64,000 nucleotides of DNA. It comes from Spirosoma sp. 48-14. GTDB lineage: Bacteria > Bacteroidota > Bacteroidia > Cytophagales > Spirosomataceae. Shown here piece after piece: positions 1 through 64,000 of the stretch. The first letter of the stretch is position 1. Every line of letters starts with the position of its first letter. The stretch lies in contig NZ_MKUD01000081.1 of NCBI RefSeq assembly GCF_001898575.1, positions 217,606-281,605 on the forward strand, read 5' to 3'. Both the position numbers and the translations under genes were made by a program. The notes below the pieces were generated by a model. That model searched no databases. It was not told the DNA's origin and saw only the letters and a list, made by a program, of their open reading frames with translations.

Positions 1-290
1 TTATCCGCCAAACCAGGGTCATCGAACAGTACCAGGTGTTCGGATGGATTTTCGACCGAACGAACTACCATAGCCGCAATATGGCCGGGGGCCATAAAAT
101 CGGTGCGAACGGCTGATGAATGAACGGCCTGGGTTTCGAAGGCCCGCATCATAACCGCATCGGGAAACGAAATCTGGCTTCCGTCGGTACTAATGGTCGG
201 ACGAGGTATGGCTTTGACTACCGACTTGGGTTTTTCTTTACAGGCCGTTGTCAAAAGCGCTAAGGCAACAAGTATATGGCGAAAGGTCAT
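1..290 (-). CDS. RND efflux periplasmic adaptor lipoprotein (partial)
   Basis: Only the first 96 residues are inside the window; the gene runs off the left edge. The start is the ATG whose complement lies at 288-290. The N-terminus is a lipoprotein signal peptide with lipobox LTTAC (Cys at residue 17), then a Lys-rich linker and a beta segment typical of HlyD/CusB-type membrane fusion proteins. Such adaptors link an inner-membrane RND pump to an outer-membrane channel. The TolC-like gene ends one base upstream of this start and is read in the same direction, so the two are almost certainly co-transcribed, and an RND pump gene probably follows outside the window. The substrate (metal or drug) cannot be told from this fragment. 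The family call rests on context and short sequence only. Confidence 0.6.
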   Translation of the reverse strand, partial: MTFRHILVALALLTTACKEKPKSVVKAIPRPTISTDGSQISFPDAVMMRAFETQAVHSSAVRTDFMAPGHIAAMVVRSVENPSEHLVLFDDPGLAD

Positions 291-291
291 G

Positions 292-1575
292 CTAGTATAA
301 GTTGATCTGCCCGGTGACGTACAACAACCGGACGTAATTCTGACGGTAGGTATAAAGGCTCTGATAATAGGCCGTTTGGGTATCGAACCACGAGCTTTCG
401 GCCTGAAGCAGATCGATCAGTGTTGTGGCTCCCCGCAGGTAGGCATAGCGTACGGAAGCCAGTACCTGGTCGGCATCGCGCCGAATGCCAACATACCGCT
501 CAATGTTCTGACGACTGGTCATAAACGACTGATATGCCGTTTGCACCTCCGATCGGATTCGGGTCTGTACCAGCGTAGCCGCCTGACTTGCCTGCTCCTG
601 CAACACCCTTGATTTCTGAATCTCGCCCTGATTACGGCTATATACCGGCAACTCAATGGTCAGAAACACACCCGCATATGGAATGGCATTCTGTGGGTTC
701 CAGATAAAACCGGCTTCGTTGCGCGGCTTAGCCAACACCTGCTGCAAGTCGACATTTCGTTTGGCCGATTCAATAGTAGCTTCTGCCGCCAGCACATCGG
801 TTCGGTTGGCCGTAGCCAATCGCAATAGGCTATCAGCCGTCGAATTGATGGTCGGGTACAACCGCAATGGATTAGTAAAAGCCGGATGGATGATCGAATC
901 ATTTAGTGCCACATTCACACTATCGGCAATCCCCAGTACGAGCTGCAATTCATTCAGCCGGTTACGAAGGTCCTGCTGGGCCGTTCGGGTCTGGAGGTCA
1001 TACTGATCCGAAATCAACTGTGTACGGGTCAGATCGGTGGTGGTAATGACCAGATTTTTCAGCCGTACCCTGTTCAATTGCACCAGTGTATCCACATTGG
1101 CTTTGGCTCGCTGCAAAAGGGCCAGCTGAATACGGGCATACCAGGCATCGAGATACCGGTTGGCCGCATCGAAGAGTAAATTCCGTTCCGTTTCGGCTAC
1201 GCTCCGAATAGCCAGATTGGTATTGGCTTCGGCTGCCCGATTCCGATACGTTCGTTTATTGTAAATATCAAACTCTTTGGTAGCCTGAATCCAGAACTGC
1301 CGCCGTTGCCGACTCAATAACCCAACGGCTTCGGAGCCCGGCGTAGGTGTTAACTGAAAGAGCGTCTGGTTATTTAGCAATGGATTTGGCCGCAAATTTG
1401 CAGTTACCTGATCGGCCTGGGCCACATTGATATTGAGCCGTTCGACTCGGAGAGCCGGGCTATTGGTGCGTACTTGTTGAAGCGTCTGTCGTAAGTTTAA
1501 TGTAACCTGAGCCGAAGCAGGCAAATAAAATAACCCAACAAACAACAGCGTATATGATGCGATGTTTACTCTCAT
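292..1575 (-). CDS. TolC family outer-membrane efflux protein
   Basis: This 427-residue protein has a cleavable signal peptide ending near ASAQ (residue 23) and two repeated long alpha-helical halves with coiled-coil character, as in the TolC/OEP family. One half centres on residues 30-210 and the other on 240-425. The family forms a trimeric channel across the outer membrane and periplasm for export by tripartite pumps. The length fits the CusC/CzcC-like branch of the family. It is the first gene of a two-gene or longer minus-strand operon, with the adaptor lipoprotein starting one base after its stop. No cognate regulator is visible beside it. The substrate is unknown. Confidence 0.9.
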   Translation of the reverse strand: MRVNIASYTLLFVGLFYLPASAQVTLNLRQTLQQVRTNSPALRVERLNINVAQADQVTANLRPNPLLNNQTLFQLTPTPGSEAVGLLSRQRRQFWIQATKEFDIYNKRTYRNRAAEANTNLAIRSVAETERNLLFDAANRYLDAWYARIQLALLQRAKANVDTLVQLNRVRLKNLVITTTDLTRTQLISDQYDLQTRTAQQDLRNRLNELQLVLGIADSVNVALNDSIIHPAFTNPLRLYPTINSTADSLLRLATANRTDVLAAEATIESAKRNVDLQQVLAKPRNEAGFIWNPQNAIPYAGVFLTIELPVYSRNQGEIQKSRVLQEQASQAATLVQTRIRSEVQTAYQSFMTSRQNIERYVGIRRDADQVLASVRYAYLRGATTLIDLLQAESSWFDTQTAYYQSLYTYRQNYVRLLYVTGQINLY

Positions 1576-1830
1576 CCACTTAGAAATGCCTAAACAAAAT
1601 AACGCTTCATCAATTCGATTACCGAAGAATCAGAATTAAAAGGTAGTTAAATGTACTTATGGCTATTTTTACAATCAGTTAAAACGAGGCAAGATAGCCT
1701 AGGTTTTTAGAAAGGCGATTACTTAGAAAAAATACCTATGCCTATTTAAGTACAGTCCTATTATTCCTGGGTTGATTCTATCTTCAATCCATTATCGACT
1801 TGTCAGCATTCCCACCGACTTCACCTGAAA

Positions 1831-2514
1831 ATGAAATTCCTGATTTACTTCTTCATCAGCTTATTCCTGTTCACCTCCTGCACAAAGCGCTCTCTACACA
1901 TCATTGATAAACCGATTGTTTTTGACGAGCAACGTCGGCAATTGTCTCTCGACTATCTGGCCAAACGGCATGGCCTTGAACAAACCGAACCCTATATTAA
2001 ACCGAAGATGATTGTGCTCCACTGGACGGCTGTTCCGACACTGGAGGCTACCTTCAATATCTTTAATCCGTCTGTATTACCGGGTCGGCCTGATCTTCAA
2101 GCAGCCAGCCGCCTGAATACATCCGTTCCCTTCCTGGTCGATCGGGATGGCACCATCTTTCGCCTGTTGCCCGATACTACGTTTGCGCGGCACTGCATTG
2201 GCCTGAACTACTGTGCTATCGGTATTGAAAATGTGGGTAATAACGACCTGACCCGAGCGCAGATGAAAGCCAATGTGCAACTGGTACGGTATCTGAAACG
2301 TCACTACCAGGGAATCGACTACCTGATCGGCCATTATGAGTATACGGATTTCATCGGCACTCCGCTCTGGCGCGAAACCGACCCTAACTACCTGACAGGC
2401 AAGATCGATCCGGGCAAGTCGTTTATGCGTAAAGTTAGAAGCCGGGTCCGGGATTTACATTTAAAAGGTAGTCCCCGCAAACCCGACTCCGTCGATTTAC
2501 CGATATTATTATAA
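1831..2514 (+). CDS. N-acetylmuramoyl-L-alanine amidase lipoprotein (Amidase_2)
   Basis: The 227-residue product starts with a lipoprotein signal peptide (lipobox FTSC, Cys 17) and contains an Amidase_2/PGRP-type fold at about residues 55-205. The motif IVLHWTA (His 64), a central RHCIGLNYCAIGIE segment and the motif LIGHYEY carry the expected zinc ligands and active-site region. Enzymes of this family cut the amide bond between N-acetylmuramic acid and the stem peptide. The lipid anchor places it in the periplasm facing the wall, fitting a role in peptidoglycan turnover or recycling. It is a single gene, convergent with the M28 peptidase 17 bases downstream. The roughly 250 bases before it are AT-rich without a clear TAnnTTTG box. 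Confidence 0.88.
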   Translation: MKFLIYFFISLFLFTSCTKRSLHIIDKPIVFDEQRRQLSLDYLAKRHGLEQTEPYIKPKMIVLHWTAVPTLEATFNIFNPSVLPGRPDLQAASRLNTSVPFLVDRDGTIFRLLPDTTFARHCIGLNYCAIGIENVGNNDLTRAQMKANVQLVRYLKRHYQGIDYLIGHYEYTDFIGTPLWRETDPNYLTGKIDPGKSFMRKVRSRVRDLHLKGSPRKPDSVDLPILL

Positions 2515-2531
2515 TAGAAAGCAGTAGGCTC

Positions 2532-4205
2532 TTACTTAACTAGCTGCCCTTTTCCAAACTTCGTCCCGAAGAAATCACCTTTGTTCCAGGTAGGGCGCTG
2601 CTCATCCTGGGCCGTCAGGTATCCTACTAAAAATTGCAGTTGGGCATGTTTAGCGGCTGACTTAAAATCGAAAGGCTGGTTCATATCGTCCTGGGGTGAG
2701 TGATAGATGGAGGCCCGCCAGTCGAGGTTGAGTTTGGTACCATCAAGGGTCGGATTTCCAGTTTGCGAGCCACTTTTAATGAATAACGCCGGAATTCCCT
2801 GCCGAACAAAACTAAAGTGATCGCTCCGCATAAATACCGTTTGTTCAGGAATCGGGTCTGGGCTAATTTCAATGTTCAGAAAGTTAGCAGCCTGTTTTAC
2901 TTCTTTGCTTAAGCTCGAATGTTCGGCTCCATACGGCACAATATCGAGCAATGGATGAAAAAAGAAGGGCATGTCAAGCGTCAGGTTGGCCACAATTTTG
3001 TCTTTGGGAACAGTCGGGTTTGAGGCAAAATAATCAGACCCAAGCAAGCCCATTTCCTCGCCCGTTACACACACGAAAAGCACCGACCGACGGGGCGCTT
3101 TGGGTAAAGACGTAAACAGCCGGGCTGTTTCGAGGTTGATCGCTACCCCCGATGCGTTGTCATGAGCGCCGTTGTAAATAGAGTCACCCTTCACCACCCG
3201 GCCAATTCCAAGGTGGTCGAGGTGAGCCACATACACCACATATTCGTTTTTCAGCACAGGATCGGTGCCGGGCAATAGCGATACCAGATTAAACCCAGCC
3301 ACATCTTCTACAAGATCGGTCTGGGTCTGCATCCGCACTGACACATTGAGCGGAAATGCCTGTGGACGGTTTTTGTTAGCCTGTTTTATCGCATCGCTGA
3401 ATGGCGTTGGTGCATTGGCAAAAAGTAGTCGAGCCGTTGAATCGCCAAGCGATGCAACCCCTTTTATAGCCGGGTAGGTGCGCTGGGGTTTCCCCTGCTT
3501 ATCGACCCAGCGATAAATACCCTGCCGATTGCGGGGCGCAGCTGTTTCGATACGATTACGAAGGTCGGTAGGCATACTAAAAGCTATGGTCCCCAAAGCA
3601 CCATGCGCTACGGCATTCTCAGCCTTCGATGAGGAATAATAGGCCCGTTGATTGGATGGGAAACTAGCCGGAGCCCCGTTCAGAAAGGCGACAATTTTTC
3701 CTTTTACATCGATACCAGCGTAATCATCGTAGTCGAGTTCGGGAGCCGATACGCCATAGCCGACAAAAACGACCGGAGCCGACACCTCACTGGTCGGATG
3801 ATCGGGATTCGGATTCAGGATAAACTGTTTGCCATATTGTAACGATTGCTCACGGCCATTAGTGATCATCGCCATCGAACTACCCGCTTCGTTAGTTTGC
3901 CAGCGACGCAGCGGTACAGACTGCCGAAACGACTTATTTTCTCCCGCTGGTTGAAGACCAAGGGCTTTAAACTGGGAAACGACGTAATCGGCCGCCATCG
4001 CAAAGCCGCGCGTACCGGGTTTGCGGCCTTTCAGGGAGTCGTTGGCCAGAATACGCATATGGTTCTGAATGGCGTCGGGCCGGGCCGTTTTCACCACCTG
4101 CTGGGCATCGGCAGGAATGGCGTTTGACTGCCCCAATGAAAAAGTGAGCCCGCAGAGTATCAGGCCTGAGCTGAGAAGTGTTGTAGCAATTGAGCGCATC
4201 GACAA
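2532..4205 (-). CDS. Exported M28 family zinc aminopeptidase with PA domain
   Basis: The 557-residue protein has a signal peptide (residues 1-26, ending SLGQ). A protease-associated insert follows at about 120-280 and an M28 metallopeptidase domain at about 300-520. Visible zinc-ligand motifs are AHLDHLG, NGAHDNASG, TGEEMGLLGS, LTLDMPF and YHSPQDD, so both metal sites look intact. M28 enzymes of this type release N-terminal amino acids from peptides; in Bacteroidota they are usually periplasmic or secreted. The alternative ATG at the third codon (MRSIATT) would give an equally good signal peptide. The gene is convergent with the amidase gene and divergent from the nucleoside hydrolase gene. 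The physiological substrate cannot be inferred. Confidence 0.9.
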   Translation of the reverse strand: MSMRSIATTLLSSGLILCGLTFSLGQSNAIPADAQQVVKTARPDAIQNHMRILANDSLKGRKPGTRGFAMAADYVVSQFKALGLQPAGENKSFRQSVPLRRWQTNEAGSSMAMITNGREQSLQYGKQFILNPNPDHPTSEVSAPVVFVGYGVSAPELDYDDYAGIDVKGKIVAFLNGAPASFPSNQRAYYSSSKAENAVAHGALGTIAFSMPTDLRNRIETAAPRNRQGIYRWVDKQGKPQRTYPAIKGVASLGDSTARLLFANAPTPFSDAIKQANKNRPQAFPLNVSVRMQTQTDLVEDVAGFNLVSLLPGTDPVLKNEYVVYVAHLDHLGIGRVVKGDSIYNGAHDNASGVAINLETARLFTSLPKAPRRSVLFVCVTGEEMGLLGSDYFASNPTVPKDKIVANLTLDMPFFFHPLLDIVPYGAEHSSLSKEVKQAANFLNIEISPDPIPEQTVFMRSDHFSFVRQGIPALFIKSGSQTGNPTLDGTKLNLDWRASIYHSPQDDMNQPFDFKSAAKHAQLQFLVGYLTAQDEQRPTWNKGDFFGTKFGKGQLVK

Positions 4206-4309
4206 ATGATTGGATCAAAACAGTAGCTAAGATAAGCCACCAATTCAGCAGAACCAATTGGAAACGAATGCCGATATACAGCTATCCGGCCGGGTATGCA
4301 CAAAGATGA

Positions 4310-4317
4310 TATATTTG
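4310..4317 (+). promoter_or_regulatory. TAnnTTTG promoter element before nucleoside hydrolase gene
   Basis: TATATTTG matches the Bacteroidota -7 consensus and lies 62 bases before the nucleoside hydrolase ATG. No clear -33 TTG is seen at the right distance, so this is a moderate call. Confidence 0.4.
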
Positions 4318-4379
4318 GGCCCTCATATTTTGGGGAAAGCCAATCGAACGGCTTACGAACACAACGCAAACGACAAACC

Positions 4380-5318
4380 ATGAAGAAACGTCCGATTATT
4401 ATAGATTGCGATCCCGGCCACGACGATGCCGTGATGCTCATGCTGGCTATTGGCAGCGACCTATTCGATATTAAAGCCATCACTACGTCGGCTGGTAACC
4501 AGACACAGGCCAAAACTCTGAAGAATGCGCTGAAAATTATGGCGCTGACAGGCGCAAACATTCCCGTTTATAAAGGTGCCGACAAACCGTTATTTCGTGA
4601 GCTGATCATTGCTGATTATGTACATGGTGAAATGGGAATGGATGGCCCGAGCCTACCCGAACCTACGCTCCAGCCCGAGACGTTGTCGGCTGTTGAAGCC
4701 ATCGCGAAAATGCTGACCGAGAGTGATGAAGCCATTACCCTTGTTCCGACCGGGCCTTTGACCAATATTGCCACGTTTCTGCTGGCCTACCCCCACCTGA
4801 AATCAAAAATTGAGCGCATCTCGATTATGGGTGGTGGCGCTTTCCGGGGCAACATGACCCCAACGGCTGAATTCAATATTTATGTCGATCCAGAAGCCGC
4901 AGCCATTGTATTTAGTTCGGGCGTACCCATTACGATGTGCGGCCTCGACGTAACCCATAAGGCACTGGTATTTCAGGAAGATATTGAGCGGTTCCGATCC
5001 ATCGGCAATCAATCGGGTACGGTCGTGGCCGAGTTGATGGACTTCTTCTCGATTTTTTATCGGCAGGAGCGCCCAGAACTAAACGGAGGAGCAGCCTTGC
5101 ACGATCCCTGTGCCATTGCCTGGCTGATCGACCCGTCGCTGTTTGAGTCAAAATCGTGTTTTGTGGATGTCGAAACAGCCGGAAAACTGACTACGGGAAC
5201 CACTGTTGTCGATTTTTTCAATGTCCTGAAAAAGACACCCAATGTCGAATTCGTGTATGATATTGACCGGGAAGGATACCTGAACCTGATTTACGATGCG
5301 GTGAAGAAGTTACCCTAA
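4380..5318 (+). CDS. Nucleoside hydrolase (inosine-uridine preferring type)
   Basis: The 312-residue protein begins MKKRPIIIDCDPGHDDA, which carries the DxDxGxDD calcium-binding signature that defines nucleoside hydrolases. The segment VPTGPLTNIA and the late Asp-rich HDPCAIAWL motif complete the active-site set. The enzyme hydrolyses the N-glycosidic bond of nucleosides to free base and ribose in salvage. The open frame extends upstream to 4296, but the 28 extra residues are not family-like, so the ATG at 4380 was chosen; a TATATTTG box lies before it. There is no signal peptide, so it acts in the cytoplasm. It stands alone and is followed by a large inverted repeat that can serve as a terminator. 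Base preference is not predictable here. Confidence 0.93.
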   Translation: MKKRPIIIDCDPGHDDAVMLMLAIGSDLFDIKAITTSAGNQTQAKTLKNALKIMALTGANIPVYKGADKPLFRELIIADYVHGEMGMDGPSLPEPTLQPETLSAVEAIAKMLTESDEAITLVPTGPLTNIATFLLAYPHLKSKIERISIMGGGAFRGNMTPTAEFNIYVDPEAAAIVFSSGVPITMCGLDVTHKALVFQEDIERFRSIGNQSGTVVAELMDFFSIFYRQERPELNGGAALHDPCAIAWLIDPSLFESKSCFVDVETAGKLTTGTTVVDFFNVLKKTPNVEFVYDIDREGYLNLIYDAVKKLP

Positions 5319-5322
5319 ATTC

Positions 5323-5402
5323 TTTTTCGACAGGATTTGCGGGATGGACAGGATGGTTCCACTGGCTATAATCCTGTTCATCCCGTAAATCCTGTCGAAA
5401 AT
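5323..5402. repeat. Dispersed 32-bp inverted repeat, likely bidirectional terminator
   Basis: The left arm at 5323-5354 pairs with the right arm at 5371-5402. Only three positions differ, and two of these are transitions that keep G-U pairing. The core reads like TCCTGTTCATCCCGTAAATC. It fills the whole space between the convergent nucleoside hydrolase and lipoprotein genes. A degenerate single-arm relative is visible at about 6750-6785. Confidence 0.8.
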
Positions 5403-5978
5403 TTAAAACCACGGGCGCTTCACTTTAAAGGAACGTTTCAAACCGCTGATCATCAGGAAGGCACCTAGCAATCCAAAAATGATAGCGAGAGTTGTAATAC
5501 CCAGAATAGCAAACACGACGGCTACCAAAATAACGATTACAGATGCTTTTAGTTTCCAGCTAATTCGTTGCCACCAGTTCAGTTCTTTCCGAAGCGGCAT
5601 GCCCAGGCTTTGCCGAATCCGGTTGCCCAGGCGAAGTTGTTTTTTAGGTTTTGGCCCGGGCTGTTGGGGGGTCGTTTCGTTGGACACGGGCATCATACGC
5701 TGAACGCGCTGCATCCGCTGCTCAACCAGCTGCCGATGGACCAGCTCATTTTTCAGGCTCGCTACTGGCTCTGATACAAATGCAGGCGCATCGGTTGCCA
5801 GTTGGTCAACAACAGAATCGACATCCGGGACACTATCAGCTATCGGAACAGGCCGTTTTTCAAGCGATAATCGGGTAGCCTCGGGATGTGACGTTCGCTG
5901 AAAGTAGGCAATGGGCCGATGGCAGGACGACAGGAACAGGCAAAAAGCAGCTACTAAAAAAGGACTGTATTGTTTCAT
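5403..5978 (-). CDS. Small lipoprotein with C-terminal membrane segments, function unknown
   Basis: The 191-residue product has a lipoprotein signal peptide (lipobox LSSC, Cys 19) and a low-complexity middle rich in Gln, Arg and Pro. Near the C-terminus there are one or two hydrophobic stretches (about residues 147-182). A basic segment with WWQRISWKLKAS lies just before the hydrophobic part. I do not recognise the family. The architecture (lipid anchor plus C-terminal transmembrane hairpin) suggests an envelope protein. It is a single gene, convergent with the nucleoside hydrolase and divergent from the Nudix gene. The signal peptide supports the ATG at 5976-5978. Confidence 0.7.
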   Translation of the reverse strand: MKQYSPFLVAAFCLFLSSCHRPIAYFQRTSHPEATRLSLEKRPVPIADSVPDVDSVVDQLATDAPAFVSEPVASLKNELVHRQLVEQRMQRVQRMMPVSNETTPQQPGPKPKKQLRLGNRIRQSLGMPLRKELNWWQRISWKLKASVIVILVAVVFAILGITTLAIIFGLLGAFLMISGLKRSFKVKRPWF

Positions 5979-6071
5979 CAGGTCGCGGATTGTACAGATG
6001 ACTAGCCAAAGCTAAAGTCCACTTTACAACGAATCAAAGGTGTCAGTTAATATGGCTCTGCCGAAAAAGCC

Positions 6072-6079
6072 TACCTTTG
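6072..6079 (+). promoter_or_regulatory. TAnnTTTG box immediately before the Nudix ATG
   Basis: TACCTTTG ends five bases before the ATG at 6085. That is about the normal distance from a Bacteroidota -7 box to the transcription start, so the mRNA may start at or near the start codon. The same arrangement is seen at arsR. The -33 region is weak. Confidence 0.5.
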
Positions 6080-6084
6080 CCTAC

Positions 6085-6645
6085 ATGAAACCAGAGAACG
6101 ATCCCCGGCCCTGGCAGGTCGAAAGCTCCGAATACATCCATCAATTACCGTGGTTTACGGTTCGCAAAGACGCCATTCGGATGGAGAATGGCGGTTCCAT
6201 TCCTAACTATTTTATTTTCGAATATCCCGACTGGATCAACGTGGTTGCCGTTACAACCGAAGGGCAACTGGTTCTGATTCGGCAGTATCGACACGGTATT
6301 GGCGATGTTCATTATGAGCTTTGTGCGGGCGTAGTTGATCCCGGCGAAGAGCCACTAATAGCCGCCCAGCGTGAGCTACTGGAAGAAACTGGTTTTGGCG
6401 GTGGTACCTGGCAGCCTCTGATGACCTTATCGGCTAACCCTGGCACGCACGCGAACCTGACCCACTCCTTCCTGGCTACGGGCGTCGAGTTGAAACAGGC
6501 ACAACATCTGGAAAAAACGGAAGAAATCACCGTCCATATCGTATCGCGTGAGCGGGCCCAGGAAATCGTCAATTCAGGTGAAATGATGCAGTCATTACAC
6601 ATAGCTCCCTTGCTGAAATACCTTTTAGAAGCGGGATTACACTGA
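6085..6645 (+). CDS. Nudix hydrolase, ADP-ribose pyrophosphatase-like
   Basis: The protein (186 residues from this start) carries a complete Nudix box, GVVDPGEEP...RELLEETGF, matching GX5EX7REUXEEXGU. The flanking folds fit ADP-ribose/NDP-sugar pyrophosphatases, which hydrolyse a nucleoside diphosphate linked to a sugar. No signal peptide is present, so the location is cytoplasmic. The open frame continues upstream with an ATG at 6052 and a GTG at 6040. I chose 6085 (MKPEND) because a TACCTTTG promoter box lies immediately before it, which would put the upstream codons outside the transcript. It is a single gene with about 147 bases before the aminotransferase. Substrate specificity within the family is uncertain. 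Confidence 0.88.
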   Translation: MKPENDPRPWQVESSEYIHQLPWFTVRKDAIRMENGGSIPNYFIFEYPDWINVVAVTTEGQLVLIRQYRHGIGDVHYELCAGVVDPGEEPLIAAQRELLEETGFGGGTWQPLMTLSANPGTHANLTHSFLATGVELKQAQHLEKTEEITVHIVSRERAQEIVNSGEMMQSLHIAPLLKYLLEAGLH

Positions 6646-6708
6646 TTTAGGGATTTATATGACTTTGTTTCTTATTGATCTAATAAGCTAGCACATTCCC
6701 TAAGCAAG

Positions 6709-6716
6709 TATCTTTG
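6709..6716 (+). promoter_or_regulatory. TAnnTTTG box upstream of aminotransferase gene
   Basis: TATCTTTG matches the Bacteroidota -7 consensus 77 bases before the GTG start at 6793. The leader after it contains two TCTGTT/ATCC stretches related to the repeat at 5323-5402. The -33 element is not clear. Confidence 0.4.
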
Positions 6717-6792
6717 CGGTCTCAAATGAATGGATGGATAGGTTTTAACAAAATCTGTTTCATCCTAAAATCTGTTAAATCCTGGTTAAGAA

Positions 6793-7968
6793 GTGATTAT
6801 CCCTCTTGCTCACCGCGCCGATCAGACGCAGGAATATTATTTTTCCGTTAAGCTGGCCGAAGTTCGCCGTCTTCAGGCAGCTGGTCACGACATTATCAAT
6901 CTGGGCATTGGCAACCCCGATCTGATGCCTTCTGCCAATACCATCGATGCGCTGATTCAGTCGGCTCAGCAGCCAACAGCTCATGGGTATCAGCCCTACA
7001 AGGGAACCGTTGGTCTGCGTCAGGGCATTGCCAGCTTCTATCAGAATACGTACGGCGTTGATTTAAATTCCGAAACGGAAATACTCCCTCTCATTGGCTC
7101 CAAAGAAGGTATTACCCACATCTCGCTGACGTTTTTGAATGAGGGCGATGGTGTATTGGTGCCCGAACTAGGCTACCCGGCGTATCGGGCCGTTAGTCAG
7201 ATGGTAGGAGCGCGGGTGAGCGAGTACCCTCTTCTTGAACACGGTGGCTGGCAACCCGACTGGGAAGCGATGGCCGATCTGGTAAACGCATCGCCTGAAG
7301 GGTCTCCGACAAAGATTCTCTGGCTCAATTATCCGCACATGCCTACGGGCGCTCCGGCAACCTATGCGCTGTTTGAAAAAGCAGTCCGGTTTGCGCACGA
7401 CCATCAGATACTTATCTGCCACGACAACCCGTACAGCCTGATTCTCAATAAGAAGAAACCAATCAGTCTGCTGGCTGTCGACGGCGCAAAAGAGGTGGGC
7501 ATTGAATTAAACTCCCTCAGTAAATCGCATAATATGGCGGGGTGGCGCATTGGCTGGCTGGCAAGTAGCAAACCGTATGTCGATGCTGTACTGACCATCA
7601 AGAGCAACGTCGATTCGGGGCAGTTCAAACCGTTGATGGACGCAGCGGCTGAAGCCCTGACCAATTCCGAAGCCTGGCATCAGGAACGTAATGCGGTTTA
7701 TCAGGGTCGGCTCGATGCAGTTCACGCGTTTCTGGATGCACTAGGCTGTACTTACACGACCGATCAGGAAGGCTTATTTATTTGGGCCAAACTTCCCGAT
7801 CATGTAGAATCGGCTGAAGCCTTCGTTGACGATCTGTTGCTCAACAAGCATATTTTCATAGCCCCCGGCTTCATCTTCGGCCCGAAAGGGAACCGCTACG
7901 TGCGTGTATCCTTATGCATGCCCAAGGAACGGATAACAGCAGCAGTTGACCGTCTGAACCAGGATTAG
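6793..7968 (+). CDS. Class I/II PLP-dependent aminotransferase (aromatic amino acid region)
   Basis: The 391-residue protein has the type I aminotransferase fold. Motifs are LGIGNPDL near the N-terminus, LNYPHMPTG (substrate and cofactor contacts), the PLP-lysine segment SLSKSHNMAGWRIG and a late RVSLCMP arginine motif. It transfers an amino group between an amino acid and a 2-oxo acid. Prephenate dehydrogenase is the next gene on the same strand, and in Bacteroidota an aminotransferase of this type commonly sits in the prephenate/phenylpyruvate gene block. A role in tyrosine/phenylalanine synthesis is therefore likely but inferred. The start is GTG at 6793; no better ATG exists before the conserved IIPLAHRAD segment. 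A GxxExxY gene on the other strand separates it from tyrA. Confidence 0.9.
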   Translation: MIIPLAHRADQTQEYYFSVKLAEVRRLQAAGHDIINLGIGNPDLMPSANTIDALIQSAQQPTAHGYQPYKGTVGLRQGIASFYQNTYGVDLNSETEILPLIGSKEGITHISLTFLNEGDGVLVPELGYPAYRAVSQMVGARVSEYPLLEHGGWQPDWEAMADLVNASPEGSPTKILWLNYPHMPTGAPATYALFEKAVRFAHDHQILICHDNPYSLILNKKKPISLLAVDGAKEVGIELNSLSKSHNMAGWRIGWLASSKPYVDAVLTIKSNVDSGQFKPLMDAAAEALTNSEAWHQERNAVYQGRLDAVHAFLDALGCTYTTDQEGLFIWAKLPDHVESAEAFVDDLLLNKHIFIAPGFIFGPKGNRYVRVSLCMPKERITAAVDRLNQD

Positions 7969-8029
7969 TATGATTATACTGACTGTCCCTGATTATTTTG
8001 CCCGCGTCAGTTAGCTTATGTACTGGATG

Positions 8030-8422
8030 CTAACCCATGAATTTTTTGTTCAAAAGTCGTTTAACCTGTAAACTAGGGCTTCCAAAATTGATAAGCATCC
8101 CGATCTCAAGGTTATAGGCTTCTAAATAATTGATAGCCTGAGCTAGGTGATCATCTGTAAGCACAGCAATAGCTTTCAGTTCAATAGACAATGTATTCTC
8201 TACCAGGAAGTCTACTCTACGAGAACCAACATGTCTACCTTTGAAATAGATCGGCATATCAAATTCACGGGTGTATATAATTCCACATGCATCTAGATCT
8301 ATTACTAATGCTCTCTGGTATATAACTTCCTGAAATCCGTTACCCAGTATCTTATGCACTTCAAAAGCACACCCAATTATTCTACCCGTTAACTCCGAGT
8401 ATTTGTATTTTGAATTAACCAT
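8030..8422 (-). CDS. GxxExxY protein
   Basis: The 130-residue protein contains the eponymous GFQEVIY motif (GxxExxY) in GNGFQEVIYQRAL. It also has the conserved segments VDFLVENTLSIELKAI and LAQAINYLEAYNLEIGMLINFG. This small family resembles a PD-(D/E)xK nuclease core (D...E-x-K: VDFLV...IELKA), but its function is not established. It has no signal peptide. It lies on the opposite strand inside the aminotransferase-tyrA block and its surroundings are AT-richer than the neighbours, which suggests insertion into an older operon. Confidence 0.85.
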   Translation of the reverse strand: MVNSKYKYSELTGRIIGCAFEVHKILGNGFQEVIYQRALVIDLDACGIIYTREFDMPIYFKGRHVGSRRVDFLVENTLSIELKAIAVLTDDHLAQAINYLEAYNLEIGMLINFGSPSLQVKRLLNKKFMG

Positions 8423-8526
8423 TATTCCATCAGTGACTGAACGACAATATAATGATTACAAACTAGTTATTGTTGATCAATAGATAATCATAGTTAGTCA
8501 GTTAAATCATAAAAATCCCGGTTCCG

Positions 8527-9384
8527 ATGACAGTTTCTATTGTAGGTATTGGTTTGTTAGGAGGCTCTTTCGCGCTGGCGGTTCGTGAAAAATACCCCAA
8601 AATGCGTTTTATCGGCGTCGATACATCGGCGGTAAACGGGCAATTGGCGCTAGCGAAAGGGATTGTCGATGACGTACTGCCTTTGTCGGAGGCTATTGCC
8701 CAAAGCACACTGGTCGTTATGGCTACGCCCGTCAATACCATCATCGACTTATTACCAACTGTACTCGATCAGCTACCGCCTGGGGCCACCGTTGTTGATT
8801 TAGGGTCAACCAAAGAAACCATTTGTGCCATTGCCGATGCCCACCCGAAACGAGCCCAGTTTGTAGCTGCTCACCCGATGGCTGGCACAGAGAATTCGGG
8901 GCCCGGAGCAGCTTTCCGAGAATTATTGCCGGGCAAAAACCTCATCATCTGCGACCGCGAAAAAAGTAACCCCGACAGCCTTAATCTGGTCGAAAGTCTG
9001 TTCCGCGACATCGGTATGAAGCTGTTTTACATGACGCCCCAGGAACACGACCTGCATCTGGCCTACGTTTCGCACCTGAGCCACATCAGCGCCTTTGCCT
9101 TGGGCCTTACAGTGCTGGAAAAAGAGAAAGACGAAAAAGCAATTTTCGACATGGCAAGTACCGGCTTTAGCTCGACAGTGCGTCTGGCGAAGAGCTCCCC
9201 GCAGATGTGGGCACCCATCTTCGACCAGAACCGAGTCAACGTTTCCGACGCCCTGGCGGCCTACATCGAGTTTCTGCAAAAGTTCAAACAGATCATCGAC
9301 GAGCAGGATATTGCGAACTCCCTCGAATTCATGCAGCGAGCTAACGTAATTCGACGGGTACTGGAGGGCATCGAGAAACGGTAA
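8527..9384 (+). CDS. tyrA: Prephenate dehydrogenase
   Basis: The 285-residue enzyme starts with a Rossmann nucleotide-binding motif (VGIGLLGGSFAL, residues 5-16). It has the family signatures AHPMAGTENSGPGAA and YVSHLSHISAFAL. It converts prephenate to 4-hydroxyphenylpyruvate with NAD(P)+ in tyrosine synthesis. The length fits the monofunctional enzyme; no chorismate mutase or ACT domain is fused. The ATG at 8527 gives the expected compact N-terminus directly before the Rossmann strand. It is downstream of the aminotransferase that probably acts on its product, separated by the GxxExxY gene on the other strand. A toxin-antitoxin pair follows 30 bases later. Confidence 0.95.
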   Translation: MTVSIVGIGLLGGSFALAVREKYPKMRFIGVDTSAVNGQLALAKGIVDDVLPLSEAIAQSTLVVMATPVNTIIDLLPTVLDQLPPGATVVDLGSTKETICAIADAHPKRAQFVAAHPMAGTENSGPGAAFRELLPGKNLIICDREKSNPDSLNLVESLFRDIGMKLFYMTPQEHDLHLAYVSHLSHISAFALGLTVLEKEKDEKAIFDMASTGFSSTVRLAKSSPQMWAPIFDQNRVNVSDALAAYIEFLQKFKQIIDEQDIANSLEFMQRANVIRRVLEGIEKR

Positions 9385-9389
9385 ACCCG

Positions 9390-9397
9390 TATATTTG
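9390..9397 (+). promoter_or_regulatory. TAnnTTTG box before toxin-antitoxin pair
   Basis: TATATTTG starts six bases after the tyrA stop and lies 16 bases before the antitoxin ATG at 9414. It suggests that the pair has its own promoter. No -33 TTG is evident. Confidence 0.45.
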
Positions 9398-9413
9398 GTA
9401 AAAAGACGAGACT

Positions 9414-9587
9414 ATGACAAAAACAGTTGTCCAGGAATCACTGGAGAAAATGCCGGAAGAGTTCTCTGTTGAAGAATTAATTGAGCGCTTACTATTCATA
9501 CAGAATGTGCAGGAAGGCTTGCTACAATCGGAACGGAAAGAAACCGTCCCACTAGAAGATGTTCGGCAACGATTACGCAAATGGTAA
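9414..9587 (+). CDS. Small antitoxin of a ParE/RelE-type module
   Basis: This 57-residue acidic protein (start MTKTVVQESL, end RQRLRKW) resembles the short antitoxins that precede ParE/RelE toxins in Bacteroidota. It has a helical N-terminal half with FSVEELIERLLFI and a C-terminal segment VPLEDVRQRL that would contact the toxin. Such proteins neutralise the toxin and usually repress their own promoter; here a TATATTTG box lies just upstream. The stop codon is separated from the toxin ATG by one base, so translation is probably coupled. The family assignment is from pattern and gene pairing and not from a firm domain signature. Confidence 0.75.
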   Translation: MTKTVVQESLEKMPEEFSVEELIERLLFIQNVQEGLLQSERKETVPLEDVRQRLRKW

Positions 9588-9588
9588 A

Positions 9589-9894
9589 ATGGTAAGCATA
9601 ACATTTACCAATCGAGCCATTGAGGATTTGGATGCCATTGGTGAATATCATGCTCATTATTCACCAAGTTATGCCAATCATCTACAGGATTCTATTATTG
9701 CCAAAGCAGACCTCCTTCGACATCAGCCTGAAATGGGGCGTAAAGTACCTGAGTTCGATCTGCCACATCTACGTGAGTTGATCCATCAGTCATATCGTAT
9801 TGTTTATAAAATTGTCAGTTCCACACAGATAGATATAATCACGATACAGCATAGTTCGCGTAACATGGCAGAGCGATTCTTCGATTCAGAATAA
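9589..9894 (+). CDS. ParE/RelE family toxin
   Basis: The 101-residue product starts at the ATG one base after the antitoxin stop; an ATG 30 bases earlier would overlap the antitoxin. The sequence SITFTNRAIEDLDAIGEYH followed by LLRHQPEMGRKVPEF and LIHQSYRIVYKI is the ParE/RelE barrel pattern, with the conserved YRIVYKI strand. ParE members poison gyrase and RelE members cut mRNA on the ribosome; sequence alone does not decide which applies. The last segment DIITIQHSSRNM is the usual C-terminal strand. The pair looks intact and lies at the end of the tyrA block, a common place for such modules. Confidence 0.88.
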   Translation: MVSITFTNRAIEDLDAIGEYHAHYSPSYANHLQDSIIAKADLLRHQPEMGRKVPEFDLPHLRELIHQSYRIVYKIVSSTQIDIITIQHSSRNMAERFFDSE

Positions 9895-10046
9895 ATAGCT
9901 GGCTGCTCTGTCAGGTCATTCAGGAAATCGAGAAACGGTAAGGAAACAAAAACTTTACCGGGTTGCGGATACAAAATCGGTTTTAGATAGTTTATCAGAA
10001 GAACCTCCACCTATGGAGTACATACCCTGAATGATCAATAAAACCT

Positions 10047-10937
10047 ATGCAATCAACTGAATCTGCCGAATCACAACTGGCCGCGCAGGCTGGAACAATA
10101 ACGATTGGGGGCGATCTAACCGTCAACCGAATGGCTTATGGTGCCATGCGTATTACAGGCGATGGTATCTGGGGACCGCCCAAAGACCATGACGAAGCCA
10201 TCCGTGTATTAAAGCGCACGCTGGAGCTGGGTATCAATTTTATCGATACGGCCGATAGCTACGGCCCTTATGTATCGGAGGAGCTGATCGCCGAAGCGCT
10301 TTACCCCTATCCAGATGGGCTGGTGATCGGCACAAAAGGGGGCTTACTCCGAACAGGGCCTAACCAATGGCCTGTAGATGGTAGTCGTAAGCATCTGGAA
10401 GAAGCGTTGAACGGCAGCTTGAAACGCTTAAAACTGGATCGAATCGACCTATACCAACTTCACCGTTTTGATACGAAAGTTTCGTCTGATGAATACCTCG
10501 GTTTTCTGCAGGAAGCCCAGCAACAAGGCAAAATCCGGCACATTGGCCTATCGGAAGTAGATATCGATCAGATCGAAGAAGCCAAAAAGTATTTCGATGT
10601 CGTATCAGTACAGAACAAGTATAATTTCGGGGATCAGACCTGGAACGATGTGTTGAAATACTGTGAACAAAACGGCATCGCCTTTATCCCTTGGTTCCCG
10701 CTCAACGCTGGAAACGTCTCGGCCCAGCAAGCCATCCAGAAGGTGGCTGCCCGACATCAGGTAGATGGTAAACCCGCTACTGACTATCAGATTGCCCTGG
10801 CCTGGTTATTAGCCGCTTCGCCTGTTATGCTTCCTATTGCCGGAACATCATCTGCCAAACACCTGGAAGAGAACGTAAAAGCTGTTACGATCAAATTAAC
10901 CGACGAAGATCTGAAAGATATGCCTTTGCCGGTATAA
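10047..10937 (+). CDS. Aldo/keto reductase (monomeric, NADPH-dependent type)
   Basis: The 296-residue protein is a TIM-barrel aldo/keto reductase. Asp 67 and Tyr 72 in NFIDTADSYGP, the Lys of IGTKGG and the His of YQLHRFD form the catalytic tetrad. The C-terminal LPIAGTSSAKHLEENV is the NADP-binding signature. It reduces an aldehyde or ketone; the natural substrate is not predictable. There is no export signal. It is a single gene that ends at a strong palindromic terminator. A second, less related AKR is encoded at 20302-21117. Confidence 0.92.
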   Translation: MQSTESAESQLAAQAGTITIGGDLTVNRMAYGAMRITGDGIWGPPKDHDEAIRVLKRTLELGINFIDTADSYGPYVSEELIAEALYPYPDGLVIGTKGGLLRTGPNQWPVDGSRKHLEEALNGSLKRLKLDRIDLYQLHRFDTKVSSDEYLGFLQEAQQQGKIRHIGLSEVDIDQIEEAKKYFDVVSVQNKYNFGDQTWNDVLKYCEQNGIAFIPWFPLNAGNVSAQQAIQKVAARHQVDGKPATDYQIALAWLLAASPVMLPIAGTSSAKHLEENVKAVTIKLTDEDLKDMPLPV

Positions 10938-10978
10938 GCCAAGAGTCTGTCTTTGTTTATCAACATTCATCAACGCAA

Positions 10979-11016
10979 AACAGCCCGAAAGTTTGGAACT
11001 TTCGGGCTGTTCTTTT
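10979..11016. terminator. Bidirectional intrinsic terminator
   Basis: A 13-bp stem (10979-10991 with 10999-11011, core CAGCCCGAAAG) has a 7-base loop. It is followed by TCTTTT on the plus strand and by TTTTG on the minus strand. It lies between the convergent AKR and four-helix-bundle genes. Confidence 0.85.
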
Positions 11017-11031
11017 CAGGATTAGTCCTCC

Positions 11032-11487
11032 TTAAGCTGCCTTTTCGAGCGACTTGATCCGATCCAGAGCGCTCTGCAACTCGGTCAGTTGCTTCTGCAA
11101 ATCCTCTTTGATGTAGGCCGGAATGTGATCTTTCTCAATCGCATCCTGATAAGCCTCAACAGCCGCGTTTTCGCCAAACTCGACCGAGCTCAGAATAGAA
11201 TCCCGGTCTTTCCCGGTAATGGCCGACTTAATATCGATCCAGGCCCGGTGAATTTTGCTGGTTACGTCAGTTGATGTAGCATCAGACACAGCCAGTCCAT
11301 CGATTCGGACGATGTGATCGGCCAGTTGGCTACGGAAGTTCTGGCTCTGCACTACATAGTGCCGGAAGATATCATCCAGCCCGGCATCTTCATTATCTTT
11401 AATCGCTTTTTCGTACCCCTGAATGCGGTCGTTATTAATTTTGACCAGTTCGTTCAGATCATCAACAATTTCGTCGTTCGTAATCAT
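11032..11487 (-). CDS. DUF2383/PA2169 family four-helix-bundle protein
   Basis: The 151-residue, mostly helical and acidic protein begins with ITNDEIVDDLNELVKINNDR, the typical opening of DUF2383 (PA2169 family) proteins. It also has the ferritin-like spacing of helices at about residues 4-28, 36-62, 75-110 and 112-148. These proteins form four-helix bundles related to the ferritin-like fold and are often stress- or stationary-phase-linked. No biochemical role is firmly known. There is no signal peptide. It is monocistronic and shares the bidirectional terminator with the upstream AKR gene. Confidence 0.85.
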   Translation of the reverse strand: MITNDEIVDDLNELVKINNDRIQGYEKAIKDNEDAGLDDIFRHYVVQSQNFRSQLADHIVRIDGLAVSDATSTDVTSKIHRAWIDIKSAITGKDRDSILSSVEFGENAAVEAYQDAIEKDHIPAYIKEDLQKQLTELQSALDRIKSLEKAA

Positions 11488-11573
11488 AACAGTTGATATT
11501 CGATTGGTTATTACTCGAATTTACAACTTGATGTACGGTCAAATGTTTATGAAAAGTCTGTTAAGAAATCGTT

Positions 11574-13007
11574 TCAGGGCGTTGTTGTAATACTTCGTAT
11601 CCGTGCGATCGACCCTTTCTCAAATTCATACTGGCTTTCGGGACTGGTTAACGATATCTGGTTGATAACACCATCCCAGCCAGCCAGTTGGCTCATATTA
11701 ATTTCGTAGGTTCTGAACTGCCCGTCGCCAATAATTGGGAAATCGACATAACGACCGGGCATTTCAATGATAGCAATATCGCCAGGCTTTCGCCATACAA
11801 ACCGGGCCACCGTTCCTTTCGTCTGAAAAGCGGCCTGTATGTAAATTTTCGGCACATCCGAAGCTTTCCAGTAGGCCATCGGGCTGATAACTCTGAATTC
11901 TCTGGCTGTCGGGTCGGCACGATACCAGCGTACGTTCAGCTCATTTTGAATGGGCCAGCCTTTGTCGCGGGTATTTCCATAATACCACCCCTGCCGATCA
12001 GTAACGAATCGGTAGTTGGGAGCAGCCGGAGGCCGGGGCTGGTTGTAGGCAAACTGCCGGATATCGGCCAATGACCCTACCACCAGGTCACATTCATATT
12101 CATATACGCCATTATAATCGACCAGTAGAGCAGGCTGGCTACATACATACCCCGACGACACGTCAAACTCCCCTCCATCTTTCGTAACCCCAAAACCCGC
12201 CGAGCTGAACCGCACCTCGCCTTTGGGCTTGTACAACCCAACCCCCCGTCCTGATGTATTGAGCAGGGCGATCCAGTTTTCTGTACCATACCGATTGATG
12301 TTATCCTGTTCGCTATATTCCGAAACGGCATCGTTTGTAAATGGCTTCATACCATCATAGGTGATAATGCGATAGTACGGGCCGTTCAGATAAACGCAAG
12401 GGAATTCCTGCGTACGCGCTTCATACTGCGTCGTATCGACCCGGTTGATCGTCATTCGACTGCGCATGTGAACGGTATTTTCTTTCAGTTCGATCCAGTG
12501 TTCAAAGAAACAATCGGCGGGTTCGTTGAAGAGCGGCCATATCAAGGGAATCGTCTTGACATACAACAAATTCTGCCCCTGCTGATAACTGACAACCTGG
12601 GCCGGATGGTTGAAATAGTCGCCCGTTTGAACCGGGTTCCAACCCAGATTCCGCCACTGTTCAACAGGATTTTTACCATTTACGCTATACGGATAAGGCC
12701 CTGCATAGAGGGAGGTCTGAATTTGACGGCCCAGGTCGTTGTTATTGACCATATTCACATTACTGCCCGCTTCCGACAGATACGTAATGGCTCCTCCTGC
12801 GTTTAGATCAATCGCCATACGAATTTTATCGTTGGCCAGGTACAGTCGTTTCTGCGACGACTCCTGCGTTTGAGAGGGCAATCCTCCTCCGGCCGGATTG
12901 GTTACAGCCGGTGCTTTATGGGGATCGGTCGATGGATAATCCCGAACACAGGTGACAGCCAGGCAACTAACCAGAACGCAAACAATAAGTAAATAAGGTC
13001 GAGTCAT
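11574..13007 (-). CDS. Large exported lipoprotein, unknown function, possible carbohydrate-binding beta-sandwich
   Basis: The 477-residue protein has a hydrophobic N-terminus with a possible lipobox AVTC (Cys 20), then a Pro/Ser/Thr linker to about residue 55. A long beta-rich region follows with segments RMAIDLNAGGAITYLSEAG and FFEHWIELKENTVHMRSRMT that recall galactose-mutarotase-like or glycan-associated beta-sandwich domains. The C-terminal 110 residues (after GWYYGNTRDKGWP) look like a second beta domain. I cannot name the family with confidence. A periplasmic or surface location is inferred from the signal. It is a single gene with no operon partners, so context does not help. Confidence 0.65.
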   Translation of the reverse strand: MTRPYLLIVCVLVSCLAVTCVRDYPSTDPHKAPAVTNPAGGGLPSQTQESSQKRLYLANDKIRMAIDLNAGGAITYLSEAGSNVNMVNNNDLGRQIQTSLYAGPYPYSVNGKNPVEQWRNLGWNPVQTGDYFNHPAQVVSYQQGQNLLYVKTIPLIWPLFNEPADCFFEHWIELKENTVHMRSRMTINRVDTTQYEARTQEFPCVYLNGPYYRIITYDGMKPFTNDAVSEYSEQDNINRYGTENWIALLNTSGRGVGLYKPKGEVRFSSAGFGVTKDGGEFDVSSGYVCSQPALLVDYNGVYEYECDLVVGSLADIRQFAYNQPRPPAAPNYRFVTDRQGWYYGNTRDKGWPIQNELNVRWYRADPTAREFRVISPMAYWKASDVPKIYIQAAFQTKGTVARFVWRKPGDIAIIEMPGRYVDFPIIGDGQFRTYEINMSQLAGWDGVINQISLTSPESQYEFEKGSIARIRSITTTP

Positions 13008-13476
13008 AACGTAGTGACGTTTCGAATCTAAATTAGTAAAAAGAGCGGGTACGAGATAGTATTCTATTCATATCTTATCATGTGCTTTCGGCTAGTAAGT
13101 ACCTCATCCGACTTTCGTTTTGATGCACAGCCCTTAGTGTAATGGGTTCCCTTCTGCATCTCTTGAGATTCAATAATTCCTCAAAAGGTTGTGATTAATC
13201 AACACGGACTTCCTTCTTCTGTACTGACAGCATCATCCAGCACAAACGACTAACCAAAATAGATCACCTTTCAGACCAAAAAAGCATACTTCTTATTTTA
13301 TTCTGACATTCTCCTTTTCCATTCCCCGGTAAACCCCTAATTTTGCAGGATTTTTGACCGCCCCCTCCTACCAGGGGTCGCCAGATACTGCGCTTAGCTA
13401 ATTATTCATTCGGGGCCGCCCAGCCAATCCACTCGTGTGGTGGACGTGCTCATGCGGTTCATTGCCCTGCTGAAAA
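13008..13476. other. 469-base intergenic region between divergent lipoprotein and carB genes
   Basis: No convincing gene is visible. The last 140 bases hold a TAATTTTG promoter box and a GC-rich leader for carB with two small hairpins: CCCCT/AGGGG near 13362-13377 and CCAC/GTGG near 13430-13441. The remaining part is AT-rich with no recognisable structure. Confidence 0.6.
13338..13345 (+). promoter_or_regulatory. TAnnTTTG promoter element of carB
   Basis: TAATTTTG fits the Bacteroidota -7 box and lies 131 bases before the carB ATG, giving an untranslated leader of about 125 bases. The -33 region has only a TTTT run near 13314. Confidence 0.5.
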
Positions 13477-16353
13477 ATGCCTAAAAATACCAACATTCGC
13501 TCAGTACTGATTATCGGCTCAGGCCCTATTGTGATCGGCCAGGCTTGTGAATTCGATTATGCCGGTTCGCAGGCAGCCCGCTCCATCCGCGACGAAGGCA
13601 TCGAAGTAGCCCTGATCAACTCCAATCCGGCTACGATCATGACTGATCCGATCAACGCCGATTATGTGTATCTGTTGCCGCTGGAGAAGAAGTCCATCGT
13701 CGAGATCCTGAAAAAACATCAGGAAATGGGGAAACCCATCGATGCCGTTCTGCCGACAATGGGTGGCCAGACTGCCCTGAACCTGGCTATCGACTGTGAC
13801 AAGGCCGGTATCTGGCAGAAATACGGTGTTCAGATCATCGGTGTTGACATTAAAGCCATCGAAACCACCGAAGACCGCGAGAAATTCCGGCTGCTGATGC
13901 TCCAACTAGGTGCAGGTGTCTGCAAAGGCCGTACGGCCCGCTCGTTTCTGGAAGGTAAAGAAATTGCACAGGAAATTGGCTTCCCGCTCGTTATCCGGCC
14001 TTCGTTTACATTGGGTGGAACGGGTGGCGGCTTTGTCAATACCCCCGAGGAATTTGATAAAGCCCTGACTCACGGCTTACATGCATCGCCCGTCCATGAA
14101 GTACTGGTGGAGCAGAGCGTTATGGGCTGGAAGGAATACGAGCTGGAATTACTACGCGACAACAAGGGGAATTTCATCATCATCTGCTCCATCGAAAACT
14201 TCGACCCGATGGGCATCCATACGGGCGACAGTATCACGGTGGCGCCAGCGATGACCCTGCCCGATACGCTGTATCAGCAAATGCGCGACCTCTCGATCCG
14301 GGTTATGCAGGGCATTGGACAGTTTGCCGGAGGGTGTAATATTCAGTTCTCGGTGAATCCACAAACCGACGATATTATTGTTATCGAAGTGAATCCGCGC
14401 GTGAGCCGGTCGTCGGCACTGGCATCGAAAGCGACGGGATATCCGATTGCCAAGATTGCCGCTAAAATGGCCATTGGCTACAACCTCGACGAACTGATCA
14501 ACCCGATTACAGGAACTACCTCGGCCTTCTTCGAGCCTGCTATCGACTATGTGATTGTGAAAGTGCCTCGCTGGAACTTCGACAAGTTTCCGGGTGCCGA
14601 TCGTTCGCTGGGACTGCAAATGAAGTCGGTAGGGGAAGCGATGGGCATTGGACGGAACTTCCAGGAAGCCCTGCAAAAAGCCTGTCAGTCGCTCGAAATC
14701 CGACGCAATGGTTTGGGTGCCGATGGTCACGAACTGACCGACCGGGCCGCCCTGACCGAAAGCCTGAAACACCCAAGCTGGAATCGGCTGTTCCACATCT
14801 ACGATGCCTTCAAGGCCGGGATGTCGTTCCGAACCATTCAGCAACTGACCCGCATCGACCCCTGGTTCCTGCACCAGATTGAAGAACTGATCGAACTCGA
14901 ACGCGAAATTCAGCAGTACGACCTGGAAGACCTTCCGCCCGAACTGTTGCGTACGGCCAAGCAGAAAGGCTATGCCGACCGCCAGTTGGCTCACCTGCTT
15001 CAGGTAAAAGAAAGCAAGGTGTATCAGTACCGTCAGGCGCACAACATCCGGCGTGTATACAAGTGTGTGGATACCTGTGCGGCTGAGTTTGAGGCCAAAA
15101 CGCCCTATTACTACTCAACCTTCAACAATCAGGTACCCATCACGACCGACCACGCTGAGCCGGTTTCGGATCTGCCGGGCAACGAATCCATTCGGAGCAA
15201 TCGCAAAAAAGTGGTCGTTCTGGGTTCGGGCCCCAACCGGATTGGGCAGGGTATCGAGTTCGACTATTCATGCGTACACGGGGTACTGGCAGCCAAGGAA
15301 GCGGGTTACGAGACCATCATGATCAACTGCAATCCGGAAACGGTTTCGACCGACCCCGATATTGCAGATAAGCTGTACTTCGAGCCAGTTTTCTGGGAGC
15401 ACGTTCACGCCATCATTATGCACGAGCAGCCTGAAGGGGTTATTGTTCAGTTGGGTGGTCAGACGGCGCTGAAGATGGCGGAAAAGCTGACTCGCTACGG
15501 CATCAAAATCATCGGTACAAGCTGGGAAGCCCTCGACCTGGCCGAAGACCGGGGCCATTTCTCGGAAATGCTCCGCAAACTCGAAATTCCATATCCGAAA
15601 TTCGGTACGGTTCGGGAGTCTGAAGGGGCCATTGAACTGTCGCGCGAGTTAGGATTCCCGCTGCTGGTGCGTCCGAGCTACGTACTTGGCGGACAGAGCA
15701 TGAAGATCGTCATCAACGAGAACGAACTGGAAGCGCACGTGATGAAAATTCTGGAGACCATTCCTGATAATAACATCCTGCTCGACCATTTTCTCGAGAA
15801 CGCGATTGAAGCCGAAGCCGACGCCATTTGCGATGGAGAAGATGTGTATATCATCGGAATCATGGAGCACATCGAACCAGCGGGTATTCACTCCGGTGAT
15901 TCGTATGCGTTGCTACCGCCCTTCGACCTGAGCGAAAACGTAATCAACCAGATTCAGGAGTACACGAAGAAAATAGCCGTAGCCCTGAAAACCGTTGGGT
16001 TGATCAACATCCAGTTCGCGATCAAGGATGAGCAGGTGTATGTGATTGAAGCCAACCCACGCGCCAGCCGGACGGTTCCGTTCATCTGCAAAGCGTACCA
16101 GGAGCCGTACGTCAACTACGCAACCAAGGTGATGCTGGGTGATAAGAAGGTGAAAGACTTCACGTTCAAGCCTGTCAAGAAAGGCTATGCGATTAAAATT
16201 CCAGTGTTCTCGTTCAGCAAATTCCCGAATGTAAACAAGGAACTTGGCCCCGAAATGAAATCGACTGGCGAAGGCATCTACTTCATCGATGACCTCACCG
16301 ACGATTACTTCCAGAAGGTCTACTCCGAGCGGAATTTGTACCTGAGCCGGTAA
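13477..16353 (+). CDS. carB: Carbamoyl-phosphate synthase large chain, short form
   Basis: The 958-residue protein has the two homologous synthetase halves of CarB. The first opens with VLIIGSGPIVIGQACEFDYAG, and the second, at about residue 580, opens with VVVLGSGPNRIGQGIEFDYS. Both halves have ATP-grasp motifs such as VIRPSFTLGGTGGG and LVRPSYVLGGQ. It makes carbamoyl phosphate from bicarbonate, ATP and glutamine-derived ammonia for pyrimidines and arginine. The chain stops soon after the second ATP-grasp domain (…FQKVYSERNLYLSR). The C-terminal MGS-like allosteric domain of about 130 residues found in the 1073-residue E. coli enzyme is therefore absent. There is no frameshift; a terminator follows immediately. 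carA is not adjacent. A long leader with hairpins precedes it. Confidence 0.95.
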   Translation: MPKNTNIRSVLIIGSGPIVIGQACEFDYAGSQAARSIRDEGIEVALINSNPATIMTDPINADYVYLLPLEKKSIVEILKKHQEMGKPIDAVLPTMGGQTALNLAIDCDKAGIWQKYGVQIIGVDIKAIETTEDREKFRLLMLQLGAGVCKGRTARSFLEGKEIAQEIGFPLVIRPSFTLGGTGGGFVNTPEEFDKALTHGLHASPVHEVLVEQSVMGWKEYELELLRDNKGNFIIICSIENFDPMGIHTGDSITVAPAMTLPDTLYQQMRDLSIRVMQGIGQFAGGCNIQFSVNPQTDDIIVIEVNPRVSRSSALASKATGYPIAKIAAKMAIGYNLDELINPITGTTSAFFEPAIDYVIVKVPRWNFDKFPGADRSLGLQMKSVGEAMGIGRNFQEALQKACQSLEIRRNGLGADGHELTDRAALTESLKHPSWNRLFHIYDAFKAGMSFRTIQQLTRIDPWFLHQIEELIELEREIQQYDLEDLPPELLRTAKQKGYADRQLAHLLQVKESKVYQYRQAHNIRRVYKCVDTCAAEFEAKTPYYYSTFNNQVPITTDHAEPVSDLPGNESIRSNRKKVVVLGSGPNRIGQGIEFDYSCVHGVLAAKEAGYETIMINCNPETVSTDPDIADKLYFEPVFWEHVHAIIMHEQPEGVIVQLGGQTALKMAEKLTRYGIKIIGTSWEALDLAEDRGHFSEMLRKLEIPYPKFGTVRESEGAIELSRELGFPLLVRPSYVLGGQSMKIVINENELEAHVMKILETIPDNNILLDHFLENAIEAEADAICDGEDVYIIGIMEHIEPAGIHSGDSYALLPPFDLSENVINQIQEYTKKIAVALKTVGLINIQFAIKDEQVYVIEANPRASRTVPFICKAYQEPYVNYATKVMLGDKKVKDFTFKPVKKGYAIKIPVFSFSKFPNVNKELGPEMKSTGEGIYFIDDLTDDYFQKVYSERNLYLSR

Positions 16354-16361
16354 TCTCCAAT

Positions 16362-16406
16362 AAACAAAGCGCCCCAATCTTCAGACAAGGTTGGGGCGCT
16401 TTGTTT
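16362..16406. terminator. Intrinsic terminator after carB
   Basis: A 16-bp perfect stem (16362-16377 with 16391-16406; core AAAGCGCCCCAA) with a 13-base loop ends in TTTGTTTTATT. It starts nine bases after the carB stop and can also serve the convergent lipoprotein gene. Confidence 0.9.
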
Positions 16407-16408
16407 TA

Positions 16409-16825
16409 TTATCGGATGAAGATATGGCTGAACCCATCTGTAATATCGATATCGTACAGGGTCAGTTTTCCCGTCTGAAAAATCATCTGCTGATTGCCGT
16501 ATAGAACCGGAACGAAGTTTTTGACAGCTCCCGAATACACTTTTTTATTGCTGATTGCCAGTACATACTCGTCAGCCTTCGCAGTTTTCTGAACACTGTA
16601 ATCACTGGAAAAGAAAATTGTATCGGAGCGCGTAATCGTCAGTTTTCCAGCTTCATCGAGTCGCAATAGGACTTGCTCCCCCGCCTTAGGCTTATAGACG
16701 ATCCCGGCAAAGCCTCCTGCCGACTGCGACCATATCCAGTTTCCGGCATAAGCTGGAGAGACCGTTTCATTATGGCACCCTCCCAACAGCATAGCCCCCA
16801 ACAGCACAAAGACAAATTGTTTCAT
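16409..16825 (-). CDS. Small lipoprotein, unknown function
   Basis: The start was set at the ATG at 16823-16825 (MKQFVFVLLGAMLLGGC), because this gives a proper lipoprotein signal peptide with lipobox LGGC (Cys 17). The open frame extends five codons further upstream without adding signal features. The 138-residue product has a beta-rich region with NWIWSQSAGGFAG, resembling small lipocalin-like or META-like lipoproteins of Bacteroidota. No catalytic motif is seen. It is monocistronic and convergent with carB. The function is unknown; an envelope location is inferred from the lipobox. Confidence 0.7.
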   Translation of the reverse strand: MKQFVFVLLGAMLLGGCHNETVSPAYAGNWIWSQSAGGFAGIVYKPKAGEQVLLRLDEAGKLTITRSDTIFFSSDYSVQKTAKADEYVLAISNKKVYSGAVKNFVPVLYGNQQMIFQTGKLTLYDIDITDGFSHIFIR

Positions 16826-16924
16826 GATGCATCCTATCAACTTTCACATAAGATACACCCTAAACATGAATCGTTGGAATGCAGCCCCTAAAAATCTGTT
16901 TACCAGCCGATTTCATTAAAATAA

Positions 16925-16959
16925 ACTGGCCCACTTCACATCGTGTAAAGTGGGCCAGT
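16925..16959 (-). terminator. Intrinsic terminator of the DUF4394 gene
   Basis: A 12-bp stem (ACTGGCCCACTT at 16925-16936 with its complement at 16948-16959) lies 20 bases beyond the stop of the minus-strand gene. On that strand it is followed by a T-rich stretch. Confidence 0.75.
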
Positions 16960-16978
16960 AGACTCCAAACCTGATTCA

Positions 16979-18535
16979 CTAAAAGCCTAAACCGAGTGTA
17001 AAGCCACGTACGGTTGGGTTACCAGAAAGGGTTGTACCTGCCGTAGCTGACCCCGTTGCCAGATTGATCGTATACACACGTGTGGTGCCGCCGACGCGTA
17101 ACAAGGCATACGCTGTGCCACTGGTGCCGCCAATATCGAATCCATTGGCACTCTCAACCTCAACACCCAAAGGCCCTACACTGACCAGCGTACCGTTGTT
17201 AGGTGGATTTTGCTGAAAGAGAATGGCTCCTCCCGAGCGAACATCGATATCATACAATACGGTCGACGTAGCTCCGGCAAAATTATTTGTATACGCGGCT
17301 GCCGATACATTAGGCGCACCACCCGGTGGCGAAAAAGCCAAAGCGCCATCGGTAGCCGCCAGGGCACCATTCGTAGGATCCAGGCGCAGGTTCTGTCCCG
17401 TATTGCTCACCACCCGAATACGATCGACGGTAGGGTTGAAATCGAACCCAAAATCCGTTCCCGACAGCGTAAATAAACCAGGATTACCAACCGTTGTAAC
17501 ACTCCAGGTCGTTGAAGCGGCCACAGTAATCGTATACAGTCGGTTCGAGCTACCCAGTGCATACAATTGTCCATTGACCGGGCGCGTATCGATACCCAGC
17601 AGGGTTTCGCCTGGTTGCAATCCAGAGAGCGTTTTCGAAGTAATAGTGGTTGCACTTTGTGGATTGAAGATGAGCAGGTTATTCGACCCATCCAGCGCAT
17701 AGGCTACGGGTTCGGTCGGAATAGCCAGTCCAATCACATTATTTTGTAAATCCCCTAATTTCTGCAATCGACCCGTCGACAGATTAATTTGTTGTAGTTC
17801 CGACTTCCCATTGAAGGTCACCGCTACCAATCCTTCGCCCGTTGGAGCAATGTCAAATCCGGCCGCTCCAGTGATATCCAGACCTAGCGGGCCTACATCG
17901 ACCAGCGTACCGTTATTAGGCGGATTCTGAATGTACAGCCGATCCGTTGCCGGGTCAATATCATAGAGGGTCGTTGTGGTAGCGCCCGCCCGGTTATTGG
18001 TATAGGCGACTTCAGAAATGGCCGCTCCTGGTACGCCATTGATCGGTGTATCCGTTGCGGCAATCATCCCTGTTTCTGGATTCAGCCGTAAATCAATGCC
18101 CGTGTTAGTTACCAGCCGAATCCGATCGACGGTAGGATTAAAATCAAGCCCCATGATGGTGCCAATATCGCTGGATGTAAATGGGGTATCCGTTAGTGGG
18201 CGAGCAACACCCGACGTTGGATTAATGATAAACAGGCGCTTCATATTGCTCACGCCATAGAGTTGACCAGTAGCCGGACGAAAATCGATCGATAGAATTC
18301 GTTCGCCCTGCGGTCCACCCATCGGGAAGGTAATCGGTACAAAGTTCGAAGGGGCCGAAGGCGTCCTGACGCTGACCCGCCAAAGCTGGTTGGCATCGGT
18401 CAATACATAAATGTTTGCATCAGGTAATAAATTCAGATCGGGCACCATGCGGTGATCCTGACAGGCGTTGAGTGTTACCAGACCGATCATCGCCAGGAGA
18501 CCAGCGAAACGTCCAAGTAGCTTTTTCTGATTCAT
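16979..18535 (-). CDS. Exported protein with two tandem DUF4394 domains
   Basis: The 518-residue protein has a lipoprotein-like signal peptide (LVTLNACQD, Cys 25). Two homologous halves follow, about residues 40-260 and 270-518. Each half contains GERIL/GETLLGID.RP..GQLY, MGLDFNPTVDRIR or FGFDFNPTVDRIR, LRL(N/D)P and NPPNNGTLV.VGPLG(L/V). These are signatures of DUF4394, a predicted beta-propeller-like domain. The repeats suggest a full propeller made from two half-units. There is no catalytic motif, so a binding or surface role is the best guess. It is monocistronic with its own terminator. The second half has diverged more at its C-terminus. Confidence 0.88.
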   Translation of the reverse strand: MNQKKLLGRFAGLLAMIGLVTLNACQDHRMVPDLNLLPDANIYVLTDANQLWRVSVRTPSAPSNFVPITFPMGGPQGERILSIDFRPATGQLYGVSNMKRLFIINPTSGVARPLTDTPFTSSDIGTIMGLDFNPTVDRIRLVTNTGIDLRLNPETGMIAATDTPINGVPGAAISEVAYTNNRAGATTTTLYDIDPATDRLYIQNPPNNGTLVDVGPLGLDITGAAGFDIAPTGEGLVAVTFNGKSELQQINLSTGRLQKLGDLQNNVIGLAIPTEPVAYALDGSNNLLIFNPQSATTITSKTLSGLQPGETLLGIDTRPVNGQLYALGSSNRLYTITVAASTTWSVTTVGNPGLFTLSGTDFGFDFNPTVDRIRVVSNTGQNLRLDPTNGALAATDGALAFSPPGGAPNVSAAAYTNNFAGATSTVLYDIDVRSGGAILFQQNPPNNGTLVSVGPLGVEVESANGFDIGGTSGTAYALLRVGGTTRVYTINLATGSATAGTTLSGNPTVRGFTLGLGF

Positions 18536-18659
18536 AATCGTATGGTTAAAATGGCATTAAAAACAATCAATGCTTATACGACTAGAGATCGAAAACGGAT
18601 TTACTTGAATTAAAATTTAATTAAAATTTTCAATGCAGAAGAACATCTCCGCTGCTACT

Positions 18660-20165
18660 TTACCAGGCTTTTCTGAGACTTATGTAGCTTCCGAACGAGT
18701 CGGGTAATAACTCACCCCGGTCCAGTGCGACCAACGTTGTCAATACCGTTCGAGATCGTTTTCCTAGAGGCCATTGCGCTCCCAAACTGGTCGAAAACTG
18801 GTGAAGCACATCCAAAAAAGGCTGCTTATACGAGCCAAAATTCCGACTGTACGACACGCGTGCTGTCAAGGCAGGCCCATTCCGAAACCCACCCATTACG
18901 CCCATATACCACATCACTACCCGGTTATTCGGATAATACCCGTTTCCGGTGTACGCGTTATTGACATCCGGCCTGAAATCGGTACGGGGAAGAATAAACG
19001 GTGTTCCCAGCGTACGCCCTTTATACGACCACCCCTGAATATACTGGCTGTGGTTGAAGTAATTATCGGCGCCCTGCCAGCGTGCATATGGGTCAAAAAT
19101 AGGGCCGCTCTGGTCGGTCGTCGTTAGCCATTCGAGCACAACCCGCTGAAGTCGGAATGTTGTTTTTGCGGACGAATGATTCAAAAAACGGACGCCAGTC
19201 AGGCCATCAGGCAGGTTTTTTAAGGCTAACCCCGATGCATCATCGTACATATGCTGGTGATACAGCAGCCAGTTAGACGCTTTTCCCTTCCATTCCACCG
19301 CCACATCGTAGCTACCGACGTGATTGCCAAGCCGATTAGTACCATCGAATTCCGTAAATCGGTCATTCTGAAGCGCATCAGGGTATCTACCCGTCACAAG
19401 GGAGAGGTAATCCTGAAACGACGTAGACAGACTTCCATTCACCGCTAATGGTGTACCAATCAGGTAATCGGCATGCCCCCCCCACTGCACCTGGTGATTG
19501 AGTCCTGCATAGAATTGGAAGCGCCAGTGTGGCTTTCCAAGGCGTCCGTACAGATATTTCTGATGCAAATAACTTTCTTGTACATAAGTATTTACCAGCC
19601 ATCCATGTGCATATCCAACCCGAAATGCCAAAAGTTTTTTAGTAAAGCCAATGGGTACGAAATTGGGCGTATGCAACTGAATTTTCGGGAAAGGCTGTGC
19701 ATTGCCCGACCAGGCCACAAAGCCCGATGTAAGGAGCGTATCGCCCAGGCCAGCTACTTCCCGCCGATTACCACCAAACAGTTCGAACTGCCCAAATCGT
19801 AACTTCACAAAGGCATCGGGCAGTATAATAGCCGGATTGTCGGACGTAGGTTGCGGACCGGCATTCCCCACAGCATATACCCCAAAGCCCCAGTCGAAGC
19901 GGGATTTTCGCCGGGCTGTCGTATCCGGGCGCCGTTTGTAATCGCGTAGTATACCCAACCGAAGCGTACCGAATGACCCGCGAACAGGCACTGTATTGTA
20001 CTGGTTCGTTCGCAGCCAGAACGGATTCTGAGGGGCCGATGTATAGCTCCCTCCCACTTCTACTGAATACCGAATCATAGTGGTATCCCGGACCAACTGC
20101 GCCCAGGTCGACGGCACACTAAACCCCAATAAAACAGTAACCAGGTAGCGCGTTCGCATAGACAT
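18660..20165 (-). CDS. Capsule assembly Wzi family outer-membrane protein (copy 1)
   Basis: The 501-residue product begins MSMRTRYLVTVLLGFSVPSTWAQ with a cleavable signal peptide. Beta strands rich in aromatic residues follow, consistent with the Capsule_assemb_Wzi outer-membrane barrel. Diagnostic segments shared with the second copy (27009-28505) are PFWLRTNQY, RREVAGLGDT, DNYFNHSQYIQGWSYKG and FGSYKQPF...HQFS. Wzi family members anchor or organise surface polysaccharide. Two codons upstream a TTG could extend the frame, but the ATG at 20165 is preferred. A CAAACATA element (reverse TAnnTTTG) lies 26 bases before the start. No polysaccharide genes are adjacent. Confidence 0.85.
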   Translation of the reverse strand: MSMRTRYLVTVLLGFSVPSTWAQLVRDTTMIRYSVEVGGSYTSAPQNPFWLRTNQYNTVPVRGSFGTLRLGILRDYKRRPDTTARRKSRFDWGFGVYAVGNAGPQPTSDNPAIILPDAFVKLRFGQFELFGGNRREVAGLGDTLLTSGFVAWSGNAQPFPKIQLHTPNFVPIGFTKKLLAFRVGYAHGWLVNTYVQESYLHQKYLYGRLGKPHWRFQFYAGLNHQVQWGGHADYLIGTPLAVNGSLSTSFQDYLSLVTGRYPDALQNDRFTEFDGTNRLGNHVGSYDVAVEWKGKASNWLLYHQHMYDDASGLALKNLPDGLTGVRFLNHSSAKTTFRLQRVVLEWLTTTDQSGPIFDPYARWQGADNYFNHSQYIQGWSYKGRTLGTPFILPRTDFRPDVNNAYTGNGYYPNNRVVMWYMGVMGGFRNGPALTARVSYSRNFGSYKQPFLDVLHQFSTSLGAQWPLGKRSRTVLTTLVALDRGELLPDSFGSYISLRKAW

Positions 20166-20190
20166 TTCCAATACTCATGACAACGGTTGA

Positions 20191-20198
20191 CAAACATA
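20191..20198 (-). promoter_or_regulatory. TAnnTTTG box for the Wzi-like gene
   Basis: On the minus strand this reads TATGTTTG, matching the Bacteroidota -7 box, 26 bases before the ATG at 20165. No clear -33 motif at 19-21 bases. Confidence 0.4.
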
Positions 20199-20301
20199 CA
20201 GTTATCCTTTCTAAATCGTTTATCAGCCTTACAATTATACATACGGTCGAAACATATTTGACAGTTTTTAGATTATATAGGGATAACCTGTTAGAGAACA
20301 T

Positions 20302-21117
20302 ATGAACGAAACCGTTACGTTAAACAATGGTGTTGAAATGCCTTTGCTCGGACTCGGTGTGTATGCCCCAAGTCAGACTAATGAAGTACAGCAGGCTGTA
20401 GAATGGGCGCTCGAAGCCGGTTGTCGCCTGATCGATACGGCAGCCGCCTACGGAAACGAACGCGAAGTAGCGGATGCGATCCGATCTAGTGGTATACCGC
20501 GAAGCGATATTTTTATCACCACCAAAGTATGGAACGACGACCAGGGATATAACCGAACCCTTCGGGCTTTCAACCGAAGCCTGGAACGCCTTCGCATCGA
20601 TTCTATTGATTTATACCTTGTCCACTGGCCTGTTAAAGCCCATCGGCATGATACCTGGCGAGCCCTCGAAAAAATTTATAGTGAAGGTCGAGCCCGTGCC
20701 ATTGGCATTTCCAACCATTACCCGACTCATATCGACGAATTACTGACCAGATCCACAATCACCCCGGCTCTTAATCAAATCGAATTCAGCCCCTATTGTT
20801 TCGTTCCTGAAGTACTGGACTATTGCCAGCAAAAGCAGATTCAGGTAGAAGGATACGCGCCGTTGGTTCGGGGTCAGAAAAAAGACGATCCACGATTGAT
20901 AGCACTGGCTGAAAAATACGGCAAAAGCACGTTTCAACTCTTGATCCGCTGGTCGTTACAGCATGGTGCGGTTACCATTCCGAAATCCGTTAAACGGGAA
21001 CGCATTCAGGAAAATTTCGACGTCTGGGATTTCACGATTTCCGATGACGATATGGCGCTGCTGGATACCTTTTATGATAACACCCGCATTGCCGATGATC
21101 CCAGAACGCTGCCCTAG
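20302..21117 (+). CDS. Aldo/keto reductase (2,5-diketogluconate reductase-like)
   Basis: The 271-residue TIM-barrel enzyme has the complete AKR tetrad: Asp 45 and Tyr 50 in RLIDTAAAYGNE, Lys 75 in ITTKVW and His 108 in YLVHWP. The C-terminal IPKSVKRERIQEN motif binds the NADPH phosphate. It is closest in style to the DkgA/AKR5 group, which reduces small aldehydes and keto sugars. No signal peptide is present. It is convergent with the Nif3 gene (9 bases between stops) and stands alone on its strand. It is not a close paralogue of the AKR at 10047. Confidence 0.93.
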   Translation: MNETVTLNNGVEMPLLGLGVYAPSQTNEVQQAVEWALEAGCRLIDTAAAYGNEREVADAIRSSGIPRSDIFITTKVWNDDQGYNRTLRAFNRSLERLRIDSIDLYLVHWPVKAHRHDTWRALEKIYSEGRARAIGISNHYPTHIDELLTRSTITPALNQIEFSPYCFVPEVLDYCQQKQIQVEGYAPLVRGQKKDDPRLIALAEKYGKSTFQLLIRWSLQHGAVTIPKSVKRERIQENFDVWDFTISDDDMALLDTFYDNTRIADDPRTLP

Positions 21118-21126
21118 TCAGCCATG

Positions 21127-21900
21127 TTAGCGAATGGGTAACGGTTCCCGTATGACACATTCGATTGGGAAGTGTGCCTGTAATAGATCGGCCAGAGCCT
21201 GTAAGCCCCATTCTTCACTACGACGGTGCCCTACGGCAATGACGGCTATACCGGTTTCATCGACAGCTTGCTGGCCCGGTTTTCGATAGGCCCCTGTTAC
21301 ATACAGGTGCGCCCCTCGTTCGGACGCTTCCCGAACCAGTGTGTTCGTCATTGCCCCTACTACGGCAACTCGCGAGCTCATGGGTTGCCATCTGGCCATA
21401 CTATGCCCAGCCTCGGCCCGATCATAGCCCCCAAACAGTTCCTGAATGGTATCGAGCCACTCATCAAATTCCCGCTGCGCTACATCCACAAGCATACCCA
21501 ATGGACGCTGAGGCAACACGCTCCCATTTTTAGCCGAATCCTGCTTATATCCCAGTGGCTCCAGATCGCTTGTTGCTCCCAATTGGGTAGCGAGCTGCTG
21601 ATTATACCCAATCGACAGCGATTCATCGAAGGGTAGATGGTGAGTTAAAACCCCGAAATCGTTCGGAAGGGCCGCCAAATCAAGTTGCCAGGGTCGATGT
21701 AGCCAAAGGGCATCCAATTGATTTTCCAGAACCCAATCGGACAGCTTTGAGAACGGTTCTAATGCCAACCCAATCCGATGGATAGGTCGACTGGATGGAT
21801 AGTAAATACCACCCCGTTCAGTTTCGGGGTATCGATCAATGACTAAGCTGGCTTGTAGAAAACGGTCTATATCAGCCAGATAAACGGGTGCACTGTGCAT
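21127..21900 (-). CDS. Nif3-like dinuclear metal centre protein
   Basis: The 257-residue protein matches the Nif3/YbgI family. Features are LWLHRPWQLD and VLTHHLPFDESL in the first half, and AVVGAMTNTLVREASERGAHLYVTG and IAVIAVGHRRSEEWGL in the second half. These carry His/Glu ligands for a two-metal site in related structures. It has the short form seen in E. coli YbgI (about 250 residues), without the middle insertion found in some homologues. The biochemical function is unsettled; members have been annotated as GTP cyclohydrolase 1 type 2, which is weakly supported. A large octamer-repeat palindrome lies just upstream of its start. Confidence 0.82.
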   Translation of the reverse strand: MHSAPVYLADIDRFLQASLVIDRYPETERGGIYYPSSRPIHRIGLALEPFSKLSDWVLENQLDALWLHRPWQLDLAALPNDFGVLTHHLPFDESLSIGYNQQLATQLGATSDLEPLGYKQDSAKNGSVLPQRPLGMLVDVAQREFDEWLDTIQELFGGYDRAEAGHSMARWQPMSSRVAVVGAMTNTLVREASERGAHLYVTGAYRKPGQQAVDETGIAVIAVGHRRSEEWGLQALADLLQAHFPIECVIREPLPIR

Positions 21901-21941
21901 TCTTGCTTAACTACTAACTTAGCAAAATGTTGAGCAAGGAA

Positions 21942-22043
21942 GTCTATTGAGTGATTGAGCGAATGAGTGATTGAGCGATTGAGTGAATAGCTGACGCATA
22001 CTATTTTCACTCAATCGCTCAATCACTCATTCGCTCAATAGAC
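21942..22043. repeat. Octanucleotide-repeat hairpin (copy A)
   Basis: The left arm at 21942-21990 consists of repeated 8-base units of the form ATTGAGYG. The right arm at 22001-22043 is its inverted complement. The arms match except that the left arm carries one extra 8-base unit and the right arm has two extra bases at the apex. The loop is 10 bases. Related arrays occur at 49412-49466 and 50905-51074. Confidence 0.85.
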
Positions 22044-22055
22044 TTCGCACATGAT

Positions 22056-22088
22056 TTTGGATTTACCGAAAATAAAGTTGTAGTTTTG
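22056..22088 (+). promoter_or_regulatory. Complete Bacteroidota promoter (TTTG-21-TAnnTTTG)
   Basis: TTTG at 22056-22059 is followed after 21 bases by TAGTTTTG at 22081-22088, matching the -33/-7 consensus. Transcription would start near 22094, giving a leader of about 175 bases before the MATE gene. Confidence 0.7.
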
Positions 22089-22093
22089 CAGCC

Positions 22094-22172
22094 TAAACTG
22101 GCGACCTCAATGCCAGCCCGTCAAATCCGATGAAGTTCCTCGCTTAAAAACCCACGTGGTTTTTTCTTCTTC
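22094..22172 (+). ncRNA. Candidate structured leader or small RNA with attenuator-like stem before MATE gene
   Basis: Downstream of a good promoter the transcript would form a CTGGC/GCCAG hairpin (about 22098-22116). A GC-moderate stretch follows, then a 7-bp stem AAAAACC/GGTTTTT (22146-22164) followed by TTCTTCTTC. This arrangement resembles a small terminated RNA or a riboswitch/attenuator leader. I could not match it to a known riboswitch class. Confidence 0.4.
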
Positions 22173-22192
22173 TCTCTAGTGTTTCTGCTCGC

Positions 22193-22273
22193 ATGGGCAG
22201 TCGATTTCATTTCCATTTCACTCATACAGTGCCTGTAGCTCTTCAGCTATTGTCTAGTCTTTTTGTCCAATGA
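22193..22273 (+). CDS. Possible 26-residue leader peptide overlapping the MATE start
   Basis: ATG at 22193 opens a 26-codon frame whose TGA overlaps the MATE ATG (ATGA). The peptide is hydrophobic with three His in HFHFTH. The overlap would allow translational coupling. Small frames occur by chance, so this is a weak call. Confidence 0.25.
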   Translation: MGSRFHFHFTHTVPVALQLLSSLFVQ

Positions 22274-23655
22274 CCAAATACATTCGGTTATTACTGGACG
22301 CATTGCGCGGTTCAGAAACCAATTTTACATCGGGTAGCATCAACCGGGCTATCTTTCTTTTATCGGTTCCGATGATTCTGGAAATGGTGATGGAGTCACT
22401 GTTTGCGGTCGTCGATGTGTTTTTTGTAGCGAAAATCGGGACGCAGGCGATTGCCACCGTAGGATTAACTGAATCGGTACTCACCATTGTATACTCCATT
22501 GCTATCGGCTTAAGTACGGCAGCTACAGCCATGGTATCCCGGCGAGTTGGCGAAGATAACCGGCGGGGAGCCGCTCAGGCAGTAGGTCAGGTTATTCTGG
22601 TTTCGCTGGTTATGGCCGTCCTGATGGGTGTACCGGGCTTTATCTTTGCCGAAGGCATTCTGCGGTTGATGGGTGGCGACGAGCAACTGATTGCTAATGG
22701 AGCGAATTTCACCCGGATGATTTTTGCCAGTTCACCCGCTATCATGCTGCTGTATACCCTAAGCGGTTGCCTGCGGGGTGCGGGCGATGCATCAATGGCT
22801 ATGCGGTCGTTATGGATCGCCAACGGATTCAATATCATTCTGTGCCCGGTGCTTATTTTTGGCTGGGGCCCTTTCCCGGAATTGGGTGTTATGGGTTCGG
22901 CAGTAGCCACCACAGTGGGCCGTTCACTGGGTGTATTGTACCAACTATATGCGCTGACGCGTCAGAAAGGTGGAATCCAGGTCCTTCGCTCCGATCTAAC
23001 GCCCGACATGGAGGTTATTCGAAACATCATCAGTCTGGCTATAGGCGGCACAAGTCAATTCCTGGTGGGGTCAGCTAGCTGGATATTTCTGACCCGCATC
23101 CTGTCGACTTATGGCAGCGATGTAGTGGCTGGGTATACGATTGCCATCCGAATCATTATCTTCACGATTCTGCCTTCGTGGGGTATGGCCAATGCAGCTG
23201 CTACACTGGTAGGGCAGAATCTGGGGGCGGGGCAACCCGAACGGGCCGAAACCTCAGCCTGGCGAGCTGCGTTCTGTAATATGATCTTTCTGGCTACGGT
23301 TGGCGTAGGCTTTTTTCTGGGTGCAGCCGAAGTCGTTAGTCTGTTTGATAACAATACCAACGTGGTTGATATTGCTGTTCAGTGTCTGCGCGTATTTTGT
23401 CTGGGCTACCTGTTTATGGCATATGGTATGGTGTTGAGTCAATCGCTCAATGGCGCGGGCGATACCCGTACACCAACTATCATAAATATTGTATGCTTCT
23501 GGCTAATTGAAATTCCGCTGGCCTACACGCTCGCCCATGTCTTCAACTGGGGGCCTCCCGGCGTATTCTGGTCGGTGGCCATCAGCGAAACGTTATTAGC
23601 CGTTATTGCCATTCTGGTGTTCCGTCGAGGGCGCTGGAAAACCGTTCAGGTATAA
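22270..23655 (+). CDS. MATE family multidrug efflux transporter
   Basis: The 461-residue protein has about twelve transmembrane segments in two homologous halves, the standard MATE layout. Opening motifs are INRAIFLLSVPMILEMVMES and VDVFFVAKIG; the second half includes GGTSQFLVG and MVLSQSLNGAGDTRTPT. MATE pumps expel cationic drugs or metabolites in exchange for Na+ or H+ across the inner membrane. The ATG at 22270 fits the N-terminus; a promoter, a stem-loop and a short overlapping frame lie in its 175-base leader, so control by attenuation or coupling is possible. The gene is monocistronic. Substrate unknown. Confidence 0.94.
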   Translation: MTKYIRLLLDALRGSETNFTSGSINRAIFLLSVPMILEMVMESLFAVVDVFFVAKIGTQAIATVGLTESVLTIVYSIAIGLSTAATAMVSRRVGEDNRRGAAQAVGQVILVSLVMAVLMGVPGFIFAEGILRLMGGDEQLIANGANFTRMIFASSPAIMLLYTLSGCLRGAGDASMAMRSLWIANGFNIILCPVLIFGWGPFPELGVMGSAVATTVGRSLGVLYQLYALTRQKGGIQVLRSDLTPDMEVIRNIISLAIGGTSQFLVGSASWIFLTRILSTYGSDVVAGYTIAIRIIIFTILPSWGMANAAATLVGQNLGAGQPERAETSAWRAAFCNMIFLATVGVGFFLGAAEVVSLFDNNTNVVDIAVQCLRVFCLGYLFMAYGMVLSQSLNGAGDTRTPTIINIVCFWLIEIPLAYTLAHVFNWGPPGVFWSVAISETLLAVIAILVFRRGRWKTVQV

Positions 23656-23801
23656 TGAAAACCAAGTCGTTATGCCTGTTTTTACCGAAACTTTTACCCC
23701 TAAGGGGTCGTTCTATTTATGCATGATGTATGATATAGACAGTATGCTTAACTCCACCCATATAGCCTGCATCATACATCCTATAGCCTCCATTTTTTTA
23801 T

Positions 23802-25067
23802 ATGATTGAAACACACAAACAACCCGAAACCGCTGTATTGGTCGCGCTGATTACGCAAAAGCAGACAGCCGATCAAACCAAGGAATATCTGGACGAATTA
23901 GCATTTCTGGCAGAAACATCGGGGGTTGAAACGATAAAAGCATTCACCCAGAAGCTCGATCGGCCCGATACCCGCACCTTTGTCGGCAAAGGAAAGCTGG
24001 AAGAGATTCAGACCTTTCTCATCGACAACCCCGTCGATTCCATCATTTTTGATGACGATCTGACACCAGCCCAGGTACGTAATCTAGAAGCTGAGTTCAA
24101 GGACATCAAAGTACTGGACCGGAGTCTGCTGATTCTGAACATATTCTCGATGCGTGCGCAAACGGCTCAGTCCCGCGTACAGGTCGAACTGGCCCAGTAT
24201 CAATACCTTTATCCACGGTTAACCCGCATGTGGACGCACTTGAGCCGCCAGAAAGGGGGAACCGGGATGCGTGGACCAGGAGAAAAAGAGTTGGAAACTG
24301 ACCGCCGGATTGTAAAAGATCGGATTGCGTTCCTAAAAGAAAAACTCGCCAAAATCGACAAACAAAGCGTAACGCGCCGGAAAGAGCGTGATCGACTGGT
24401 GCGGGTCGCGCTGGTGGGTTATACCAACGTAGGCAAATCGACGCTGATGCGTACGATGGCAAAAACCGATGTGTTTGCTGAAAACAAGCTGTTTGCAACG
24501 GTCGACTCGACGGTTCGGAAAGTAACACTGGGCAACATTCCATTTTTACTGACCGACACGGTTGGATTCATCCGTAAACTGCCGACTACGCTGATTGAGT
24601 CGTTCAAATCGACACTCGATGAGGTTCGGGAGGCTGATATTCTGCTACATGTAGTCGATGTGTCGCATCCTAATTTTGAAGAGCAAATCGAGGTAGTCAA
24701 TTCAACCCTGGCCGACATTAAAGCTGCCGATAAACCGATGGTACTGGTCTTCAACAAGATGGACCAGTTTGTTCCGAAAGACGAATGGACGGGCCAGCTT
24801 GATCAGGACGATGACGATTCGCACGAAGAAGTGGTCATTCCGGTAGCCGTACGACGAAAAACAGCGCTGGAATATCTGAAGAAAACGTACCTGACCCAGA
24901 AAGCCGATTATGTTGCTTTTATTTCGGCGCAAACAGGCGAAAATGTGGGCGAGTTACGTGAGTTACTCTACGACCTGGTGAAAGAGAAGCACTACCAGAT
25001 TTATCCAAACTGGTTGCATGTCCCACTCTCAGAATCAGCCGAATACGGCGATGGTTTGGCAGGCTGA
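23802..25067 (+). CDS. hflX: GTPase HflX
   Basis: The 421-residue protein has the HflX N-terminal domain (about residues 20-120, with DTRTFVGKGKLEEI) and a linker helix rich in charged residues with GGTGMRGPGEKELE. The G domain has GYTNVGKST (G1), DTVGFIRKLP (G3) and NKMD (G4). HflX binds the large ribosomal subunit and splits or rescues stalled ribosomes, notably under heat stress. An acidic insertion (QLDQDDDDSHEE) lies in the late G domain. A GTG-free, clear ATG start is preceded by an AT-rich leader containing an imperfect palindrome near 23725-23780. It is monocistronic and followed by a dispersed repeat and tRNA-Arg. Confidence 0.95.
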   Translation: MIETHKQPETAVLVALITQKQTADQTKEYLDELAFLAETSGVETIKAFTQKLDRPDTRTFVGKGKLEEIQTFLIDNPVDSIIFDDDLTPAQVRNLEAEFKDIKVLDRSLLILNIFSMRAQTAQSRVQVELAQYQYLYPRLTRMWTHLSRQKGGTGMRGPGEKELETDRRIVKDRIAFLKEKLAKIDKQSVTRRKERDRLVRVALVGYTNVGKSTLMRTMAKTDVFAENKLFATVDSTVRKVTLGNIPFLLTDTVGFIRKLPTTLIESFKSTLDEVREADILLHVVDVSHPNFEEQIEVVNSTLADIKAADKPMVLVFNKMDQFVPKDEWTGQLDQDDDDSHEEVVIPVAVRRKTALEYLKKTYLTQKADYVAFISAQTGENVGELRELLYDLVKEKHYQIYPNWLHVPLSESAEYGDGLAG

Positions 25068-25095
25068 TGGTTTTTCGACAACTTTGCGTGATTAC

Positions 25096-25130
25096 ACTTC
25101 ACCCCATCCCCTCTCCTGCCAGGAGAGGGG
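25096..25130. repeat. Dispersed CCCCTCTCCTG palindrome (copy 1)
   Basis: Stem CCCCTCTCCT at 25108-25117 pairs with 25121-25130 and is preceded by TTCACCCCAT. It is the same element as at 40551-40597 and 62171-62212, lying nine bases before the tRNA gene. It may act as a terminator for hflX. Confidence 0.75.
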
Positions 25131-25138
25131 CTACTTTT

Positions 25139-25210
25139 GGCCTTGTAGTTCAACGGATAGAATAAGCGTTTCCTAAACGTTTGATACGGGTTCGATTCCC
25201 GTCGAGGCTA
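25139..25210 (+). tRNA. tRNA-Arg(CCT)
   Basis: A full cloverleaf can be folded. The acceptor stem is GGCCTTG with CGAGGCT (two wobble pairs). The D arm is GTTC...GAAT. The anticodon stem is AGCGT/ACGTT around the loop TTCCTAA (anticodon CCT), and the T arm is ACGGG TTCGATT CCCGT. CCA is not encoded in full. An intrinsic terminator follows six bases later. Confidence 0.93.
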
Positions 25211-25215
25211 CAGAG

Positions 25216-25247
25216 AGCCCGCTTCTGAGCTAGAAGCGGGCTTTTTT
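25216..25247 (+). terminator. Intrinsic terminator of tRNA-Arg
   Basis: An 11-bp perfect stem (AGCCCGCTTCT at 25216-25226 with 25232-25242) has a 5-base loop and is followed by a T run. Confidence 0.92.
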
Positions 25248-26200
25248 ATACAGTAAAGAAAATACCTGAATCTTACTATTCTGTCATACAACTTAATGCC
25301 TTGCATCATATAGCGAATCATACTCAACAGACTGCTGAATAAGGATTGATATAACTCAATGCTTATTCAGCCACATATCTACAAAAACCCATCCCGAGAA
25401 CGAAGAAAGCCTTTTTTTAGCTGGAAATATTTTCGCTCGCTACATAAGTACTATTACTTAAATTTAATCTAAATAAATAGTAATCATACATTCATTCATT
25501 AGCCTGCTTATTGTAGGTGTGCCAGCCAGATTAACATAAGGATATTGTCCACCTAAAAAAAACAAATACCTGATGATTAAATAGTTATGAAATAAATTAC
25601 GTTTATGCTTACCGTTTGCTCAAAAACTGACCCTTAGTGAAAACTTTTTAAAATTGGGCTAGTTAACAAATTGTTCAGCCTGTAAGATTAGTCATTTGTA
25701 CTAAACCCCACATTACCTATAATAGTCTTCATTACTTTATTACTAGTATTAACTGATGAATCGTTTTAACACTGCCAACAGCCAGGCAACCCTCACTTGG
25801 GAGCGAGCCTTGCCTACGATCCATGATCGACAGAGACGCTCAGCACCCTGGATTCGCTCCGGCCAATCCCTCTCCGCAAAATACCCAACTACCTCCCGAG
25901 CCCAACGCTCCTTTCTACCTCTCCAGCGCTCGAAACATCGCTCGCTCTCCAGGCCAACGGCCCACTTTACCACTGCCTATCCTACGCTCGTACCCTACGA
26001 CCCATTGATTCTATAGGCGGCTTTTTGCCATTCTTCTTTTTGAAAATCTTCGTCTGTTGAAACGATACTGGCTCTTTACACAGTCTTTCATCGAGTCAAT
26101 CAGCATACGTTTGCTATTGTCCATTGAAGCAATTCGTTGGGGTTACTCGCTATTTCGTTCAGAAGTCGCTTGCCCCACTTTGCCATTAACCACTCACGCT
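25248..26200. other. Gene-poor stretch of about 950 bases
   Basis: No supported gene is seen. 25248-25750 is strongly AT-rich. 25790-26000 is clearly richer in G+C and pyrimidine-rich on the plus strand, with overlapping short frames on both strands (86 and 74 codons) that have no recognisable family. The end may be the untranslated leader of the LytTR gene. A structured RNA or a decayed gene in 25790-26000 is possible but unproven. Confidence 0.5.
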
Positions 26201-26563
26201 ATGATTTCTGCTGCTAATCAGATTACCCGTTCAATTAAAATTCCCGGTTATTCAGAACCTGTTCTGCTCAACACGATTGTTCGCTTGCAGGGCGAAAGCA
26301 ATTATACGTGGCTTCACCTTCAGGCTTCTAAAAGGCCAATGTTGATTGCCAAAAATCTCAAATGGTTTGAAGAGATGCTACCCGATTTTGTGCGGGTTCA
26401 CAAATCCGATCTGATCAACCCAAGTTTCGTCCAAAAGTATGATTACGCGAACTCAACTACACTGGAAGTGAGCCTGCCCAACCAACACACTATCAGAGTA
26501 TCCCGCCGTCGTATTGACCCTGTCCTGTTGAAGCTTAAGCATCATGGGTCAAATCTGAGCTAA
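26201..26563 (+). CDS. LytTR DNA-binding domain protein (single domain)
   Basis: From the ATG at 26201 the product is 120 residues and consists almost wholly of a LytTR domain: TIVRLQGESNYTWLHL, KWFEEMLPDFVRVHKSDLINP and ISRRRI-like IRVSRRRIDPVLLKL. LytTR domains bind DNA through beta strands and usually follow a receiver domain; here none is present. The frame stays open upstream to 26057, but the additional 48 residues are not domain-like. Free-standing LytTR proteins are common in Cytophagales. It precedes a small membrane protein by 32 bases and may regulate local genes such as the Wzi-like gene; this is a guess from proximity. Confidence 0.85.
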   Translation: MISAANQITRSIKIPGYSEPVLLNTIVRLQGESNYTWLHLQASKRPMLIAKNLKWFEEMLPDFVRVHKSDLINPSFVQKYDYANSTTLEVSLPNQHTIRVSRRRIDPVLLKLKHHGSNLS

Positions 26564-26595
26564 TGGATAACGTATAATCATAAATTAACCATATC

Positions 26596-26922
26596 ATGAG
26601 ACAGTCCTTGCTAATGATGAGTAGTATCCTGGCAGGTCTACTCGGTTTTATAGGATACTGCTGGTTGCTGATCGACTGGTACCAGGACATGAAGTATGGG
26701 CACTATGAACGCGAGCCGCTAGAGACGATCGTGGAATCGGGGGTCATACTTGCTTATTGTTACGTCGCCTTTCGATTTGTCCAGCCGAAAGTAAATAGCC
26801 TGCAAACGCCTGACGATTCATTATCCACAAGAGTCAACCGTTCGTCAACAGGCTGGTTAGGCAGGCTAATGATGCCCATTACACGCACAAGGTTAGGTAG
26901 CCGCCTTTATCGGCCCAAGTAA
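26596..26922 (+). CDS. Small membrane protein, unknown
   Basis: The 108-residue protein has two predicted membrane segments, about residues 6-27 (MMSSILAGLLGFIGYCWLLI) and 45-62. A basic C-terminal tail ends in RTRLGSRLYRPK. I do not recognise a family. It is 32 bases downstream of the LytTR gene on the same strand and is probably co-transcribed with it. It ends before a 12-bp hairpin. The polar tail with positive charge would be cytoplasmic by the positive-inside rule. Confidence 0.6.
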   Translation: MRQSLLMMSSILAGLLGFIGYCWLLIDWYQDMKYGHYEREPLETIVESGVILAYCYVAFRFVQPKVNSLQTPDDSLSTRVNRSSTGWLGRLMMPITRTRLGSRLYRPK

Positions 26923-26956
26923 ACCTACGCTTTCCACTTTCACAGTTCACTGATGC

Positions 26957-26985
26957 AGTTGGCGCTGAGTTTTTCAGCGCCAACT
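26957..26985 (+). terminator. Hairpin between membrane protein and Wzi-like gene
   Basis: A 12-bp perfect stem AGTTGGCGCTGA (26957-26968) pairs with 26974-26985, with a GTTTT loop. It is followed only by AGTTTCC, so termination is plausible but the T run is weak. Confidence 0.5.
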
Positions 26986-27008
26986 AGTTTCCAATTGCTA
27001 CTTTCCTT

Positions 27009-28505
27009 ATGACCAAACCTTTTACCTATGTTCTGATTGTTCTACTCGTTTTCATGTCCTGTTTAACCAGTTGGTCTCAAGGCTTGCGAAAAGTCCGTTA
27101 TCAGACCGAAGTCGGTTTTTATGCAGCTACATCCCCAGCTACTCCATTCTGGTTGCGCAGTAATCAATACGGTATTGTGCCAAACGACAGTCCGTTTCTG
27201 ACACTACGGCAGTCCATACGGCAGGATTATCGAGCTATTCGATCACATGCCGATAGCCTGAAATTCATTAAACGAAAAATTGACTTTGGCTGGGGAGTAC
27301 AGGCCGTTCTCAATGCAGGTCACACCTATCAACTGCTCATTCCGGAAGCCTATTTGAAACTCAAACTAGGACGTAGTATGGAAGTATGGGCTGGCCGACG
27401 ACGGGAAATTATTGGCCTGGTCGATTCGACATTAAGTTCAGGGTCTTATGCCTGGTCAGGTAATGCCTTGCCTCTGACTAAAGTACAATTTGCCATACCG
27501 GATTACCTCCCTCGAAAAGGGCTCATCGGCTTTAAAGGATTTTATGCCCACGGCTGGTTTGAGTCGGGCCGATTTGTCGATAATGCCATGTTACATCAGA
27601 AAGCCCTGTATGCACGATTGGGAAGGCCCAACTGGCGAACGAAATTCTATGCGGGCATCAATCACCAGGTCATGTGGGGCGGGCAGACTGACCGCTTATC
27701 GAATAATTCGACAATCAAAAACAACCAGCTTCCCAATCAATTCAGCGATTACGTCAATATGGTACTGGCGTTGCCCTTGGGCAATCGAACGGATATCGAC
27801 ACAACACGCGTTAGCCATTTTGACCATGAGAATCGTATTGGCAATCACCTGGGAACGGTCGATCTAGGATTTGAATATATTGGCCGCTCGTTCTCACTGT
27901 TTGCGTATCGACAGAACATCTACGAAGATGGCTCCCTGTTCTACCTGACCAACATACAGGATGGTCTGAATGGACTGCGCATCCGTAATAGGCGCCCCCG
28001 CAATCCGACAGGAATTCAAATTAAGGACTTACTGCTTGAATACCTTTACACGCAGAGTCAGGGAGGTTCCCAATTTTTAGAAAGTTCTGCCCAGCGAGGT
28101 CGTGACAATTATTTTAACCACTCGCAGTATCAGGATGGCTGGTCGCGGTATGGGCAAACGATTGGCACACCTTTCATTAGTCCTACCCCGGCTAGTCGGA
28201 GCGACTTACCTCAGTATGGATTCACTAACAACAACCGGGTAGCAGTAATGCATATGGGTATGTCGGGCCGAATACTCGATTTCTTTTCGTTCCAATTTAA
28301 GGCTTCTTACAGCGAAAATCTGGGCACTTATGAGCAACCATTCCCGAACCCCGTTCACCAGTTTTCCTCACTATTGACTCTGGCTTCGCCGGTAGCTATT
28401 TTGAAAGGAGTAACCGCTCGTGCTTCTATCGCAACCGATATAGGCGATTTGTATGCTAATTCGGTGGGCTTTTATCTAGGTATTCGAAAAGATGGTTATC
28501 TCTAA
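27009..28505 (+). CDS. Capsule assembly Wzi family outer-membrane protein (copy 2)
   Basis: The 498-residue protein has a signal peptide (residues 1-24, ending SWSQG) and the same sequence plan as the protein at 18660-20165. Shared segments are ATPFWLRSNQYG, RRREIIGLVDSTLSSG, SYAWSGNALPL, NYFNHSQYQDGWSRYG and LGTYEQPFPNPVHQFS. It is expected to be an outer-membrane barrel involved in surface polysaccharide attachment. The two copies are clearly paralogous but well diverged, which argues for an old duplication. It has its own position after a hairpin. A small Lys/Ala-rich exported protein follows 85 bases later. Confidence 0.85.
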   Translation: MTKPFTYVLIVLLVFMSCLTSWSQGLRKVRYQTEVGFYAATSPATPFWLRSNQYGIVPNDSPFLTLRQSIRQDYRAIRSHADSLKFIKRKIDFGWGVQAVLNAGHTYQLLIPEAYLKLKLGRSMEVWAGRRREIIGLVDSTLSSGSYAWSGNALPLTKVQFAIPDYLPRKGLIGFKGFYAHGWFESGRFVDNAMLHQKALYARLGRPNWRTKFYAGINHQVMWGGQTDRLSNNSTIKNNQLPNQFSDYVNMVLALPLGNRTDIDTTRVSHFDHENRIGNHLGTVDLGFEYIGRSFSLFAYRQNIYEDGSLFYLTNIQDGLNGLRIRNRRPRNPTGIQIKDLLLEYLYTQSQGGSQFLESSAQRGRDNYFNHSQYQDGWSRYGQTIGTPFISPTPASRSDLPQYGFTNNNRVAVMHMGMSGRILDFFSFQFKASYSENLGTYEQPFPNPVHQFSSLLTLASPVAILKGVTARASIATDIGDLYANSVGFYLGIRKDGYL

Positions 28506-28590
28506 AACAAACAAATCTGAGTAGTTCCAGTTAAGTAAAATTAATTAATTCTAGAGAGTAAAAGTACCTTTCACTAAAACAATAAACGTT

Positions 28591-28911
28591 ATGAACAAGA
28601 TCATCTTAGGGGTTTCAGTAGTAGCCATGCTAACCCTGACTAAAACCAGTTTCGGGCAGGCCGTTCAAGAAGCTAAGGCCGAGAAAAAAGAACAGAAAGC
28701 GGAAAAGAAAGCCGCTAAAGCCAATGAGCTTCGCTCCAATGCAGCTACCGGCAAAGGACTCGAAATAGCCGGGATTTCTGACGCCCATACACGCAAAGCA
28801 AAAGCCGATCGAAAAATAAAACACGCTCATAAGAAAGAGCTGAAAAGTGAGGCTAAAGAATTAAAAGCAGCCGCGAAAGATCGGACGAAAAAAGCCGATG
28901 GCGTCAATTAA
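28591..28911 (+). CDS. Exported Lys/Ala-rich helical protein, unknown
   Basis: The 106-residue product has a signal peptide cleaved near SFGQA (residue 23). The mature part is made of Lys, Ala and Glu heptad-like repeats (EAKAEKKEQKAEKKAAK and KELKSEAKELKAAAKDR), predicted to form charged helices or coiled coil. No catalytic motif is seen. Such small periplasmic proteins are frequent and poorly characterised in Bacteroidota. It is followed by a strong terminator at 28975-29010 and has a TACCTTT-like stretch before it. The function is unknown. Confidence 0.7.
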   Translation: MNKIILGVSVVAMLTLTKTSFGQAVQEAKAEKKEQKAEKKAAKANELRSNAATGKGLEIAGISDAHTRKAKADRKIKHAHKKELKSEAKELKAAAKDRTKKADGVN

Positions 28912-28974
28912 ATGTAAACCAGTTTATCAAGTTGTCATGTTTTCTGTCGGTAATCATAGCTGACAGGGCTGGTT

Positions 28975-29010
28975 AAAACGCAGTTACACCGATGTGACTG
29001 CGTTTTTTTT
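28975..29010 (+). terminator. Intrinsic terminator
   Basis: The stem AAAACGCAGT (28975-28984) pairs with 28997-29006 and is followed by a run of T. It separates the small exported protein from the ars operon. The remaining 250 bases to arsR show no gene. Confidence 0.85.
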
Positions 29011-29218
29011 ATTCTCAGCCTTACTTGTCCACACAACAAGGTAAATCCCAAATCAACCTATACACTCTATGCAACAGAACTGCCAGCCAGGTTCTGACAC
29101 ACCCTCCATCTGGTTTCATCGTAGATAAACGACTGCAAGACTACGATCAGCATTTGATTGTATAGGGGCTAGATAAAGGTAATACGTCCGATAGTTTGTA
29201 TCAATTCAAAAAATATCA

Positions 29219-29257
29219 ATCGCAATATTGCGATATATAAATTTACTAGTACCTTTG
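29219..29257 (+). promoter_or_regulatory. arsR promoter with overlapping palindromic operator
   Basis: A perfect 16-base palindrome ATCGCAATATTGCGAT lies at 29219-29234. It contains the -33 TTG (29228-29230), which is 19 bases before the -7 box TACCTTTG (29250-29257). The ArsR ATG follows five bases after the -7 box, so the transcript may be leaderless. Repressor binding would block the -33 region. Confidence 0.8.
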
Positions 29258-29261
29258 CGCT

Positions 29262-29591
29262 ATGGGAGTCACGAAAACAGAGATTTTTACGGAACAACAA
29301 AATCGGCTGGCCGATTTAGCCAAAGCGTTTGCTCATCCGGCACGGGTAGCCATCCTGCAATTACTGGCTCAAAAGAAAGCCTGTGTTTGTGGCGATTTAG
29401 TGGATGAACTATCCCTGGCCCAGGCAACTGTTTCGCAACACTTGAAGGAATTGAAACGCATTGGCATCATTCAGGGAGAAATTAATCCGCCCCGCGTCTG
29501 CTACTGCATCAACGAAACCGTGTGGGAAGAAGCCCGGCAAGCCTTTGGTTCACTGCTGGATACGTTTGTAGTGGCCACTACCTGCTGTTAA
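29262..29591 (+). CDS. arsR: ArsR family arsenic-responsive repressor
   Basis: The 109-residue winged-helix protein has [24 protein letters not shown] and the recognition helix [19 protein letters not shown]. Cys 41 and Cys 43 (CVCG) occupy the place of the ELCVCDL As(III) site of classical ArsR. Further pairs at Cys 80/82 and Cys 108/109 could form or complete a second site. It represses the operon and releases DNA on binding arsenite. A palindromic operator overlaps its promoter and a second half-conserved copy precedes arsM. It is the first gene of arsR-arsM-arsC-arsN2-acr3. Confidence 0.93.
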
Positions 29592-29618
29592 ATAGTGGCT
29601 TTTTTTTTGGCCACATTG

Positions 29619-29634
29619 ATCGCAATATTACATT
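29619..29634 (+). promoter_or_regulatory. Second ArsR operator copy before arsM
   Basis: ATCGCAATATT at 29619-29629 repeats the left 11 bases of the operator palindrome at 29219-29234; the right half is degenerate. It follows a GTGGC/GCCAC hairpin with a T-rich loop after arsR. It suggests internal control of arsM. Confidence 0.6.
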
Positions 29635-29651
29635 AAACCGATAAATTGAAC

Positions 29652-30542
29652 ATGGAAACTGCTGAGCAAATTAAAGAAGTTGTGCGCCAGAAATATGGCG
29701 CCATTGCCGAACAACCTGAATCGGATGGCTGCGGCTGCGGACCTACCTCCTGCTGCGACCAATCCAGACCGGGACCTGAGCTTGAAGCCAATATACCGAT
29801 CATGATGGCGCAGGATTATAACGAATTGGCGGGCTACGTCGCTGATGCTGACTTAGGTTTAGGCTGCGGCTTACCCACCCAGTTTGCCCACATCAAGCCC
29901 GGCGACACAGTCGTGGATTTAGGTTCGGGGGCAGGTAATGACTGTTTCGTGGCTCGTGCCGAAACCGGCGAAACAGGGCGGGTAATTGGCCTGGATATGA
30001 CCCCAGCGATGATTGACCGCGCTCGAAAAAATGCGAAAACCCGAAGCTATACCAACGTAGAATTCGTTTACGGCGATATCGAAGATATGCCCCTGCCCGA
30101 CAACCTGGCCGATGTAGTGGTTAGTAACTGCGTCATGAATCTGGTTCCCGATAAGCAAAAAGCCTTTGCCGAAACTTTCCGCATTTTAAAACCTGGTGGT
30201 CATTTCAGCATTTCCGATATTGTACTGAACGGCGATTTGCCGCAGGGCTTACAGCAGGATGCCGAACTGTATGTAGGCTGTGTATCCGGTGCTATCCAGA
30301 AAGAGGCCTATCTGCAACTTATCATAGACAACGGTTTCACTGCCATTCAGGTACAGAAAGAGCGGGAGATCAATCTGCCCGATTCTGTCCTGCGAAATTA
30401 CCTGACCGAGGAAGAAATCGCTCAGTACCGCCAGCAGGAGCGTGGCATCTACAGCATTACTGTTTTTGCCCAGAAGCCCGTTCGCCTGGTAGAAACCAAA
30501 CCAGCGGCTGCCGCTTGCTGTGGACCCGATTGTTGTAACTAA
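29652..30542 (+). CDS. arsM: Arsenite S-adenosylmethionine methyltransferase
   Basis: From the ATG at 29652 the enzyme has 296 residues. The SAM-binding motif VVDLGSGAGNDCFVA is at about 87-101. The three conserved cysteines of ArsM are at Cys 72 (LGLGCGL), Cys 160 (VSNCVMNL) and Cys 210 (YVGCVSGA). It methylates As(III) to mono-, di- and trimethyl arsenicals in the cytoplasm. Extra Cys-rich tails occur at the N-terminus (GCGCGPTSCC, residues 27-35) and the C-terminus (CCGPDCCN) and may bind As(III). A TTG two codons upstream is the alternative start. It follows arsR with an operator copy between them. Confidence 0.94.
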   Translation: METAEQIKEVVRQKYGAIAEQPESDGCGCGPTSCCDQSRPGPELEANIPIMMAQDYNELAGYVADADLGLGCGLPTQFAHIKPGDTVVDLGSGAGNDCFVARAETGETGRVIGLDMTPAMIDRARKNAKTRSYTNVEFVYGDIEDMPLPDNLADVVVSNCVMNLVPDKQKAFAETFRILKPGGHFSISDIVLNGDLPQGLQQDAELYVGCVSGAIQKEAYLQLIIDNGFTAIQVQKEREINLPDSVLRNYLTEEEIAQYRQQERGIYSITVFAQKPVRLVETKPAAAACCGPDCCN

Positions 30543-30566
30543 CCCTTAAATCAAACCTGATTTATA

Positions 30567-30998
30567 ATGAAACGTATCCTCGTACTCTGTACAGGCAATT
30601 CGGCCCGCTCACAAATGGCGGAAGGCTATCTGCGCTTCTTTGCCGATCAATCGGAACACACTGAACAGGCCGACGTTTATAGCGCGGGCGTAGCTCCTCA
30701 CGGTGTAAACCCTCTCTCCATTCAGGTCATGGCTGAAGATAATGTCGATATTTCACAGCACACTTCTAACCATGTCGATGAGTACCTAGCTATTCCGTTC
30801 GATTATGTGATTACGGTGTGCGACAATGCCCGTGAGCAATGTCCGCTCTTTCCGTCGAGCGCCGAAACGATTCATCATAGCTTTCCCGATCCGGGCCATC
30901 AGCCGGGTGTTGATGCGCTGACGTCATTCCGTCAGGTTCGCGACCAGATTAAAGTTTTCGCTAAAGATTTCATCGAAACCAGGTTAGCCCATCACTAA
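30567..30998 (+). CDS. arsC: Arsenate reductase, thioredoxin-coupled LMW-PTPase type
   Basis: The 143-residue protein has the P-loop CTGNSARS (Cys 8, CX5R) of low-molecular-weight phosphatases. It also has the redox cysteines Cys 85 and Cys 92 in ITVCDNAREQC, which give the three-cysteine relay of S. aureus-type ArsC. It reduces arsenate to arsenite for export or methylation. The segment FPDPGHQPG carries the catalytic Asp region. It lies 24 bases after arsM and 11 bases before the next gene, clearly in one operon. No signal peptide. Confidence 0.93.
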   Translation: MKRILVLCTGNSARSQMAEGYLRFFADQSEHTEQADVYSAGVAPHGVNPLSIQVMAEDNVDISQHTSNHVDEYLAIPFDYVITVCDNAREQCPLFPSSAETIHHSFPDPGHQPGVDALTSFRQVRDQIKVFAKDFIETRLAHH

Positions 30999-31009
30999 CT
31001 CATTTAAAA

Positions 31010-31459
31010 ATGGCCATTCATATTGACACCGCTCGGCCCGACGATCAGGCTGCCATCGAGAGTCTTCTAGCGCAAAACGATTTACCCATTCAGGATTTAC
31101 CTACAGGTCTACCCAATTTTGTCATTGCCAAAGAGAACGAAACGCTGGTCGGCGTAGCCGGGCTGGAATCCTTTGGCTCGGTTGGTTTGCTACGTTCGGT
31201 TGCCGTTGATCCGGCCCATCAGGGCAAAGGCATTGCTGCTCGGTTACTTGATCGCTTACTGGATACTGCCAGGGCAGCCAACTTGCAGGACATTTACCTG
31301 ATTACGACTACTGCCAATGGGTATTTTACTCGTTACGATTTCGCCCCGATAAGCCGCGAACTGGTCCCTGACCCCATTCAACAGACGCAGCAATTCAGTG
31401 GCCTTTGCCCATCGTCGGCCATCGTAATGAAACGGGCTCTAAACAGCCAACCTGCATGA
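31010..31459 (+). CDS. arsN2: ArsN2-like GNAT acetyltransferase
   Basis: The 149-residue protein is a GNAT N-acetyltransferase with the acetyl-CoA motif [20 protein letters not shown]. The flanking [17 protein letters not shown]-like segment ([18 protein letters not shown]) is typical of proteins annotated ArsN2. ArsN-type enzymes acetylate organoarsenical antibiotics such as arsinothricin; for ArsN2 this is less well established. It lies between arsC and acr3, and its stop overlaps the acr3 start as ATGA, so the two are translationally coupled. Position in the operon supports an arsenic role. Confidence 0.85.
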
Positions 31460-32496
31460 GTACACCGCGCCTTTCATTTCTGGATCGATTCTTAACGCTA
31501 TGGATCGTTGTAGCCATGCTTACTGGTGTAAGCATCGGCTATTTTTTCCCGCAATCGCAGACACTTATCAACCAGTTCAACTCCGGCACAACTAACGTAC
31601 CGCTGGCAATTGGCCTGATTCTGATGATGTACCCACCGCTGGCAAAAGTCAAATACGAGGAATTGCCAACTGTGTTTGCCAATGCGAGAATCCTGGCTCT
31701 TTCTCTCGTTCAGAACTGGATTATTGGCCCGTTACTGATGTTCGGTTTAGCTGTTCTTTTCCTGTCGGACAAGCCCGATTACATGACTGGCCTCATTATG
31801 ATTGGTATCGCCCGCTGCATTGCCATGGTCATTGTCTGGAACGATCTGGCGGGTGGCGATCGGCTGTATGCTGCGGGGCTGGTGGCGTTTAACAGCATTT
31901 TTCAGGTGTTGTTTTATTCGGTCTATGCCTGGCTATTCATTACAGTTTTACCACCGTTGTTTGGCCTGCACGGTTACGAGGTACATATTACCATTGGCGA
32001 AGTCGCTCGTAGTGTATTCACCTATCTGGGTATTCCGTTTTTGGCGGGTATTCTCTCAAGATTCATCCTTACACGACTCGTTAGCCGACACTGGTACGAG
32101 CAGACATTCTTACCCGCTCTCAGTCCCCTTACCCTCGTTGCGCTTCTCTTCACGATTGTGGTCATGTTCAGTCTGAAAGGCCAGCTCATCGTTTCCATTC
32201 CGCTCGATGTAGTACGCATTGCCATCCCGCTCACCGTCTATTTTGCTATCATGTTTTTTTCTGCTTTCTATCTTTCCAGACGAGCAGGAGCCGATTATGG
32301 TAAATCAACGGCCTTGGCCTTTACTGCAGCCGGAAATAACTTTGAACTGGGCATTGCCGTAGCAATCGCGGTATTTGGGATTAATTCGGGAGCCGCTTTC
32401 GCAGCAGTGATTGGGCCTTTAATAGAAGTCCCTGTGCTGATTCTGCTGGTTAATTTCGCCTTAAAACAACAAAATCGCTTTACCACTCCTGTCTGA
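31456..32496 (+). CDS. acr3: ACR3-type arsenite efflux permease
   Basis: From the ATG at 31456 ([12 protein letters not shown]) the product is 346 residues with about ten membrane segments. It has the ACR3 motifs [13 protein letters not shown] and [20 protein letters not shown]; the Cys in the latter is the one essential in ACR3. Also present is [20 protein letters not shown]. It exports arsenite using the proton motive force. The frame is open upstream to 31405, but the ATGA overlap with arsN2 and the N-terminus favour 31456. It is the last gene of the ars operon and is convergent with the flavoprotein gene. Confidence 0.95.
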
Positions 32497-32569
32497 GAAG
32501 AACAACCGGACGCATCTCATTCAGTAAGCTCATTTAACAGGAAGAGGCTGACGATACTAAGGCGATTGC

Positions 32570-34018
32570 TTAGGCCAGATGAATCGGTACGGGTTTTCCG
32601 AAACCTTCGCGGAGGGCTACACGGGCGGCATGATAGCCACACATACCGTGTACGCCCCCACCGGGTGGTGTTGACGAAGAACAGATAAATATGCCGGGAG
32701 CCGATGTTTTGTAGGGAGATAAGGTTATGACCGGACGCGTGTACAACTGCCCGATGTCGATAATACCACCGTTGATGTCGCCCCCGATGTAGTTAGGGTT
32801 ATAGCCTTCCATCTGTACGGTATTCATGGTATGGCGAGCTAGAATCCGGTCGCGAAACCCAGGTGCAAACCGTTCAACCTGTTTCTCGATGGCCTCCGTC
32901 CGGTCAACGGTCGAGCCGTTTGGCACATGACAGTACGCCCAGGCCGTATGCTTCCCTGCTGGGGCTCGGCTGGGGTCGAACAGGCTTTGTTGAGCCAGCA
33001 GGATAAACGGTCGACCAGGGTGGTTTCCATCAGAGGTTTCCTGCTCGGCCTGCGCTATCTCTTCGAACGTACCGCCAATGTGTATCGTACCCGCCTGCTG
33101 GCATTCGGGAGCGGTAAACGGGATTGGGCCATCCAGCGCCCAGTCGATCTTAAAAACACCCATTCCATAGCGGTACTGTTCCAATTGCCGACGATACAGG
33201 GACGATAAGCGATCTCCGGCAATGGAAAGCAGTTGCTTCGGTGTCAGATCGAACAGAACCACCCGCGTCGATGGAATATCGTTCATAGAGCGGACCAGCC
33301 TCCCCGTCTCGATCCGTCCCCCCAGTGATTGAAAATAGGAGGCTATTGCATTGGCAATCGCCTGCGAACCACCTTTGGGGATGGGCCAGTTGTATAGATG
33401 TCCAGCAGTAGTCAGCACCAGGGCAATGGCCGATGTGGTCAGATTACTCAGGGGCTGAATGGAATGAGCGGCCATACCAGCCAATAGCCCACGGGCTTCT
33501 TTGGTTTTGAACCGTTTGACCAGTTGTGTAACGGGCAACAGGGCATCCAGACCAAAGCTGGCTAAATCGATTGGATGTTTCGGAAAACGCAAAGGTCCCA
33601 ATACATCCGGTGCCAGCCCCGGCCAGTGTCGAACGAGGGGTTCAAACAAGTTCCGGTATGTTTCCTGATCAGCGCCGAGTGATTGGGCCGTTTCTGTTAA
33701 TGAATACCGAAGAGCGGCTGCTGTGCCATCATCGAACGGATGGGCGGCTGCCACAGGGGGATTGATAAACTCCAGCCCATGTTCGGCCAAGGGTAATTGC
33801 TGAAAAAAGGGAGAGCCTACGGCCAGCGGGTGAATGGCAGAACAAACGTCGTGCACAAAACCGGGCAGGGTCAGTTCAGCCGAGCGCGTCCCCCCACCAA
33901 TGGTTTCCTTGGCCTCCAGTACCAGCACTGACAATCCGGCTCGTTGCAACGTAATGGCCGCACTAAGCCCATTAGGTCCTGACCCTACTACCACGGCATC
34001 TACCTCGGTTTTCGCCAT
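32570..34018 (-). CDS. Phytoene-desaturase-like NAD(P)/FAD-dependent oxidoreductase
   Basis: The 482-residue protein opens with the FAD Rossmann motif VVVGSGPNGLSAAITLQRAG and LVLEAKETIGGGTRS. It ends with FICSSSTPPGGGVHGMCGYHAA, the C-terminal FAD motif of the CrtI/phytoene-dehydrogenase-related family. The substrate cannot be predicted; homologues are often annotated only as NAD(P)/FAD-dependent oxidoreductase. No carotenoid genes are adjacent. It is the last gene on the minus strand of the run SusC-SusD-DoxX-DoxX-cytochrome-SoxC, 102 bases after the SoxC-like gene, so it may or may not belong to that operon. No signal peptide, so cytoplasmic or membrane-peripheral. Confidence 0.85.
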   Translation of the reverse strand: MAKTEVDAVVVGSGPNGLSAAITLQRAGLSVLVLEAKETIGGGTRSAELTLPGFVHDVCSAIHPLAVGSPFFQQLPLAEHGLEFINPPVAAAHPFDDGTAAALRYSLTETAQSLGADQETYRNLFEPLVRHWPGLAPDVLGPLRFPKHPIDLASFGLDALLPVTQLVKRFKTKEARGLLAGMAAHSIQPLSNLTTSAIALVLTTAGHLYNWPIPKGGSQAIANAIASYFQSLGGRIETGRLVRSMNDIPSTRVVLFDLTPKQLLSIAGDRLSSLYRRQLEQYRYGMGVFKIDWALDGPIPFTAPECQQAGTIHIGGTFEEIAQAEQETSDGNHPGRPFILLAQQSLFDPSRAPAGKHTAWAYCHVPNGSTVDRTEAIEKQVERFAPGFRDRILARHTMNTVQMEGYNPNYIGGDINGGIIDIGQLYTRPVITLSPYKTSAPGIFICSSSTPPGGGVHGMCGYHAARVALREGFGKPVPIHLA

Positions 34019-34120
34019 TTGTTCGCTGTCTTAAAATAGATTCGTTTACTGTTTAGTGCTGTGTAATTTAGTGCGGGCGGGTTGAAGAATCTGACCCCAC
34101 AGCACACTGCACAGAAAAAT

Positions 34121-35362
34121 TCACCTTTCGGGTCGGTTTAGTACGCGCCCATCGGATTTGATTTGCCAGGCCGTGATGGGGTTGAAATGGTAGCCGCCAT
34201 CCGAGCCCCTCGCTTCGATCAGTTGGGTAAACGTCGGCTGAATATAACCCGTTTCGTCGGTAACCCGGCTCATAATCTCGGTGTCAGCGCCATTCCAGTG
34301 CCACAGATAACGGAATCCGGTATGCGCTTTATCCAGGATCGGGTCCTGAAGCGTAGCCAGTTGCCAGCTTTTACCAGCATCGGTACTTACCTCTACCCGC
34401 GCTACTTTCCCTCGACCACTCCAGGCAATGCCCCGAATTTCGATCCATCCTTTTTCAACCGTTTTCGGATAAGCCGGAAAGGTGATAATCGAGCGGGCAT
34501 CCATGTCGAAACTGAACTGCCGGATTTTACCACCTTTGACGTTTTCGGTGTATTTCGAGGTTTCTTCCCGTGTGTGCCAGGGCGCATCACCCAGTTCGAT
34601 CCGTCGGAGCCATTTCACGTTAGTATTCCCTTCCCAACCCGGCAGAAACAATCGAACCGGATAGCCCTGTTCGGGTCGTAAGGCTTCGCCATTTTGAGCG
34701 TAGGCAATAATCGCATCGTCCCAGCCTTTTTTAACGGGTATACTCCGGGTCATTACGGCCGCATCGCCCCCTTCGGCCAGAAACCAGCTTGCACTCGGCT
34801 TCACACCCACTTCCCGAAACAGCGTAGCGAGTTTTACGCCCGTCCATTCGCTTTGACTCGTCAGGCCACAAATATCCTGCGGACTCATGGTTTCCTTACC
34901 TGTACGAAAATTCCCCGAGCATTCCAGAAACGCAATCCGCGATACGGAAGGGAATCGCTTCAGATCGGCAATGGTAAACACCAGTGGCTTATCGACCAGC
35001 CCATGAATCAGTAGCTCGTGTTTGGCCGGGTCGATAACGGGAACACCCGCATGATGGCGCTCGAAATGCAGATCGGAAGGAGTGATGATGCCATAAAAAT
35101 CCTGAAGGGGCGACCGCGACGAAATCTCCGACGGTTTCTTGACAAGCTTTTCAAACGACGACCGCGTACCAACCTCGCCCGCCAAGGTACCTACTCGCTT
35201 CGTTGGGTCATCGGGCAGCAGTTCGGCAACGGAAATACTTCCCTGAACGCTTTTCCCCTGTGCGGTCTGGACAATAGCCACAGCCGCCGTAGCGGCTCCG
35301 CCCAGCATAGCCCGTCGGGAAAGCTTAGTGGTCAGTTGATTGAGTCGAAGGATTTTCTTCAT
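34121..35362 (-). CDS. SoxC-like molybdopterin sulfite dehydrogenase, Tat-exported
   Basis: The 413-residue enzyme has a Tat signal (SRRAML, Arg 16-17), an oxidoreductase molybdopterin domain (about 75-265) and a C-terminal Mo-co dimerisation domain (about 285-405). Cys 148 in FLECSGNF is the expected Mo ligand. FERHHAGVP and LPGWEGNTNVKWLRRI resemble SoxC (sulfane/sulfite dehydrogenase) more than YedY. It would oxidise sulfite or a protein-bound sulfane group in the periplasm and pass electrons to a cytochrome c. The cytochrome gene ends one base before this ATG. No SoxB or SoxYZ is present, so it is not a classical Sox cluster. Confidence 0.88.
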   Translation of the reverse strand: MKKILRLNQLTTKLSRRAMLGGAATAAVAIVQTAQGKSVQGSISVAELLPDDPTKRVGTLAGEVGTRSSFEKLVKKPSEISSRSPLQDFYGIITPSDLHFERHHAGVPVIDPAKHELLIHGLVDKPLVFTIADLKRFPSVSRIAFLECSGNFRTGKETMSPQDICGLTSQSEWTGVKLATLFREVGVKPSASWFLAEGGDAAVMTRSIPVKKGWDDAIIAYAQNGEALRPEQGYPVRLFLPGWEGNTNVKWLRRIELGDAPWHTREETSKYTENVKGGKIRQFSFDMDARSIITFPAYPKTVEKGWIEIRGIAWSGRGKVARVEVSTDAGKSWQLATLQDPILDKAHTGFRYLWHWNGADTEIMSRVTDETGYIQPTFTQLIEARGSDGGYHFNPITAWQIKSDGRVLNRPER

Positions 35363-35363
35363 A

Positions 35364-35939
35364 TCACTTTATTTCGGGGCCGCCTTTCCAATCGTCGGGC
35401 ACGAATAGCGTTTGGGCGTTGATCACAGCTTTTTCGTCGATAATACCGTTGGCAGTCAGCAAATAGGCCGTCAGGTTATACACCTCCTCATTAGTGAGTG
35501 AACCCGGCTCGCTGAACGGCATGGCCCGCCGGATATAATCGAATACAGTGGTGGCATACGGCCAGTAATTGCCAACGGTTTTCTCCGGTCGTTTTTTCGT
35601 TCCTTCGGAAGCCGTTGTCACCAGCGATTCATTTGGTCCACCAACGCCCCCTACGCCGTGACAGGCTGCGCATTTCTGGGCGAAAATCAACTTACCCACG
35701 GTTGGTTTCCCTTCGCCTGGGGGTAAGCCTTTCCCATCGGGCCGTACATCAATATCGAGCCGGGCAATTTCGACCGGAGTCGCGGCCCGGCCAATGCCAA
35801 ACGTAGCTGGAAATGTATCTCGAACAACTACAGGTGTTTTATCATATAACCAGCCCTGACCTTCTGAATCAGGCAAAAAATTCACCCAAAACGTAACGAT
35901 TGCAGACAACCACAGCAAGGTACTGTTTAGACTTTCCAT
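35364..35939 (-). CDS. Membrane-anchored c-type cytochrome, electron acceptor of SoxC-like enzyme
   Basis: From the ATG at 35939 (MESLNSTLLWL) the product has 191 residues with an uncleaved N-terminal membrane anchor. The single heme c site is CAACH (Cys 90, Cys 93, His 94) and Met 130 in RRAMPF is the likely axial ligand. The following AMPFSEPGSLTNEEVYNLTAYLL is typical of class I cytochromes partnering sulfite dehydrogenases (SorB/SoxD-like). The open frame extends 27 codons upstream, but these lie inside a dispersed palindrome. The gene ends one base before the SoxC-like start, which strongly suggests a functional pair. Confidence 0.88.
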   Translation of the reverse strand: MESLNSTLLWLSAIVTFWVNFLPDSEGQGWLYDKTPVVVRDTFPATFGIGRAATPVEIARLDIDVRPDGKGLPPGEGKPTVGKLIFAQKCAACHGVGGVGGPNESLVTTASEGTKKRPEKTVGNYWPYATTVFDYIRRAMPFSEPGSLTNEEVYNLTAYLLTANGIIDEKAVINAQTLFVPDDWKGGPEIK

Positions 35940-35946
35940 AATGGTT

Positions 35947-36024
35947 TTTTTTGTCCTTCCGAGGAACGAGGAATCCCGAATATCCTGACGCTTGAGATCC
36001 TTCGTTCCTCGGAAGGACAAAAAA
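35947..36024. repeat. 23-bp perfect inverted repeat between cytochrome and DoxX genes
   Basis: Arm 35947-35969 (core GTCCTTCCGAGGAACGA) is the exact inverted complement of 36002-36024, with a 32-base loop. It fills the only large gap inside the DoxX-cytochrome-SoxC run and could partly terminate or stabilise the mRNA. Confidence 0.85.
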
Positions 36025-36055
36025 CTATCGAAACAAAAACTTAAACACTTACCCC

Positions 36056-37756
36056 TTAATAACTTCCGGCTTTGAGGGTACTTTCGGATAAGGCGTATGG
36101 CCGCTGAATCCGATCGAGTACCACATAAATGGAATCTTTTTTCTCGTTAATACCCTGTAAAATAACCCGCTGACCGCCATTTTGTGCTGTATAGCTCAGA
36201 ATCATCCGGTTGCGTTTTGTGGGTCGATTTTCGGCTTCAATCCCTTTAGTCCGACGAGTAGAGCGGGCAATTGGATTGATTTTGGGATCTTCCGGGCCGA
36301 TGATCGCCAGCGCTTCTTTCGGAATCCAGTTATCAGTCTCCTGCTTGTCCCCTTTCCGACGCTCTCCTCTCAACCGGGCTTTGGCTCCTTCGGACGTACC
36401 GCCCAGATCGCGGTTGTTGCCCAAAAACTCCCGGTTTTCCTGATTACGCGCTCCCCGGTTTTTATCCTGCAAATACAGCACATGGTGTACCGTATCGGCT
36501 TCGTAATAGAACACCCGCTGGCCACCCGCTACGCCCGTCAACTCGAAGGTTCGGTTGATGTCACGCATGGGGGCTCCCCCACCGTTCGACAGGTCCAGTT
36601 CAACAGGTTTATTTACTTTGAAGGTCAGCGTTGTCCAGTTTTCGAATGTAGCCTGTTGCCAGCGAAGCGAATCCAGCGGGGAGTAAGGCAGTTCGGCCCC
36701 GTTTAGCTTAAACTGGGTCACGTTGTAATTACCGCGTAGTTCTTTCAACCCTTTCTGAGCCGGTTGTTTGTAGGGATCGTACCGAAAATTGACATACTGA
36801 AGCCAGAACAACAGCACCAGAAACAACCCTATTGTAGTCGTTTTCAGGCCAATACGAGCATATTGCTGCCAACCGCTAAATACCGGAACAAAATAATTCG
36901 GAATGGTCAGCCGCTCCCGGATCAGCAGATTATACAGGTCTTTGAGGTAGTAGATCAGCAAAAAGCCCGACAGCAACACGAAGTACGAGCTATAGCCATG
37001 CACCCCGCCATCGTAGGCAAAATTGACGTAAACAATATCGGCCAGTGCCCCAAATAGCAGGACACTACCCCAGAACGTGGTGGCCCGGAAGAACAGTAAC
37101 GCACCCGCCAGTACCTCGACCACGCCCGTGAAGACTTCGTACCAGGGCACAATACCGATGGATAACCAATAGATTTTCTGGGCTGTCAGATCACCAAAAT
37201 TCGTATTCAGCACCCCCAGCGATGGATAGGGCAACTGCGTTGGCATCAGCTTGGTAAACCCAAATCCAATGATCCCGATACCCGCCCGATACCGTACCAC
37301 TACCCGCAACCAGTAATAGAGCAGATTATAGTTGATAATCTGTCGGTTCCGAACAACAGTTGTCCAGATCAGTCCAACCACCGTAGCGAAGATGAGTGTG
37401 ATAATCCAGGGTGCGTAGCCGTTCAGCGTACTACCAAACAGCTTGTTACCAAATAAGGTCAACCCAGAGCCAAAACGGGCAATATCGTATAGATCGCGGT
37501 AATGCAGATGCAGCCAGTCGAACGAGACGAGTTCCTTGTACCAGTCGAGGCTGTTAGGCAGCGACATACTGATGAAAAACACAAACGCAATGCGAAACAA
37601 AATCTTCTGTCCTTCGGTCCAGGCCGTAGCTGAACCGGGCTGACTGTCGGCGGGTACTTTCCTACTGGTAGCTTTTGAGACAGACGACGCACTTAATTCT
37701 TCCGGCGTAATCAACCCTAAATCAGCACGTTCAGGGGTTATATTGGGAGTTGCCAT
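36056..37756 (-). CDS. DoxX-type membrane protein with C-terminal soluble domain (copy 2)
   Basis: The 566-residue protein has about eight membrane helices in residues 45-330, with the DoxX/DoxD-like core YWLRVVVRYRAGIGIIGFGFTK and VVEVLAGALLFF. A beta-rich soluble domain of about 230 residues follows and ends in RVILQGINEKKDSIYVVLDRI. It is a paralogue of the next upstream gene (same order of helices and same C-terminal motif) but has a Lys/Arg/Asn-rich insertion at about 425-490. DoxD is the membrane part of archaeal thiosulfate:quinone oxidoreductase, so coupling of periplasmic sulfur oxidation to quinones is a possible role. Start and stop are 14 and 116 bases from the neighbours. Confidence 0.8.
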   Translation of the reverse strand: MATPNITPERADLGLITPEELSASSVSKATSRKVPADSQPGSATAWTEGQKILFRIAFVFFISMSLPNSLDWYKELVSFDWLHLHYRDLYDIARFGSGLTLFGNKLFGSTLNGYAPWIITLIFATVVGLIWTTVVRNRQIINYNLLYYWLRVVVRYRAGIGIIGFGFTKLMPTQLPYPSLGVLNTNFGDLTAQKIYWLSIGIVPWYEVFTGVVEVLAGALLFFRATTFWGSVLLFGALADIVYVNFAYDGGVHGYSSYFVLLSGFLLIYYLKDLYNLLIRERLTIPNYFVPVFSGWQQYARIGLKTTTIGLFLVLLFWLQYVNFRYDPYKQPAQKGLKELRGNYNVTQFKLNGAELPYSPLDSLRWQQATFENWTTLTFKVNKPVELDLSNGGGAPMRDINRTFELTGVAGGQRVFYYEADTVHHVLYLQDKNRGARNQENREFLGNNRDLGGTSEGAKARLRGERRKGDKQETDNWIPKEALAIIGPEDPKINPIARSTRRTKGIEAENRPTKRNRMILSYTAQNGGQRVILQGINEKKDSIYVVLDRIQRPYALSESTLKAGSY

Positions 37757-37770
37757 GATTCAGAAGAAGG

Positions 37771-39150
37771 TTAGAGTTTGAGCGATCCCCGTCGACCCGC
37801 TTTGGCAGCCTCGTCGATCAGGTATTTTTTATCCAGTTTGTCCAATACCGCATACACGGAGTCACGCTTTTCATCGACACCCGCCAGAATAATCCGGCCG
37901 TCACCGGCTTTGGTATAGGTCAGTTGCAGGGTTTCGTTAGGATAATGCGGATTTGCATTTTTAAGCGTCAGTAGTCGGCCAGTTGGGTCAACGGTGTAGC
38001 GATAATAGTGCCGACCCTGCGAGCCTGCATACTCATAATCTCGCCCGGCATCCGTGGCCGACAGTTGTTCGGTATTGTCATTGACCAGGTCAACAGCTCG
38101 GTTCGATTTGATGCTGATGGTATTCCATTTTTCGAAAACGACATCCTGCCAGCGAACGGGGTCCGTTTTCGAATACGGCAGCGTTTTACCAGCCAGCTTA
38201 AACTCACTCACATTATAAATACCGGCTGCTCCGGCTAATCCGGGTGTTTTCGGAAAGCGGATAGAGCCCTGTCGGTAGGTCGTGTACGTTGTGAAGCCAT
38301 AGAGCAATACCGTCAGCCCGATAAATGCTCCTTTCAGTGCCAGCCGACTGTACTGTTGCCACTGTTCGCGCCATATCGGATGAAATCGATTGGGTACGGC
38401 CGCCACTTCGAGGGAAACCAGCCGAAACAACCGAATCGCATCGAAGGCAAACAGAACCAGCCCAAAGGAAATCAGCAGGCCACTGTACACGTACTCGCCC
38501 CCTTCATAAGCCAGATTGGAGAAGAACACGTTACCCAAAAATGGCAGTAGAATCAGCGTACCGATAGTTGCCGTTTTCCGATGCAGCAACAGCAAGCCAC
38601 CCACCAGTTCCACCTGCCCCAGAAACGATTCATAGGAAGGTACAACCCCCAGCGACAATGAGAAAAGTTTCCAGGCCGTATGATCGCCATAGGCGGTGTT
38701 CAGATTACTAATCGACGGAAGGGGCGCCTGCAACGGGAAAAGTTTGATAAATCCATACGCGATCACGCCCAGAGCCAGTCGGTAGCGTAACGCTACCCGC
38801 AGCCAATAAAACAGGGCATCGTAATTCGTTTTTCGATCATCTTGCTGCGACCACACAACCGAACCAATCAGAGCCACGAGGGCAACGATACCCCAGTTAG
38901 CGAAACTATCTTCAGTGCCCACAAAACGGGGGGCATAATGCGACAGATTGAACAGGTATCGTGTGTACCCGCCACCGAACGAAACCAGATTTCGGAAAAA
39001 CTGCGGATCGAGTGGCAGAATCTGAATCAGAAAATAGAGGAATACGAACCGGAATATTCCTTTTTCGACCGATGTCCAGCCACTGTCGGTCTGTAACTCG
39101 GCCTGTTGGAAGGTTTGCGGATTAGCAAACGTGGTGTCAGAATAAGGCAT
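37771..39150 (-). CDS. DoxX-type membrane protein with C-terminal soluble domain (copy 1)
   Basis: The 459-residue protein has the same plan as the 566-residue paralogue: an N-terminal soluble stretch of about 25 residues, about eight helices including YWLRVALRYRLALGVIAYGFIK and QVELVGGLLLL, and a C-terminal beta-rich domain of about 170 residues. The domain ends in RIILAGVDEKRDSVYAVLDKL. Conserved YNVSEFKLAGKTLPYS and the paralogue's YNVTQFKLNGAELPYS mark the soluble domain. I know no assigned function for this fusion. It lies 21 bases after SusD and 14 bases before the paralogue, which supports one operon. A heterodimer of the two is plausible but inferred. Confidence 0.8.
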   Translation of the reverse strand: MPYSDTTFANPQTFQQAELQTDSGWTSVEKGIFRFVFLYFLIQILPLDPQFFRNLVSFGGGYTRYLFNLSHYAPRFVGTEDSFANWGIVALVALIGSVVWSQQDDRKTNYDALFYWLRVALRYRLALGVIAYGFIKLFPLQAPLPSISNLNTAYGDHTAWKLFSLSLGVVPSYESFLGQVELVGGLLLLHRKTATIGTLILLPFLGNVFFSNLAYEGGEYVYSGLLISFGLVLFAFDAIRLFRLVSLEVAAVPNRFHPIWREQWQQYSRLALKGAFIGLTVLLYGFTTYTTYRQGSIRFPKTPGLAGAAGIYNVSEFKLAGKTLPYSKTDPVRWQDVVFEKWNTISIKSNRAVDLVNDNTEQLSATDAGRDYEYAGSQGRHYYRYTVDPTGRLLTLKNANPHYPNETLQLTYTKAGDGRIILAGVDEKRDSVYAVLDKLDKKYLIDEAAKAGRRGSLKL

Positions 39151-39171
39151 CGCTATAGGGTTTAGGAATAA

Positions 39172-40524
39172 TCAGTAGCCAGGATTTTGCGTAAGTGCTT
39201 TGTCGGTCTGTAGCTGCTGAACCGGAATCGGCAATACGTACCGATTGGCATCGGTCAGGTTGAAAACAGCTCCGGCCCGACCCGTGCGTACCACATCGAA
39301 CCAGCGATGAGGCTCCAGCGCAAACTCGACCCGTCGCTCGTTTTCAATCGCCAGCAGAACGGCGTCTTTTGTTGAGGTCGTTGTAGCGGTCAGAGCCGTC
39401 AGTCCCGCCCGATCACGGACGGCGTTCAGGTCAGTCAGGGCATCAGCCAGTTTATCCTGTTGAGCCCGAGCCTCCGCCCGAATCAGGTAGGCTTCGGCAA
39501 TGCGGAACACATACGACGGATCGGAGCCGGGGTTGCGGTAGTAGAGGTTTCCATACCAGCGGTTCTGATTGTCTTTGGCAACCAGCACCGAGCGATTGCC
39601 CCCAACAGCCGGATCGTTCAGCAAGGCAACCAGTGCATCGTTGGGTGCCCATTGCCGTGTACCACCGTTGGTTTGCGGTTGCCATTGCCCCCGGTGGCTG
39701 TTCACTTCGGTCGTGCCGTTGTAGAAAATTTCGAACACCGACTCTGCCGTTCCCCGCGCATCGTTCTGGAAGAAGGCTCCATACGGTTTCACCAGCTTGT
39801 AGTTGGTCGCATCGCTGATGAGTCGGCTGGCGTAGTCTTCGGCTTTGGCGTAATCTTTCTGGTAGAGATAGAATCGGGATTTCAGCGCAAAAACGGTTTT
39901 CTGCGTGACCCGATAACGATCAACCGTGGTGGGTAACAGCGGCTCGGCGGTTTCGAGGTCTTTCAGCACCTGTGCGTAGGTTTCGGCCTGTGTGCTCCGT
40001 TTGATACCCGAGTTATCCGTCGGTTTGATGGTCGGATCAGTAATGATCGGTACCCCACCAAACGTACGGGACAGGTCGAAGTAAGCGAGTGCCCGTATGG
40101 CATAGGCTTCACCCAGGTACTGGTTTTTCAAGGCTGTGGTCAGGGCCGGGTCCGTTACGGTTGGCACTTTCGCAATGATGTTGTTGGCCCGGTTGATAGT
40201 CCGATAAATCGCAATCCAGACACTCGAAATGGTCGAGTTATCGGCATTCACCTTTTTATTGATAAACTCCTGCACCTGTGACTGCGAGCCCGTCCACTGG
40301 ATGTTGTCGCCCGACAGGTAGCCGATGGATTGAAAACTTGTCCCGTAATAGTCGCCACTGGCCAGGGCACTATATACTCCCCGCAGCGCAGTCAGCGCCG
40401 AGTTCTGATCGGTAATCGTTTCCGTATCGGAGATCGACTCCAGCGGTTTTACATCTAAAAAATCTTTACAACTACTGACCGTGACCAGCAGAAGCAGAAA
40501 AAAGAGAGAGTTGATTGATTTCAT
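39172..40524 (-). CDS. RagB/SusD family nutrient-binding outer-membrane lipoprotein
   Basis: From the ATG at 40524 (MKSINSLFFLLLLVTVSSC) the 450-residue protein has a lipobox VSSC (Cys 19) and the SusD sequence plan. It has the N-terminal KDFLDVKPLESISD, TPR-like helices with YLGEAYAIRALAYFDLSRTFGGVP and the C-terminal FRIAEAYLIRAEARAQQ and NERRVEFALEPHRWFDVVRTG. SusD proteins form the lid of a SusC channel on the cell surface. The frame is open upstream to 40617 through a dispersed palindrome; that extension would push the lipobox too far from the N-terminus. It follows SusC by 149 bases. Confidence 0.93.
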   Translation of the reverse strand: MKSINSLFFLLLLVTVSSCKDFLDVKPLESISDTETITDQNSALTALRGVYSALASGDYYGTSFQSIGYLSGDNIQWTGSQSQVQEFINKKVNADNSTISSVWIAIYRTINRANNIIAKVPTVTDPALTTALKNQYLGEAYAIRALAYFDLSRTFGGVPIITDPTIKPTDNSGIKRSTQAETYAQVLKDLETAEPLLPTTVDRYRVTQKTVFALKSRFYLYQKDYAKAEDYASRLISDATNYKLVKPYGAFFQNDARGTAESVFEIFYNGTTEVNSHRGQWQPQTNGGTRQWAPNDALVALLNDPAVGGNRSVLVAKDNQNRWYGNLYYRNPGSDPSYVFRIAEAYLIRAEARAQQDKLADALTDLNAVRDRAGLTALTATTTSTKDAVLLAIENERRVEFALEPHRWFDVVRTGRAGAVFNLTDANRYVLPIPVQQLQTDKALTQNPGY

Positions 40525-40550
40525 TGGTTTATGTATGATTGGTCGTACCA

Positions 40551-40597
40551 CCTCACCCCCGGCCCCTCTCCTGATTTCAGGAGAAGGGTGACTCACC
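40551..40597. repeat. Dispersed CCCCTCTCCTG palindrome (copy 2), upstream of SusD
   Basis: It reads CCTCACCCCCGGCCCCTCTC then CTGATTTCAGGAGAAGGG, with the stem centred near 40575. It is the same element as copies at 25096-25130 and 62171-62212. On the minus strand it is translated in the SusD frame as SPEIRRGAGGE when the upstream ATG at 40617 is used. Confidence 0.8.
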
Positions 40598-40673
40598 AAG
40601 GGTAGCTGTTTTTCCATAAGGCCATGAGTTTCCTTTGGAAGGCGCCCCTTTCTTAAGATGGTTGGAGCGAATT

Positions 40674-43600
40674 TTATAAAGTCAAACTAATTCCACCCTG
40701 AATACCAACGGGCTGGGGAGGAGTGCCGAGGTCGATACCTTGTGCATTCTGATCGCTGCTGGAACTGGATTCGGGATCGAGGCCGGTGTAGTTGGTGAGC
40801 AGCCACAGGTTGGTGCCAACGGCATACACCCGAACGTTCTGAATGCCTAATCGACTCGTGATTGCCTTCGGAACCGTATAGCCTACTGTTAGTGATTTTA
40901 GTCGCAGAAATGAGCCATCTTCCAGCCAGCGGCTTCCGCCATCCCGGTAGTTGTTGACATTGATACCATCGGGACGAGGTACATCCGTCACGTCGCCCGG
41001 TTTCTGCCAGCGCGCCAGATTCGATTTGAAGATGATCCGGGCATCGTCACGCGCTCCACCACCTTCCCCGAAGAATCGATTGTGGTTGTAAATCTTATTG
41101 CCGTATTGATAGGAGAAAAACAGGTTCACATCGAAGCCCTTGTACGAAAAGCTGTTGGTAAGGCCACCAAAGAATTTCGGCCAGATGCTGCCCACCAGTT
41201 GCCGGTCATCGACAGTGATTTTACCGTCTTTGTTTACGTCGTCGTACACCACGTTGCCCGTTTGTGGATCGACATACAATTGTTTGTACACCCAGAACGA
41301 ATACAGCGGAAAGCCCTGTTGCTGGAGAATCAGATCGCGGCTACCGTATTTGAGTGGCGTCGCCAGTTTTTCGATCCGGTTCACATTTTGCGCCACGTTG
41401 AAACTGGTCGTCCAGGTCAGCCCACTCTGGCGAAGGTTGACCGTGTTGATACCCAGTTCAAATCCTTTGTTGCTGATTTCGGCCGCGTTGCTCCAATAAC
41501 TGCTAAAGCCTGTCGTACCGGCCAGCGCGATCTGAAACAGGCCGTTGGTGGTGTATTTATCGTAGACGTTCAGCTCCAGCCCAATCCGGTCGGTAAACAG
41601 CGATACGTCCAGTCCGGCACTGATTTGGCGGGTTCGCTCCCATTGCAAATCGGGGTTACCCAGTTGCTGGGGTGCAATACCGGGGCTTCCCTGATAGCCC
41701 GTGCCACCCGTCCAGAGCCCTTGTGCGGCAAAATTGCCGATGCCGTTCTGGTTACCCGTTACACCCCAGCTAGCCCGCAGTTTTAAATCGCTGATAGCCG
41801 TGACGTTCTGTAGGAACGATTCCTGTTTCACGCGCCAGGCCACCCCTACTGATGGAAAATACCCCCATTTGCGGGATGAGCCAAAGCGCGACGACCCATC
41901 GGCCCGTACACTGGCATCGATCAGGTATCGACCGGCGAAATTATAATCGGCCTTGGCGAAAAACGATGCCAGCGTGCTCTTGCTCCAGTTTTGCGAGCTG
42001 GCCGTAGTCGCTGCCGATGAAATCTGCGTAAAATTATCGTTCGGGAAGCCCCGCCCTTCAGCATACGTACGGGTCAGGTTATCGCTCTGCAACGTATTCC
42101 CGATCAGTACACCCAATGAGTGGTTCGAGCCAATCTTTTTCCGATACGTCAGCGTTTGCTCATTCAGCCAGGTAGTATACTGACTAATACTCGAGGTGGC
42201 ATAGCCGTTCGGGCTACCCGAAATCAGTTTGGAATTCCAGTATTCCGACTCGTTATAGTTGTTGTAATCGATGCCGAAGCTGGTCCGAAACTTCAGGCCG
42301 GGTAGCAGTTGGGCATCCGCATACAGGTTACCGATGTAGCGCAGGCTGGTCGTATGAACATTGTAGTTGTTGATCAGCAAGGTTAGGTTATCGAACCCGG
42401 CGCGGCCTACCAGCACCCCCTGATCGTTGGTCGGCGACAGGTACGTAGGTGTGTGCAAAGCCGCCTGTAACAACCCACCCGCAGGGCCATCGCCCGCCCG
42501 ACCCTGATTCCGGTATGTGCGGGTGAATGTATTGCTGACACCCACCTGTATTTTGTCGTTTACCTGCTGATCCAGATTGACCTTAAAACTGGCCCGGTTA
42601 AAGTTGATGGGCCGAATAATGGCTTCCTGTGTGTTGTAGCCACCTGCGATGTAGTATTTGGTCGATTGAGTACCGCCAGACAGGGAGATGTCGTAATTGC
42701 GGAGTTGAGCCGTTCGAAACAGTTCGCCCAGTCGGTCGTAGGTTTTCTGATCTTCGGGCAAACCACGGCCCCCTTCTGAGACGGGTCGAAATGGGCGGTT
42801 GGCAAATGTCCGGTTCAGCGAGGGGGTATCTTTACCCGTGTTTACCCACCATTCATTTACCAGGGTGGCATGTTCGGGGCCAGTCGTCAACTCCCAGAGT
42901 TTGGCAGCTTTCGCGGCCCCCGCCGACGCATCGATTTTCAGCGTCGACCGCTGGCCAAAAGCACCGCGCTTGGTTGTAATCAGTACCACACCGTTGGCCC
43001 CACGAGAGCCGTATAATGCCGTAGCTTCAGCATCTTTCAATACCTCAATACTCTCAATATCAGACGGATTGATATCCGCAATGGGTGAGGTAGCTTTCCC
43101 TCCGGTACCAATTGTCTGAAGGCTGTTGCTGTTGATAAATACACCATCGACCACGTAGAGCGGGTCGTTACTGGCATTGATCGATGTAGCTCCACGCACG
43201 CGAATGTTGACCCGTTCGCCCGGCACACCCGTAGCACTCGAAATCTGCACGCCCGGTACTTTTCCCTGCAACTGGGCATCCACACTACCCACAGGAATGG
43301 ATTTGGTATCGGCCGGATCGATTTTGGCAATGGAACCAATCAGATTTTTCCGTTCCGATGTGCCGTACCCGACTACGATAACCTCACTAAGTTGCCGTGA
43401 ATCAGCCGATAATTGTACTTGTAAGGGTGCCGTTCCGTTGACGCGCACTTCGATGGTTTTATAGCCAATGGCCGACAGAATGAGCTGATCACCTGGTTTA
43501 GCCGACAAGCTAAACTGCCCGTTTGCATCGGTAACGGTCCCTTTCGACTGACCTTTCAGAACAATATTGACACCGGGAAGCGATTCACCGTTATCGGCCC

Positions 43601-43715
43601 GGACTGTGCCGGAAAGCGTAGCTATTGAGGAATTAGCGGATCTGTCGGTTGATTGAGCAGTCAGATCCAGCGAAACGAGTAAAAAAATTACCCATACTGC
43701 ATAGAGTTTTTGCAT
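40674..43715 (-). CDS. SusC/RagA family TonB-linked outer-membrane transporter
   Basis: From the ATG at 43715 (MQKLYAVWVIFLL) the 1013-residue protein has a signal peptide and a CarboxypepD_reg-like domain (LSGTVRADNGESLPGVNIV, about 32-115). A plug domain follows with SIEVLKDAEATALYGSRGANG and then a long beta barrel ending at the C-terminus with aromatic strands. SusC imports oligomeric ligands with energy from TonB. The frame is open 22 codons further upstream, but these do not fit a signal peptide. It heads the run SusC-SusD-DoxX-DoxX-cytochrome-SoxC. No glycoside hydrolase, sulfatase or peptidase gene is beside it, so the usual ligand clue is missing. Confidence 0.94.
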   Translation of the reverse strand: MQKLYAVWVIFLLVSLDLTAQSTDRSANSSIATLSGTVRADNGESLPGVNIVLKGQSKGTVTDANGQFSLSAKPGDQLILSAIGYKTIEVRVNGTAPLQVQLSADSRQLSEVIVVGYGTSERKNLIGSIAKIDPADTKSIPVGSVDAQLQGKVPGVQISSATGVPGERVNIRVRGATSINASNDPLYVVDGVFINSNSLQTIGTGGKATSPIADINPSDIESIEVLKDAEATALYGSRGANGVVLITTKRGAFGQRSTLKIDASAGAAKAAKLWELTTGPEHATLVNEWWVNTGKDTPSLNRTFANRPFRPVSEGGRGLPEDQKTYDRLGELFRTAQLRNYDISLSGGTQSTKYYIAGGYNTQEAIIRPINFNRASFKVNLDQQVNDKIQVGVSNTFTRTYRNQGRAGDGPAGGLLQAALHTPTYLSPTNDQGVLVGRAGFDNLTLLINNYNVHTTSLRYIGNLYADAQLLPGLKFRTSFGIDYNNYNESEYWNSKLISGSPNGYATSSISQYTTWLNEQTLTYRKKIGSNHSLGVLIGNTLQSDNLTRTYAEGRGFPNDNFTQISSAATTASSQNWSKSTLASFFAKADYNFAGRYLIDASVRADGSSRFGSSRKWGYFPSVGVAWRVKQESFLQNVTAISDLKLRASWGVTGNQNGIGNFAAQGLWTGGTGYQGSPGIAPQQLGNPDLQWERTRQISAGLDVSLFTDRIGLELNVYDKYTTNGLFQIALAGTTGFSSYWSNAAEISNKGFELGINTVNLRQSGLTWTTSFNVAQNVNRIEKLATPLKYGSRDLILQQQGFPLYSFWVYKQLYVDPQTGNVVYDDVNKDGKITVDDRQLVGSIWPKFFGGLTNSFSYKGFDVNLFFSYQYGNKIYNHNRFFGEGGGARDDARIIFKSNLARWQKPGDVTDVPRPDGINVNNYRDGGSRWLEDGSFLRLKSLTVGYTVPKAITSRLGIQNVRVYAVGTNLWLLTNYTGLDPESSSSSDQNAQGIDLGTPPQPVGIQGGISLTL

Positions 43716-44011
43716 TACTTTGTAATGGTTACGTGAGAAACAGGGTAGTCCACCCGGCGTCGTAAGCGCCTGATGGATCAAAAACTAGCTTGTTGTGACC
43801 TGCCGAAACGGTTGCCGCCGTTTCGGTTTTTTTATTCATCCCACCTATACCGGTTGCCGCCAGCCTAAGTGGTTTGATCGGTTAGGGTGAGGGTGGATTC
43901 TCAAATCTGCCCTCGTACGATTTCTCAAAACTGAGCTAGACAAACCGTTCGGTTTTGAGAAACCGCACGCGTCAGGTTTAAGAACCTGACGTCACGAATG
44001 CAAACAATTTC
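43716..44011. other. 296-base region upstream of SusC with three hairpins
   Basis: A plus-oriented stem CCGAAACGG/CCGTTTCGG with a T run lies near 43803-43835. An 11-bp stem TTTCTCAAAAC pairs 43921-43931 with 43952-43962. CGTCAGGTT (43970-43978) pairs with 43983-43991 around TAAG. No gene or perfect TAnnTTTG box for SusC is seen, so the promoter is unresolved. Confidence 0.6.
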
Positions 44012-44455
44012 TTAGTCATTTACTTTAGCAAACAACCGTAGGTAATACGTATACACGTAGCAGCCAGCGCAAAAGCCAACAATTGATTCCAGTGCGGCAA
44101 AAACGGCCAGCACACTTACTGCAAGTAGAGTTGAAACGCCTGCTATATGTAGTACCATAATCAGGATAGCAAAGCCGAAGCCAATGCGAGCCGCGAATTG
44201 CTTAGGAGCCTGATCGGTGCCTTTATAAGGCAAATGGAAAGTATTTACCAAGCCGTCGGCTATCGTTCCTAATGGACTGTATTTTCCTAAATCGGTGCTC
44301 CGAAGACCAAAATCGACAAACAGTAAAAGAGGCAAAGCCAACCAATTCGTTAGCAAATACACAACGGCTATAAGCAGGACAAGACCCGCTACCAGACGAA
44401 CTTTCGTCTCATTGATCTGAACCCCACTCGTGGGACATATAATCTGGTTACTCAT
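44012..44455 (-). CDS. DUF4395 membrane protein with CxxC motif
   Basis: The 147-residue protein starts CPTSGVQINETKVR after five residues, the usual opening of DUF4395. It has about four membrane segments and a late motif VGFCAGCYVY (CxxC). DUF4395 proteins are small inner-membrane proteins often found near thioredoxin, rhodanese or other thiol/sulfur genes; no activity is firmly assigned. The paired cysteines suggest redox or sulfur transfer at the membrane. It lies on the same strand 297 bases upstream of SusC and 26 bases after the ACT-like gene. The sulfur theme matches the SoxC-like enzyme further downstream. Confidence 0.85.
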   Translation of the reverse strand: MSNQIICPTSGVQINETKVRLVAGLVLLIAVVYLLTNWLALPLLLFVDFGLRSTDLGKYSPLGTIADGLVNTFHLPYKGTDQAPKQFAARIGFGFAILIMVLHIAGVSTLLAVSVLAVFAALESIVGFCAGCYVYTYYLRLFAKVND

Positions 44456-44481
44456 GTTTTAGTTGTTTTCGGTATTCTTTG

Positions 44482-44742
44482 TCAATCACTCTGCCGCACA
44501 CTAACCAGCCCCTGTATGGCAGACAACTGCCGGTAAATTCGGGCCAGCTGATTATCGTCCTGTACCCAGACCGTCAGCTGACCATCGACCCGAACGCCAT
44601 TGACCACAAACGACAGTCCCGTAATTCGACACTGGTCATCCTGTGGAACGGCATTGGCTACGTCGTCTACGAAATTCAGTCGGTCGAACCCGATAATCTG
44701 GTAGACCAGTTGGCGGTTTCCTGTTGTTGAAGCTGATAGCAT
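44482..44742 (-). CDS. Small ACT-like domain protein
   Basis: The 86-residue product reads LVYQIIGFDRLNFVDDVANAV, then CRITGLSFVVNGVRVDGQLTVWV and LARIYRQLSAIQGLVSVRQ. This is the beta-alpha-beta-beta-alpha-beta plan and ending (GLVSVRQ) of ACT domains such as the one at the C-terminus of SpoT. ACT domains bind small ligands, usually amino acids, and act in regulation. A frame on the opposite strand covers almost the same bases; the ACT pattern makes the minus frame the real one. It precedes the DUF4395 gene by 26 bases. A stand-alone ACT next to sulfur genes and an Rrf2 regulator could sense an amino acid such as cysteine; this is speculative. Confidence 0.65.
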   Translation of the reverse strand: MLSASTTGNRQLVYQIIGFDRLNFVDDVANAVPQDDQCRITGLSFVVNGVRVDGQLTVWVQDDNQLARIYRQLSAIQGLVSVRQSD

Positions 44743-44841
44743 ACCGGAAGCGAATTGTCGTTGAACGTTGTTGTTTGTTGACGAAGTGAATTGTTAAAAA
44801 TATTTAATCTATGTACTTAATATAGATTTAAAGTAAATTCT

Positions 44842-44849
44842 TACTTTTG
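44842..44849 (+). promoter_or_regulatory. TAnnTTTG promoter element with upstream palindrome
   Basis: TACTTTTG matches the -7 consensus. The palindrome AATCTAT(N9)ATAGATT at 44806-44828 lies where a repressor would cover the -33 region. Confidence 0.5.
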
Positions 44850-44916
44850 CCTGTCGATGAAGGAATCGAATGTATGTGAAGGCTAGTTAATCAAGGAATT
44901 ACCAGAACTGGAACCG

Positions 44917-45072
44917 ATGAAACTACACGGCTACTATCCTCCCATTAACAAGGATAATGGTTCATTTTACAACAACATCGGAGCAGGCAGAAGTCCATTA
45001 CGAACTGAGTTTGTGGTCATTGACGCCGTAAAGGTAAGCGGGAGATTTTTTATTTTCCAAATTAGTATATAA
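44917..45072 (+). CDS. Possible 51-residue small protein upstream of Rrf2 gene
   Basis: ATG at 44917 opens a 51-codon frame (MKLHGYYPPINKDNGSFYNN at the start). It lies behind a TACTTTTG box and an inverted repeat, with its stop 64 bases before the Rrf2 gene. The composition is rich in Asn, Gly and aromatic residues and no family is recognised. It could be a real small gene, a remnant or chance. Confidence 0.3.
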   Translation: MKLHGYYPPINKDNGSFYNNIGAGRSPLRTEFVVIDAVKVSGRFFIFQISI

Positions 45073-45080
45073 AATTTATC

Positions 45081-45097
45081 GGATAAATATATTATCC
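45081..45097. promoter_or_regulatory. Palindromic operator candidate GGATAA-N5-TTATCC
   Basis: GGATAA (45081-45086) and TTATCC (45092-45097) flank ATATA, 40 bases before the Rrf2 ATG. The symmetry fits a dimeric regulator, probably the Rrf2 protein itself. No second copy was found by eye near SusC or DUF4395. Confidence 0.5.
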
Positions 45098-45136
45098 TAA
45101 AACCCTATCGGAATCACACACTAAATAAAATGCTAT

Positions 45137-45580
45137 ATGATCTCTAAAAGAGCAAAATACGCGATCAAAGCCATGAAAGCCTTGACCCAGGCGTATGGGA
45201 ACGGACCCGTGCTGATTGCACGCATTGCCGAGCAGGAACACATTCCACAAAAATTTTTGGAAGGCATTTTACTGGAACTGCGGAATCATGGATTGCTGCA
45301 AAGCCAGAAAGGGAAAGGGGGTGGCTACATGCTGCGGGTGGAGCCGGATCGGATCACACTGGCCCAACTCGTTCGTATTATCGATGGCCCCATAGCACCA
45401 ACGCCTTGTGTGTCCCTTCATTTTTACACCCGCTGCGACGACTGCGACAGCGAAGAGACGTGTAAGATCAGGCCCATCATGCTACGTGTTCGGGACGCCA
45501 ACCTGGCCGTTTACGAAAAAACAACCTTACAGATGCTCGTCGATGGCATAAAGGAACCGACTATGTTGGTACCTGTATAA
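45137..45580 (+). CDS. Rrf2 family transcriptional regulator with cysteine cluster
   Basis: The 147-residue protein has the Rrf2 winged helix (SKRAKYAIKAMKALTQAY, IPQKFLEGILLELRNHGLL, KGKGGGYML). A Cys-rich loop follows at about residues 93-113: TPCVSLHF..RCDDCDSEETC. Rrf2 members such as IscR and NsrR bind an Fe-S cluster through similar cysteines, while CymR-like members respond to cysteine metabolism. It probably controls the divergent ACT/DUF4395/SusC region or itself, given the palindrome 40 bases upstream; this is inference. Redox or sulfur sensing would match the neighbouring sulfur oxidation genes. Confidence 0.9.
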   Translation: MISKRAKYAIKAMKALTQAYGNGPVLIARIAEQEHIPQKFLEGILLELRNHGLLQSQKGKGGGYMLRVEPDRITLAQLVRIIDGPIAPTPCVSLHFYTRCDDCDSEETCKIRPIMLRVRDANLAVYEKTTLQMLVDGIKEPTMLVPV

Positions 45581-45598
45581 TCCAGCGCTGGCTTTTGC

Positions 45599-45606
45599 TA
45601 CATTTG
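45599..45606 (+). promoter_or_regulatory. TAnnTTTG box before LytTR membrane regulator
   Basis: TACATTTG lies 32 bases before the ATG at 45639 and 18 bases after the Rrf2 stop. The -33 element is weak. Confidence 0.4.
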
Positions 45607-45638
45607 CCCTACACAGGCAATGCAAACGCTGATCCGGT

Positions 45639-46517
45639 ATGGCCCCGCTTACGCGCCGACAACACCTTTACCTCCGCCTTGCGCTGGTGCCCATCGCTGC
45701 GCTGGTCGCTTCACATGTGGTGTTTGGTCAGCTATTTCCAGGGCAACCGGGCTATCAGTTTCCATGGCCTTATTTTCTGACGGTAGCAACGGTGATGGCC
45801 TCCTGCTGGGAGGTGAATCTGGCTGTTTTTGACTGGCTCGATGCCCGACTGCCGTTTGGTCAGCAGCCCACCCGGCGTTTGGCGGCTCAGTTTGTTGTGG
45901 GTGGAGTAGCTACGTTAGTGACCTTTGCTATTGTCTTCCCACTTGCTCAACGGCTATACACAAGCCACTGGCCAGCTCTGCCAACGGTGTTGAAAGGAAT
46001 AACGGTTTGTATCACATTGGCGTCACTGCTGAATGGCGGCTACGTAGGGCTTTATATTTTACGGGCTTTTTTAACTGAGCGCGAGATAAAAAGTCGATCC
46101 ATTTCCGAAAGTCCCCTGGGTTCCAACCCAATCACTACGCCTTTGCCAGTGCCCCAACTGGTTACGATAGCCATGCATACGGGTAAACTCCGGCTCTCTG
46201 TCGATCAGATTGCCTATTTCTATTCAACAGGTGGGTTGATCTTACTGGTCAAAACCGATGGACAGCAGGTGTCTACGTCCTATTCTTCCTTTGCCCAATT
46301 GACCCCTCAACTCGATAACCGATCCTTTTTTCAGCTTAATCGCCAGTTTCTGGCGGCCCAAAACGCCGTTCGGACGGTTCAGGACGATACCAATCGTAAG
46401 CTGGCCGTCCTGCTTGTTCCGGCCCTGCACAGGCAGCAACCGCACGAAGAGGTGATGGTAAGCCGGTATCGGCGTCCTGATTTTAAAAAATGGTTTGAGG
46501 CTACCCCAATCGCCTGA
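45639..46517 (+). CDS. Membrane-bound LytTR transcriptional regulator
   Basis: The 292-residue protein has four predicted membrane helices (about residues 12-32, 42-62, 84-104 and 120-142), a short linker, and a LytTR domain at about 170-280. The domain has IAMHTGKLRLSVDQIAYFYSTGGLILL and FFQLNRQFLAAQNAV. It would bind DNA from the membrane, a type common in Bacteroidota where signal reception is through the membrane part. No receiver or kinase domain is present. It follows the Rrf2 gene by 58 bases and precedes a seven-helix membrane protein by 122 bases. Targets are unknown. Confidence 0.85.
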   Translation: MAPLTRRQHLYLRLALVPIAALVASHVVFGQLFPGQPGYQFPWPYFLTVATVMASCWEVNLAVFDWLDARLPFGQQPTRRLAAQFVVGGVATLVTFAIVFPLAQRLYTSHWPALPTVLKGITVCITLASLLNGGYVGLYILRAFLTEREIKSRSISESPLGSNPITTPLPVPQLVTIAMHTGKLRLSVDQIAYFYSTGGLILLVKTDGQQVSTSYSSFAQLTPQLDNRSFFQLNRQFLAAQNAVRTVQDDTNRKLAVLLVPALHRQQPHEEVMVSRYRRPDFKKWFEATPIA

Positions 46518-46639
46518 CCATTCATCGTTCGTTTGGATACTATTCATCGTCATAGAGGGCTGGCCATTGCATTTCTGTCTGACGACTGTCCTTCCTTTGC
46601 CATCGCAAGTAATAGGACTTGCTCTAACAGGCCGTTATC

Positions 46640-47371
46640 ATGCAACCCAATCTTTCTCATCTATACGACACGACACCGCTCTGGCTCGACGCTTTTTTTG
46701 GAGCAACAACGCTCTTAACTGGTTATTATCTCTATAGCGGGGTTCGACAGGTTTCCAAACGTGCAGCGAATCGATTGTTCGTTGGCGTATCGATCTGGCT
46801 AATCATTTTAGCCCTTCTAGCCTACAATCAGATTTTTCTCCACCTCGATGCCAGACCGCCAGGTTTAGTACTGGTTATTGGTCCACCATTACTTTTTATA
46901 ATAGGCCTGTTCATCACAACCCAGGGGCGGCTCTGGATCGAAAAACTGCCACTGTCGACACTGACCGTTCTCCACGCTGTACGGGTTCCTGTAGAGCTAA
47001 GTTTGTACGGGCTTTATCTATACCATCAGGTGCCGCACTTGATGACATTTGAAGGAGGCAACGTTGATATTCTGTCGGGCCTGACGGCTCCTGTTGTGGC
47101 TTATTTTACGTTTCAACGCCACCAATTGTCAAACCAATGGCTTTTAGTCTGGAACATGCTGGTGTTGGGCTTAGTGCTGAATATTGTGATTCATGCTATT
47201 TTGTCGGCGCCCTTCCCCTTTCAACAATTCGGTTTCGATCAACCCAATGTGGGCATTCTGAAAGTCCCCTACGTCTGGCTTCCGGGTTTTGTTGTTCCTA
47301 CCGTTTTGTTCGCACACCTGGTTGCCATTTATCGGCTGATAAAGAAGGTTGTTCGTAACAAGCCAAGCTGA
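46640..47371 (+). CDS. Polytopic membrane protein, unknown
   Basis: The 243-residue protein has about seven membrane helices, beginning DTTPLWLDAFFGATTLLTGYY and ending with FVVPTVLFAHLVAIYRLIKK. No catalytic or transport motif is seen and I do not recognise the family. Its position after a membrane LytTR regulator and next to a 7TMR-DISM kinase suggests a link to signalling, without proof. It is convergent with the kinase gene, with only 16 bases between the stops. The ATG at 46640 gives an outside N-terminus. Confidence 0.65.
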   Translation: MQPNLSHLYDTTPLWLDAFFGATTLLTGYYLYSGVRQVSKRAANRLFVGVSIWLIILALLAYNQIFLHLDARPPGLVLVIGPPLLFIIGLFITTQGRLWIEKLPLSTLTVLHAVRVPVELSLYGLYLYHQVPHLMTFEGGNVDILSGLTAPVVAYFTFQRHQLSNQWLLVWNMLVLGLVLNIVIHAILSAPFPFQQFGFDQPNVGILKVPYVWLPGFVVPTVLFAHLVAIYRLIKKVVRNKPS

Positions 47372-47387
47372 ACGATGCGTTAATCGC

Positions 47388-49361
47388 CTATACATCTACT
47401 TCTACGGTGGTGCCTTCTTCAGCAAAAACCCGGAAGGTGCCGCCTAGTTCCTGCGCGCGGGTCTGCATATTCTGAAGGCCGTAGTGATGACTCGATACAA
47501 CAGTATTGTTCCAGGTGAAGCCGCAGCCATTATCATGAATCCTGAGGTTAATCCGCCCGCCCGAACTCACCTGCAACTGCACGTTGGCGACCGTAGCCTG
47601 CGCATGCTTGACAACGTTGTTCAGGGCCTCCTGCACGATTCTAAACAGATTTAGTACCTGAGTCGATGAAAGCCGTTGCGATTGCGAGCCCATGACCTGT
47701 ACATCGACATGCAGGCCATCCGGTTCATGGAAATAGCGATTGATATACTGATTCAATCGTTCGTCAAACTCCTCGACGGTAAAGCTTTCCTGGTGAATGG
47801 CCCAAATGGTTTCGCGAAGTAGCTTAACGGCTTCGCGGGTGTGCATGACAATCGTCCGTAAGCGCGACGCCCATTGCTTCCCTTCTTTCGTCGATTGTTT
47901 TTCGGCCTGATCGCTAATATGTGTCAGATTGGTCACGATGAAGGCCAGATGCGCCCCTACGTTATCGTGCAAATCGCGGGCAATCCGTTCTTTCTCGACC
48001 AGTAGGCTATTTTTCAAGGCCAATGCCTGTACTTCGGCTTCGTAGGCCCGTTGCTGCTGATCGGTACTTTCTTTAATGAGCCGCTCGGTTCGGTCGCGCT
48101 CCATTTTGTAGCGATAGGCTAAACCAATGGTCAACACCAGCACTTCAAACAAAGCCGCTACGGCATAATAGGTAAAATTGGCGACTGGCTCAACGGTAGG
48201 AATCAAACCAAAATTGGCGAAGACCTGCCCAAGATTAAGGGCGTAAAACGGCGAAACGGCAATCAGATACAACCAGGCTTCGCCAACGTGATACCGCCGA
48301 ACAATTCCTACCACAATATAGGCCCCAATCACGGGCATGGGAAACCAGTAAAAAATCGAGAAGATTCGCACCATAATCAATTCGACCGTGGGCGAAAAGG
48401 GGGTAATCAGTTCAATGGTCAGGCCAAGCAAGCAGAAAAGGCCACACCAGAGCACCACCGTTCCGATGGTATGCCAGCGCCGGGAAGGCGTATTTTTGAC
48501 CGACAGAAAGGTACGAACGAAGGTTAGCTGCGAATAGAACAGAATCAGAGGGAACAGGAAATAGATATTCTGCCGGGGCAACCAGAACTGAAGCTCGAAA
48601 CCAAACTGATTCAGAAAACCGTCGTTGATGACAAAAAAACCGACCAGACCCAGCAGGCAGAAAATGTATTTCGAATAAATTTGGTCGAGCGTGGTCAGAA
48701 AAAAAATAAGGCTCATAACCGCCACAAACGTCAGTGCAAACAGTACGCCCCCCCAAAATAAGTAGCCTTTCTGAACCAGCGATTCATAGGCCGACTCCCG
48801 AATCAGGCTAATGGGTACAAGCTGCGTACCCCGCTGTTTATACATGCGGAAATAGGCTGTTACGCGCTCATGGGCAGGTACAGTAAACGGAAACCAGTAA
48901 TGACGGTGATACCGAATTCGTTGGGTAGCGGGCGTTTTCCAGCCGATTACGGGTGAGGCCGACAACACCCGATTGTGGCTGTCGACAATGAAAAGTTGAA
49001 GGGAATCGAACGACCAGAAATCAACTTCGGCTAACCAGGCCTGCGTCGTTTTCGAGCCATTTTCCAGCCGAAATCGTAACCAGACAGGCCGAGCCGCTTT
49101 TATACCCGTTACATAGCCAAAGTTAGGAACGGGCGTCGCTATAGGTTGAAAGACATTACCCGAAGCCAGCCCAATCATGTCTGCAATCGTTCGGGTAGCC
49201 AGCGAGTCACGGAAATAAGCCAGGTGTCCACGTAATGATACCTCATTGCCCTGCGTAGACAAACGAATGACCGGCTGCTTACTGAGCGGTTGTGCTGCCA
49301 GGCGAAAAGTCAGTAAGCAACAGCTTAAAATGAAGAATACCTGTTGACTAAAATGTCGCAT
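47388..49361 (-). CDS. 7TMR-DISM sensor histidine kinase (HisKA_3)
   Basis: The 657-residue protein has a signal peptide, a periplasmic 7TMR-DISMED2 domain (about 30-180) and seven membrane helices (about 200-405). A coiled linker follows, then a HisKA_3 dimerisation domain with EKERIARDLHDNVGAHLAF (phosphate-accepting His) and a HATPase domain with RIHDNGCGF and GLQNMQTRAQELGG. Such kinases signal to NarL-type response regulators, none of which is in this window. 7TMR-DISMED2 resembles carbohydrate-binding modules, so a glycan signal is possible. It is convergent with the membrane protein gene and follows a repeat hairpin at its 5' side. Confidence 0.92.
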   Translation of the reverse strand: MRHFSQQVFFILSCCLLTFRLAAQPLSKQPVIRLSTQGNEVSLRGHLAYFRDSLATRTIADMIGLASGNVFQPIATPVPNFGYVTGIKAARPVWLRFRLENGSKTTQAWLAEVDFWSFDSLQLFIVDSHNRVLSASPVIGWKTPATQRIRYHRHYWFPFTVPAHERVTAYFRMYKQRGTQLVPISLIRESAYESLVQKGYLFWGGVLFALTFVAVMSLIFFLTTLDQIYSKYIFCLLGLVGFFVINDGFLNQFGFELQFWLPRQNIYFLFPLILFYSQLTFVRTFLSVKNTPSRRWHTIGTVVLWCGLFCLLGLTIELITPFSPTVELIMVRIFSIFYWFPMPVIGAYIVVGIVRRYHVGEAWLYLIAVSPFYALNLGQVFANFGLIPTVEPVANFTYYAVAALFEVLVLTIGLAYRYKMERDRTERLIKESTDQQQRAYEAEVQALALKNSLLVEKERIARDLHDNVGAHLAFIVTNLTHISDQAEKQSTKEGKQWASRLRTIVMHTREAVKLLRETIWAIHQESFTVEEFDERLNQYINRYFHEPDGLHVDVQVMGSQSQRLSSTQVLNLFRIVQEALNNVVKHAQATVANVQLQVSSGGRINLRIHDNGCGFTWNNTVVSSHHYGLQNMQTRAQELGGTFRVFAEEGTTVEVDV

Positions 49362-49411
49362 CAGTGATTTGAGGTACCACTAATGTAGTCATTTATTTAG
49401 AGAGTGAAACA

Positions 49412-49466
49412 GTGAAAGAGCGAAAGAGTGGCAGCGGACCTCTGTTTCACTCTTTCGCTCTTTCAC
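49412..49466. repeat. Octanucleotide-repeat hairpin (copy B), overlaps a stop codon
   Basis: GTGAAAGAGCGAAAGAGTG at 49412-49430 pairs exactly with 49448-49466 (19 bp, 17-base loop). Units of GAGYGAAA are shared with copies at 21942 and 50905. The TGA stop of the oxidoreductase gene (49463-49465) is inside the right arm. Confidence 0.85.
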
Positions 49467-50899
49467 AACGAGTAGCCCCCATTGTACTGCCGCCGGACAA
49501 ACTGGTTGGCGTAATCGAAGTTGGTAATCTTCATGGTATCGCCATCCCAGAGGAGCCGCTTACGGCCCGTAAACTTGCCCCCTTCGCGAGCCATGTAGGA
49601 ACGCGTGGCTAGGTTGCCCATCAGAACGGTTTCGGTAAGCGGCCCCGACTGATCGAACGACGACGATGTATAGGCGCCATACCCTTGTTTGCAGGCTTTC
49701 ACCCATTGCTGCTGATGCCCTTCCGTTTTGCCTTCGACCAGCGGTTTTTCGGGAGCAGGCAAAGCCGTATTGGCAAACTTATCGGCCGGAAGCAGTTTCG
49801 GATCGTTACCGAACAGGCCACCCGTCAGCATCCCTTTGGTGCCGATAAACAGAATACCGCCATTATTATCCCGGAACACCTCCTCATACGCTACCCCTTC
49901 GGGCAGTTGCGGCCGAATTCCCCCATCGAACCAGGAAAATTTAATCTCTTTTACTTTCTTATCGTCTGACGGAAAGGTCAGGTGAATAGCCGACGAGGGC
50001 GGGCAGCTATCGTCAAAGAAGGCTTCTTTGAAGAAATCGGCATACACCGAACCAACGCTGCACTCTACGGAAGTTGGGTATTTGAGTTTCAGGGCGCGGA
50101 AAGGTACATCCATGAAGTGGCAACCCATATCGCCCAAAGCGCCAGTGCCAAAATCCCAGTAGCCCCGCCAGCGGGTCGGCATGTAGGCTTCGTGATAATC
50201 GCGATAGGGGGCCGTTCCGAGCCAGAGCGGCCAGTTGACTTCGGACGGTACGGGCTGCGACTCCCCTTTGTCTTTCGGCGACCGTACCCCCTGCGGCCAA
50301 ACCGGACGGTCGGTCCAGCAGTAAACCGTATGTACATGGCCAATCATCTTTTTCTGAATGGCCGTTTCGATAATCCGTGTAGCATCGCCCGAACTCCCCT
50401 GATTTCCCATCTGGGTTACGACTTTGTAGCGCTCGGCAGCCTGGGTCAGCATCCGGGCTTCGTAAATATCGTGGGTTAATGGTTTTTCGACGTACACATG
50501 CTTGCCGAGTTGCATAGCCGCCATAGCGATGGGCGCGTGCATGTGATCAGGCGTACTGACAATGACGGCATCGAAGCTTTTGCCAGCCTTATCGAACATT
50601 TCGCGATAATCCTGAAAGTAAGGTGCATTCGGAAACTGAGCCCGGTACTTTTTCGCCTGACGATTATCGACATCACACAGAGCGACGATGTTGTCGGAAC
50701 CATTATTATAGGCCAGCCGGATGTTCACATCGGCTTTACCCCCACACCCAACGGCGGCAATAGCCAGTTTATCGGATGGAGCAATAATTCGTGAGCCATT
50801 GGCCGATTTTCCACCCAGCACATGACGCGGAACCAGCAGAAAACTGGCCGCAGCCAGGGTACTATTCTCCAGAAATTGACGACGAGAGGGCTTAGGCAT
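49463..50899 (-). CDS. Gfo/Idh/MocA family oxidoreductase, Tat-exported
   Basis: The 478-residue protein has a Tat signal (SRRQFL, Arg 6-7) and an NAD-binding Rossmann domain beginning IAAVGCGGKADVNIR (about residue 45). It has the conserved VEKPLTHD motif with the catalytic Lys, and a C-terminal alpha/beta domain. Family members oxidise or dehydrate sugars and sugar derivatives with a tightly bound NAD(P). Tat-exported members with bound cofactor are known in Bacteroidota glycan metabolism. It stands alone, flanked on both sides by octamer-repeat palindromes; the right arm of one supplies its stop codon. Substrate unknown. Confidence 0.9.
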   Translation of the reverse strand: MPKPSRRQFLENSTLAAASFLLVPRHVLGGKSANGSRIIAPSDKLAIAAVGCGGKADVNIRLAYNNGSDNIVALCDVDNRQAKKYRAQFPNAPYFQDYREMFDKAGKSFDAVIVSTPDHMHAPIAMAAMQLGKHVYVEKPLTHDIYEARMLTQAAERYKVVTQMGNQGSSGDATRIIETAIQKKMIGHVHTVYCWTDRPVWPQGVRSPKDKGESQPVPSEVNWPLWLGTAPYRDYHEAYMPTRWRGYWDFGTGALGDMGCHFMDVPFRALKLKYPTSVECSVGSVYADFFKEAFFDDSCPPSSAIHLTFPSDDKKVKEIKFSWFDGGIRPQLPEGVAYEEVFRDNNGGILFIGTKGMLTGGLFGNDPKLLPADKFANTALPAPEKPLVEGKTEGHQQQWVKACKQGYGAYTSSSFDQSGPLTETVLMGNLATRSYMAREGGKFTGRKRLLWDGDTMKITNFDYANQFVRRQYNGGYSL

Positions 50900-50904
50900 A
50901 ATTT

Positions 50905-51074
50905 AAAGAGCGAAAGAGTGAATTGCGAAAGAGCGAAACTTGGCGACTACGACGAAGTACATCCTCCATTCAAACTAGTAAGCCAGAAACGCTTTGCTAC
51001 TACTTATTTAACTGGTCCCTTAGTTTTGCTCTTTCACTCATTCGCTCATTCGCTCTTTCACTCTTTCACTCTTT
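50905..51074. repeat. Octanucleotide-repeat arms (copy C)
   Basis: The left arm at 50905-50941 and the right arm at 51022-51074 consist of GAGYGAAN octamers in inverted orientation. The unit number is unequal (right arm longer), and an 80-base unrelated segment lies between. It fills the gap between the oxidoreductase and SCP2-like genes. Confidence 0.8.
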
Positions 51075-51078
51075 ATAA

Positions 51079-51375
51079 TCACCCCATAATCTGGCCCATT
51101 TTCATGGCGATGCCCATATCGCCTTTGATTTTGAGTTTTCCCATCATCACGGCCATCATCGGATTCAGGTCGCCGGTGCTCATTTTCACCAGGTTATCGA
51201 TCGTTACCTGCAAATCGCAATCGGCGGGTTTGTCTTCGTTCGATACTATTGCCGGTGACTGCGTGGCATCGATATAGACAACACCCTGGTCAGTTACGAG
51301 CTTAACGGTAGCGTTGATATTATCGGCATGTGTAACTTTGGTCCGAATTTGCTCGGTCAGTTCTTGCAGAGTCAT
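51079..51375 (-). CDS. SCP2 sterol-binding domain protein
   Basis: From the ATG at 51375 the product is 98 residues and consists of an SCP2-like domain: VKLVTDQGVVYIDATQ, CDLQVTIDNLVKMSTGDLNPM and MAVMMGKLKIKGDMGIAMKMG. The last motif (GKLKIKGD...K) is the typical end of the family. SCP2 domains hold hydrophobic ligands in a tunnel; in bacteria their ligands are mostly unknown. It has no signal peptide. The frame is open 13 codons upstream, but that start is less likely. It follows a repeat array and is a single gene. Confidence 0.88.
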   Translation of the reverse strand: MTLQELTEQIRTKVTHADNINATVKLVTDQGVVYIDATQSPAIVSNEDKPADCDLQVTIDNLVKMSTGDLNPMMAVMMGKLKIKGDMGIAMKMGQIMG

Positions 51376-51522
51376 TTGCTTTGATTTTCGTTGGTATGTA
51401 GGAAACACTGCCACGAAAATAAGGTTTTGGGAAGTTACATATGCAACTTCCTTTTAACAGGTCCTTAAACGCGGAGCTAAATCCGTTTGTATTAACCAGG
51501 CGGGCAGGATGTCCGCGTTACT

Positions 51523-51969
51523 ATGCGCTCTCAATTTTTAACCCTTCTTTGTGTTCTTACCTTTCTAAGTTGTGCCTGGGGGATAGCGGATGCCGTCATA
51601 TCGTTTTCGCAAACCGAAGCCGTATCCGAAACAACGCAGATCGAGCGAAAAAGTAAGCCCGACGACCAATCGCCCAAGCAGTACTATGAGGATCGCTCGT
51701 CGGGGAATGTACCCCTTCCCAACGATCAGGAGTTGGTTCGACTACTGGCGATAGCCTCTTTTTTTTACTCACTGATTACCCTGATCGGAGCCATTTTCAT
51801 GTTCCGGCTGCGTCGTATTGGCTTCTGGATTTACGTGGCCGGAGTTGTCTGCGGATTTGTCTTACCCGTAGCACTGGCCGGATTTGAAGCTCTGAACGTT
51901 TCATTTGGTGTATTTTTCAGCCTGCTGTTTGTAGGGTTATACTGGCTGTCATTCAAGGAAATGCATTGA
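51523..51969 (+). CDS. Membrane protein, unknown
   Basis: The 148-residue protein has an N-terminal hydrophobic segment (about 1-28), a polar region with many charged residues (30-75), and three membrane helices (about 73-96, 98-118 and 122-142). No family is recognised. It lies 25 bases before the HPr-kinase-like gene on the same strand and is probably co-transcribed with it. The ATG at 51523 gives a plausible hydrophobic N-terminus. An alternative ATG is not needed. Confidence 0.65.
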   Translation: MRSQFLTLLCVLTFLSCAWGIADAVISFSQTEAVSETTQIERKSKPDDQSPKQYYEDRSSGNVPLPNDQELVRLLAIASFFYSLITLIGAIFMFRLRRIGFWIYVAGVVCGFVLPVALAGFEALNVSFGVFFSLLFVGLYWLSFKEMH

Positions 51970-51994
51970 CCCGTTTCGCCAACAACACCACATC

Positions 51995-52897
51995 ATGAAC
52001 TATTTCACTTTTGGCTTGACCATTCAAACGGCCATCAATTTCGACGGTGTTTTACAGCCGTCGAATGCGTCGGCCGATGTTACAATCACGGAAGGTGCTG
52101 TTCCTGAAAAAGCAGGGCAACTCACCCGTGTCCAGCGACGGGGGGTACGGGCAAAATTCGGCCGGACAGCCGATGCCATCATTATCAACTGGGACGGCAT
52201 CGGCAAGTTTCGGATCAGCGACGGCAACCAGATTGTGTACCAGAATCTTGGCGCCGACGAAGGAACGCTGCGGTTATTCCTGCTCAGTGAAGTATTTGGT
52301 GTGATTTTGTATCAACGTGGCTTATTTCTGTTGCATGCCAGCGCTGTGGATGTGAACAACCAGGCCATCGTTTTTATGGGCATACCGGGTGCCGGAAAGT
52401 CGACAACAGCAACGGCATTTGGCAAGGCAGGCTATACTGTACTGTCGGACGATCTGGTGGCGATACAATTGATCGACAACAAGGCTTATGTAATTCCTGC
52501 ATTTAGTCAGTACAAAGTCTGGCGACAGGCGCTAAACGGACTTGCTATCGATGCTTCTGCGCTGTCTCCCTCTTTTGAAGGGGCGGCAAAATTCCTGATC
52601 ACCCAACCGCTAGATACATTCCCTAAAGAGCCCGTTCCGTTACGCCAGATCAATATACTTTTTCCGCCTAACTCCCGCGTCAACGAAGGCCAGATCAGTG
52701 CCATACGTGCTCCGGTCGAACTACTTCGGCATTTTCCGATACCTGTTCAGCTTCTAACCAAACCCTACTTACCTCAGCATTTTCAGCAATCGTTGCGCAT
52801 TGCCCAATCGGCATCGATTCATTTCATGAAACGCACCAAAGATTTCCAGGCGCTGGAAGCGTATGTAGCTGAGCTTGGGGCCGAGCGAGTGGATTGA
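51995..52897 (+). CDS. HPr kinase/phosphorylase-like ATPase
   Basis: The 300-residue protein has a C-terminal HprK-like kinase core. It has His 114 in FLLHASAV, the Walker A motif GIPGAGKST (129-137) and VLSDDLVAIQ (Asp 152-153), in the same order as in HPr kinase. An N-terminal beta region precedes it. It lacks the K/M loop-rich HPr-binding signature, so it may phosphorylate another substrate; relatives occur with lasso-peptide and PqqD-type peptide clusters, but none is present here. It is preceded by a membrane protein 25 bases away. Cytoplasmic. Confidence 0.85.
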   Translation: MNYFTFGLTIQTAINFDGVLQPSNASADVTITEGAVPEKAGQLTRVQRRGVRAKFGRTADAIIINWDGIGKFRISDGNQIVYQNLGADEGTLRLFLLSEVFGVILYQRGLFLLHASAVDVNNQAIVFMGIPGAGKSTTATAFGKAGYTVLSDDLVAIQLIDNKAYVIPAFSQYKVWRQALNGLAIDASALSPSFEGAAKFLITQPLDTFPKEPVPLRQINILFPPNSRVNEGQISAIRAPVELLRHFPIPVQLLTKPYLPQHFQQSLRIAQSASIHFMKRTKDFQALEAYVAELGAERVD

Positions 52898-53060
52898 GAA
52901 ACTACTCGCTGTGTCAGCAGGACAAAAAGTAGCCTGGTCCACCATTAAACCCTAGCGGCAAAGTATGATCTATATACAGGTCGGCATGATTTTTCGTTTA
53001 CTACGCTGACAAGTCGTCTGCGAATTAGTTATACATCAAAATCATTGCCTCAACTGTCTT

Positions 53061-53516
53061 ATGAATCTGTTTCGTTTCGCCATTTTCCTGTTCGTAGTCT
53101 CCCTGACAACCCCTTCTTTCGCCCACAATACCGACGATCCTGATGCGGTGCTGGGAAAATGGCTTAGCTCGAAGAAGAGGAATCAGGTCCAGATTTATAA
53201 ACAGGGGAATAAATACTACGGCAAACTGGTCTGGATGCTTGAGCCAAATGATCCATCTACCAACAAACCTAAAGTTGACATTGAGAACCCAGACGAGAAG
53301 CTACGGAATCGCCCTCTGATCAATATGGTATTGCTGAAAGATTTGGTTTACAAGGGCAACAATGTCTGGAGTGGCGGAGAAATCTATAACCCGGAGGATG
53401 GCAAAACCTACAATTGCGACCTGACGCTGAAAGACGTCAATACGCTCGACTTCCATGGCTATGTAATGGGAATCAGCCTGTTAGGCAAAACCCGAACCTG
53501 GACGCGGGTACGCTAA
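53061..53516 (+). CDS. Exported DUF2147 protein
   Basis: The 151-residue product has a signal peptide ending SFAHN (about residue 22) and a DUF2147 domain. VLGKWLSSKKRNQVQIYKQGNKYYGKLVWM opens it and SGGEIYNPEDGKTYNCDLTL, VNTLDFHGYVMGIS and LLGKTRTWTRV close it. The domain is a small beta-rich fold of unknown function, often in periplasmic proteins. It is convergent with the phosphodiesterase gene (3 bases between stops). No operon partner. Located in the periplasm by its signal. Confidence 0.88.
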   Translation: MNLFRFAIFLFVVSLTTPSFAHNTDDPDAVLGKWLSSKKRNQVQIYKQGNKYYGKLVWMLEPNDPSTNKPKVDIENPDEKLRNRPLINMVLLKDLVYKGNNVWSGGEIYNPEDGKTYNCDLTLKDVNTLDFHGYVMGISLLGKTRTWTRVR

Positions 53517-53519
53517 ATG

Positions 53520-54761
53520 CTATTCAACAATCCAGCGATTGAGGGAATTATGCCTACCTTCCAGCACAACCTTCACAAAGCCGGAAGGCAGTTTGGGTAC
53601 ATCGAGGGTAGCGGCTTCGGCACTGGCAGGCACTTCGGCCAGCAAGCTGTATTGGTCGCGTTGCCCTTCTTCAAAGTGATTGGTTGTCGATACCCAGACT
53701 TTTACGACACCTTCTTTATCGACAGCTTTCCAGTTCAGTAAAAGCTTACCGGATTCTTTTCGGGCTTTAGGCTCTGTAATAGAAATTTCCCCCGTCAATG
53801 GAACACCGTCGAGTTCAAAGGCCTGCTCTTTCGGAATGGTTATGCCTAAATGGCGGGCCATTGTTGGCATAATATCGACAATGGCAGGTGTGGCTGTTTT
53901 AAACTGACTGTTAAGCTCTTTGGCGTTCGTCACAATCCAGGTAGCCCGCTCCCGATCCGACTGCCCACCATGGTTTTTGCCTGTATCGGCGCTACGGCCA
54001 TGATCGGTCGTGATGAAAAGCTGCCAGTCTTCACCAAATGTTTTCTGACGATATTGAATGGCTTTCCATAAACGGCCCATTTGATCGTCCATTAGGCCAA
54101 CGGCTTTGTAAAATTGTTCGCTGTCACCGTATTTATGCCCCATATCGTCGGTATATTCCAGGTACACCCACGACAGATCCGGGCTTTCGTCCTGAATGTA
54201 TCGGCACGCTTCGGCAACTACTTTTTCGTCGATCCGGTGGATATAGTCGGATTGCTTATCGTGGGGAAAAAGTAACGTATCGTGTTCCAGACCATCGAAT
54301 GAATAGTCGATCCGTAACTTTCCGGTTTGGGGTAAATCTTCGCCTACCAGTTTGGTGCGATTATCGAGCCAGGTGGAGAAAACGGCCGTTTTCCGGGCGG
54401 GATATTGCTGTTCAAAAAAGCGAAAAATAGTCCAGTAGGCGTAGTTGGGCGCTTTGATGCTGTTGTCCCACACATTGTGTTTATTGACCCAGGTGCCTGT
54501 GAGCAGGCTGTTATACCCGACGGCCGAAATGGTTGGCGTTTGCGAATAGCTGCTTTTTTGTCCGCCTACATAAGCTCGGGCGTAGCCACCCTCTTTGGCA
54601 ATAGCTTTCAGATTGGGCGTCGGCTGTTTCTCGATCACATCGGACGGAATGCCGTCTACGATCACGAATAAGGCTTTTTTAGCCTTGGTTTGCGCCCAAA
54701 CAGACTGAGTAATGAGCAGGCAAGCGGAAATATATAGGGAAACTTTTACGATCCGTTTCAT
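53520..54761 (-). CDS. Exported alkaline phosphatase superfamily phosphodiesterase
   Basis: From the ATG at 54761 the protein has 413 residues, a signal peptide ending VWAQ (about 23) and a type I phosphodiesterase/nucleotide pyrophosphatase fold. It has [13 protein letters not shown] (first metal Asp), [13 protein letters not shown] (the Thr/Ser nucleophile region), [13 protein letters not shown] and [17 protein letters not shown]. The last segment has the Asp-His pair and His of the second zinc site. The C-terminal 90 residues form a fibronectin-like domain with [20 protein letters not shown]. It hydrolyses a phosphodiester or phosphomonoester in the periplasm; the substrate is unknown. It is monocistronic. 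Confidence 0.88.
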
Positions 54762-54869
54762 GGGAACCAGTACGCCATTTTGCCCCAAAATAAGTGCAGT
54801 CGGGTGAATAGTAAGGACTCTACCTGAAAACTTTACAGTTGGGTAATATCAGAGAGCCGTTTTGTTTTT

Positions 54870-54945
54870 GTCATTTCGACCAGAGGGATAAACCTCAAGC
54901 CTACTACCAGGCAAGTTTGAGATTTATCCCTCCGATCGGAACGAC
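54870..54945. repeat. 29-bp inverted repeat with G-U tolerant arms
   Basis: Arms at 54870-54898 and 54917-54945 (core GAGGGATAAA) differ at five positions, all transitions that keep RNA pairing. This means the RNA helix is conserved. It lies between the phosphodiesterase and SDR genes. Confidence 0.75.
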
Positions 54946-54953
54946 GAAAAATG

Positions 54954-55736
54954 TTAAAACCCAATTGAATTACCGCCATCAACCGGTAGCGACACGCCCG
55001 TAACATACCGAGCGGCTTCGGAAGCCAGAAAAACAGCCGCCCAGCCAATATCGGATGGTTTACCGAATGCGCCCATGGGGGTGCGACGCATAGCGCGGGC
55101 AAAGCGGTCAGGGTCGCCACTCATGGCCGTCTTGCTCATGGCCGTTTCAATGAAACCCGGTGCAATCGAGTTGACCCGAACCCCGTTGCCCGAAAATTCT
55201 GACGCCAGTACTTTCACCATACCCTCCACACCCGACTTGGAAGCCGCATAAGCAGCCACCCGGTCGATACCATAATAGGCTGCCATCGACGAAATCATGA
55301 TAATCGAACCCCGCTGGCGAGCCATCATCCGTTGCGCACAGGTGCGCGTCAGACTAAAAACCGAGTTCAGATTGGTATGTACAATCCGGTCGAAATCCGC
55401 GTCGGATACCTCCAGTGCGGGCTTTTTCATATTGATCCCCGCATTATTCACCAGAATATCGATGGGCCCCAGCTCGACCTCAATTTTTTCGACCAGTTCC
55501 TCCAGCGATTCGCGGTCAGTTACGTCGTTAACCTGATAATGGGCGCGTTCGCCTAAAGCCTGTACGGCCTCTTTTAGCGGCTCTTCCCGACGGCCTGTGA
55601 TGACGACCCGGCCACCCGATTCGACCATACAGCGGGCAATATCGAAACCAATCCCACTACCTCCGCCGGTGATTAGGGCTAGCTTACCTTCAAGCGAAAA
55701 AACGGCTGGATATGTCAAATTTCCTGTTTGTGTCAT
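54954..55736 (-). CDS. SDR family oxidoreductase (gluconate 5-dehydrogenase-like)
   Basis: From the ATG at 55736 (MTQTGNLTYPAVFSLEGK) the protein has 260 residues. It has the short-chain dehydrogenase motifs TGGGSGIGFDIA (cofactor), NNAGINMKKP, the catalytic Ser-Tyr-Lys set (SSMAAYYGIDRVAAYAASK) and SIAPGFIETAM. It would interconvert a hydroxyl and a keto group with NAD(P). The style is that of gluconate/idonate 5-dehydrogenases and fits the next gene, mannonate dehydratase, in hexuronate or keto-sugar catabolism. The frame continues upstream but lies in a large inverted repeat, so 55736 was chosen. Same strand as uxuA but separated by a palindrome. Confidence 0.85.
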   Translation of the reverse strand: MTQTGNLTYPAVFSLEGKLALITGGGSGIGFDIARCMVESGGRVVITGRREEPLKEAVQALGERAHYQVNDVTDRESLEELVEKIEVELGPIDILVNNAGINMKKPALEVSDADFDRIVHTNLNSVFSLTRTCAQRMMARQRGSIIMISSMAAYYGIDRVAAYAASKSGVEGMVKVLASEFSGNGVRVNSIAPGFIETAMSKTAMSGDPDRFARAMRRTPMGAFGKPSDIGWAAVFLASEAARYVTGVSLPVDGGNSIGF

Positions 55737-55763
55737 TACGATTATACATAAATTTATCGAACG

Positions 55764-55889
55764 CAGATTTTTATGATGATTATGATTTGTTAAGATTACA
55801 GAATCATTTACAACTAACAATTTCCTGATTATCAGAAACTTACCAAAACGATTATGACCTATAAAAATCATAATCATCATAAAAATCTG
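55764..55889. repeat. 25-bp perfect inverted repeat
   Basis: Arm 55764-55788 (core CAGATTTTTATGATGATTAT) is the exact inverted complement of 55865-55889, with a 76-base loop. It lies between the SDR gene and uxuA and is made of AT-rich sequence also seen in short form near 6750. Confidence 0.85.
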
Positions 55890-55921
55890 TGTTCTATTGT
55901 GCTACAGCTATACAAATGGTA

Positions 55922-57133
55922 TTACTCTATCGATTCTAAACTGCGCTCGATACCCAGTTCAAGACCACGCAGCTCAGCCAGACCACGCAAGCGCCCGATG
56001 GCTGAGTAGCCGGGATACGTTTTTTTGTGTAAGTCGTCGAGCATCTGGTGGCCATGATCCGGTCGCATCGGAATCGCCGTTTCGCCGGTGCCTGCTCCCG
56101 CCCGTCGTTTTTGCTCAAGAACAATCTCTTTGATAACGGCATACATATCGACATCACCCGCCAGGTGATCGGCTTCGTGAAAGTTCCGCGAATCGGCTTC
56201 GCGCTTGGTTGTGCGCAGGTGAATAAAATGGATGCGATTACCAAACCGCCGAATCATTCCCGGCAAATCGTTGTCGGGCCGTATGCCCAACGAACCAGTA
56301 CAAAACGTTATGCCATTGGCAGTTGTATCGCAGGCATCCATGAGTTGCGCCAGATCGGCCTCCGTACTGACTACGCGGGGTAAGCCCAGCAATGGCCTTG
56401 GCGGATCGTCGGGATGAATGCACAGGTTGACACCCACCTCCTGCGCTACCGGAGCCACCTGCTGAATAAAGTAATACAGGTTTTCCCGTAGCTCTTTATC
56501 GCCAATCTGGCTGTACTCATTCAATAAGCCCTGAAAGGTATCCAGTGAAAAGGCCTCTTCGGAACCCGGCAATCCAAGCAAAACGGTATTGGTCAGTTCG
56601 GCAACCTGTTCAGGGGTCATTTGCGCCAGTTTCTGCCGGGACGATTCGATGATCTCTGGTTCGTAATCAGCTTCGGCGCCAGGGCGTTTCAGGATATAGA
56701 GGTCAAACAGGGCGAAATCTTCCCAGACGAACCGAAGGGCCAGCGACCCGTCGGGCATTTCGTACTTAAGATTGGTTCGCGACCAGTCCAGCACCGGCAT
56801 AAAGTTGTAACAGACCGTTCGGATGCCACAAGCGGCCAGATTTCGGATGGATTGCTGGTACGTCTCGATATACCCAGCGCGGGTTGGCCGTCCTTTCTTG
56901 ATGTCTTCATGAACGGGCAGACTTTCCACGACTGCCCAGTGCAGTGGTGAATACCGCTCGTTATCGGCTTCAACTAGATTTTTGCGTTTGGTGATTTCAT
57001 CGATGGGCCACAGATCACCTACCGGAATCTGATGCAGGGCCGTCACGACCCCCGAACAACCTGCCTGCCGAATATCCATCAGCGAAACCGGATCGTTCGG
57101 CCCGAACCAACGCATGGTTTGTAACATACTCAT
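55922..57133 (-). CDS. uxuA: Mannonate dehydratase
   Basis: The 403-residue protein has the UxuA signatures MRWFGPNDPVSL at the start, VVTALHQIPVGDLWP, CIHPDDPPRPLLGLPRVV (metal His and Asp) and MRPDHGHQML near the C-terminus. It removes water from D-mannonate to give 2-keto-3-deoxygluconate in hexuronate catabolism. The length fits the family. No signal peptide, so it acts in the cytoplasm. An SDR enzyme lies downstream and an enolase-superfamily dehydratase upstream on the same strand. uxuB was not identified, though the SDR may take a related role. A 26-bp palindrome lies at its 5' side. Confidence 0.94.
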   Translation of the reverse strand: MSMLQTMRWFGPNDPVSLMDIRQAGCSGVVTALHQIPVGDLWPIDEITKRKNLVEADNERYSPLHWAVVESLPVHEDIKKGRPTRAGYIETYQQSIRNLAACGIRTVCYNFMPVLDWSRTNLKYEMPDGSLALRFVWEDFALFDLYILKRPGAEADYEPEIIESSRQKLAQMTPEQVAELTNTVLLGLPGSEEAFSLDTFQGLLNEYSQIGDKELRENLYYFIQQVAPVAQEVGVNLCIHPDDPPRPLLGLPRVVSTEADLAQLMDACDTTANGITFCTGSLGIRPDNDLPGMIRRFGNRIHFIHLRTTKREADSRNFHEADHLAGDVDMYAVIKEIVLEQKRRAGAGTGETAIPMRPDHGHQMLDDLHKKTYPGYSAIGRLRGLAELRGLELGIERSLESIE

Positions 57134-57139
57134 TGTATT

Positions 57140-57198
57140 GTAATGCGGGTGGGAGCCCGCAATTTGGCTTATAAATTGCGGGCTCCCACCCGCATTAC
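57140..57198. repeat. 26-bp perfect hairpin between enolase-superfamily gene and uxuA
   Basis: The arm 57140-57165 (core GCGGGTGGGAGCCCGCAATT) is the exact complement of 57173-57198 with a 7-base loop. It occupies the gap between the two co-directional genes. Confidence 0.85.
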
Positions 57199-57208
57199 TA
57201 CAAATTAA

Positions 57209-58486
57209 TCAAACAAAGAACGGAACATCTTTGGGGGCGTATTTCCGCATACCCTCTTCGTTGATTTCGACACCAATACCGGGTTTTTCGGATAATGGAA
57301 TAAACCCTTTCTCCACCATCGGCCCGTCGAAGGTAACGATCTCTTTGAACATAGGCTCCTCATGGAAGTAAATCTGCCATTCCAGAATTAGGAAGTTGGG
57401 CACCGAGGCACATACATGACTCGATGCCATAGCCCCCAGATAGGACGCTACCATGTGTGGCGCAAACGGTACGTAATACAGATTCGCCAGATTGGCAATT
57501 CGTTGTGCTTCACCTAGCCCACCCGCTTTCTGCAAATCGGGCATGATAATGTCGACAGCGCCAATTTCAAGCAACCGACGGAAGCCGTGGGCCAGATAAT
57601 GGTTTTCGCCCGCGCAGATAGGCGTTGTGGTAATCTCCCGGATTTGCCGGTATGCTTCGGGATTTTCGGCCGGAATGGGTTCTTCCAGAAAGAGCAGTTT
57701 AAGTGGCTCCATCATCTTGGCAACCCGTCGGCCGGTCGTCATGTCGTATCGCCCGTGCATGTCTACGCAGATGTCGATTTTAGGGCCAACGGCTTCCCGG
57801 ACTCCCGCAATCTGGTTGTACATCCGCTCCAGTTCGCCGGGGCTGGCGGTCCAGTTGTAAGCATCATATTTGTTGGGGTCGTTACGCTCGTCGATGTCGT
57901 ATTTTACGGCCGTAAAACCCATATCGACCGCCCGTTTGGCGCTTTTACCAAAGGATTCCGGACTGGTATCCGTCTCCCGGTAGGCTCCCGTATCGCAATA
58001 CACCCGGATTTTATCCCGAAATTTTCCGCCGAGCAATTGGTATACCGGCAGGCCAAGCGCTTTCCCAGCCAAATCCCAAAGGGCTGTTTCGACAGCCGAT
58101 AATACCGATACATAAATACCGGCCTGTGCTCCCTCGAAGAAGCCGGATTTCCGAACATCTTCGAAAATCCGGTTGACGTTCAGCGGGCTTCGGCCTTTAA
58201 TCCGCTGGCCAATCAGTTTGACTAGATGGTAGGTTCCGACCGACGCATCGACGGCTTCGCCACACCCCCAGATGCCCTGATTGGTATGCACTTTCACAAA
58301 TAGGCTATGGCCACCGCGCGTGTAACCACATTTGATGTCAGTAATTTTCAGATCGGACGGGGCCGATGATAACGGAGTCCGCTCAATGGCGGTTTCCAGC
58401 CCTTCGCCAAAGCTGGACAGCGCGCTGCCACTAAATACACTGGCTAACGCACTTTTGGTTAGAAATGAACGTCTTGAGGTTTTCAT
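57209..58486 (-). CDS. Enolase-superfamily sugar-acid dehydratase (MR/MLE), Tat-exported
   Basis: The 425-residue protein has a Tat signal (SRRSFL, Arg 5-6, cleaved near SSFG). It has the mandelate racemase/muconate lactonising fold with Lys 195, Asp 242 and His 244 (VDMHGRYD), Glu 268, Glu 294 (CAGENHY) and His 344 (PFAPHMVAS). The Asp-x-His pair and the triad of metal ligands resemble D-galactonate/mannonate-type dehydratases. It would dehydrate a sugar acid to a 2-keto-3-deoxy acid. The Tat signal places it in the periplasm, which is unusual for this family. It sits with a signal-peptide-bearing RraA protein and upstream of uxuA. Confidence 0.9.
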   Translation of the reverse strand: MKTSRRSFLTKSALASVFSGSALSSFGEGLETAIERTPLSSAPSDLKITDIKCGYTRGGHSLFVKVHTNQGIWGCGEAVDASVGTYHLVKLIGQRIKGRSPLNVNRIFEDVRKSGFFEGAQAGIYVSVLSAVETALWDLAGKALGLPVYQLLGGKFRDKIRVYCDTGAYRETDTSPESFGKSAKRAVDMGFTAVKYDIDERNDPNKYDAYNWTASPGELERMYNQIAGVREAVGPKIDICVDMHGRYDMTTGRRVAKMMEPLKLLFLEEPIPAENPEAYRQIREITTTPICAGENHYLAHGFRRLLEIGAVDIIMPDLQKAGGLGEAQRIANLANLYYVPFAPHMVASYLGAMASSHVCASVPNFLILEWQIYFHEEPMFKEIVTFDGPMVEKGFIPLSEKPGIGVEINEEGMRKYAPKDVPFFV

Positions 58487-58518
58487 AAAAAATGAGGTCA
58501 GAAATGGTCAGGTATTTT

Positions 58519-59463
58519 TTACCAGGTTCGATTTTTGAGAAATTCCTGAATCTGCTCTTTTGGAACAGGAAGCTCATTGATGTGCGAATTCAGCCACTGC
58601 GAGAAGTCTTTTTCGATTTCATCCGACCAGCGTGTGTCGATTTGACCGGGCGTATATTTCTGCTCGCGCAGACGCTGATGGCCGAACATATCGCGCAGGC
58701 GAATGATCTCAGAGGTTTTCACCACTTTTTCGGCCAGATGGGGTGGAATGAAGCAAACGCCCCCATCACGTCCCAGGACAATGTCGCCTGGCATAACCAT
58801 CACTTTCCTGATTCGGGTGGGTCGATTGATGCCGACCAGCGTTGTGTTGAGATCGCCTTCCGGATTATGGTGCGAGGGGTGATAGCTACGGAAATACGAC
58901 GTAAAGCCACCAATTTCCTTCAGTCCGGCGATGTCGCGAACCGCTCCTTCGTACACAATGCCATTGCCCGTTTTGGCGTAGATCGAATTGCCCAGGTTGT
59001 CGCCAATGGTTGGTCCATCTTCGTGCATATCAAACTGATCGACCACATACACATCACCTTTCACCAGCAAATCAATCGGCCAGGCATTCTGCGACTTCAC
59101 CCGACCATCTTTGGTATGGCCTTTTTCGTCCGTAACCCGGTGAACATCTGGCCGACCCGGCATAAACGTAGCCGTTACTGCCCGACCGACCAAAACACTG
59201 TCGGGATTAATGGTTTGCCAGCCACCCGCATACTGGTAGCGGTATTTTTCGCCTTTCAGAACAGCCCAGGCTTCTTCCTGCGTAACCAGTTTCATTCGCT
59301 TCAGAATGGCATCGGGTACTTTGGGTCGACCATCCGGGAAGCGTTCACCTTTCCAGTCGGGCGTCAGGAAGATCAGCTCTTCTTTTGAAATCTGCTGTGC
59401 AACCGATTGCACAGTATGACCAAGCAAGATTAGCATGGTCAGCCAAACGAATACATGCTTCAT
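58519..59463 (-). CDS. Exported RraA family protein (aldolase-like)
   Basis: The 314-residue protein has a signal peptide (residues 1-22, ending SVAQQ) and an RraA fold. It has QFDMHEDGPTIGDNLGNS, GNGIVYEGAVRD and VMPGDIVLGRDGGVCFIPPHLAEKV, the Gly-rich, Arg-Asp and metal-binding motifs of RraA-like HMG/CHA aldolases. An N-terminal extension of about 60 residues precedes the domain, making it longer than cytoplasmic RraA (about 160-230 residues). A role in cleaving or processing a keto acid in the periplasm is inferred. It ends 32 bases before the Tat-exported dehydratase and is probably co-transcribed with it. Confidence 0.87.
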   Translation of the reverse strand: MKHVFVWLTMLILLGHTVQSVAQQISKEELIFLTPDWKGERFPDGRPKVPDAILKRMKLVTQEEAWAVLKGEKYRYQYAGGWQTINPDSVLVGRAVTATFMPGRPDVHRVTDEKGHTKDGRVKSQNAWPIDLLVKGDVYVVDQFDMHEDGPTIGDNLGNSIYAKTGNGIVYEGAVRDIAGLKEIGGFTSYFRSYHPSHHNPEGDLNTTLVGINRPTRIRKVMVMPGDIVLGRDGGVCFIPPHLAEKVVKTSEIIRLRDMFGHQRLREQKYTPGQIDTRWSDEIEKDFSQWLNSHINELPVPKEQIQEFLKNRTW

Positions 59464-59609
59464 ATAGATTAAGATGTTAGGGGGTTTACAGAAGGTTTGT
59501 CAACTACAATGACGTGCCATTAATTCTCTTTCTTCCAAAGCATATTCAGCGATTATCCTACCCTCGATAAGTAAAGGCAACCGCAGGCCGGGTTTAAGAT
59601 ATAGTTTTA

Positions 59610-62144
59610 ATGTTTCGAAAAACTCCACTGCCAATGCGCAATAGCACAATTCAGTACGCGTCAACTCTTCTTTTCTTACTTTTTCTTACGGGTTGGACAC
59701 AGGCCCAAAACCTACGCCCTCCTGCTTATCCGCTCATCACCCACGATCCTTATTTTAGTTTGTGGAGTATGACCGATAAACTAACCGACTCCCCTACCCG
59801 CCACTGGACCGGCAAGCCCCAATCGCTGGAAGGTATTATCCGGGTCGATGGTAAGCCGTATCAGTTTTTAGGAGCCGTTCCGACAACCTACGAACCCATT
59901 CTGGCATCGGGCGAATCGAAACCTTATTCAGCGAAGTATACGCTGGAAAAACCCGACAGAGGCTGGGAGAAGGCTGATTTCGACGATAGTAAATGGATGT
60001 CGGGCACAGGTCCTTTTGGCGATACCCCTGATGCACATACCAAATGGGTCAACAGCCAGACCATGAAAGAGGGAATCTACGTTCGTCGGGAATTTACCTA
60101 CGATGGAAAAGCCGATCTATCGAAACTTCTGCTGGTACTCAATCATGACGACGACGTAGTGATCTACCTCAACGGTACCAAAATTCTCGATAAACCCGAC
60201 TACGTCAACGAATACATCTATCTGCCGTTCCCCGAAGCAGGTCAGAAGGCACTTAAAACGGGCAAGAACGTGCTGGCCGTTCACTGTGTAAGTCCGCGCG
60301 GAGGGTCATTTATTGACGTCGGTATTGTTAACCCCATCACCAACTCGTCGGTCTCCGCAGCAACGCAAACGGATGTGACGGTATCGGCAACGCAGACCCG
60401 CTACACCTTTACAGCGGGGCCTGTCAATCTGACGGTCAACTTCCTGTCGCCCTTATTACTCGACGAACTGGAGGTAGCGGCTCGGCCTGTAAGCTACGTT
60501 TCGTTCGATGTACAATCGTCGGATAAGAAGCCACACTCCGTACAGGTATTTTTCAGTGAATCGGGCACCATTGCGACCAACACCATCGGCCAGGAGGTGA
60601 TTACCAAAACGGCTCAGACCAGTGGCCTGACCTACCAGGTCGTGGGCACGGAAGCCCAGCCCGTACTGGGTCGTAAAGGCGACAATGTACGCATCGACTG
60701 GGGATATGCGTATCTGGCGGCTCCCCAACAGGCCGGAAACCAAACTGCATCGGGCCTGGCTAATGGGCTGAAACAGGCTTTTCTGGCCAAAGGCCAACTG
60801 CCAACTTCGGGCACCCGACCAGGAGCCAAAGCGGCTGTCGATATAGCCCTCGCTGCTGTTCTGGACTTCAACAACATAACCGGCCCAGCCACCAAACACC
60901 TCCTGCTGGGCTACGACGATCTGTATTCGGTGCAGTATTTCAAGCAGAATTTACGGGCCTGGTGGCGTCGGGATGGAAAAACGTCTATGGCCGATCTGTT
61001 GCAGATAGCTGAGAGTGATTACAACCGACTCCGCCAAAAATGCACCACGTTCGACGCCAAACTCCGTGCCGATGCTCAGAAAGCCGGTGGTAAAGAATAT
61101 GCTGATCTGTGCGTACTGGCGTATCGTCAGTCCATTGCCGCACATAAAATCGTGGCTGGGCCCAAAGGGGAAGTGCTTTTCTTTTCGAAAGAGAATTTCT
61201 CAAATGGTTCCATCGGTACGGTCGACATTACCTATCCCTCGGCTCCGCTTTATCTGCTCTATAACCCCCTTCTGCTGAAAGGCATGATGGAGCCGATTTT
61301 CCAGTATTCCGAAAGTGGACGCTGGACGAAGCCTTTTGCGGCTCACGACGTAGGGACGTACCCCCTTGCCAACGGGCAAACCTATGGCGAAGATATGCCC
61401 GTAGAAGAATGTGGTAATATGCTGATTCTGACGGGTGCTATCGCCAAAGCGGAAGGCAACGCCAACTACGCCAAGCAACACTGGAAAACGCTGACAACCT
61501 GGGTAGAGTACCTGAAAAAAGATGGGTTCGATCCGGCTAATCAGCTCTGCACCGATGATTTTGCCGGTCATATTGCCCGAAATGCCAACCTGTCCATAAA
61601 AGCGATTCTGGGCATTGCCGCTTACAGCCAACTGGCAGGGCAACTGGGCGACAAAGCAACGGCTGAAAGTTACCTGAAAACGGCGAAAGAAATGGCCGCT
61701 AAATGGCAACCCTTGGCCCTGGACAAAACCGCATCGGATAAAACGCATTACGACCTTACGTTCGAAAATCCGGGCGACACCTGGAGTCAGAAGTATAATC
61801 TGGTGTGGGATAGGCTTTTAGGTATAAACATTTTCCCCAAAGACATTGCCCAAAAAGAAATCGCCTACTACCTGACGAAACAGGAGCCTTATGGCCTGCC
61901 GCTGGACAGCCGTAAGACCTATACCAAGTCCGACTGGATTATGTGGACGGCTACGATGGCGAATTCATCCAAAGATTTTCAGGCGCTGGTACGACCCGTC
62001 TGGCGGTATGCCAACGAAACCCCCTCGCGGGTGCCCCTTTCCGACTGGCACGAAACCGTCAACGCCAAGCAGGTTGGTTTTCAGGCCCGGTCCGTAGTGG
62101 GCGGCTATTTTATTAAAATGCTTGAAGGTAAACTGGCTAAATAA
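59610..62144 (+). CDS. GtaA/DUF4965-type glutaminase-like protein with inserted beta-sandwich
   Basis: The 844-residue protein has a signal peptide (cleaved near TQAQ, residue 33) and a DUF4964-like N-terminus (PPAYPLITHDPYFSLWS). A galactose-binding-like insert follows (about 108-240, GWEKADFDDSKW...LVLNHDDDVVIYLNG), then DUF5127- and DUF4965/DUF1793-like regions. These include WWRRDGK, YADLCVLAYRQSIAAHKIV, SPA-like YPSAPLYLLYNP, AAHDVGTYPLANGQ and TDDFAGHIARNANLSIKAI. The set is known from fungal glutaminase A, but bacterial members have uncertain activity. The length fits. It lies six bases before the GH2 gene, so one operon. An ATG at residue 9 is an alternative start. Confidence 0.85.
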   Translation: MFRKTPLPMRNSTIQYASTLLFLLFLTGWTQAQNLRPPAYPLITHDPYFSLWSMTDKLTDSPTRHWTGKPQSLEGIIRVDGKPYQFLGAVPTTYEPILASGESKPYSAKYTLEKPDRGWEKADFDDSKWMSGTGPFGDTPDAHTKWVNSQTMKEGIYVRREFTYDGKADLSKLLLVLNHDDDVVIYLNGTKILDKPDYVNEYIYLPFPEAGQKALKTGKNVLAVHCVSPRGGSFIDVGIVNPITNSSVSAATQTDVTVSATQTRYTFTAGPVNLTVNFLSPLLLDELEVAARPVSYVSFDVQSSDKKPHSVQVFFSESGTIATNTIGQEVITKTAQTSGLTYQVVGTEAQPVLGRKGDNVRIDWGYAYLAAPQQAGNQTASGLANGLKQAFLAKGQLPTSGTRPGAKAAVDIALAAVLDFNNITGPATKHLLLGYDDLYSVQYFKQNLRAWWRRDGKTSMADLLQIAESDYNRLRQKCTTFDAKLRADAQKAGGKEYADLCVLAYRQSIAAHKIVAGPKGEVLFFSKENFSNGSIGTVDITYPSAPLYLLYNPLLLKGMMEPIFQYSESGRWTKPFAAHDVGTYPLANGQTYGEDMPVEECGNMLILTGAIAKAEGNANYAKQHWKTLTTWVEYLKKDGFDPANQLCTDDFAGHIARNANLSIKAILGIAAYSQLAGQLGDKATAESYLKTAKEMAAKWQPLALDKTASDKTHYDLTFENPGDTWSQKYNLVWDRLLGINIFPKDIAQKEIAYYLTKQEPYGLPLDSRKTYTKSDWIMWTATMANSSKDFQALVRPVWRYANETPSRVPLSDWHETVNAKQVGFQARSVVGGYFIKMLEGKLAK

Positions 62145-62150
62145 ACGACC

Positions 62151-64000
62151 ATGAAATATCAATCAAGTTATCCCCCCTCTCCTGAAACCAGGAGAGGAGC
62201 CGGGGGTGAGGTAAATCTCACGAAAGTCACCCTCAGCCTACTTTCCACCCTCCTCACTACCCAATTTGCGTTTGCCCAAACACCAGCCGTCAGCCAGCTT
62301 CAGCCTGCGCCGATCATGAGCCGCTGGGAAAAGCAGGTAACTCCCGAAAATGCCTGGCGCGAATACCCGCGCCCGCAATTGGTTCGGAAACAGTGGCAAA
62401 ATCTGAATGGTCTTTGGGAGTATGCCATTACGCCAAAAACAGCCCCGAAGCCAACCCAATTCAGTGGTCAGATTCTGGTTCCGTTCGCCGTTGAATCGAC
62501 CCTGTCGAAAGTCACGAAATCGCTCTTACCCGACCAGCGGTTGTGGTATCGTCGTACCATCAGCCTACCGCAAGACTGGTCTGGTCAACGGGTAATCCTT
62601 CATTTTGGCGCGGTCGATTACGAATGCAACCTCTGGGTCAATGATGGGCTGGTTGGCTCACATACCGGCGGCTCCGACGCATTCAGCTTCGACATAACCG
62701 ATTTCCTGAAAGACGGGGCCAATGAACTCGTTCTGGGCGTAACGGACCCAACCTCAACGGGCGAGCAACCACGCGGAAAACAATTACTTAACCCCAACGG
62801 CATCTGGTACACACCCGTATCGGGCATCTGGCAAACGGTCTGGATGGAGCCAGTTCCTAAACAAACCTACATCGAAGAAGTACGGCTTACTCCCGAGCTG
62901 GATTCGGGTCGCGTTCGGGTGGAAGTATTGCTCGATAAGCCTGCTAACAACTTTACCACGGCAGTTCGGGTAACGGCTTTAGACGGTAATCAAACAGTGG
63001 CCTCAACACTTGTTCGTGCTGGAAGAGCTGCCTATTTGTCGATCAAAAGCCCAAAACTCTGGTCGCCGGACAAGCCGTTCCTCTACGATTATCGCGTTGA
63101 CTTAGTGACCGTTACCGACCCCTTCGGCGATACGCCCCGCAACCGACGCCCACGCCAGGACGAAGCTTTACGAACGGCCTATGCCAATGCCACCGTTACA
63201 GGGAATCCGCTGGATGTGGTCACGGGCTATTTCGCCATACGGAAGATTTCGGTTGGACCGGGCCCCGTTGCCAACCAGCCGGTTTTATTGCTGAACAACA
63301 AATTCGTTTTCCAGAACGGCCCGCTCGATCAGGGCTGGTGGCCGGGTGGTTTGCTTACTCCGCCTTCCGACGAGGGCATGACGTTTGAAATTGATTTCCT
63401 CAAAAAGTCAGGTTTCAACATGCTCCGTAAGCACATCAAGGTTGAACCCGAACGGTATTATTACCTCTGCGATAAGTTGGGAATACTGGTCTGGCAGGAT
63501 ATGCCGTCAGGCTTTCTGGAAGGACAAAACGAATCGCCCGGTGACCAGTCAGAACCCGTACGTCGGTCGAAAGGGAAAGAGCAGTTTGAGCTGGAATTGC
63601 GTCGGATGATGAACCGCCTGTACAACCATCCAAGCATCGTAACCTGGGTAGTTCACAACGAAGGCTGGGGCCAGTACGACAACAACCGACTGGCCGATTG
63701 GGTAAAAGCCATCGATCCGAGCCGGACCGTCAATGCTGCCAGTGGCTGGAATGACCGGGGCGCGGGTGAATTCTTCGATATCCATACGTATCAGGAAGAA
63801 CCTAACGCACCAGTTGCCAAAGCAAATCGGGTTGTTGTCATTGGTGAGTTTGGCGGTATTGGCTGGCCGGTGCAGGGACATCTCTGGAATCCGAACATGC
63901 GTAACTGGGGCTATCAGACCTATCAATCGGCCGATGTAGTAGAGCAGGCCTATCGGAAGAAATACGCCAAAATCATCGAGTATTACCAAAAGCAGGCTTT
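62151..64000 (+). CDS. GH2 family glycosidase (beta-galactosidase-like), partial at the right edge
   Basis: 616 residues are visible; the 3' end is outside. After a short N-terminal part that contains a dispersed palindrome (residues 7-20) comes a signal peptide ending FAFAQ (about residue 43). GH2 domains follow: a sugar-binding beta-sandwich (about 50-240), an Ig-like domain (about 240-400) and a TIM barrel. The acid/base Glu 504 is in WVVHNEGWG and the nucleophile Glu 566 in VIGEFGG, both in frame. GH2 enzymes include beta-galactosidases, beta-glucuronidases and beta-mannosidases; the type is not decided here. The start is forced, as no ATG, GTG or TTG lies in frame between the repeat and the signal peptide. 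Confidence 0.9.
   Translation, partial: MKYQSSYPPSPETRRGAGGEVNLTKVTLSLLSTLLTTQFAFAQTPAVSQLQPAPIMSRWEKQVTPENAWREYPRPQLVRKQWQNLNGLWEYAITPKTAPKPTQFSGQILVPFAVESTLSKVTKSLLPDQRLWYRRTISLPQDWSGQRVILHFGAVDYECNLWVNDGLVGSHTGGSDAFSFDITDFLKDGANELVLGVTDPTSTGEQPRGKQLLNPNGIWYTPVSGIWQTVWMEPVPKQTYIEEVRLTPELDSGRVRVEVLLDKPANNFTTAVRVTALDGNQTVASTLVRAGRAAYLSIKSPKLWSPDKPFLYDYRVDLVTVTDPFGDTPRNRRPRQDEALRTAYANATVTGNPLDVVTGYFAIRKISVGPGPVANQPVLLLNNKFVFQNGPLDQGWWPGGLLTPPSDEGMTFEIDFLKKSGFNMLRKHIKVEPERYYYLCDKLGILVWQDMPSGFLEGQNESPGDQSEPVRRSKGKEQFELELRRMMNRLYNHPSIVTWVVHNEGWGQYDNNRLADWVKAIDPSRTVNAASGWNDRGAGEFFDIHTYQEEPNAPVAKANRVVVIGEFGGIGWPVQGHLWNPNMRNWGYQTYQSADVVEQAYRKKYAKIIEYYQKQA
62171..62212. repeat. Dispersed CCCCTCTCCTG palindrome (copy 3), inside the GH2 coding region
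   Basis: The stem CCTCTCCTG (62176-62184) pairs with 62189-62197 around AAAC, followed by AGCCGGGGGTGAGGT. It lies inside the GH2 reading frame and encodes SPETRRGAGGE. Confidence 0.85.

Follow-up and report, generated by a model that had tools for sequence, protein, structure and literature searches.

The window analyzed here, a 64,000-nucleotide stretch of contig NZ_MKUD01000081.1 from Spirosoma sp. 48-14, carries a gene cluster that is common to many soil and freshwater Bacteroidota, spanning several orders. It places a SusCD uptake system and a pair of unusual membrane proteins beside a predicted sulfite dehydrogenase of the SoxC type and its cytochrome. In our reading, to which we assign a probability of about 0.5, the locus serves the utilization of organosulfur compounds, ending in periplasmic oxidation of sulfite. 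This reading is based on the homology of the enzyme and cytochrome to SoxC and SoxD, the absence of SoxY and of above-threshold SoxB, a molybdenum-site loop like that of SorA, and sulfur-related genes in relatives. Being broadly conserved and linked with a sulfite dehydrogenase, and in part of the relatives with enzymes that release sulfur, the cluster offers a concrete gene set for testing organic-sulfur mineralization by soil and freshwater Bacteroidota.

Organization of the gene cluster

All genes named in a first-pass annotation of this DNA are present at the positions and on the strands that it gave. On the minus strand, the order is a SusC-type TonB-dependent transporter (40674..43715), a SusD-type surface lipoprotein with a lipobox Cys (39172..40524), DoxX/MauE-like membrane protein 1 (459 aa with a C-terminal soluble domain, 37771..39150), its paralogue DoxX/MauE-like membrane protein 2 (566 aa with a C-terminal lipocalin-like domain, 36056..37756), a SoxD-like mono-haem cytochrome c (35364..35939), the predicted SoxC-type molybdenum sulfite dehydrogenase (34121..35362), and, as the terminal gene, a CrtO/CrtI-like FAD-dependent oxidoreductase (hereafter the flavoprotein; 482 aa, 32570..34018). 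The intergenic gaps from SusC to the flavoprotein are 149, 21, 14, 116, 1, and 102 bases, in agreement with the initial claim of 1 to about 150, assuming the lipoprotein Met at 40524 as the start of SusD and Met 35939 as that of the cytochrome. These two starts were picked by eye (the cytochrome ORF opens at TTG 36020, and Met 35939 is the proposed start). Predicted signals do not settle the transcripts: Sigma-70-like sites (11 vs. 12.0 in shuffles) and terminator-like sites (16 vs. 14.8) are at shuffle level, and the one Bacteroidota-type promoter match (0.57 expected) lies at 35827, within the cytochrome gene.

SusC scores 837.5 bits against TIGR04056 (cut-off 368) and SusD matches PF14322 and PF07980, so that a SusC/RagA TonB transporter followed by a SusD lipoprotein gives the arrangement of a SusCD uptake system. 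Matches of the two proteins to solved structures name no ligand. SusCD loci are usually read as serving glycan or peptide uptake. As in SusCD/RagAB uptake loci, SusC and SusD open the cluster, but the window cluster includes no glycoside hydrolase or sulfatase, and what accompanies the pair in relatives is genes of sulfur and amino-acid metabolism or transport. A glycan-sulfate reading was rejected, as none of 30 neighbor proteins from relatives matches a sulfatase or glycoside hydrolase above cut-off. The flavoprotein, found in 28 of 48 named loci, scores 111.6 bits with the NCBIfam CrtO model, under its cut-off of 1000, and matches solved structures across its FAD-binding part only.

The SoxC-type enzyme and its cytochrome

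The initial call of a SoxC-like enzyme, exported by the Tat system and with Cys148 as molybdenum ligand, holds up well. The protein passes the TIGR04555 equivalog model for SoxC (490.4 bits vs. a cut-off of 420) and has a twin-arginine leader, and Cys148 is invariant among 21 sequences. Its best structural-database match is 2xts_A (E 3e-88) and the best PDB match of the cytochrome is 2xts_B (E 3e-31); we take 2xts to be the SoxCD enzyme of Paracoccus. The cytochrome has one CAACH haem motif, and the sole Met 3' of it is at ORF position 167 (position 140 if counted from the Met start) rather than at 130, as first noted.

The molybdenum-site loop reads C[SA]GN with an Arg at Cys+5 (Arg153 in the window) in 48 of 48 loci compared, as in SorA, whereas SoxC of the Sox-operon type have CAAN and Gly at that position (5/5, one of them from an unannotated record). 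Judged from the residues, the loop resembles that of SorA more closely than that of Sox-operon SoxC. The Arg is no proof of substrate, however, because it is missing from the solo SoxC of Pseudomonadota (7/7). The window protein also shares its superfamily with SorAB/SorT, but it scores only 130 bits with the SorA model, for which the cut-off is 600. In a tree, four Sox-operon SoxC form a separate clade (100/100) on a long branch, and the 44-row clade that includes the window is equally well supported (100/100); the deep forks are unsure owing to the long branches.

Lack of SoxY and SoxB had been noted for the window alone, and it extends to 150 genomes of the family. SoxY was found in none of them, the window genome included (in the control search, SoxY was found on one of five plasmid records, the one with the sox operon). 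SoxB above cut-off was also found in 0/150 (control, 5/6 records above cut-off), with weaker relatives at E<=1e-20 in 92 of the 150, again including the window genome. These searches bear on whether SoxCD here could act as a sulfane dehydrogenase, as in Paracoccus, with a protein-bound or small-molecule persulfide as substrate instead of sulfite. The closest solved enzyme and the passing NCBIfam model are both those of SoxC, and the window proteins have in common with the Sox-system enzyme both homologous subunits, the Mo ligand Cys, the Tat leader, and the cytochrome partner. Nevertheless, we regard a persulfide substrate as improbable, considering the missing SoxY, the different loop, and the separate clade (with the uncertainty of its deep forks). 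A soxC annotation by itself should not count as thiosulfate oxidation.

The DoxX/MauE-like membrane pair

The two membrane proteins are 36% identical to each other and were first labeled DoxX, a name that stands only at the level of a weak superfamily match, as no family model passes its cut-off. The MauE match of the window protein is 15.3 bits, under the Pfam cut-off of 27, and of 50 homologues, 20 match MauE and three match DoxX at E<=1, with a best E value of 0.0074. In predicted models, the best fold match to the four-helix core is NACHO/TMEM35A (Z 8.0, rmsd 3.1, 118 aligned residues, next match 5.5; Z 8.6 in a second comparison), which we take to have a DoxX-like fold. The modeled protein 2 adds extra helices and a lipocalin-like domain to this core, which sets it apart from DoxX, MauE, and DoxD proteins. 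Foldseek searches against the PDB gave no match at E <0.6 for the membrane domain and none at <0.05 for the full protein, and a library of viral structures gave nothing useful. The pair looks like a DoxX/MauE-like membrane core joined to a lipocalin-like domain, and the cluster reveals it as a conserved membrane-protein pair that passes no family model.

The first-pass annotation had the pair pass electrons from thiosulfate or sulfite to quinone in the manner of DoxDA. A DoxX-type core, indicated by the weak family matches and the NACHO-like fold, and its conserved place next to a sulfur enzyme are what one would expect in that case. However, no DoxD match was found in the 50 homologues at E<=1, nor was there a relevant NCBIfam match; haem motifs are lacking in the window pair; SoxC is accompanied by a SoxD-like cytochrome of its own; and the pairs also occur without SoxCD. 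A conserved cysteine is absent across the 50 homologues (38 have no cysteine at all), and a cysteine-redox role was rejected on this ground. We consider electron transfer by the pair very improbable. The two proteins are the usual inner-membrane partner of this SusCD pair, and they may instead act on the ligand there, by binding or processing it.

Conservation of gene order

The first-pass annotation had staked its model on the order being kept in relatives, and this objection falls: The full order SusC-SusD-DoxX-like-DoxX-like-cytochrome c-SoxC(-flavoprotein) is intact in 30 of 48 named loci. Unrelated genes may intervene in this count, as an S51 peptidase does in both L011 and L012, and a MAG labeled Williamsia is counted; three loci (L017, L047, L050) have <7 kb of flank. 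Across the 150 family genomes, DoxX-like 2 lies <=40 kb from SoxC in 42 of 47 SoxC loci, and SusD lies <=8 kb from DoxX-like 2 in 48 of 49 DoxX-like 2 loci (at most 11 SusD candidates were scored per genome). Coordinates for these proximity counts were entered by hand, and a gene interrupted by a stop codon or a break in frame (in G072, G092, and G024) was counted once. From the intact order and the proximity to SoxC, we conclude that clustering exceeds chance.

The halves of the cluster can also be found apart. SusCD-DoxX sets without a nearby SoxCD occur in L087, L088, L089, L090, L091, and L143, in three of which (L087, L088, L143) the set is SusCD-DoxX1-DoxX2-flavoprotein, and SoxCD occurs without SusCD or DoxX in L026, L142, and L144. 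In five Gemmatimonadota loci, SoxC is followed by the cytochrome, and the SusCD-DoxX set was not seen there (two of them, L047 and L050, being those with the short flank). It follows that a single operon that both imports the ligand and makes sulfite, as first proposed, is unsupported.

It is possible, although unlikely, that two systems simply travel together, with SusCD, the DoxX-lipocalin pair, and the flavoprotein importing and modifying a hydrophobic ligand that perhaps has no sulfur, and SoxCD being a separate insert for sulfite protection. The separate halves fit such an arrangement, as do the lipocalin-like domain and the CrtO-like flavoprotein, and SoxC has no genome-level tie to SsuD-like or YeiH genes (see below). 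Against it, DoxX-like 2 is found in 44 of 46 genomes with SoxC vs. five of 104 without, a YeiH-type transporter is retained in the SoxCD-free clusters L090 and L091, and two SusD orthologues that lack the DoxX pair adjoin a thiol dioxygenase and rhodaneses. There is little chance that SoxCD protects only against environmental sulfite, with SusCD taking up an unrelated nutrient and sharing the operon fortuitously or because of some general need of the cell envelope. The solitary SoxCD of some genomes would agree with this, and the two sulfite-releasing families that were searched for (SsuD-like and PF05995) are both missing from the window genome, but the orthologous SusCD is specifically retained: 47 of 51 SusD of >=55% identity in the 150 genomes sit <=8 kb from DoxX-like 2.

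Sulfur-related neighbors and a possible pathway

Organosulfur utilization draws its support partly from what lies next to the cluster in relatives. A YeiH-type transporter is present in 18 of the 48 named loci, in 12 of them immediately 3' of the flavoprotein. On an S. oryzicola plasmid, the order is SusC-SusD-amidohydrolase-SsuD-like-amino acid permease-SoxD-SoxC. The PF05995 thiol dioxygenase occurs in just two of the 150 genomes, each time as the second gene past the orthologous SusD, with weak matches of 25.1 and 23.3 bits (cut-off 23). O-acetylhomoserine sulfhydrylase is found in L092 and L138 and methionine aminotransferase in L106. One sub-threshold Glyco_hydro_42M stretch was also seen among the neighbors, in L126.

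These associations are local and confined to some relatives. An SsuD-like gene lies <=15 kb from SoxC in seven of 47 SoxC loci and not within 15 kb in the other 40, and YeiH is >15 kb away or missing in 40 of 47. At the level of genomes, neither YeiH (15/46 with SoxC vs. 44/104 without, Fisher p 0.28) nor SsuD-like genes (18/46 vs. 25/104, p 0.08) are associated with SoxC; the 150 genomes are relatives and the p values ignore kinship. YeiH matches <26 bits were left out of the proximity and genome-level counts. The SsuD-like proteins are far under the SsuD cut-off, which no protein in the 150 genomes exceeds.

On these grounds, SusC and SusD would import an organic sulfur ligand, perhaps linked to an amino acid or peptide. 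A genome-specific enzyme, such as the SsuD-like monooxygenase or thiol dioxygenase of some relatives, would then free sulfite, which in some relatives could be exported to the periplasm by the YeiH-type transporter. There, the Tat-exported SoxC, by homology, would turn sulfite into sulfate, and the SoxD-like cytochrome c would hand the electrons to the respiratory chain, so that sulfite is detoxified and some energy may be gained. Import and sulfite oxidation, as proposed initially, are thus retained, in line with the passing SoxC model and the organosulfur partner genes in some relatives, but the electron route through DoxX is not.

In the window genome itself, the release and export steps have no clear gene, because an SsuD-like protein (at 1e-30) and PF05995 are absent and YeiH gives only a partial match (25 bits vs. 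a cut-off of 24.5). A speculative solution, which we think quite unlikely, is that the pair of DoxX/MauE-like cores with lipocalin-like domains forms an inner-membrane machine of a new class, which takes cargo from SusCD, frees its sulfur as sulfite in the periplasm, and passes this straight to SoxCD. If true, desulfurization of organosulfur would occur wholly outside the cytoplasm, and this would explain why the cluster is kept in a genome with no SsuD-like protein, PF05995, or full-length YeiH.

Comparison with described loci

Our literature searches found no paper on SusC, SusD, DoxX, and sulfite dehydrogenase together, nor on DoxX, SusD, and sulfur. The first-pass statement that no such system is described goes too far with regard to the SoxCD half. 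A published methanesulfonate locus of Filomicrobium (PMC4433239) has a SoxD-SoxC pair that does not belong to a Sox operon and adjoins sulfonate genes and the gene of a sulfite exporter. Compared with that locus, the window type adds SusCD, the DoxX-lipocalin pair, and the flavoprotein, has a YeiH-type exporter where one is present, and belongs to its own Bacteroidota clade. A comparable SoxD-SoxC pair is found on a Pseudomonas plasmid beside TauD/TfdA-family dioxygenases.

Upstream genes and possible regulation

Upstream of SusC on the minus strand are genes for a DUF4395 membrane protein with a CAGC motif (44012..44455; PF14340, 107.6 bits) and a small ACT-domain protein (44482..44742; PF13291, 31.7 bits vs. 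a cut-off of 27). The former is also upstream of SusC in L009, L051, L090, L091, and L106, and the latter in L009, L010, L011, L024, L087, and L137. Divergent from these, on the plus strand, is an Rrf2 regulator (45137..45580; PF02082) with Cys91, 100, 103, and 109. It belongs to the Rrf2 superfamily by TIGR00738 (98.1 vs. a cut-off of 73.3) but falls under the CymR equivalog model (79.4 vs. 195), and its closest solved relative is CymR (2y75, E 8e-19). Among 75 of the >150 Rrf2 matches listed, 11, including that of the window, lie near homologues of the cluster. The Rrf2 protein probably regulates the locus in response to the sulfur or cysteine supply of the cell.

Two blocks (strand unassigned) between the divergent genes, one 5' of the ACT gene (44795..44847) and one 5' of rrf2 (45060..45136), are nearly identical in L009, with a diverged mid-spacer between them; this comparison involves two sequences only. 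The first is a possible promoter or operator toward the ACT-to-flavoprotein direction. The second includes the inverted repeat GGATAA-N5-TTATCC, a possible operator, which among 145 loci occurs exactly only in the window (L001) and L009.

The locus and its conservation

In the 8.7-Mb genome that holds the window, the cluster runs on the minus strand from 44742 down to 32570 and encodes, in order, an ACT-domain protein, DUF4395, SusC, SusD, two related membrane proteins (DoxX1 and DoxX2), a cytochrome c, a SoxC-type Mo enzyme, and an FAD protein. We consider the best reading of this locus to be organosulfur uptake, with the enzyme and cytochrome (SoxCD) acting as a sulfite dehydrogenase; the ligand and the source of the sulfite are at candidate level. 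An arsenic-resistance-like operon (29262–32496; ArsR type regulator, methyltransferase, low-molecular-weight phosphatase/ArsC type, GNAT, and SBF/ACR3-type transporter) lies in the opposite direction, convergent to the cluster. In the SusC leader region (43802–43827), the plus strand has a terminator-like stem of 11 bp with a T run behind it, yet no gene on that strand was observed to terminate at this point.

Scanning named genomes with SoxC yielded 48 loci, and the order SusC-SusD-DoxX1-DoxX2-cytochrome-SoxC is intact in 30 of them. The gene cluster is as the first-pass annotation described it, and the locus is conserved. A second SusCD pair is inserted between DoxX2 and the cytochrome in five loci (L013, L014, L018, L019, L052), followed in all five by DUF1684 and in four by a TPR protein (absent from L013). 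The flavoprotein precedes the cytochrome in two (L028, L036), and five are labeled in other ways (L010, L020, L026, L037, L056), the sole deviation of L037 being a first DoxX-like gene that scores best against the second. Three have flanks too short for the order to be judged, and three further loci, from Gemmatimonadota, have SoxC and then the cytochrome without the SusCD-DoxX set. The flavoprotein is found in 28/48 and a PF03601 YeiH-type transporter in 18/48. A literature search for this exact combination, outside whose range most subscription journals lie, gave no paper, and among the matches listed for broader topics none was seen to describe it.

The nearest named relative at the locus is Spirosoma panaciterrae (SoxC identity 94%). 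By record titles, the full-order loci span Cytophagales, Chitinophaga and relatives, Sphingobacteriales, one Flavobacterium, and one MAG labeled Williamsia. The SoxC of Flavobacterium sp. SUN052 (L024) is nested among Spirosoma sequences in the tree, and its cluster was likely gained by horizontal transfer. The Williamsia-labeled MAG (Actinomycetota; L025) has the Bacteroidota cluster in full, and the contig concerned is most likely misbinned.

Across 150 genomes of the family, SoxC (E ≤ 1e-60) occurs in 46 and an orthologous SusD (E ≤ 1e-80) in 53. DoxX2 lies within 12 kb of SoxC in 39 of 47 SoxC loci (within 40 kb in 42), and SusD within 8 kb of DoxX2 in 48 of 49 DoxX2 loci. DoxX2 is held by 44/46 genomes with SoxC versus 5/104 without, a comparison among related genomes that is uncorrected for kinship.

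SoxC and its cytochrome

The window SoxC scores over the cut-off of TIGR04555, and the best structural matches of the enzyme (E 3e-88) and the cytochrome (E 3e-31) are the two chains of 2xts, the Paracoccus SoxCD complex. Exactly one CxxCH is present in each of the 45 labeled cytochromes. SoxY was found in 0/150 family genomes (the identical search gives SoxY on one of five plasmid records used as a control). SoxB above cut-off was likewise found in 0/150, with weaker relatives in 92 (the identical search was positive on 5/6 control records).

All 43 Bacteroidota-type loci and all five Gemmatimonadota carry Arg at Mo-Cys+5, inside the motif C[SA]GN. SorA, whose Arg109 binds sulfite, also has Arg at this position, whereas sox-operon-type SoxC has CAAN and Gly in 5/5 (four from annotated sox operons, the fifth from a record without annotation); the SoxC of the Paracoccus sox operon and 2xts have the same Mo-site loop. 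As a pointer to a sulfite substrate the Arg is suggestive only, because it is missing from 7/7 solo Pseudomonadota SoxC and from the Allomeiothermus protein. In a tree of 62 SoxC sequences, the window falls in a 44-row clade (support 100/100) that is all Bacteroidota except the Williamsia-labeled MAG, and the four sox-operon SoxC form a separate clade (support 100/100). Deep placement is unsure because there are several long branches.

The DoxX-like pair

DoxX1 (459 aa) and DoxX2 (566 aa) are 36% identical, and neither reaches the cut-off of any Pfam or NCBIfam model; weak profile matches among 50 homologs were to MauE (20/50), DoxX (3/50), and Lipocalin_4 (1/50). The AlphaFold2 model of DoxX2 (mean pLDDT 77.4) shows a membrane region, with a beta domain at the C-terminus. 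Modeled alone (pLDDT 82.2), the membrane part best matches NACHO/TMEM35A (Z 8.0, rmsd 3.1, 118 aligned; the next match has 5.5), and the C-terminal part matches lipocalin-like barrels, Bacteroides proteins among them, at Z 6 to 7. Z-scores in this range give no more than moderate support to the predicted fold likenesses. It had been proposed that electrons pass to quinone through this pair. The window pair has no heme motif, and there is no conserved cysteine among the 50 DoxX-like sequences, 38 of which lack cysteine entirely; we therefore do not adopt that route.

Elsewhere, a single DoxX-like paralog (identity 33–35%) adjoins an AhpC/TSA-type redoxin in L095, L099, and L101, each with a TonB receptor nearby; L095 additionally has a YceI protein, and L099 a NifS-like desulfurase.

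Separability of the two halves

SusCD-DoxX1-DoxX2 occurs without SoxCD on the fetched stretch in L087, L088, L089, L090, L091, and L143. The genome of L089 (G146) has SoxC on a different contig; the genomes of the others are without SoxC at E ≤ 1e-60. In L026, L142, and L144, in turn, the fetched stretch has SoxCD but neither SusCD nor DoxX. The locus is modular, each set occurring apart from the other, and this keeps alive the alternative that two travelling systems, rather than one pathway, have been brought together here.

On contig 60 of Spirosoma profusum (L010), both DoxX-like genes are gone and only a DoxX2 tail fragment (7936–8052) lies ahead of the cytochrome; another copy of the cluster is present in this species (L019).

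Regulation

An Rrf2 regulator (45137–45580) is divergent from the cluster. Among solved structures CymR is nearest to it, with a score below the CymR model cut-off. The Rrf2 family is general, since similar genes occur in 147/150 genomes; in 11 of 75 rows transcribed, the window's own counted, a cluster SusD or SoxC is no more than 12 kb away. In L127, a second SusCD cluster, which includes SsuD-like genes, is preceded by an Rrf2 of 81% identity. Two blocks of the divergent spacer (44795–44847 and 45060–45136) are conserved with S. panaciterrae, one of them with a perfect inverted repeat. Scans for promoters and terminators were uninformative.

Sulfur-related neighbors in relatives

Partner genes at some related loci point to organosulfur compounds. 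On a plasmid of Spirosoma oryzicola, the genes ahead of the SoxCD pair encode SusC, SusD, an amidohydrolase, a monooxygenase of the luciferase-like type, and an amino acid permease. This monooxygenase is nearest to alkanesulfonate monooxygenase, with a score of 247 bits where the cut-off is 518. A similar run in L098 (G001) places a DoxX-like paralog, an SsuD-like gene, and an S51 peptidase ahead of cytochrome-SoxC-flavoprotein, and G080 (L140) has the complete chain SusC-SusD-DoxX1-DoxX2-cytochrome-SoxC-YeiH-permease-SsuD-like. SsuD-like genes and YeiH each lie within 15 kb of SoxC in 7/47 SoxC loci. Two results speak against the organosulfur reading: neither gene shows genome-wide enrichment in SoxC genomes among the 150, and searches of the window genome gave no SsuD-like protein at 1e-30, no PF05995, and only one partial YeiH match, of 25 bits.

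PMC11582611 argues that YeiH-type transporters export sulfite to be oxidized in the periplasm, and PMC4433239 reports a methanesulfonate locus with a SoxD-SoxC pair and a sulfite exporter. In two Gemmatimonadota, a PF03601 YeiH-type transporter is immediately upstream of SoxC-cytochrome (L046:6700–7731 and L049:6257–7291). In L092 an O-acetylhomoserine sulfhydrylase separates SusD from DoxX1, and in L106 a methionine aminotransferase follows YeiH. L138 has a more distant SusC-SusD-DoxX1-DoxX2 set (DoxX-like identity 42% and 33%), then YeiH, O-acetylhomoserine sulfhydrylase, and an aminotransferase-V protein, with no SoxCD on the stretch examined.

The PF05995 thiol dioxygenase occurs weakly in 2/150 genomes (25.1 and 23.3 bits, cut-off 23). 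Both genes sit in SusC-SusD-DUF1684-dioxygenase-rhodanese-MFS clusters (L123:4787–14040 and L124:5371–14327; proteins scanned in L124), a further sulfur-type SusCD locus whose SusD orthologs have 57–59% identity. A second family of SusCD loci (L125, L126, L127, L129, L131, L132) has paralogous pairs (SusD identity 43–48%) followed by a related protein of 861–896 aa, with an M14 peptidase match in L126, the one scanned; L125–L127 additionally have an ATP-grasp-type protein and a luciferase-like monooxygenase.
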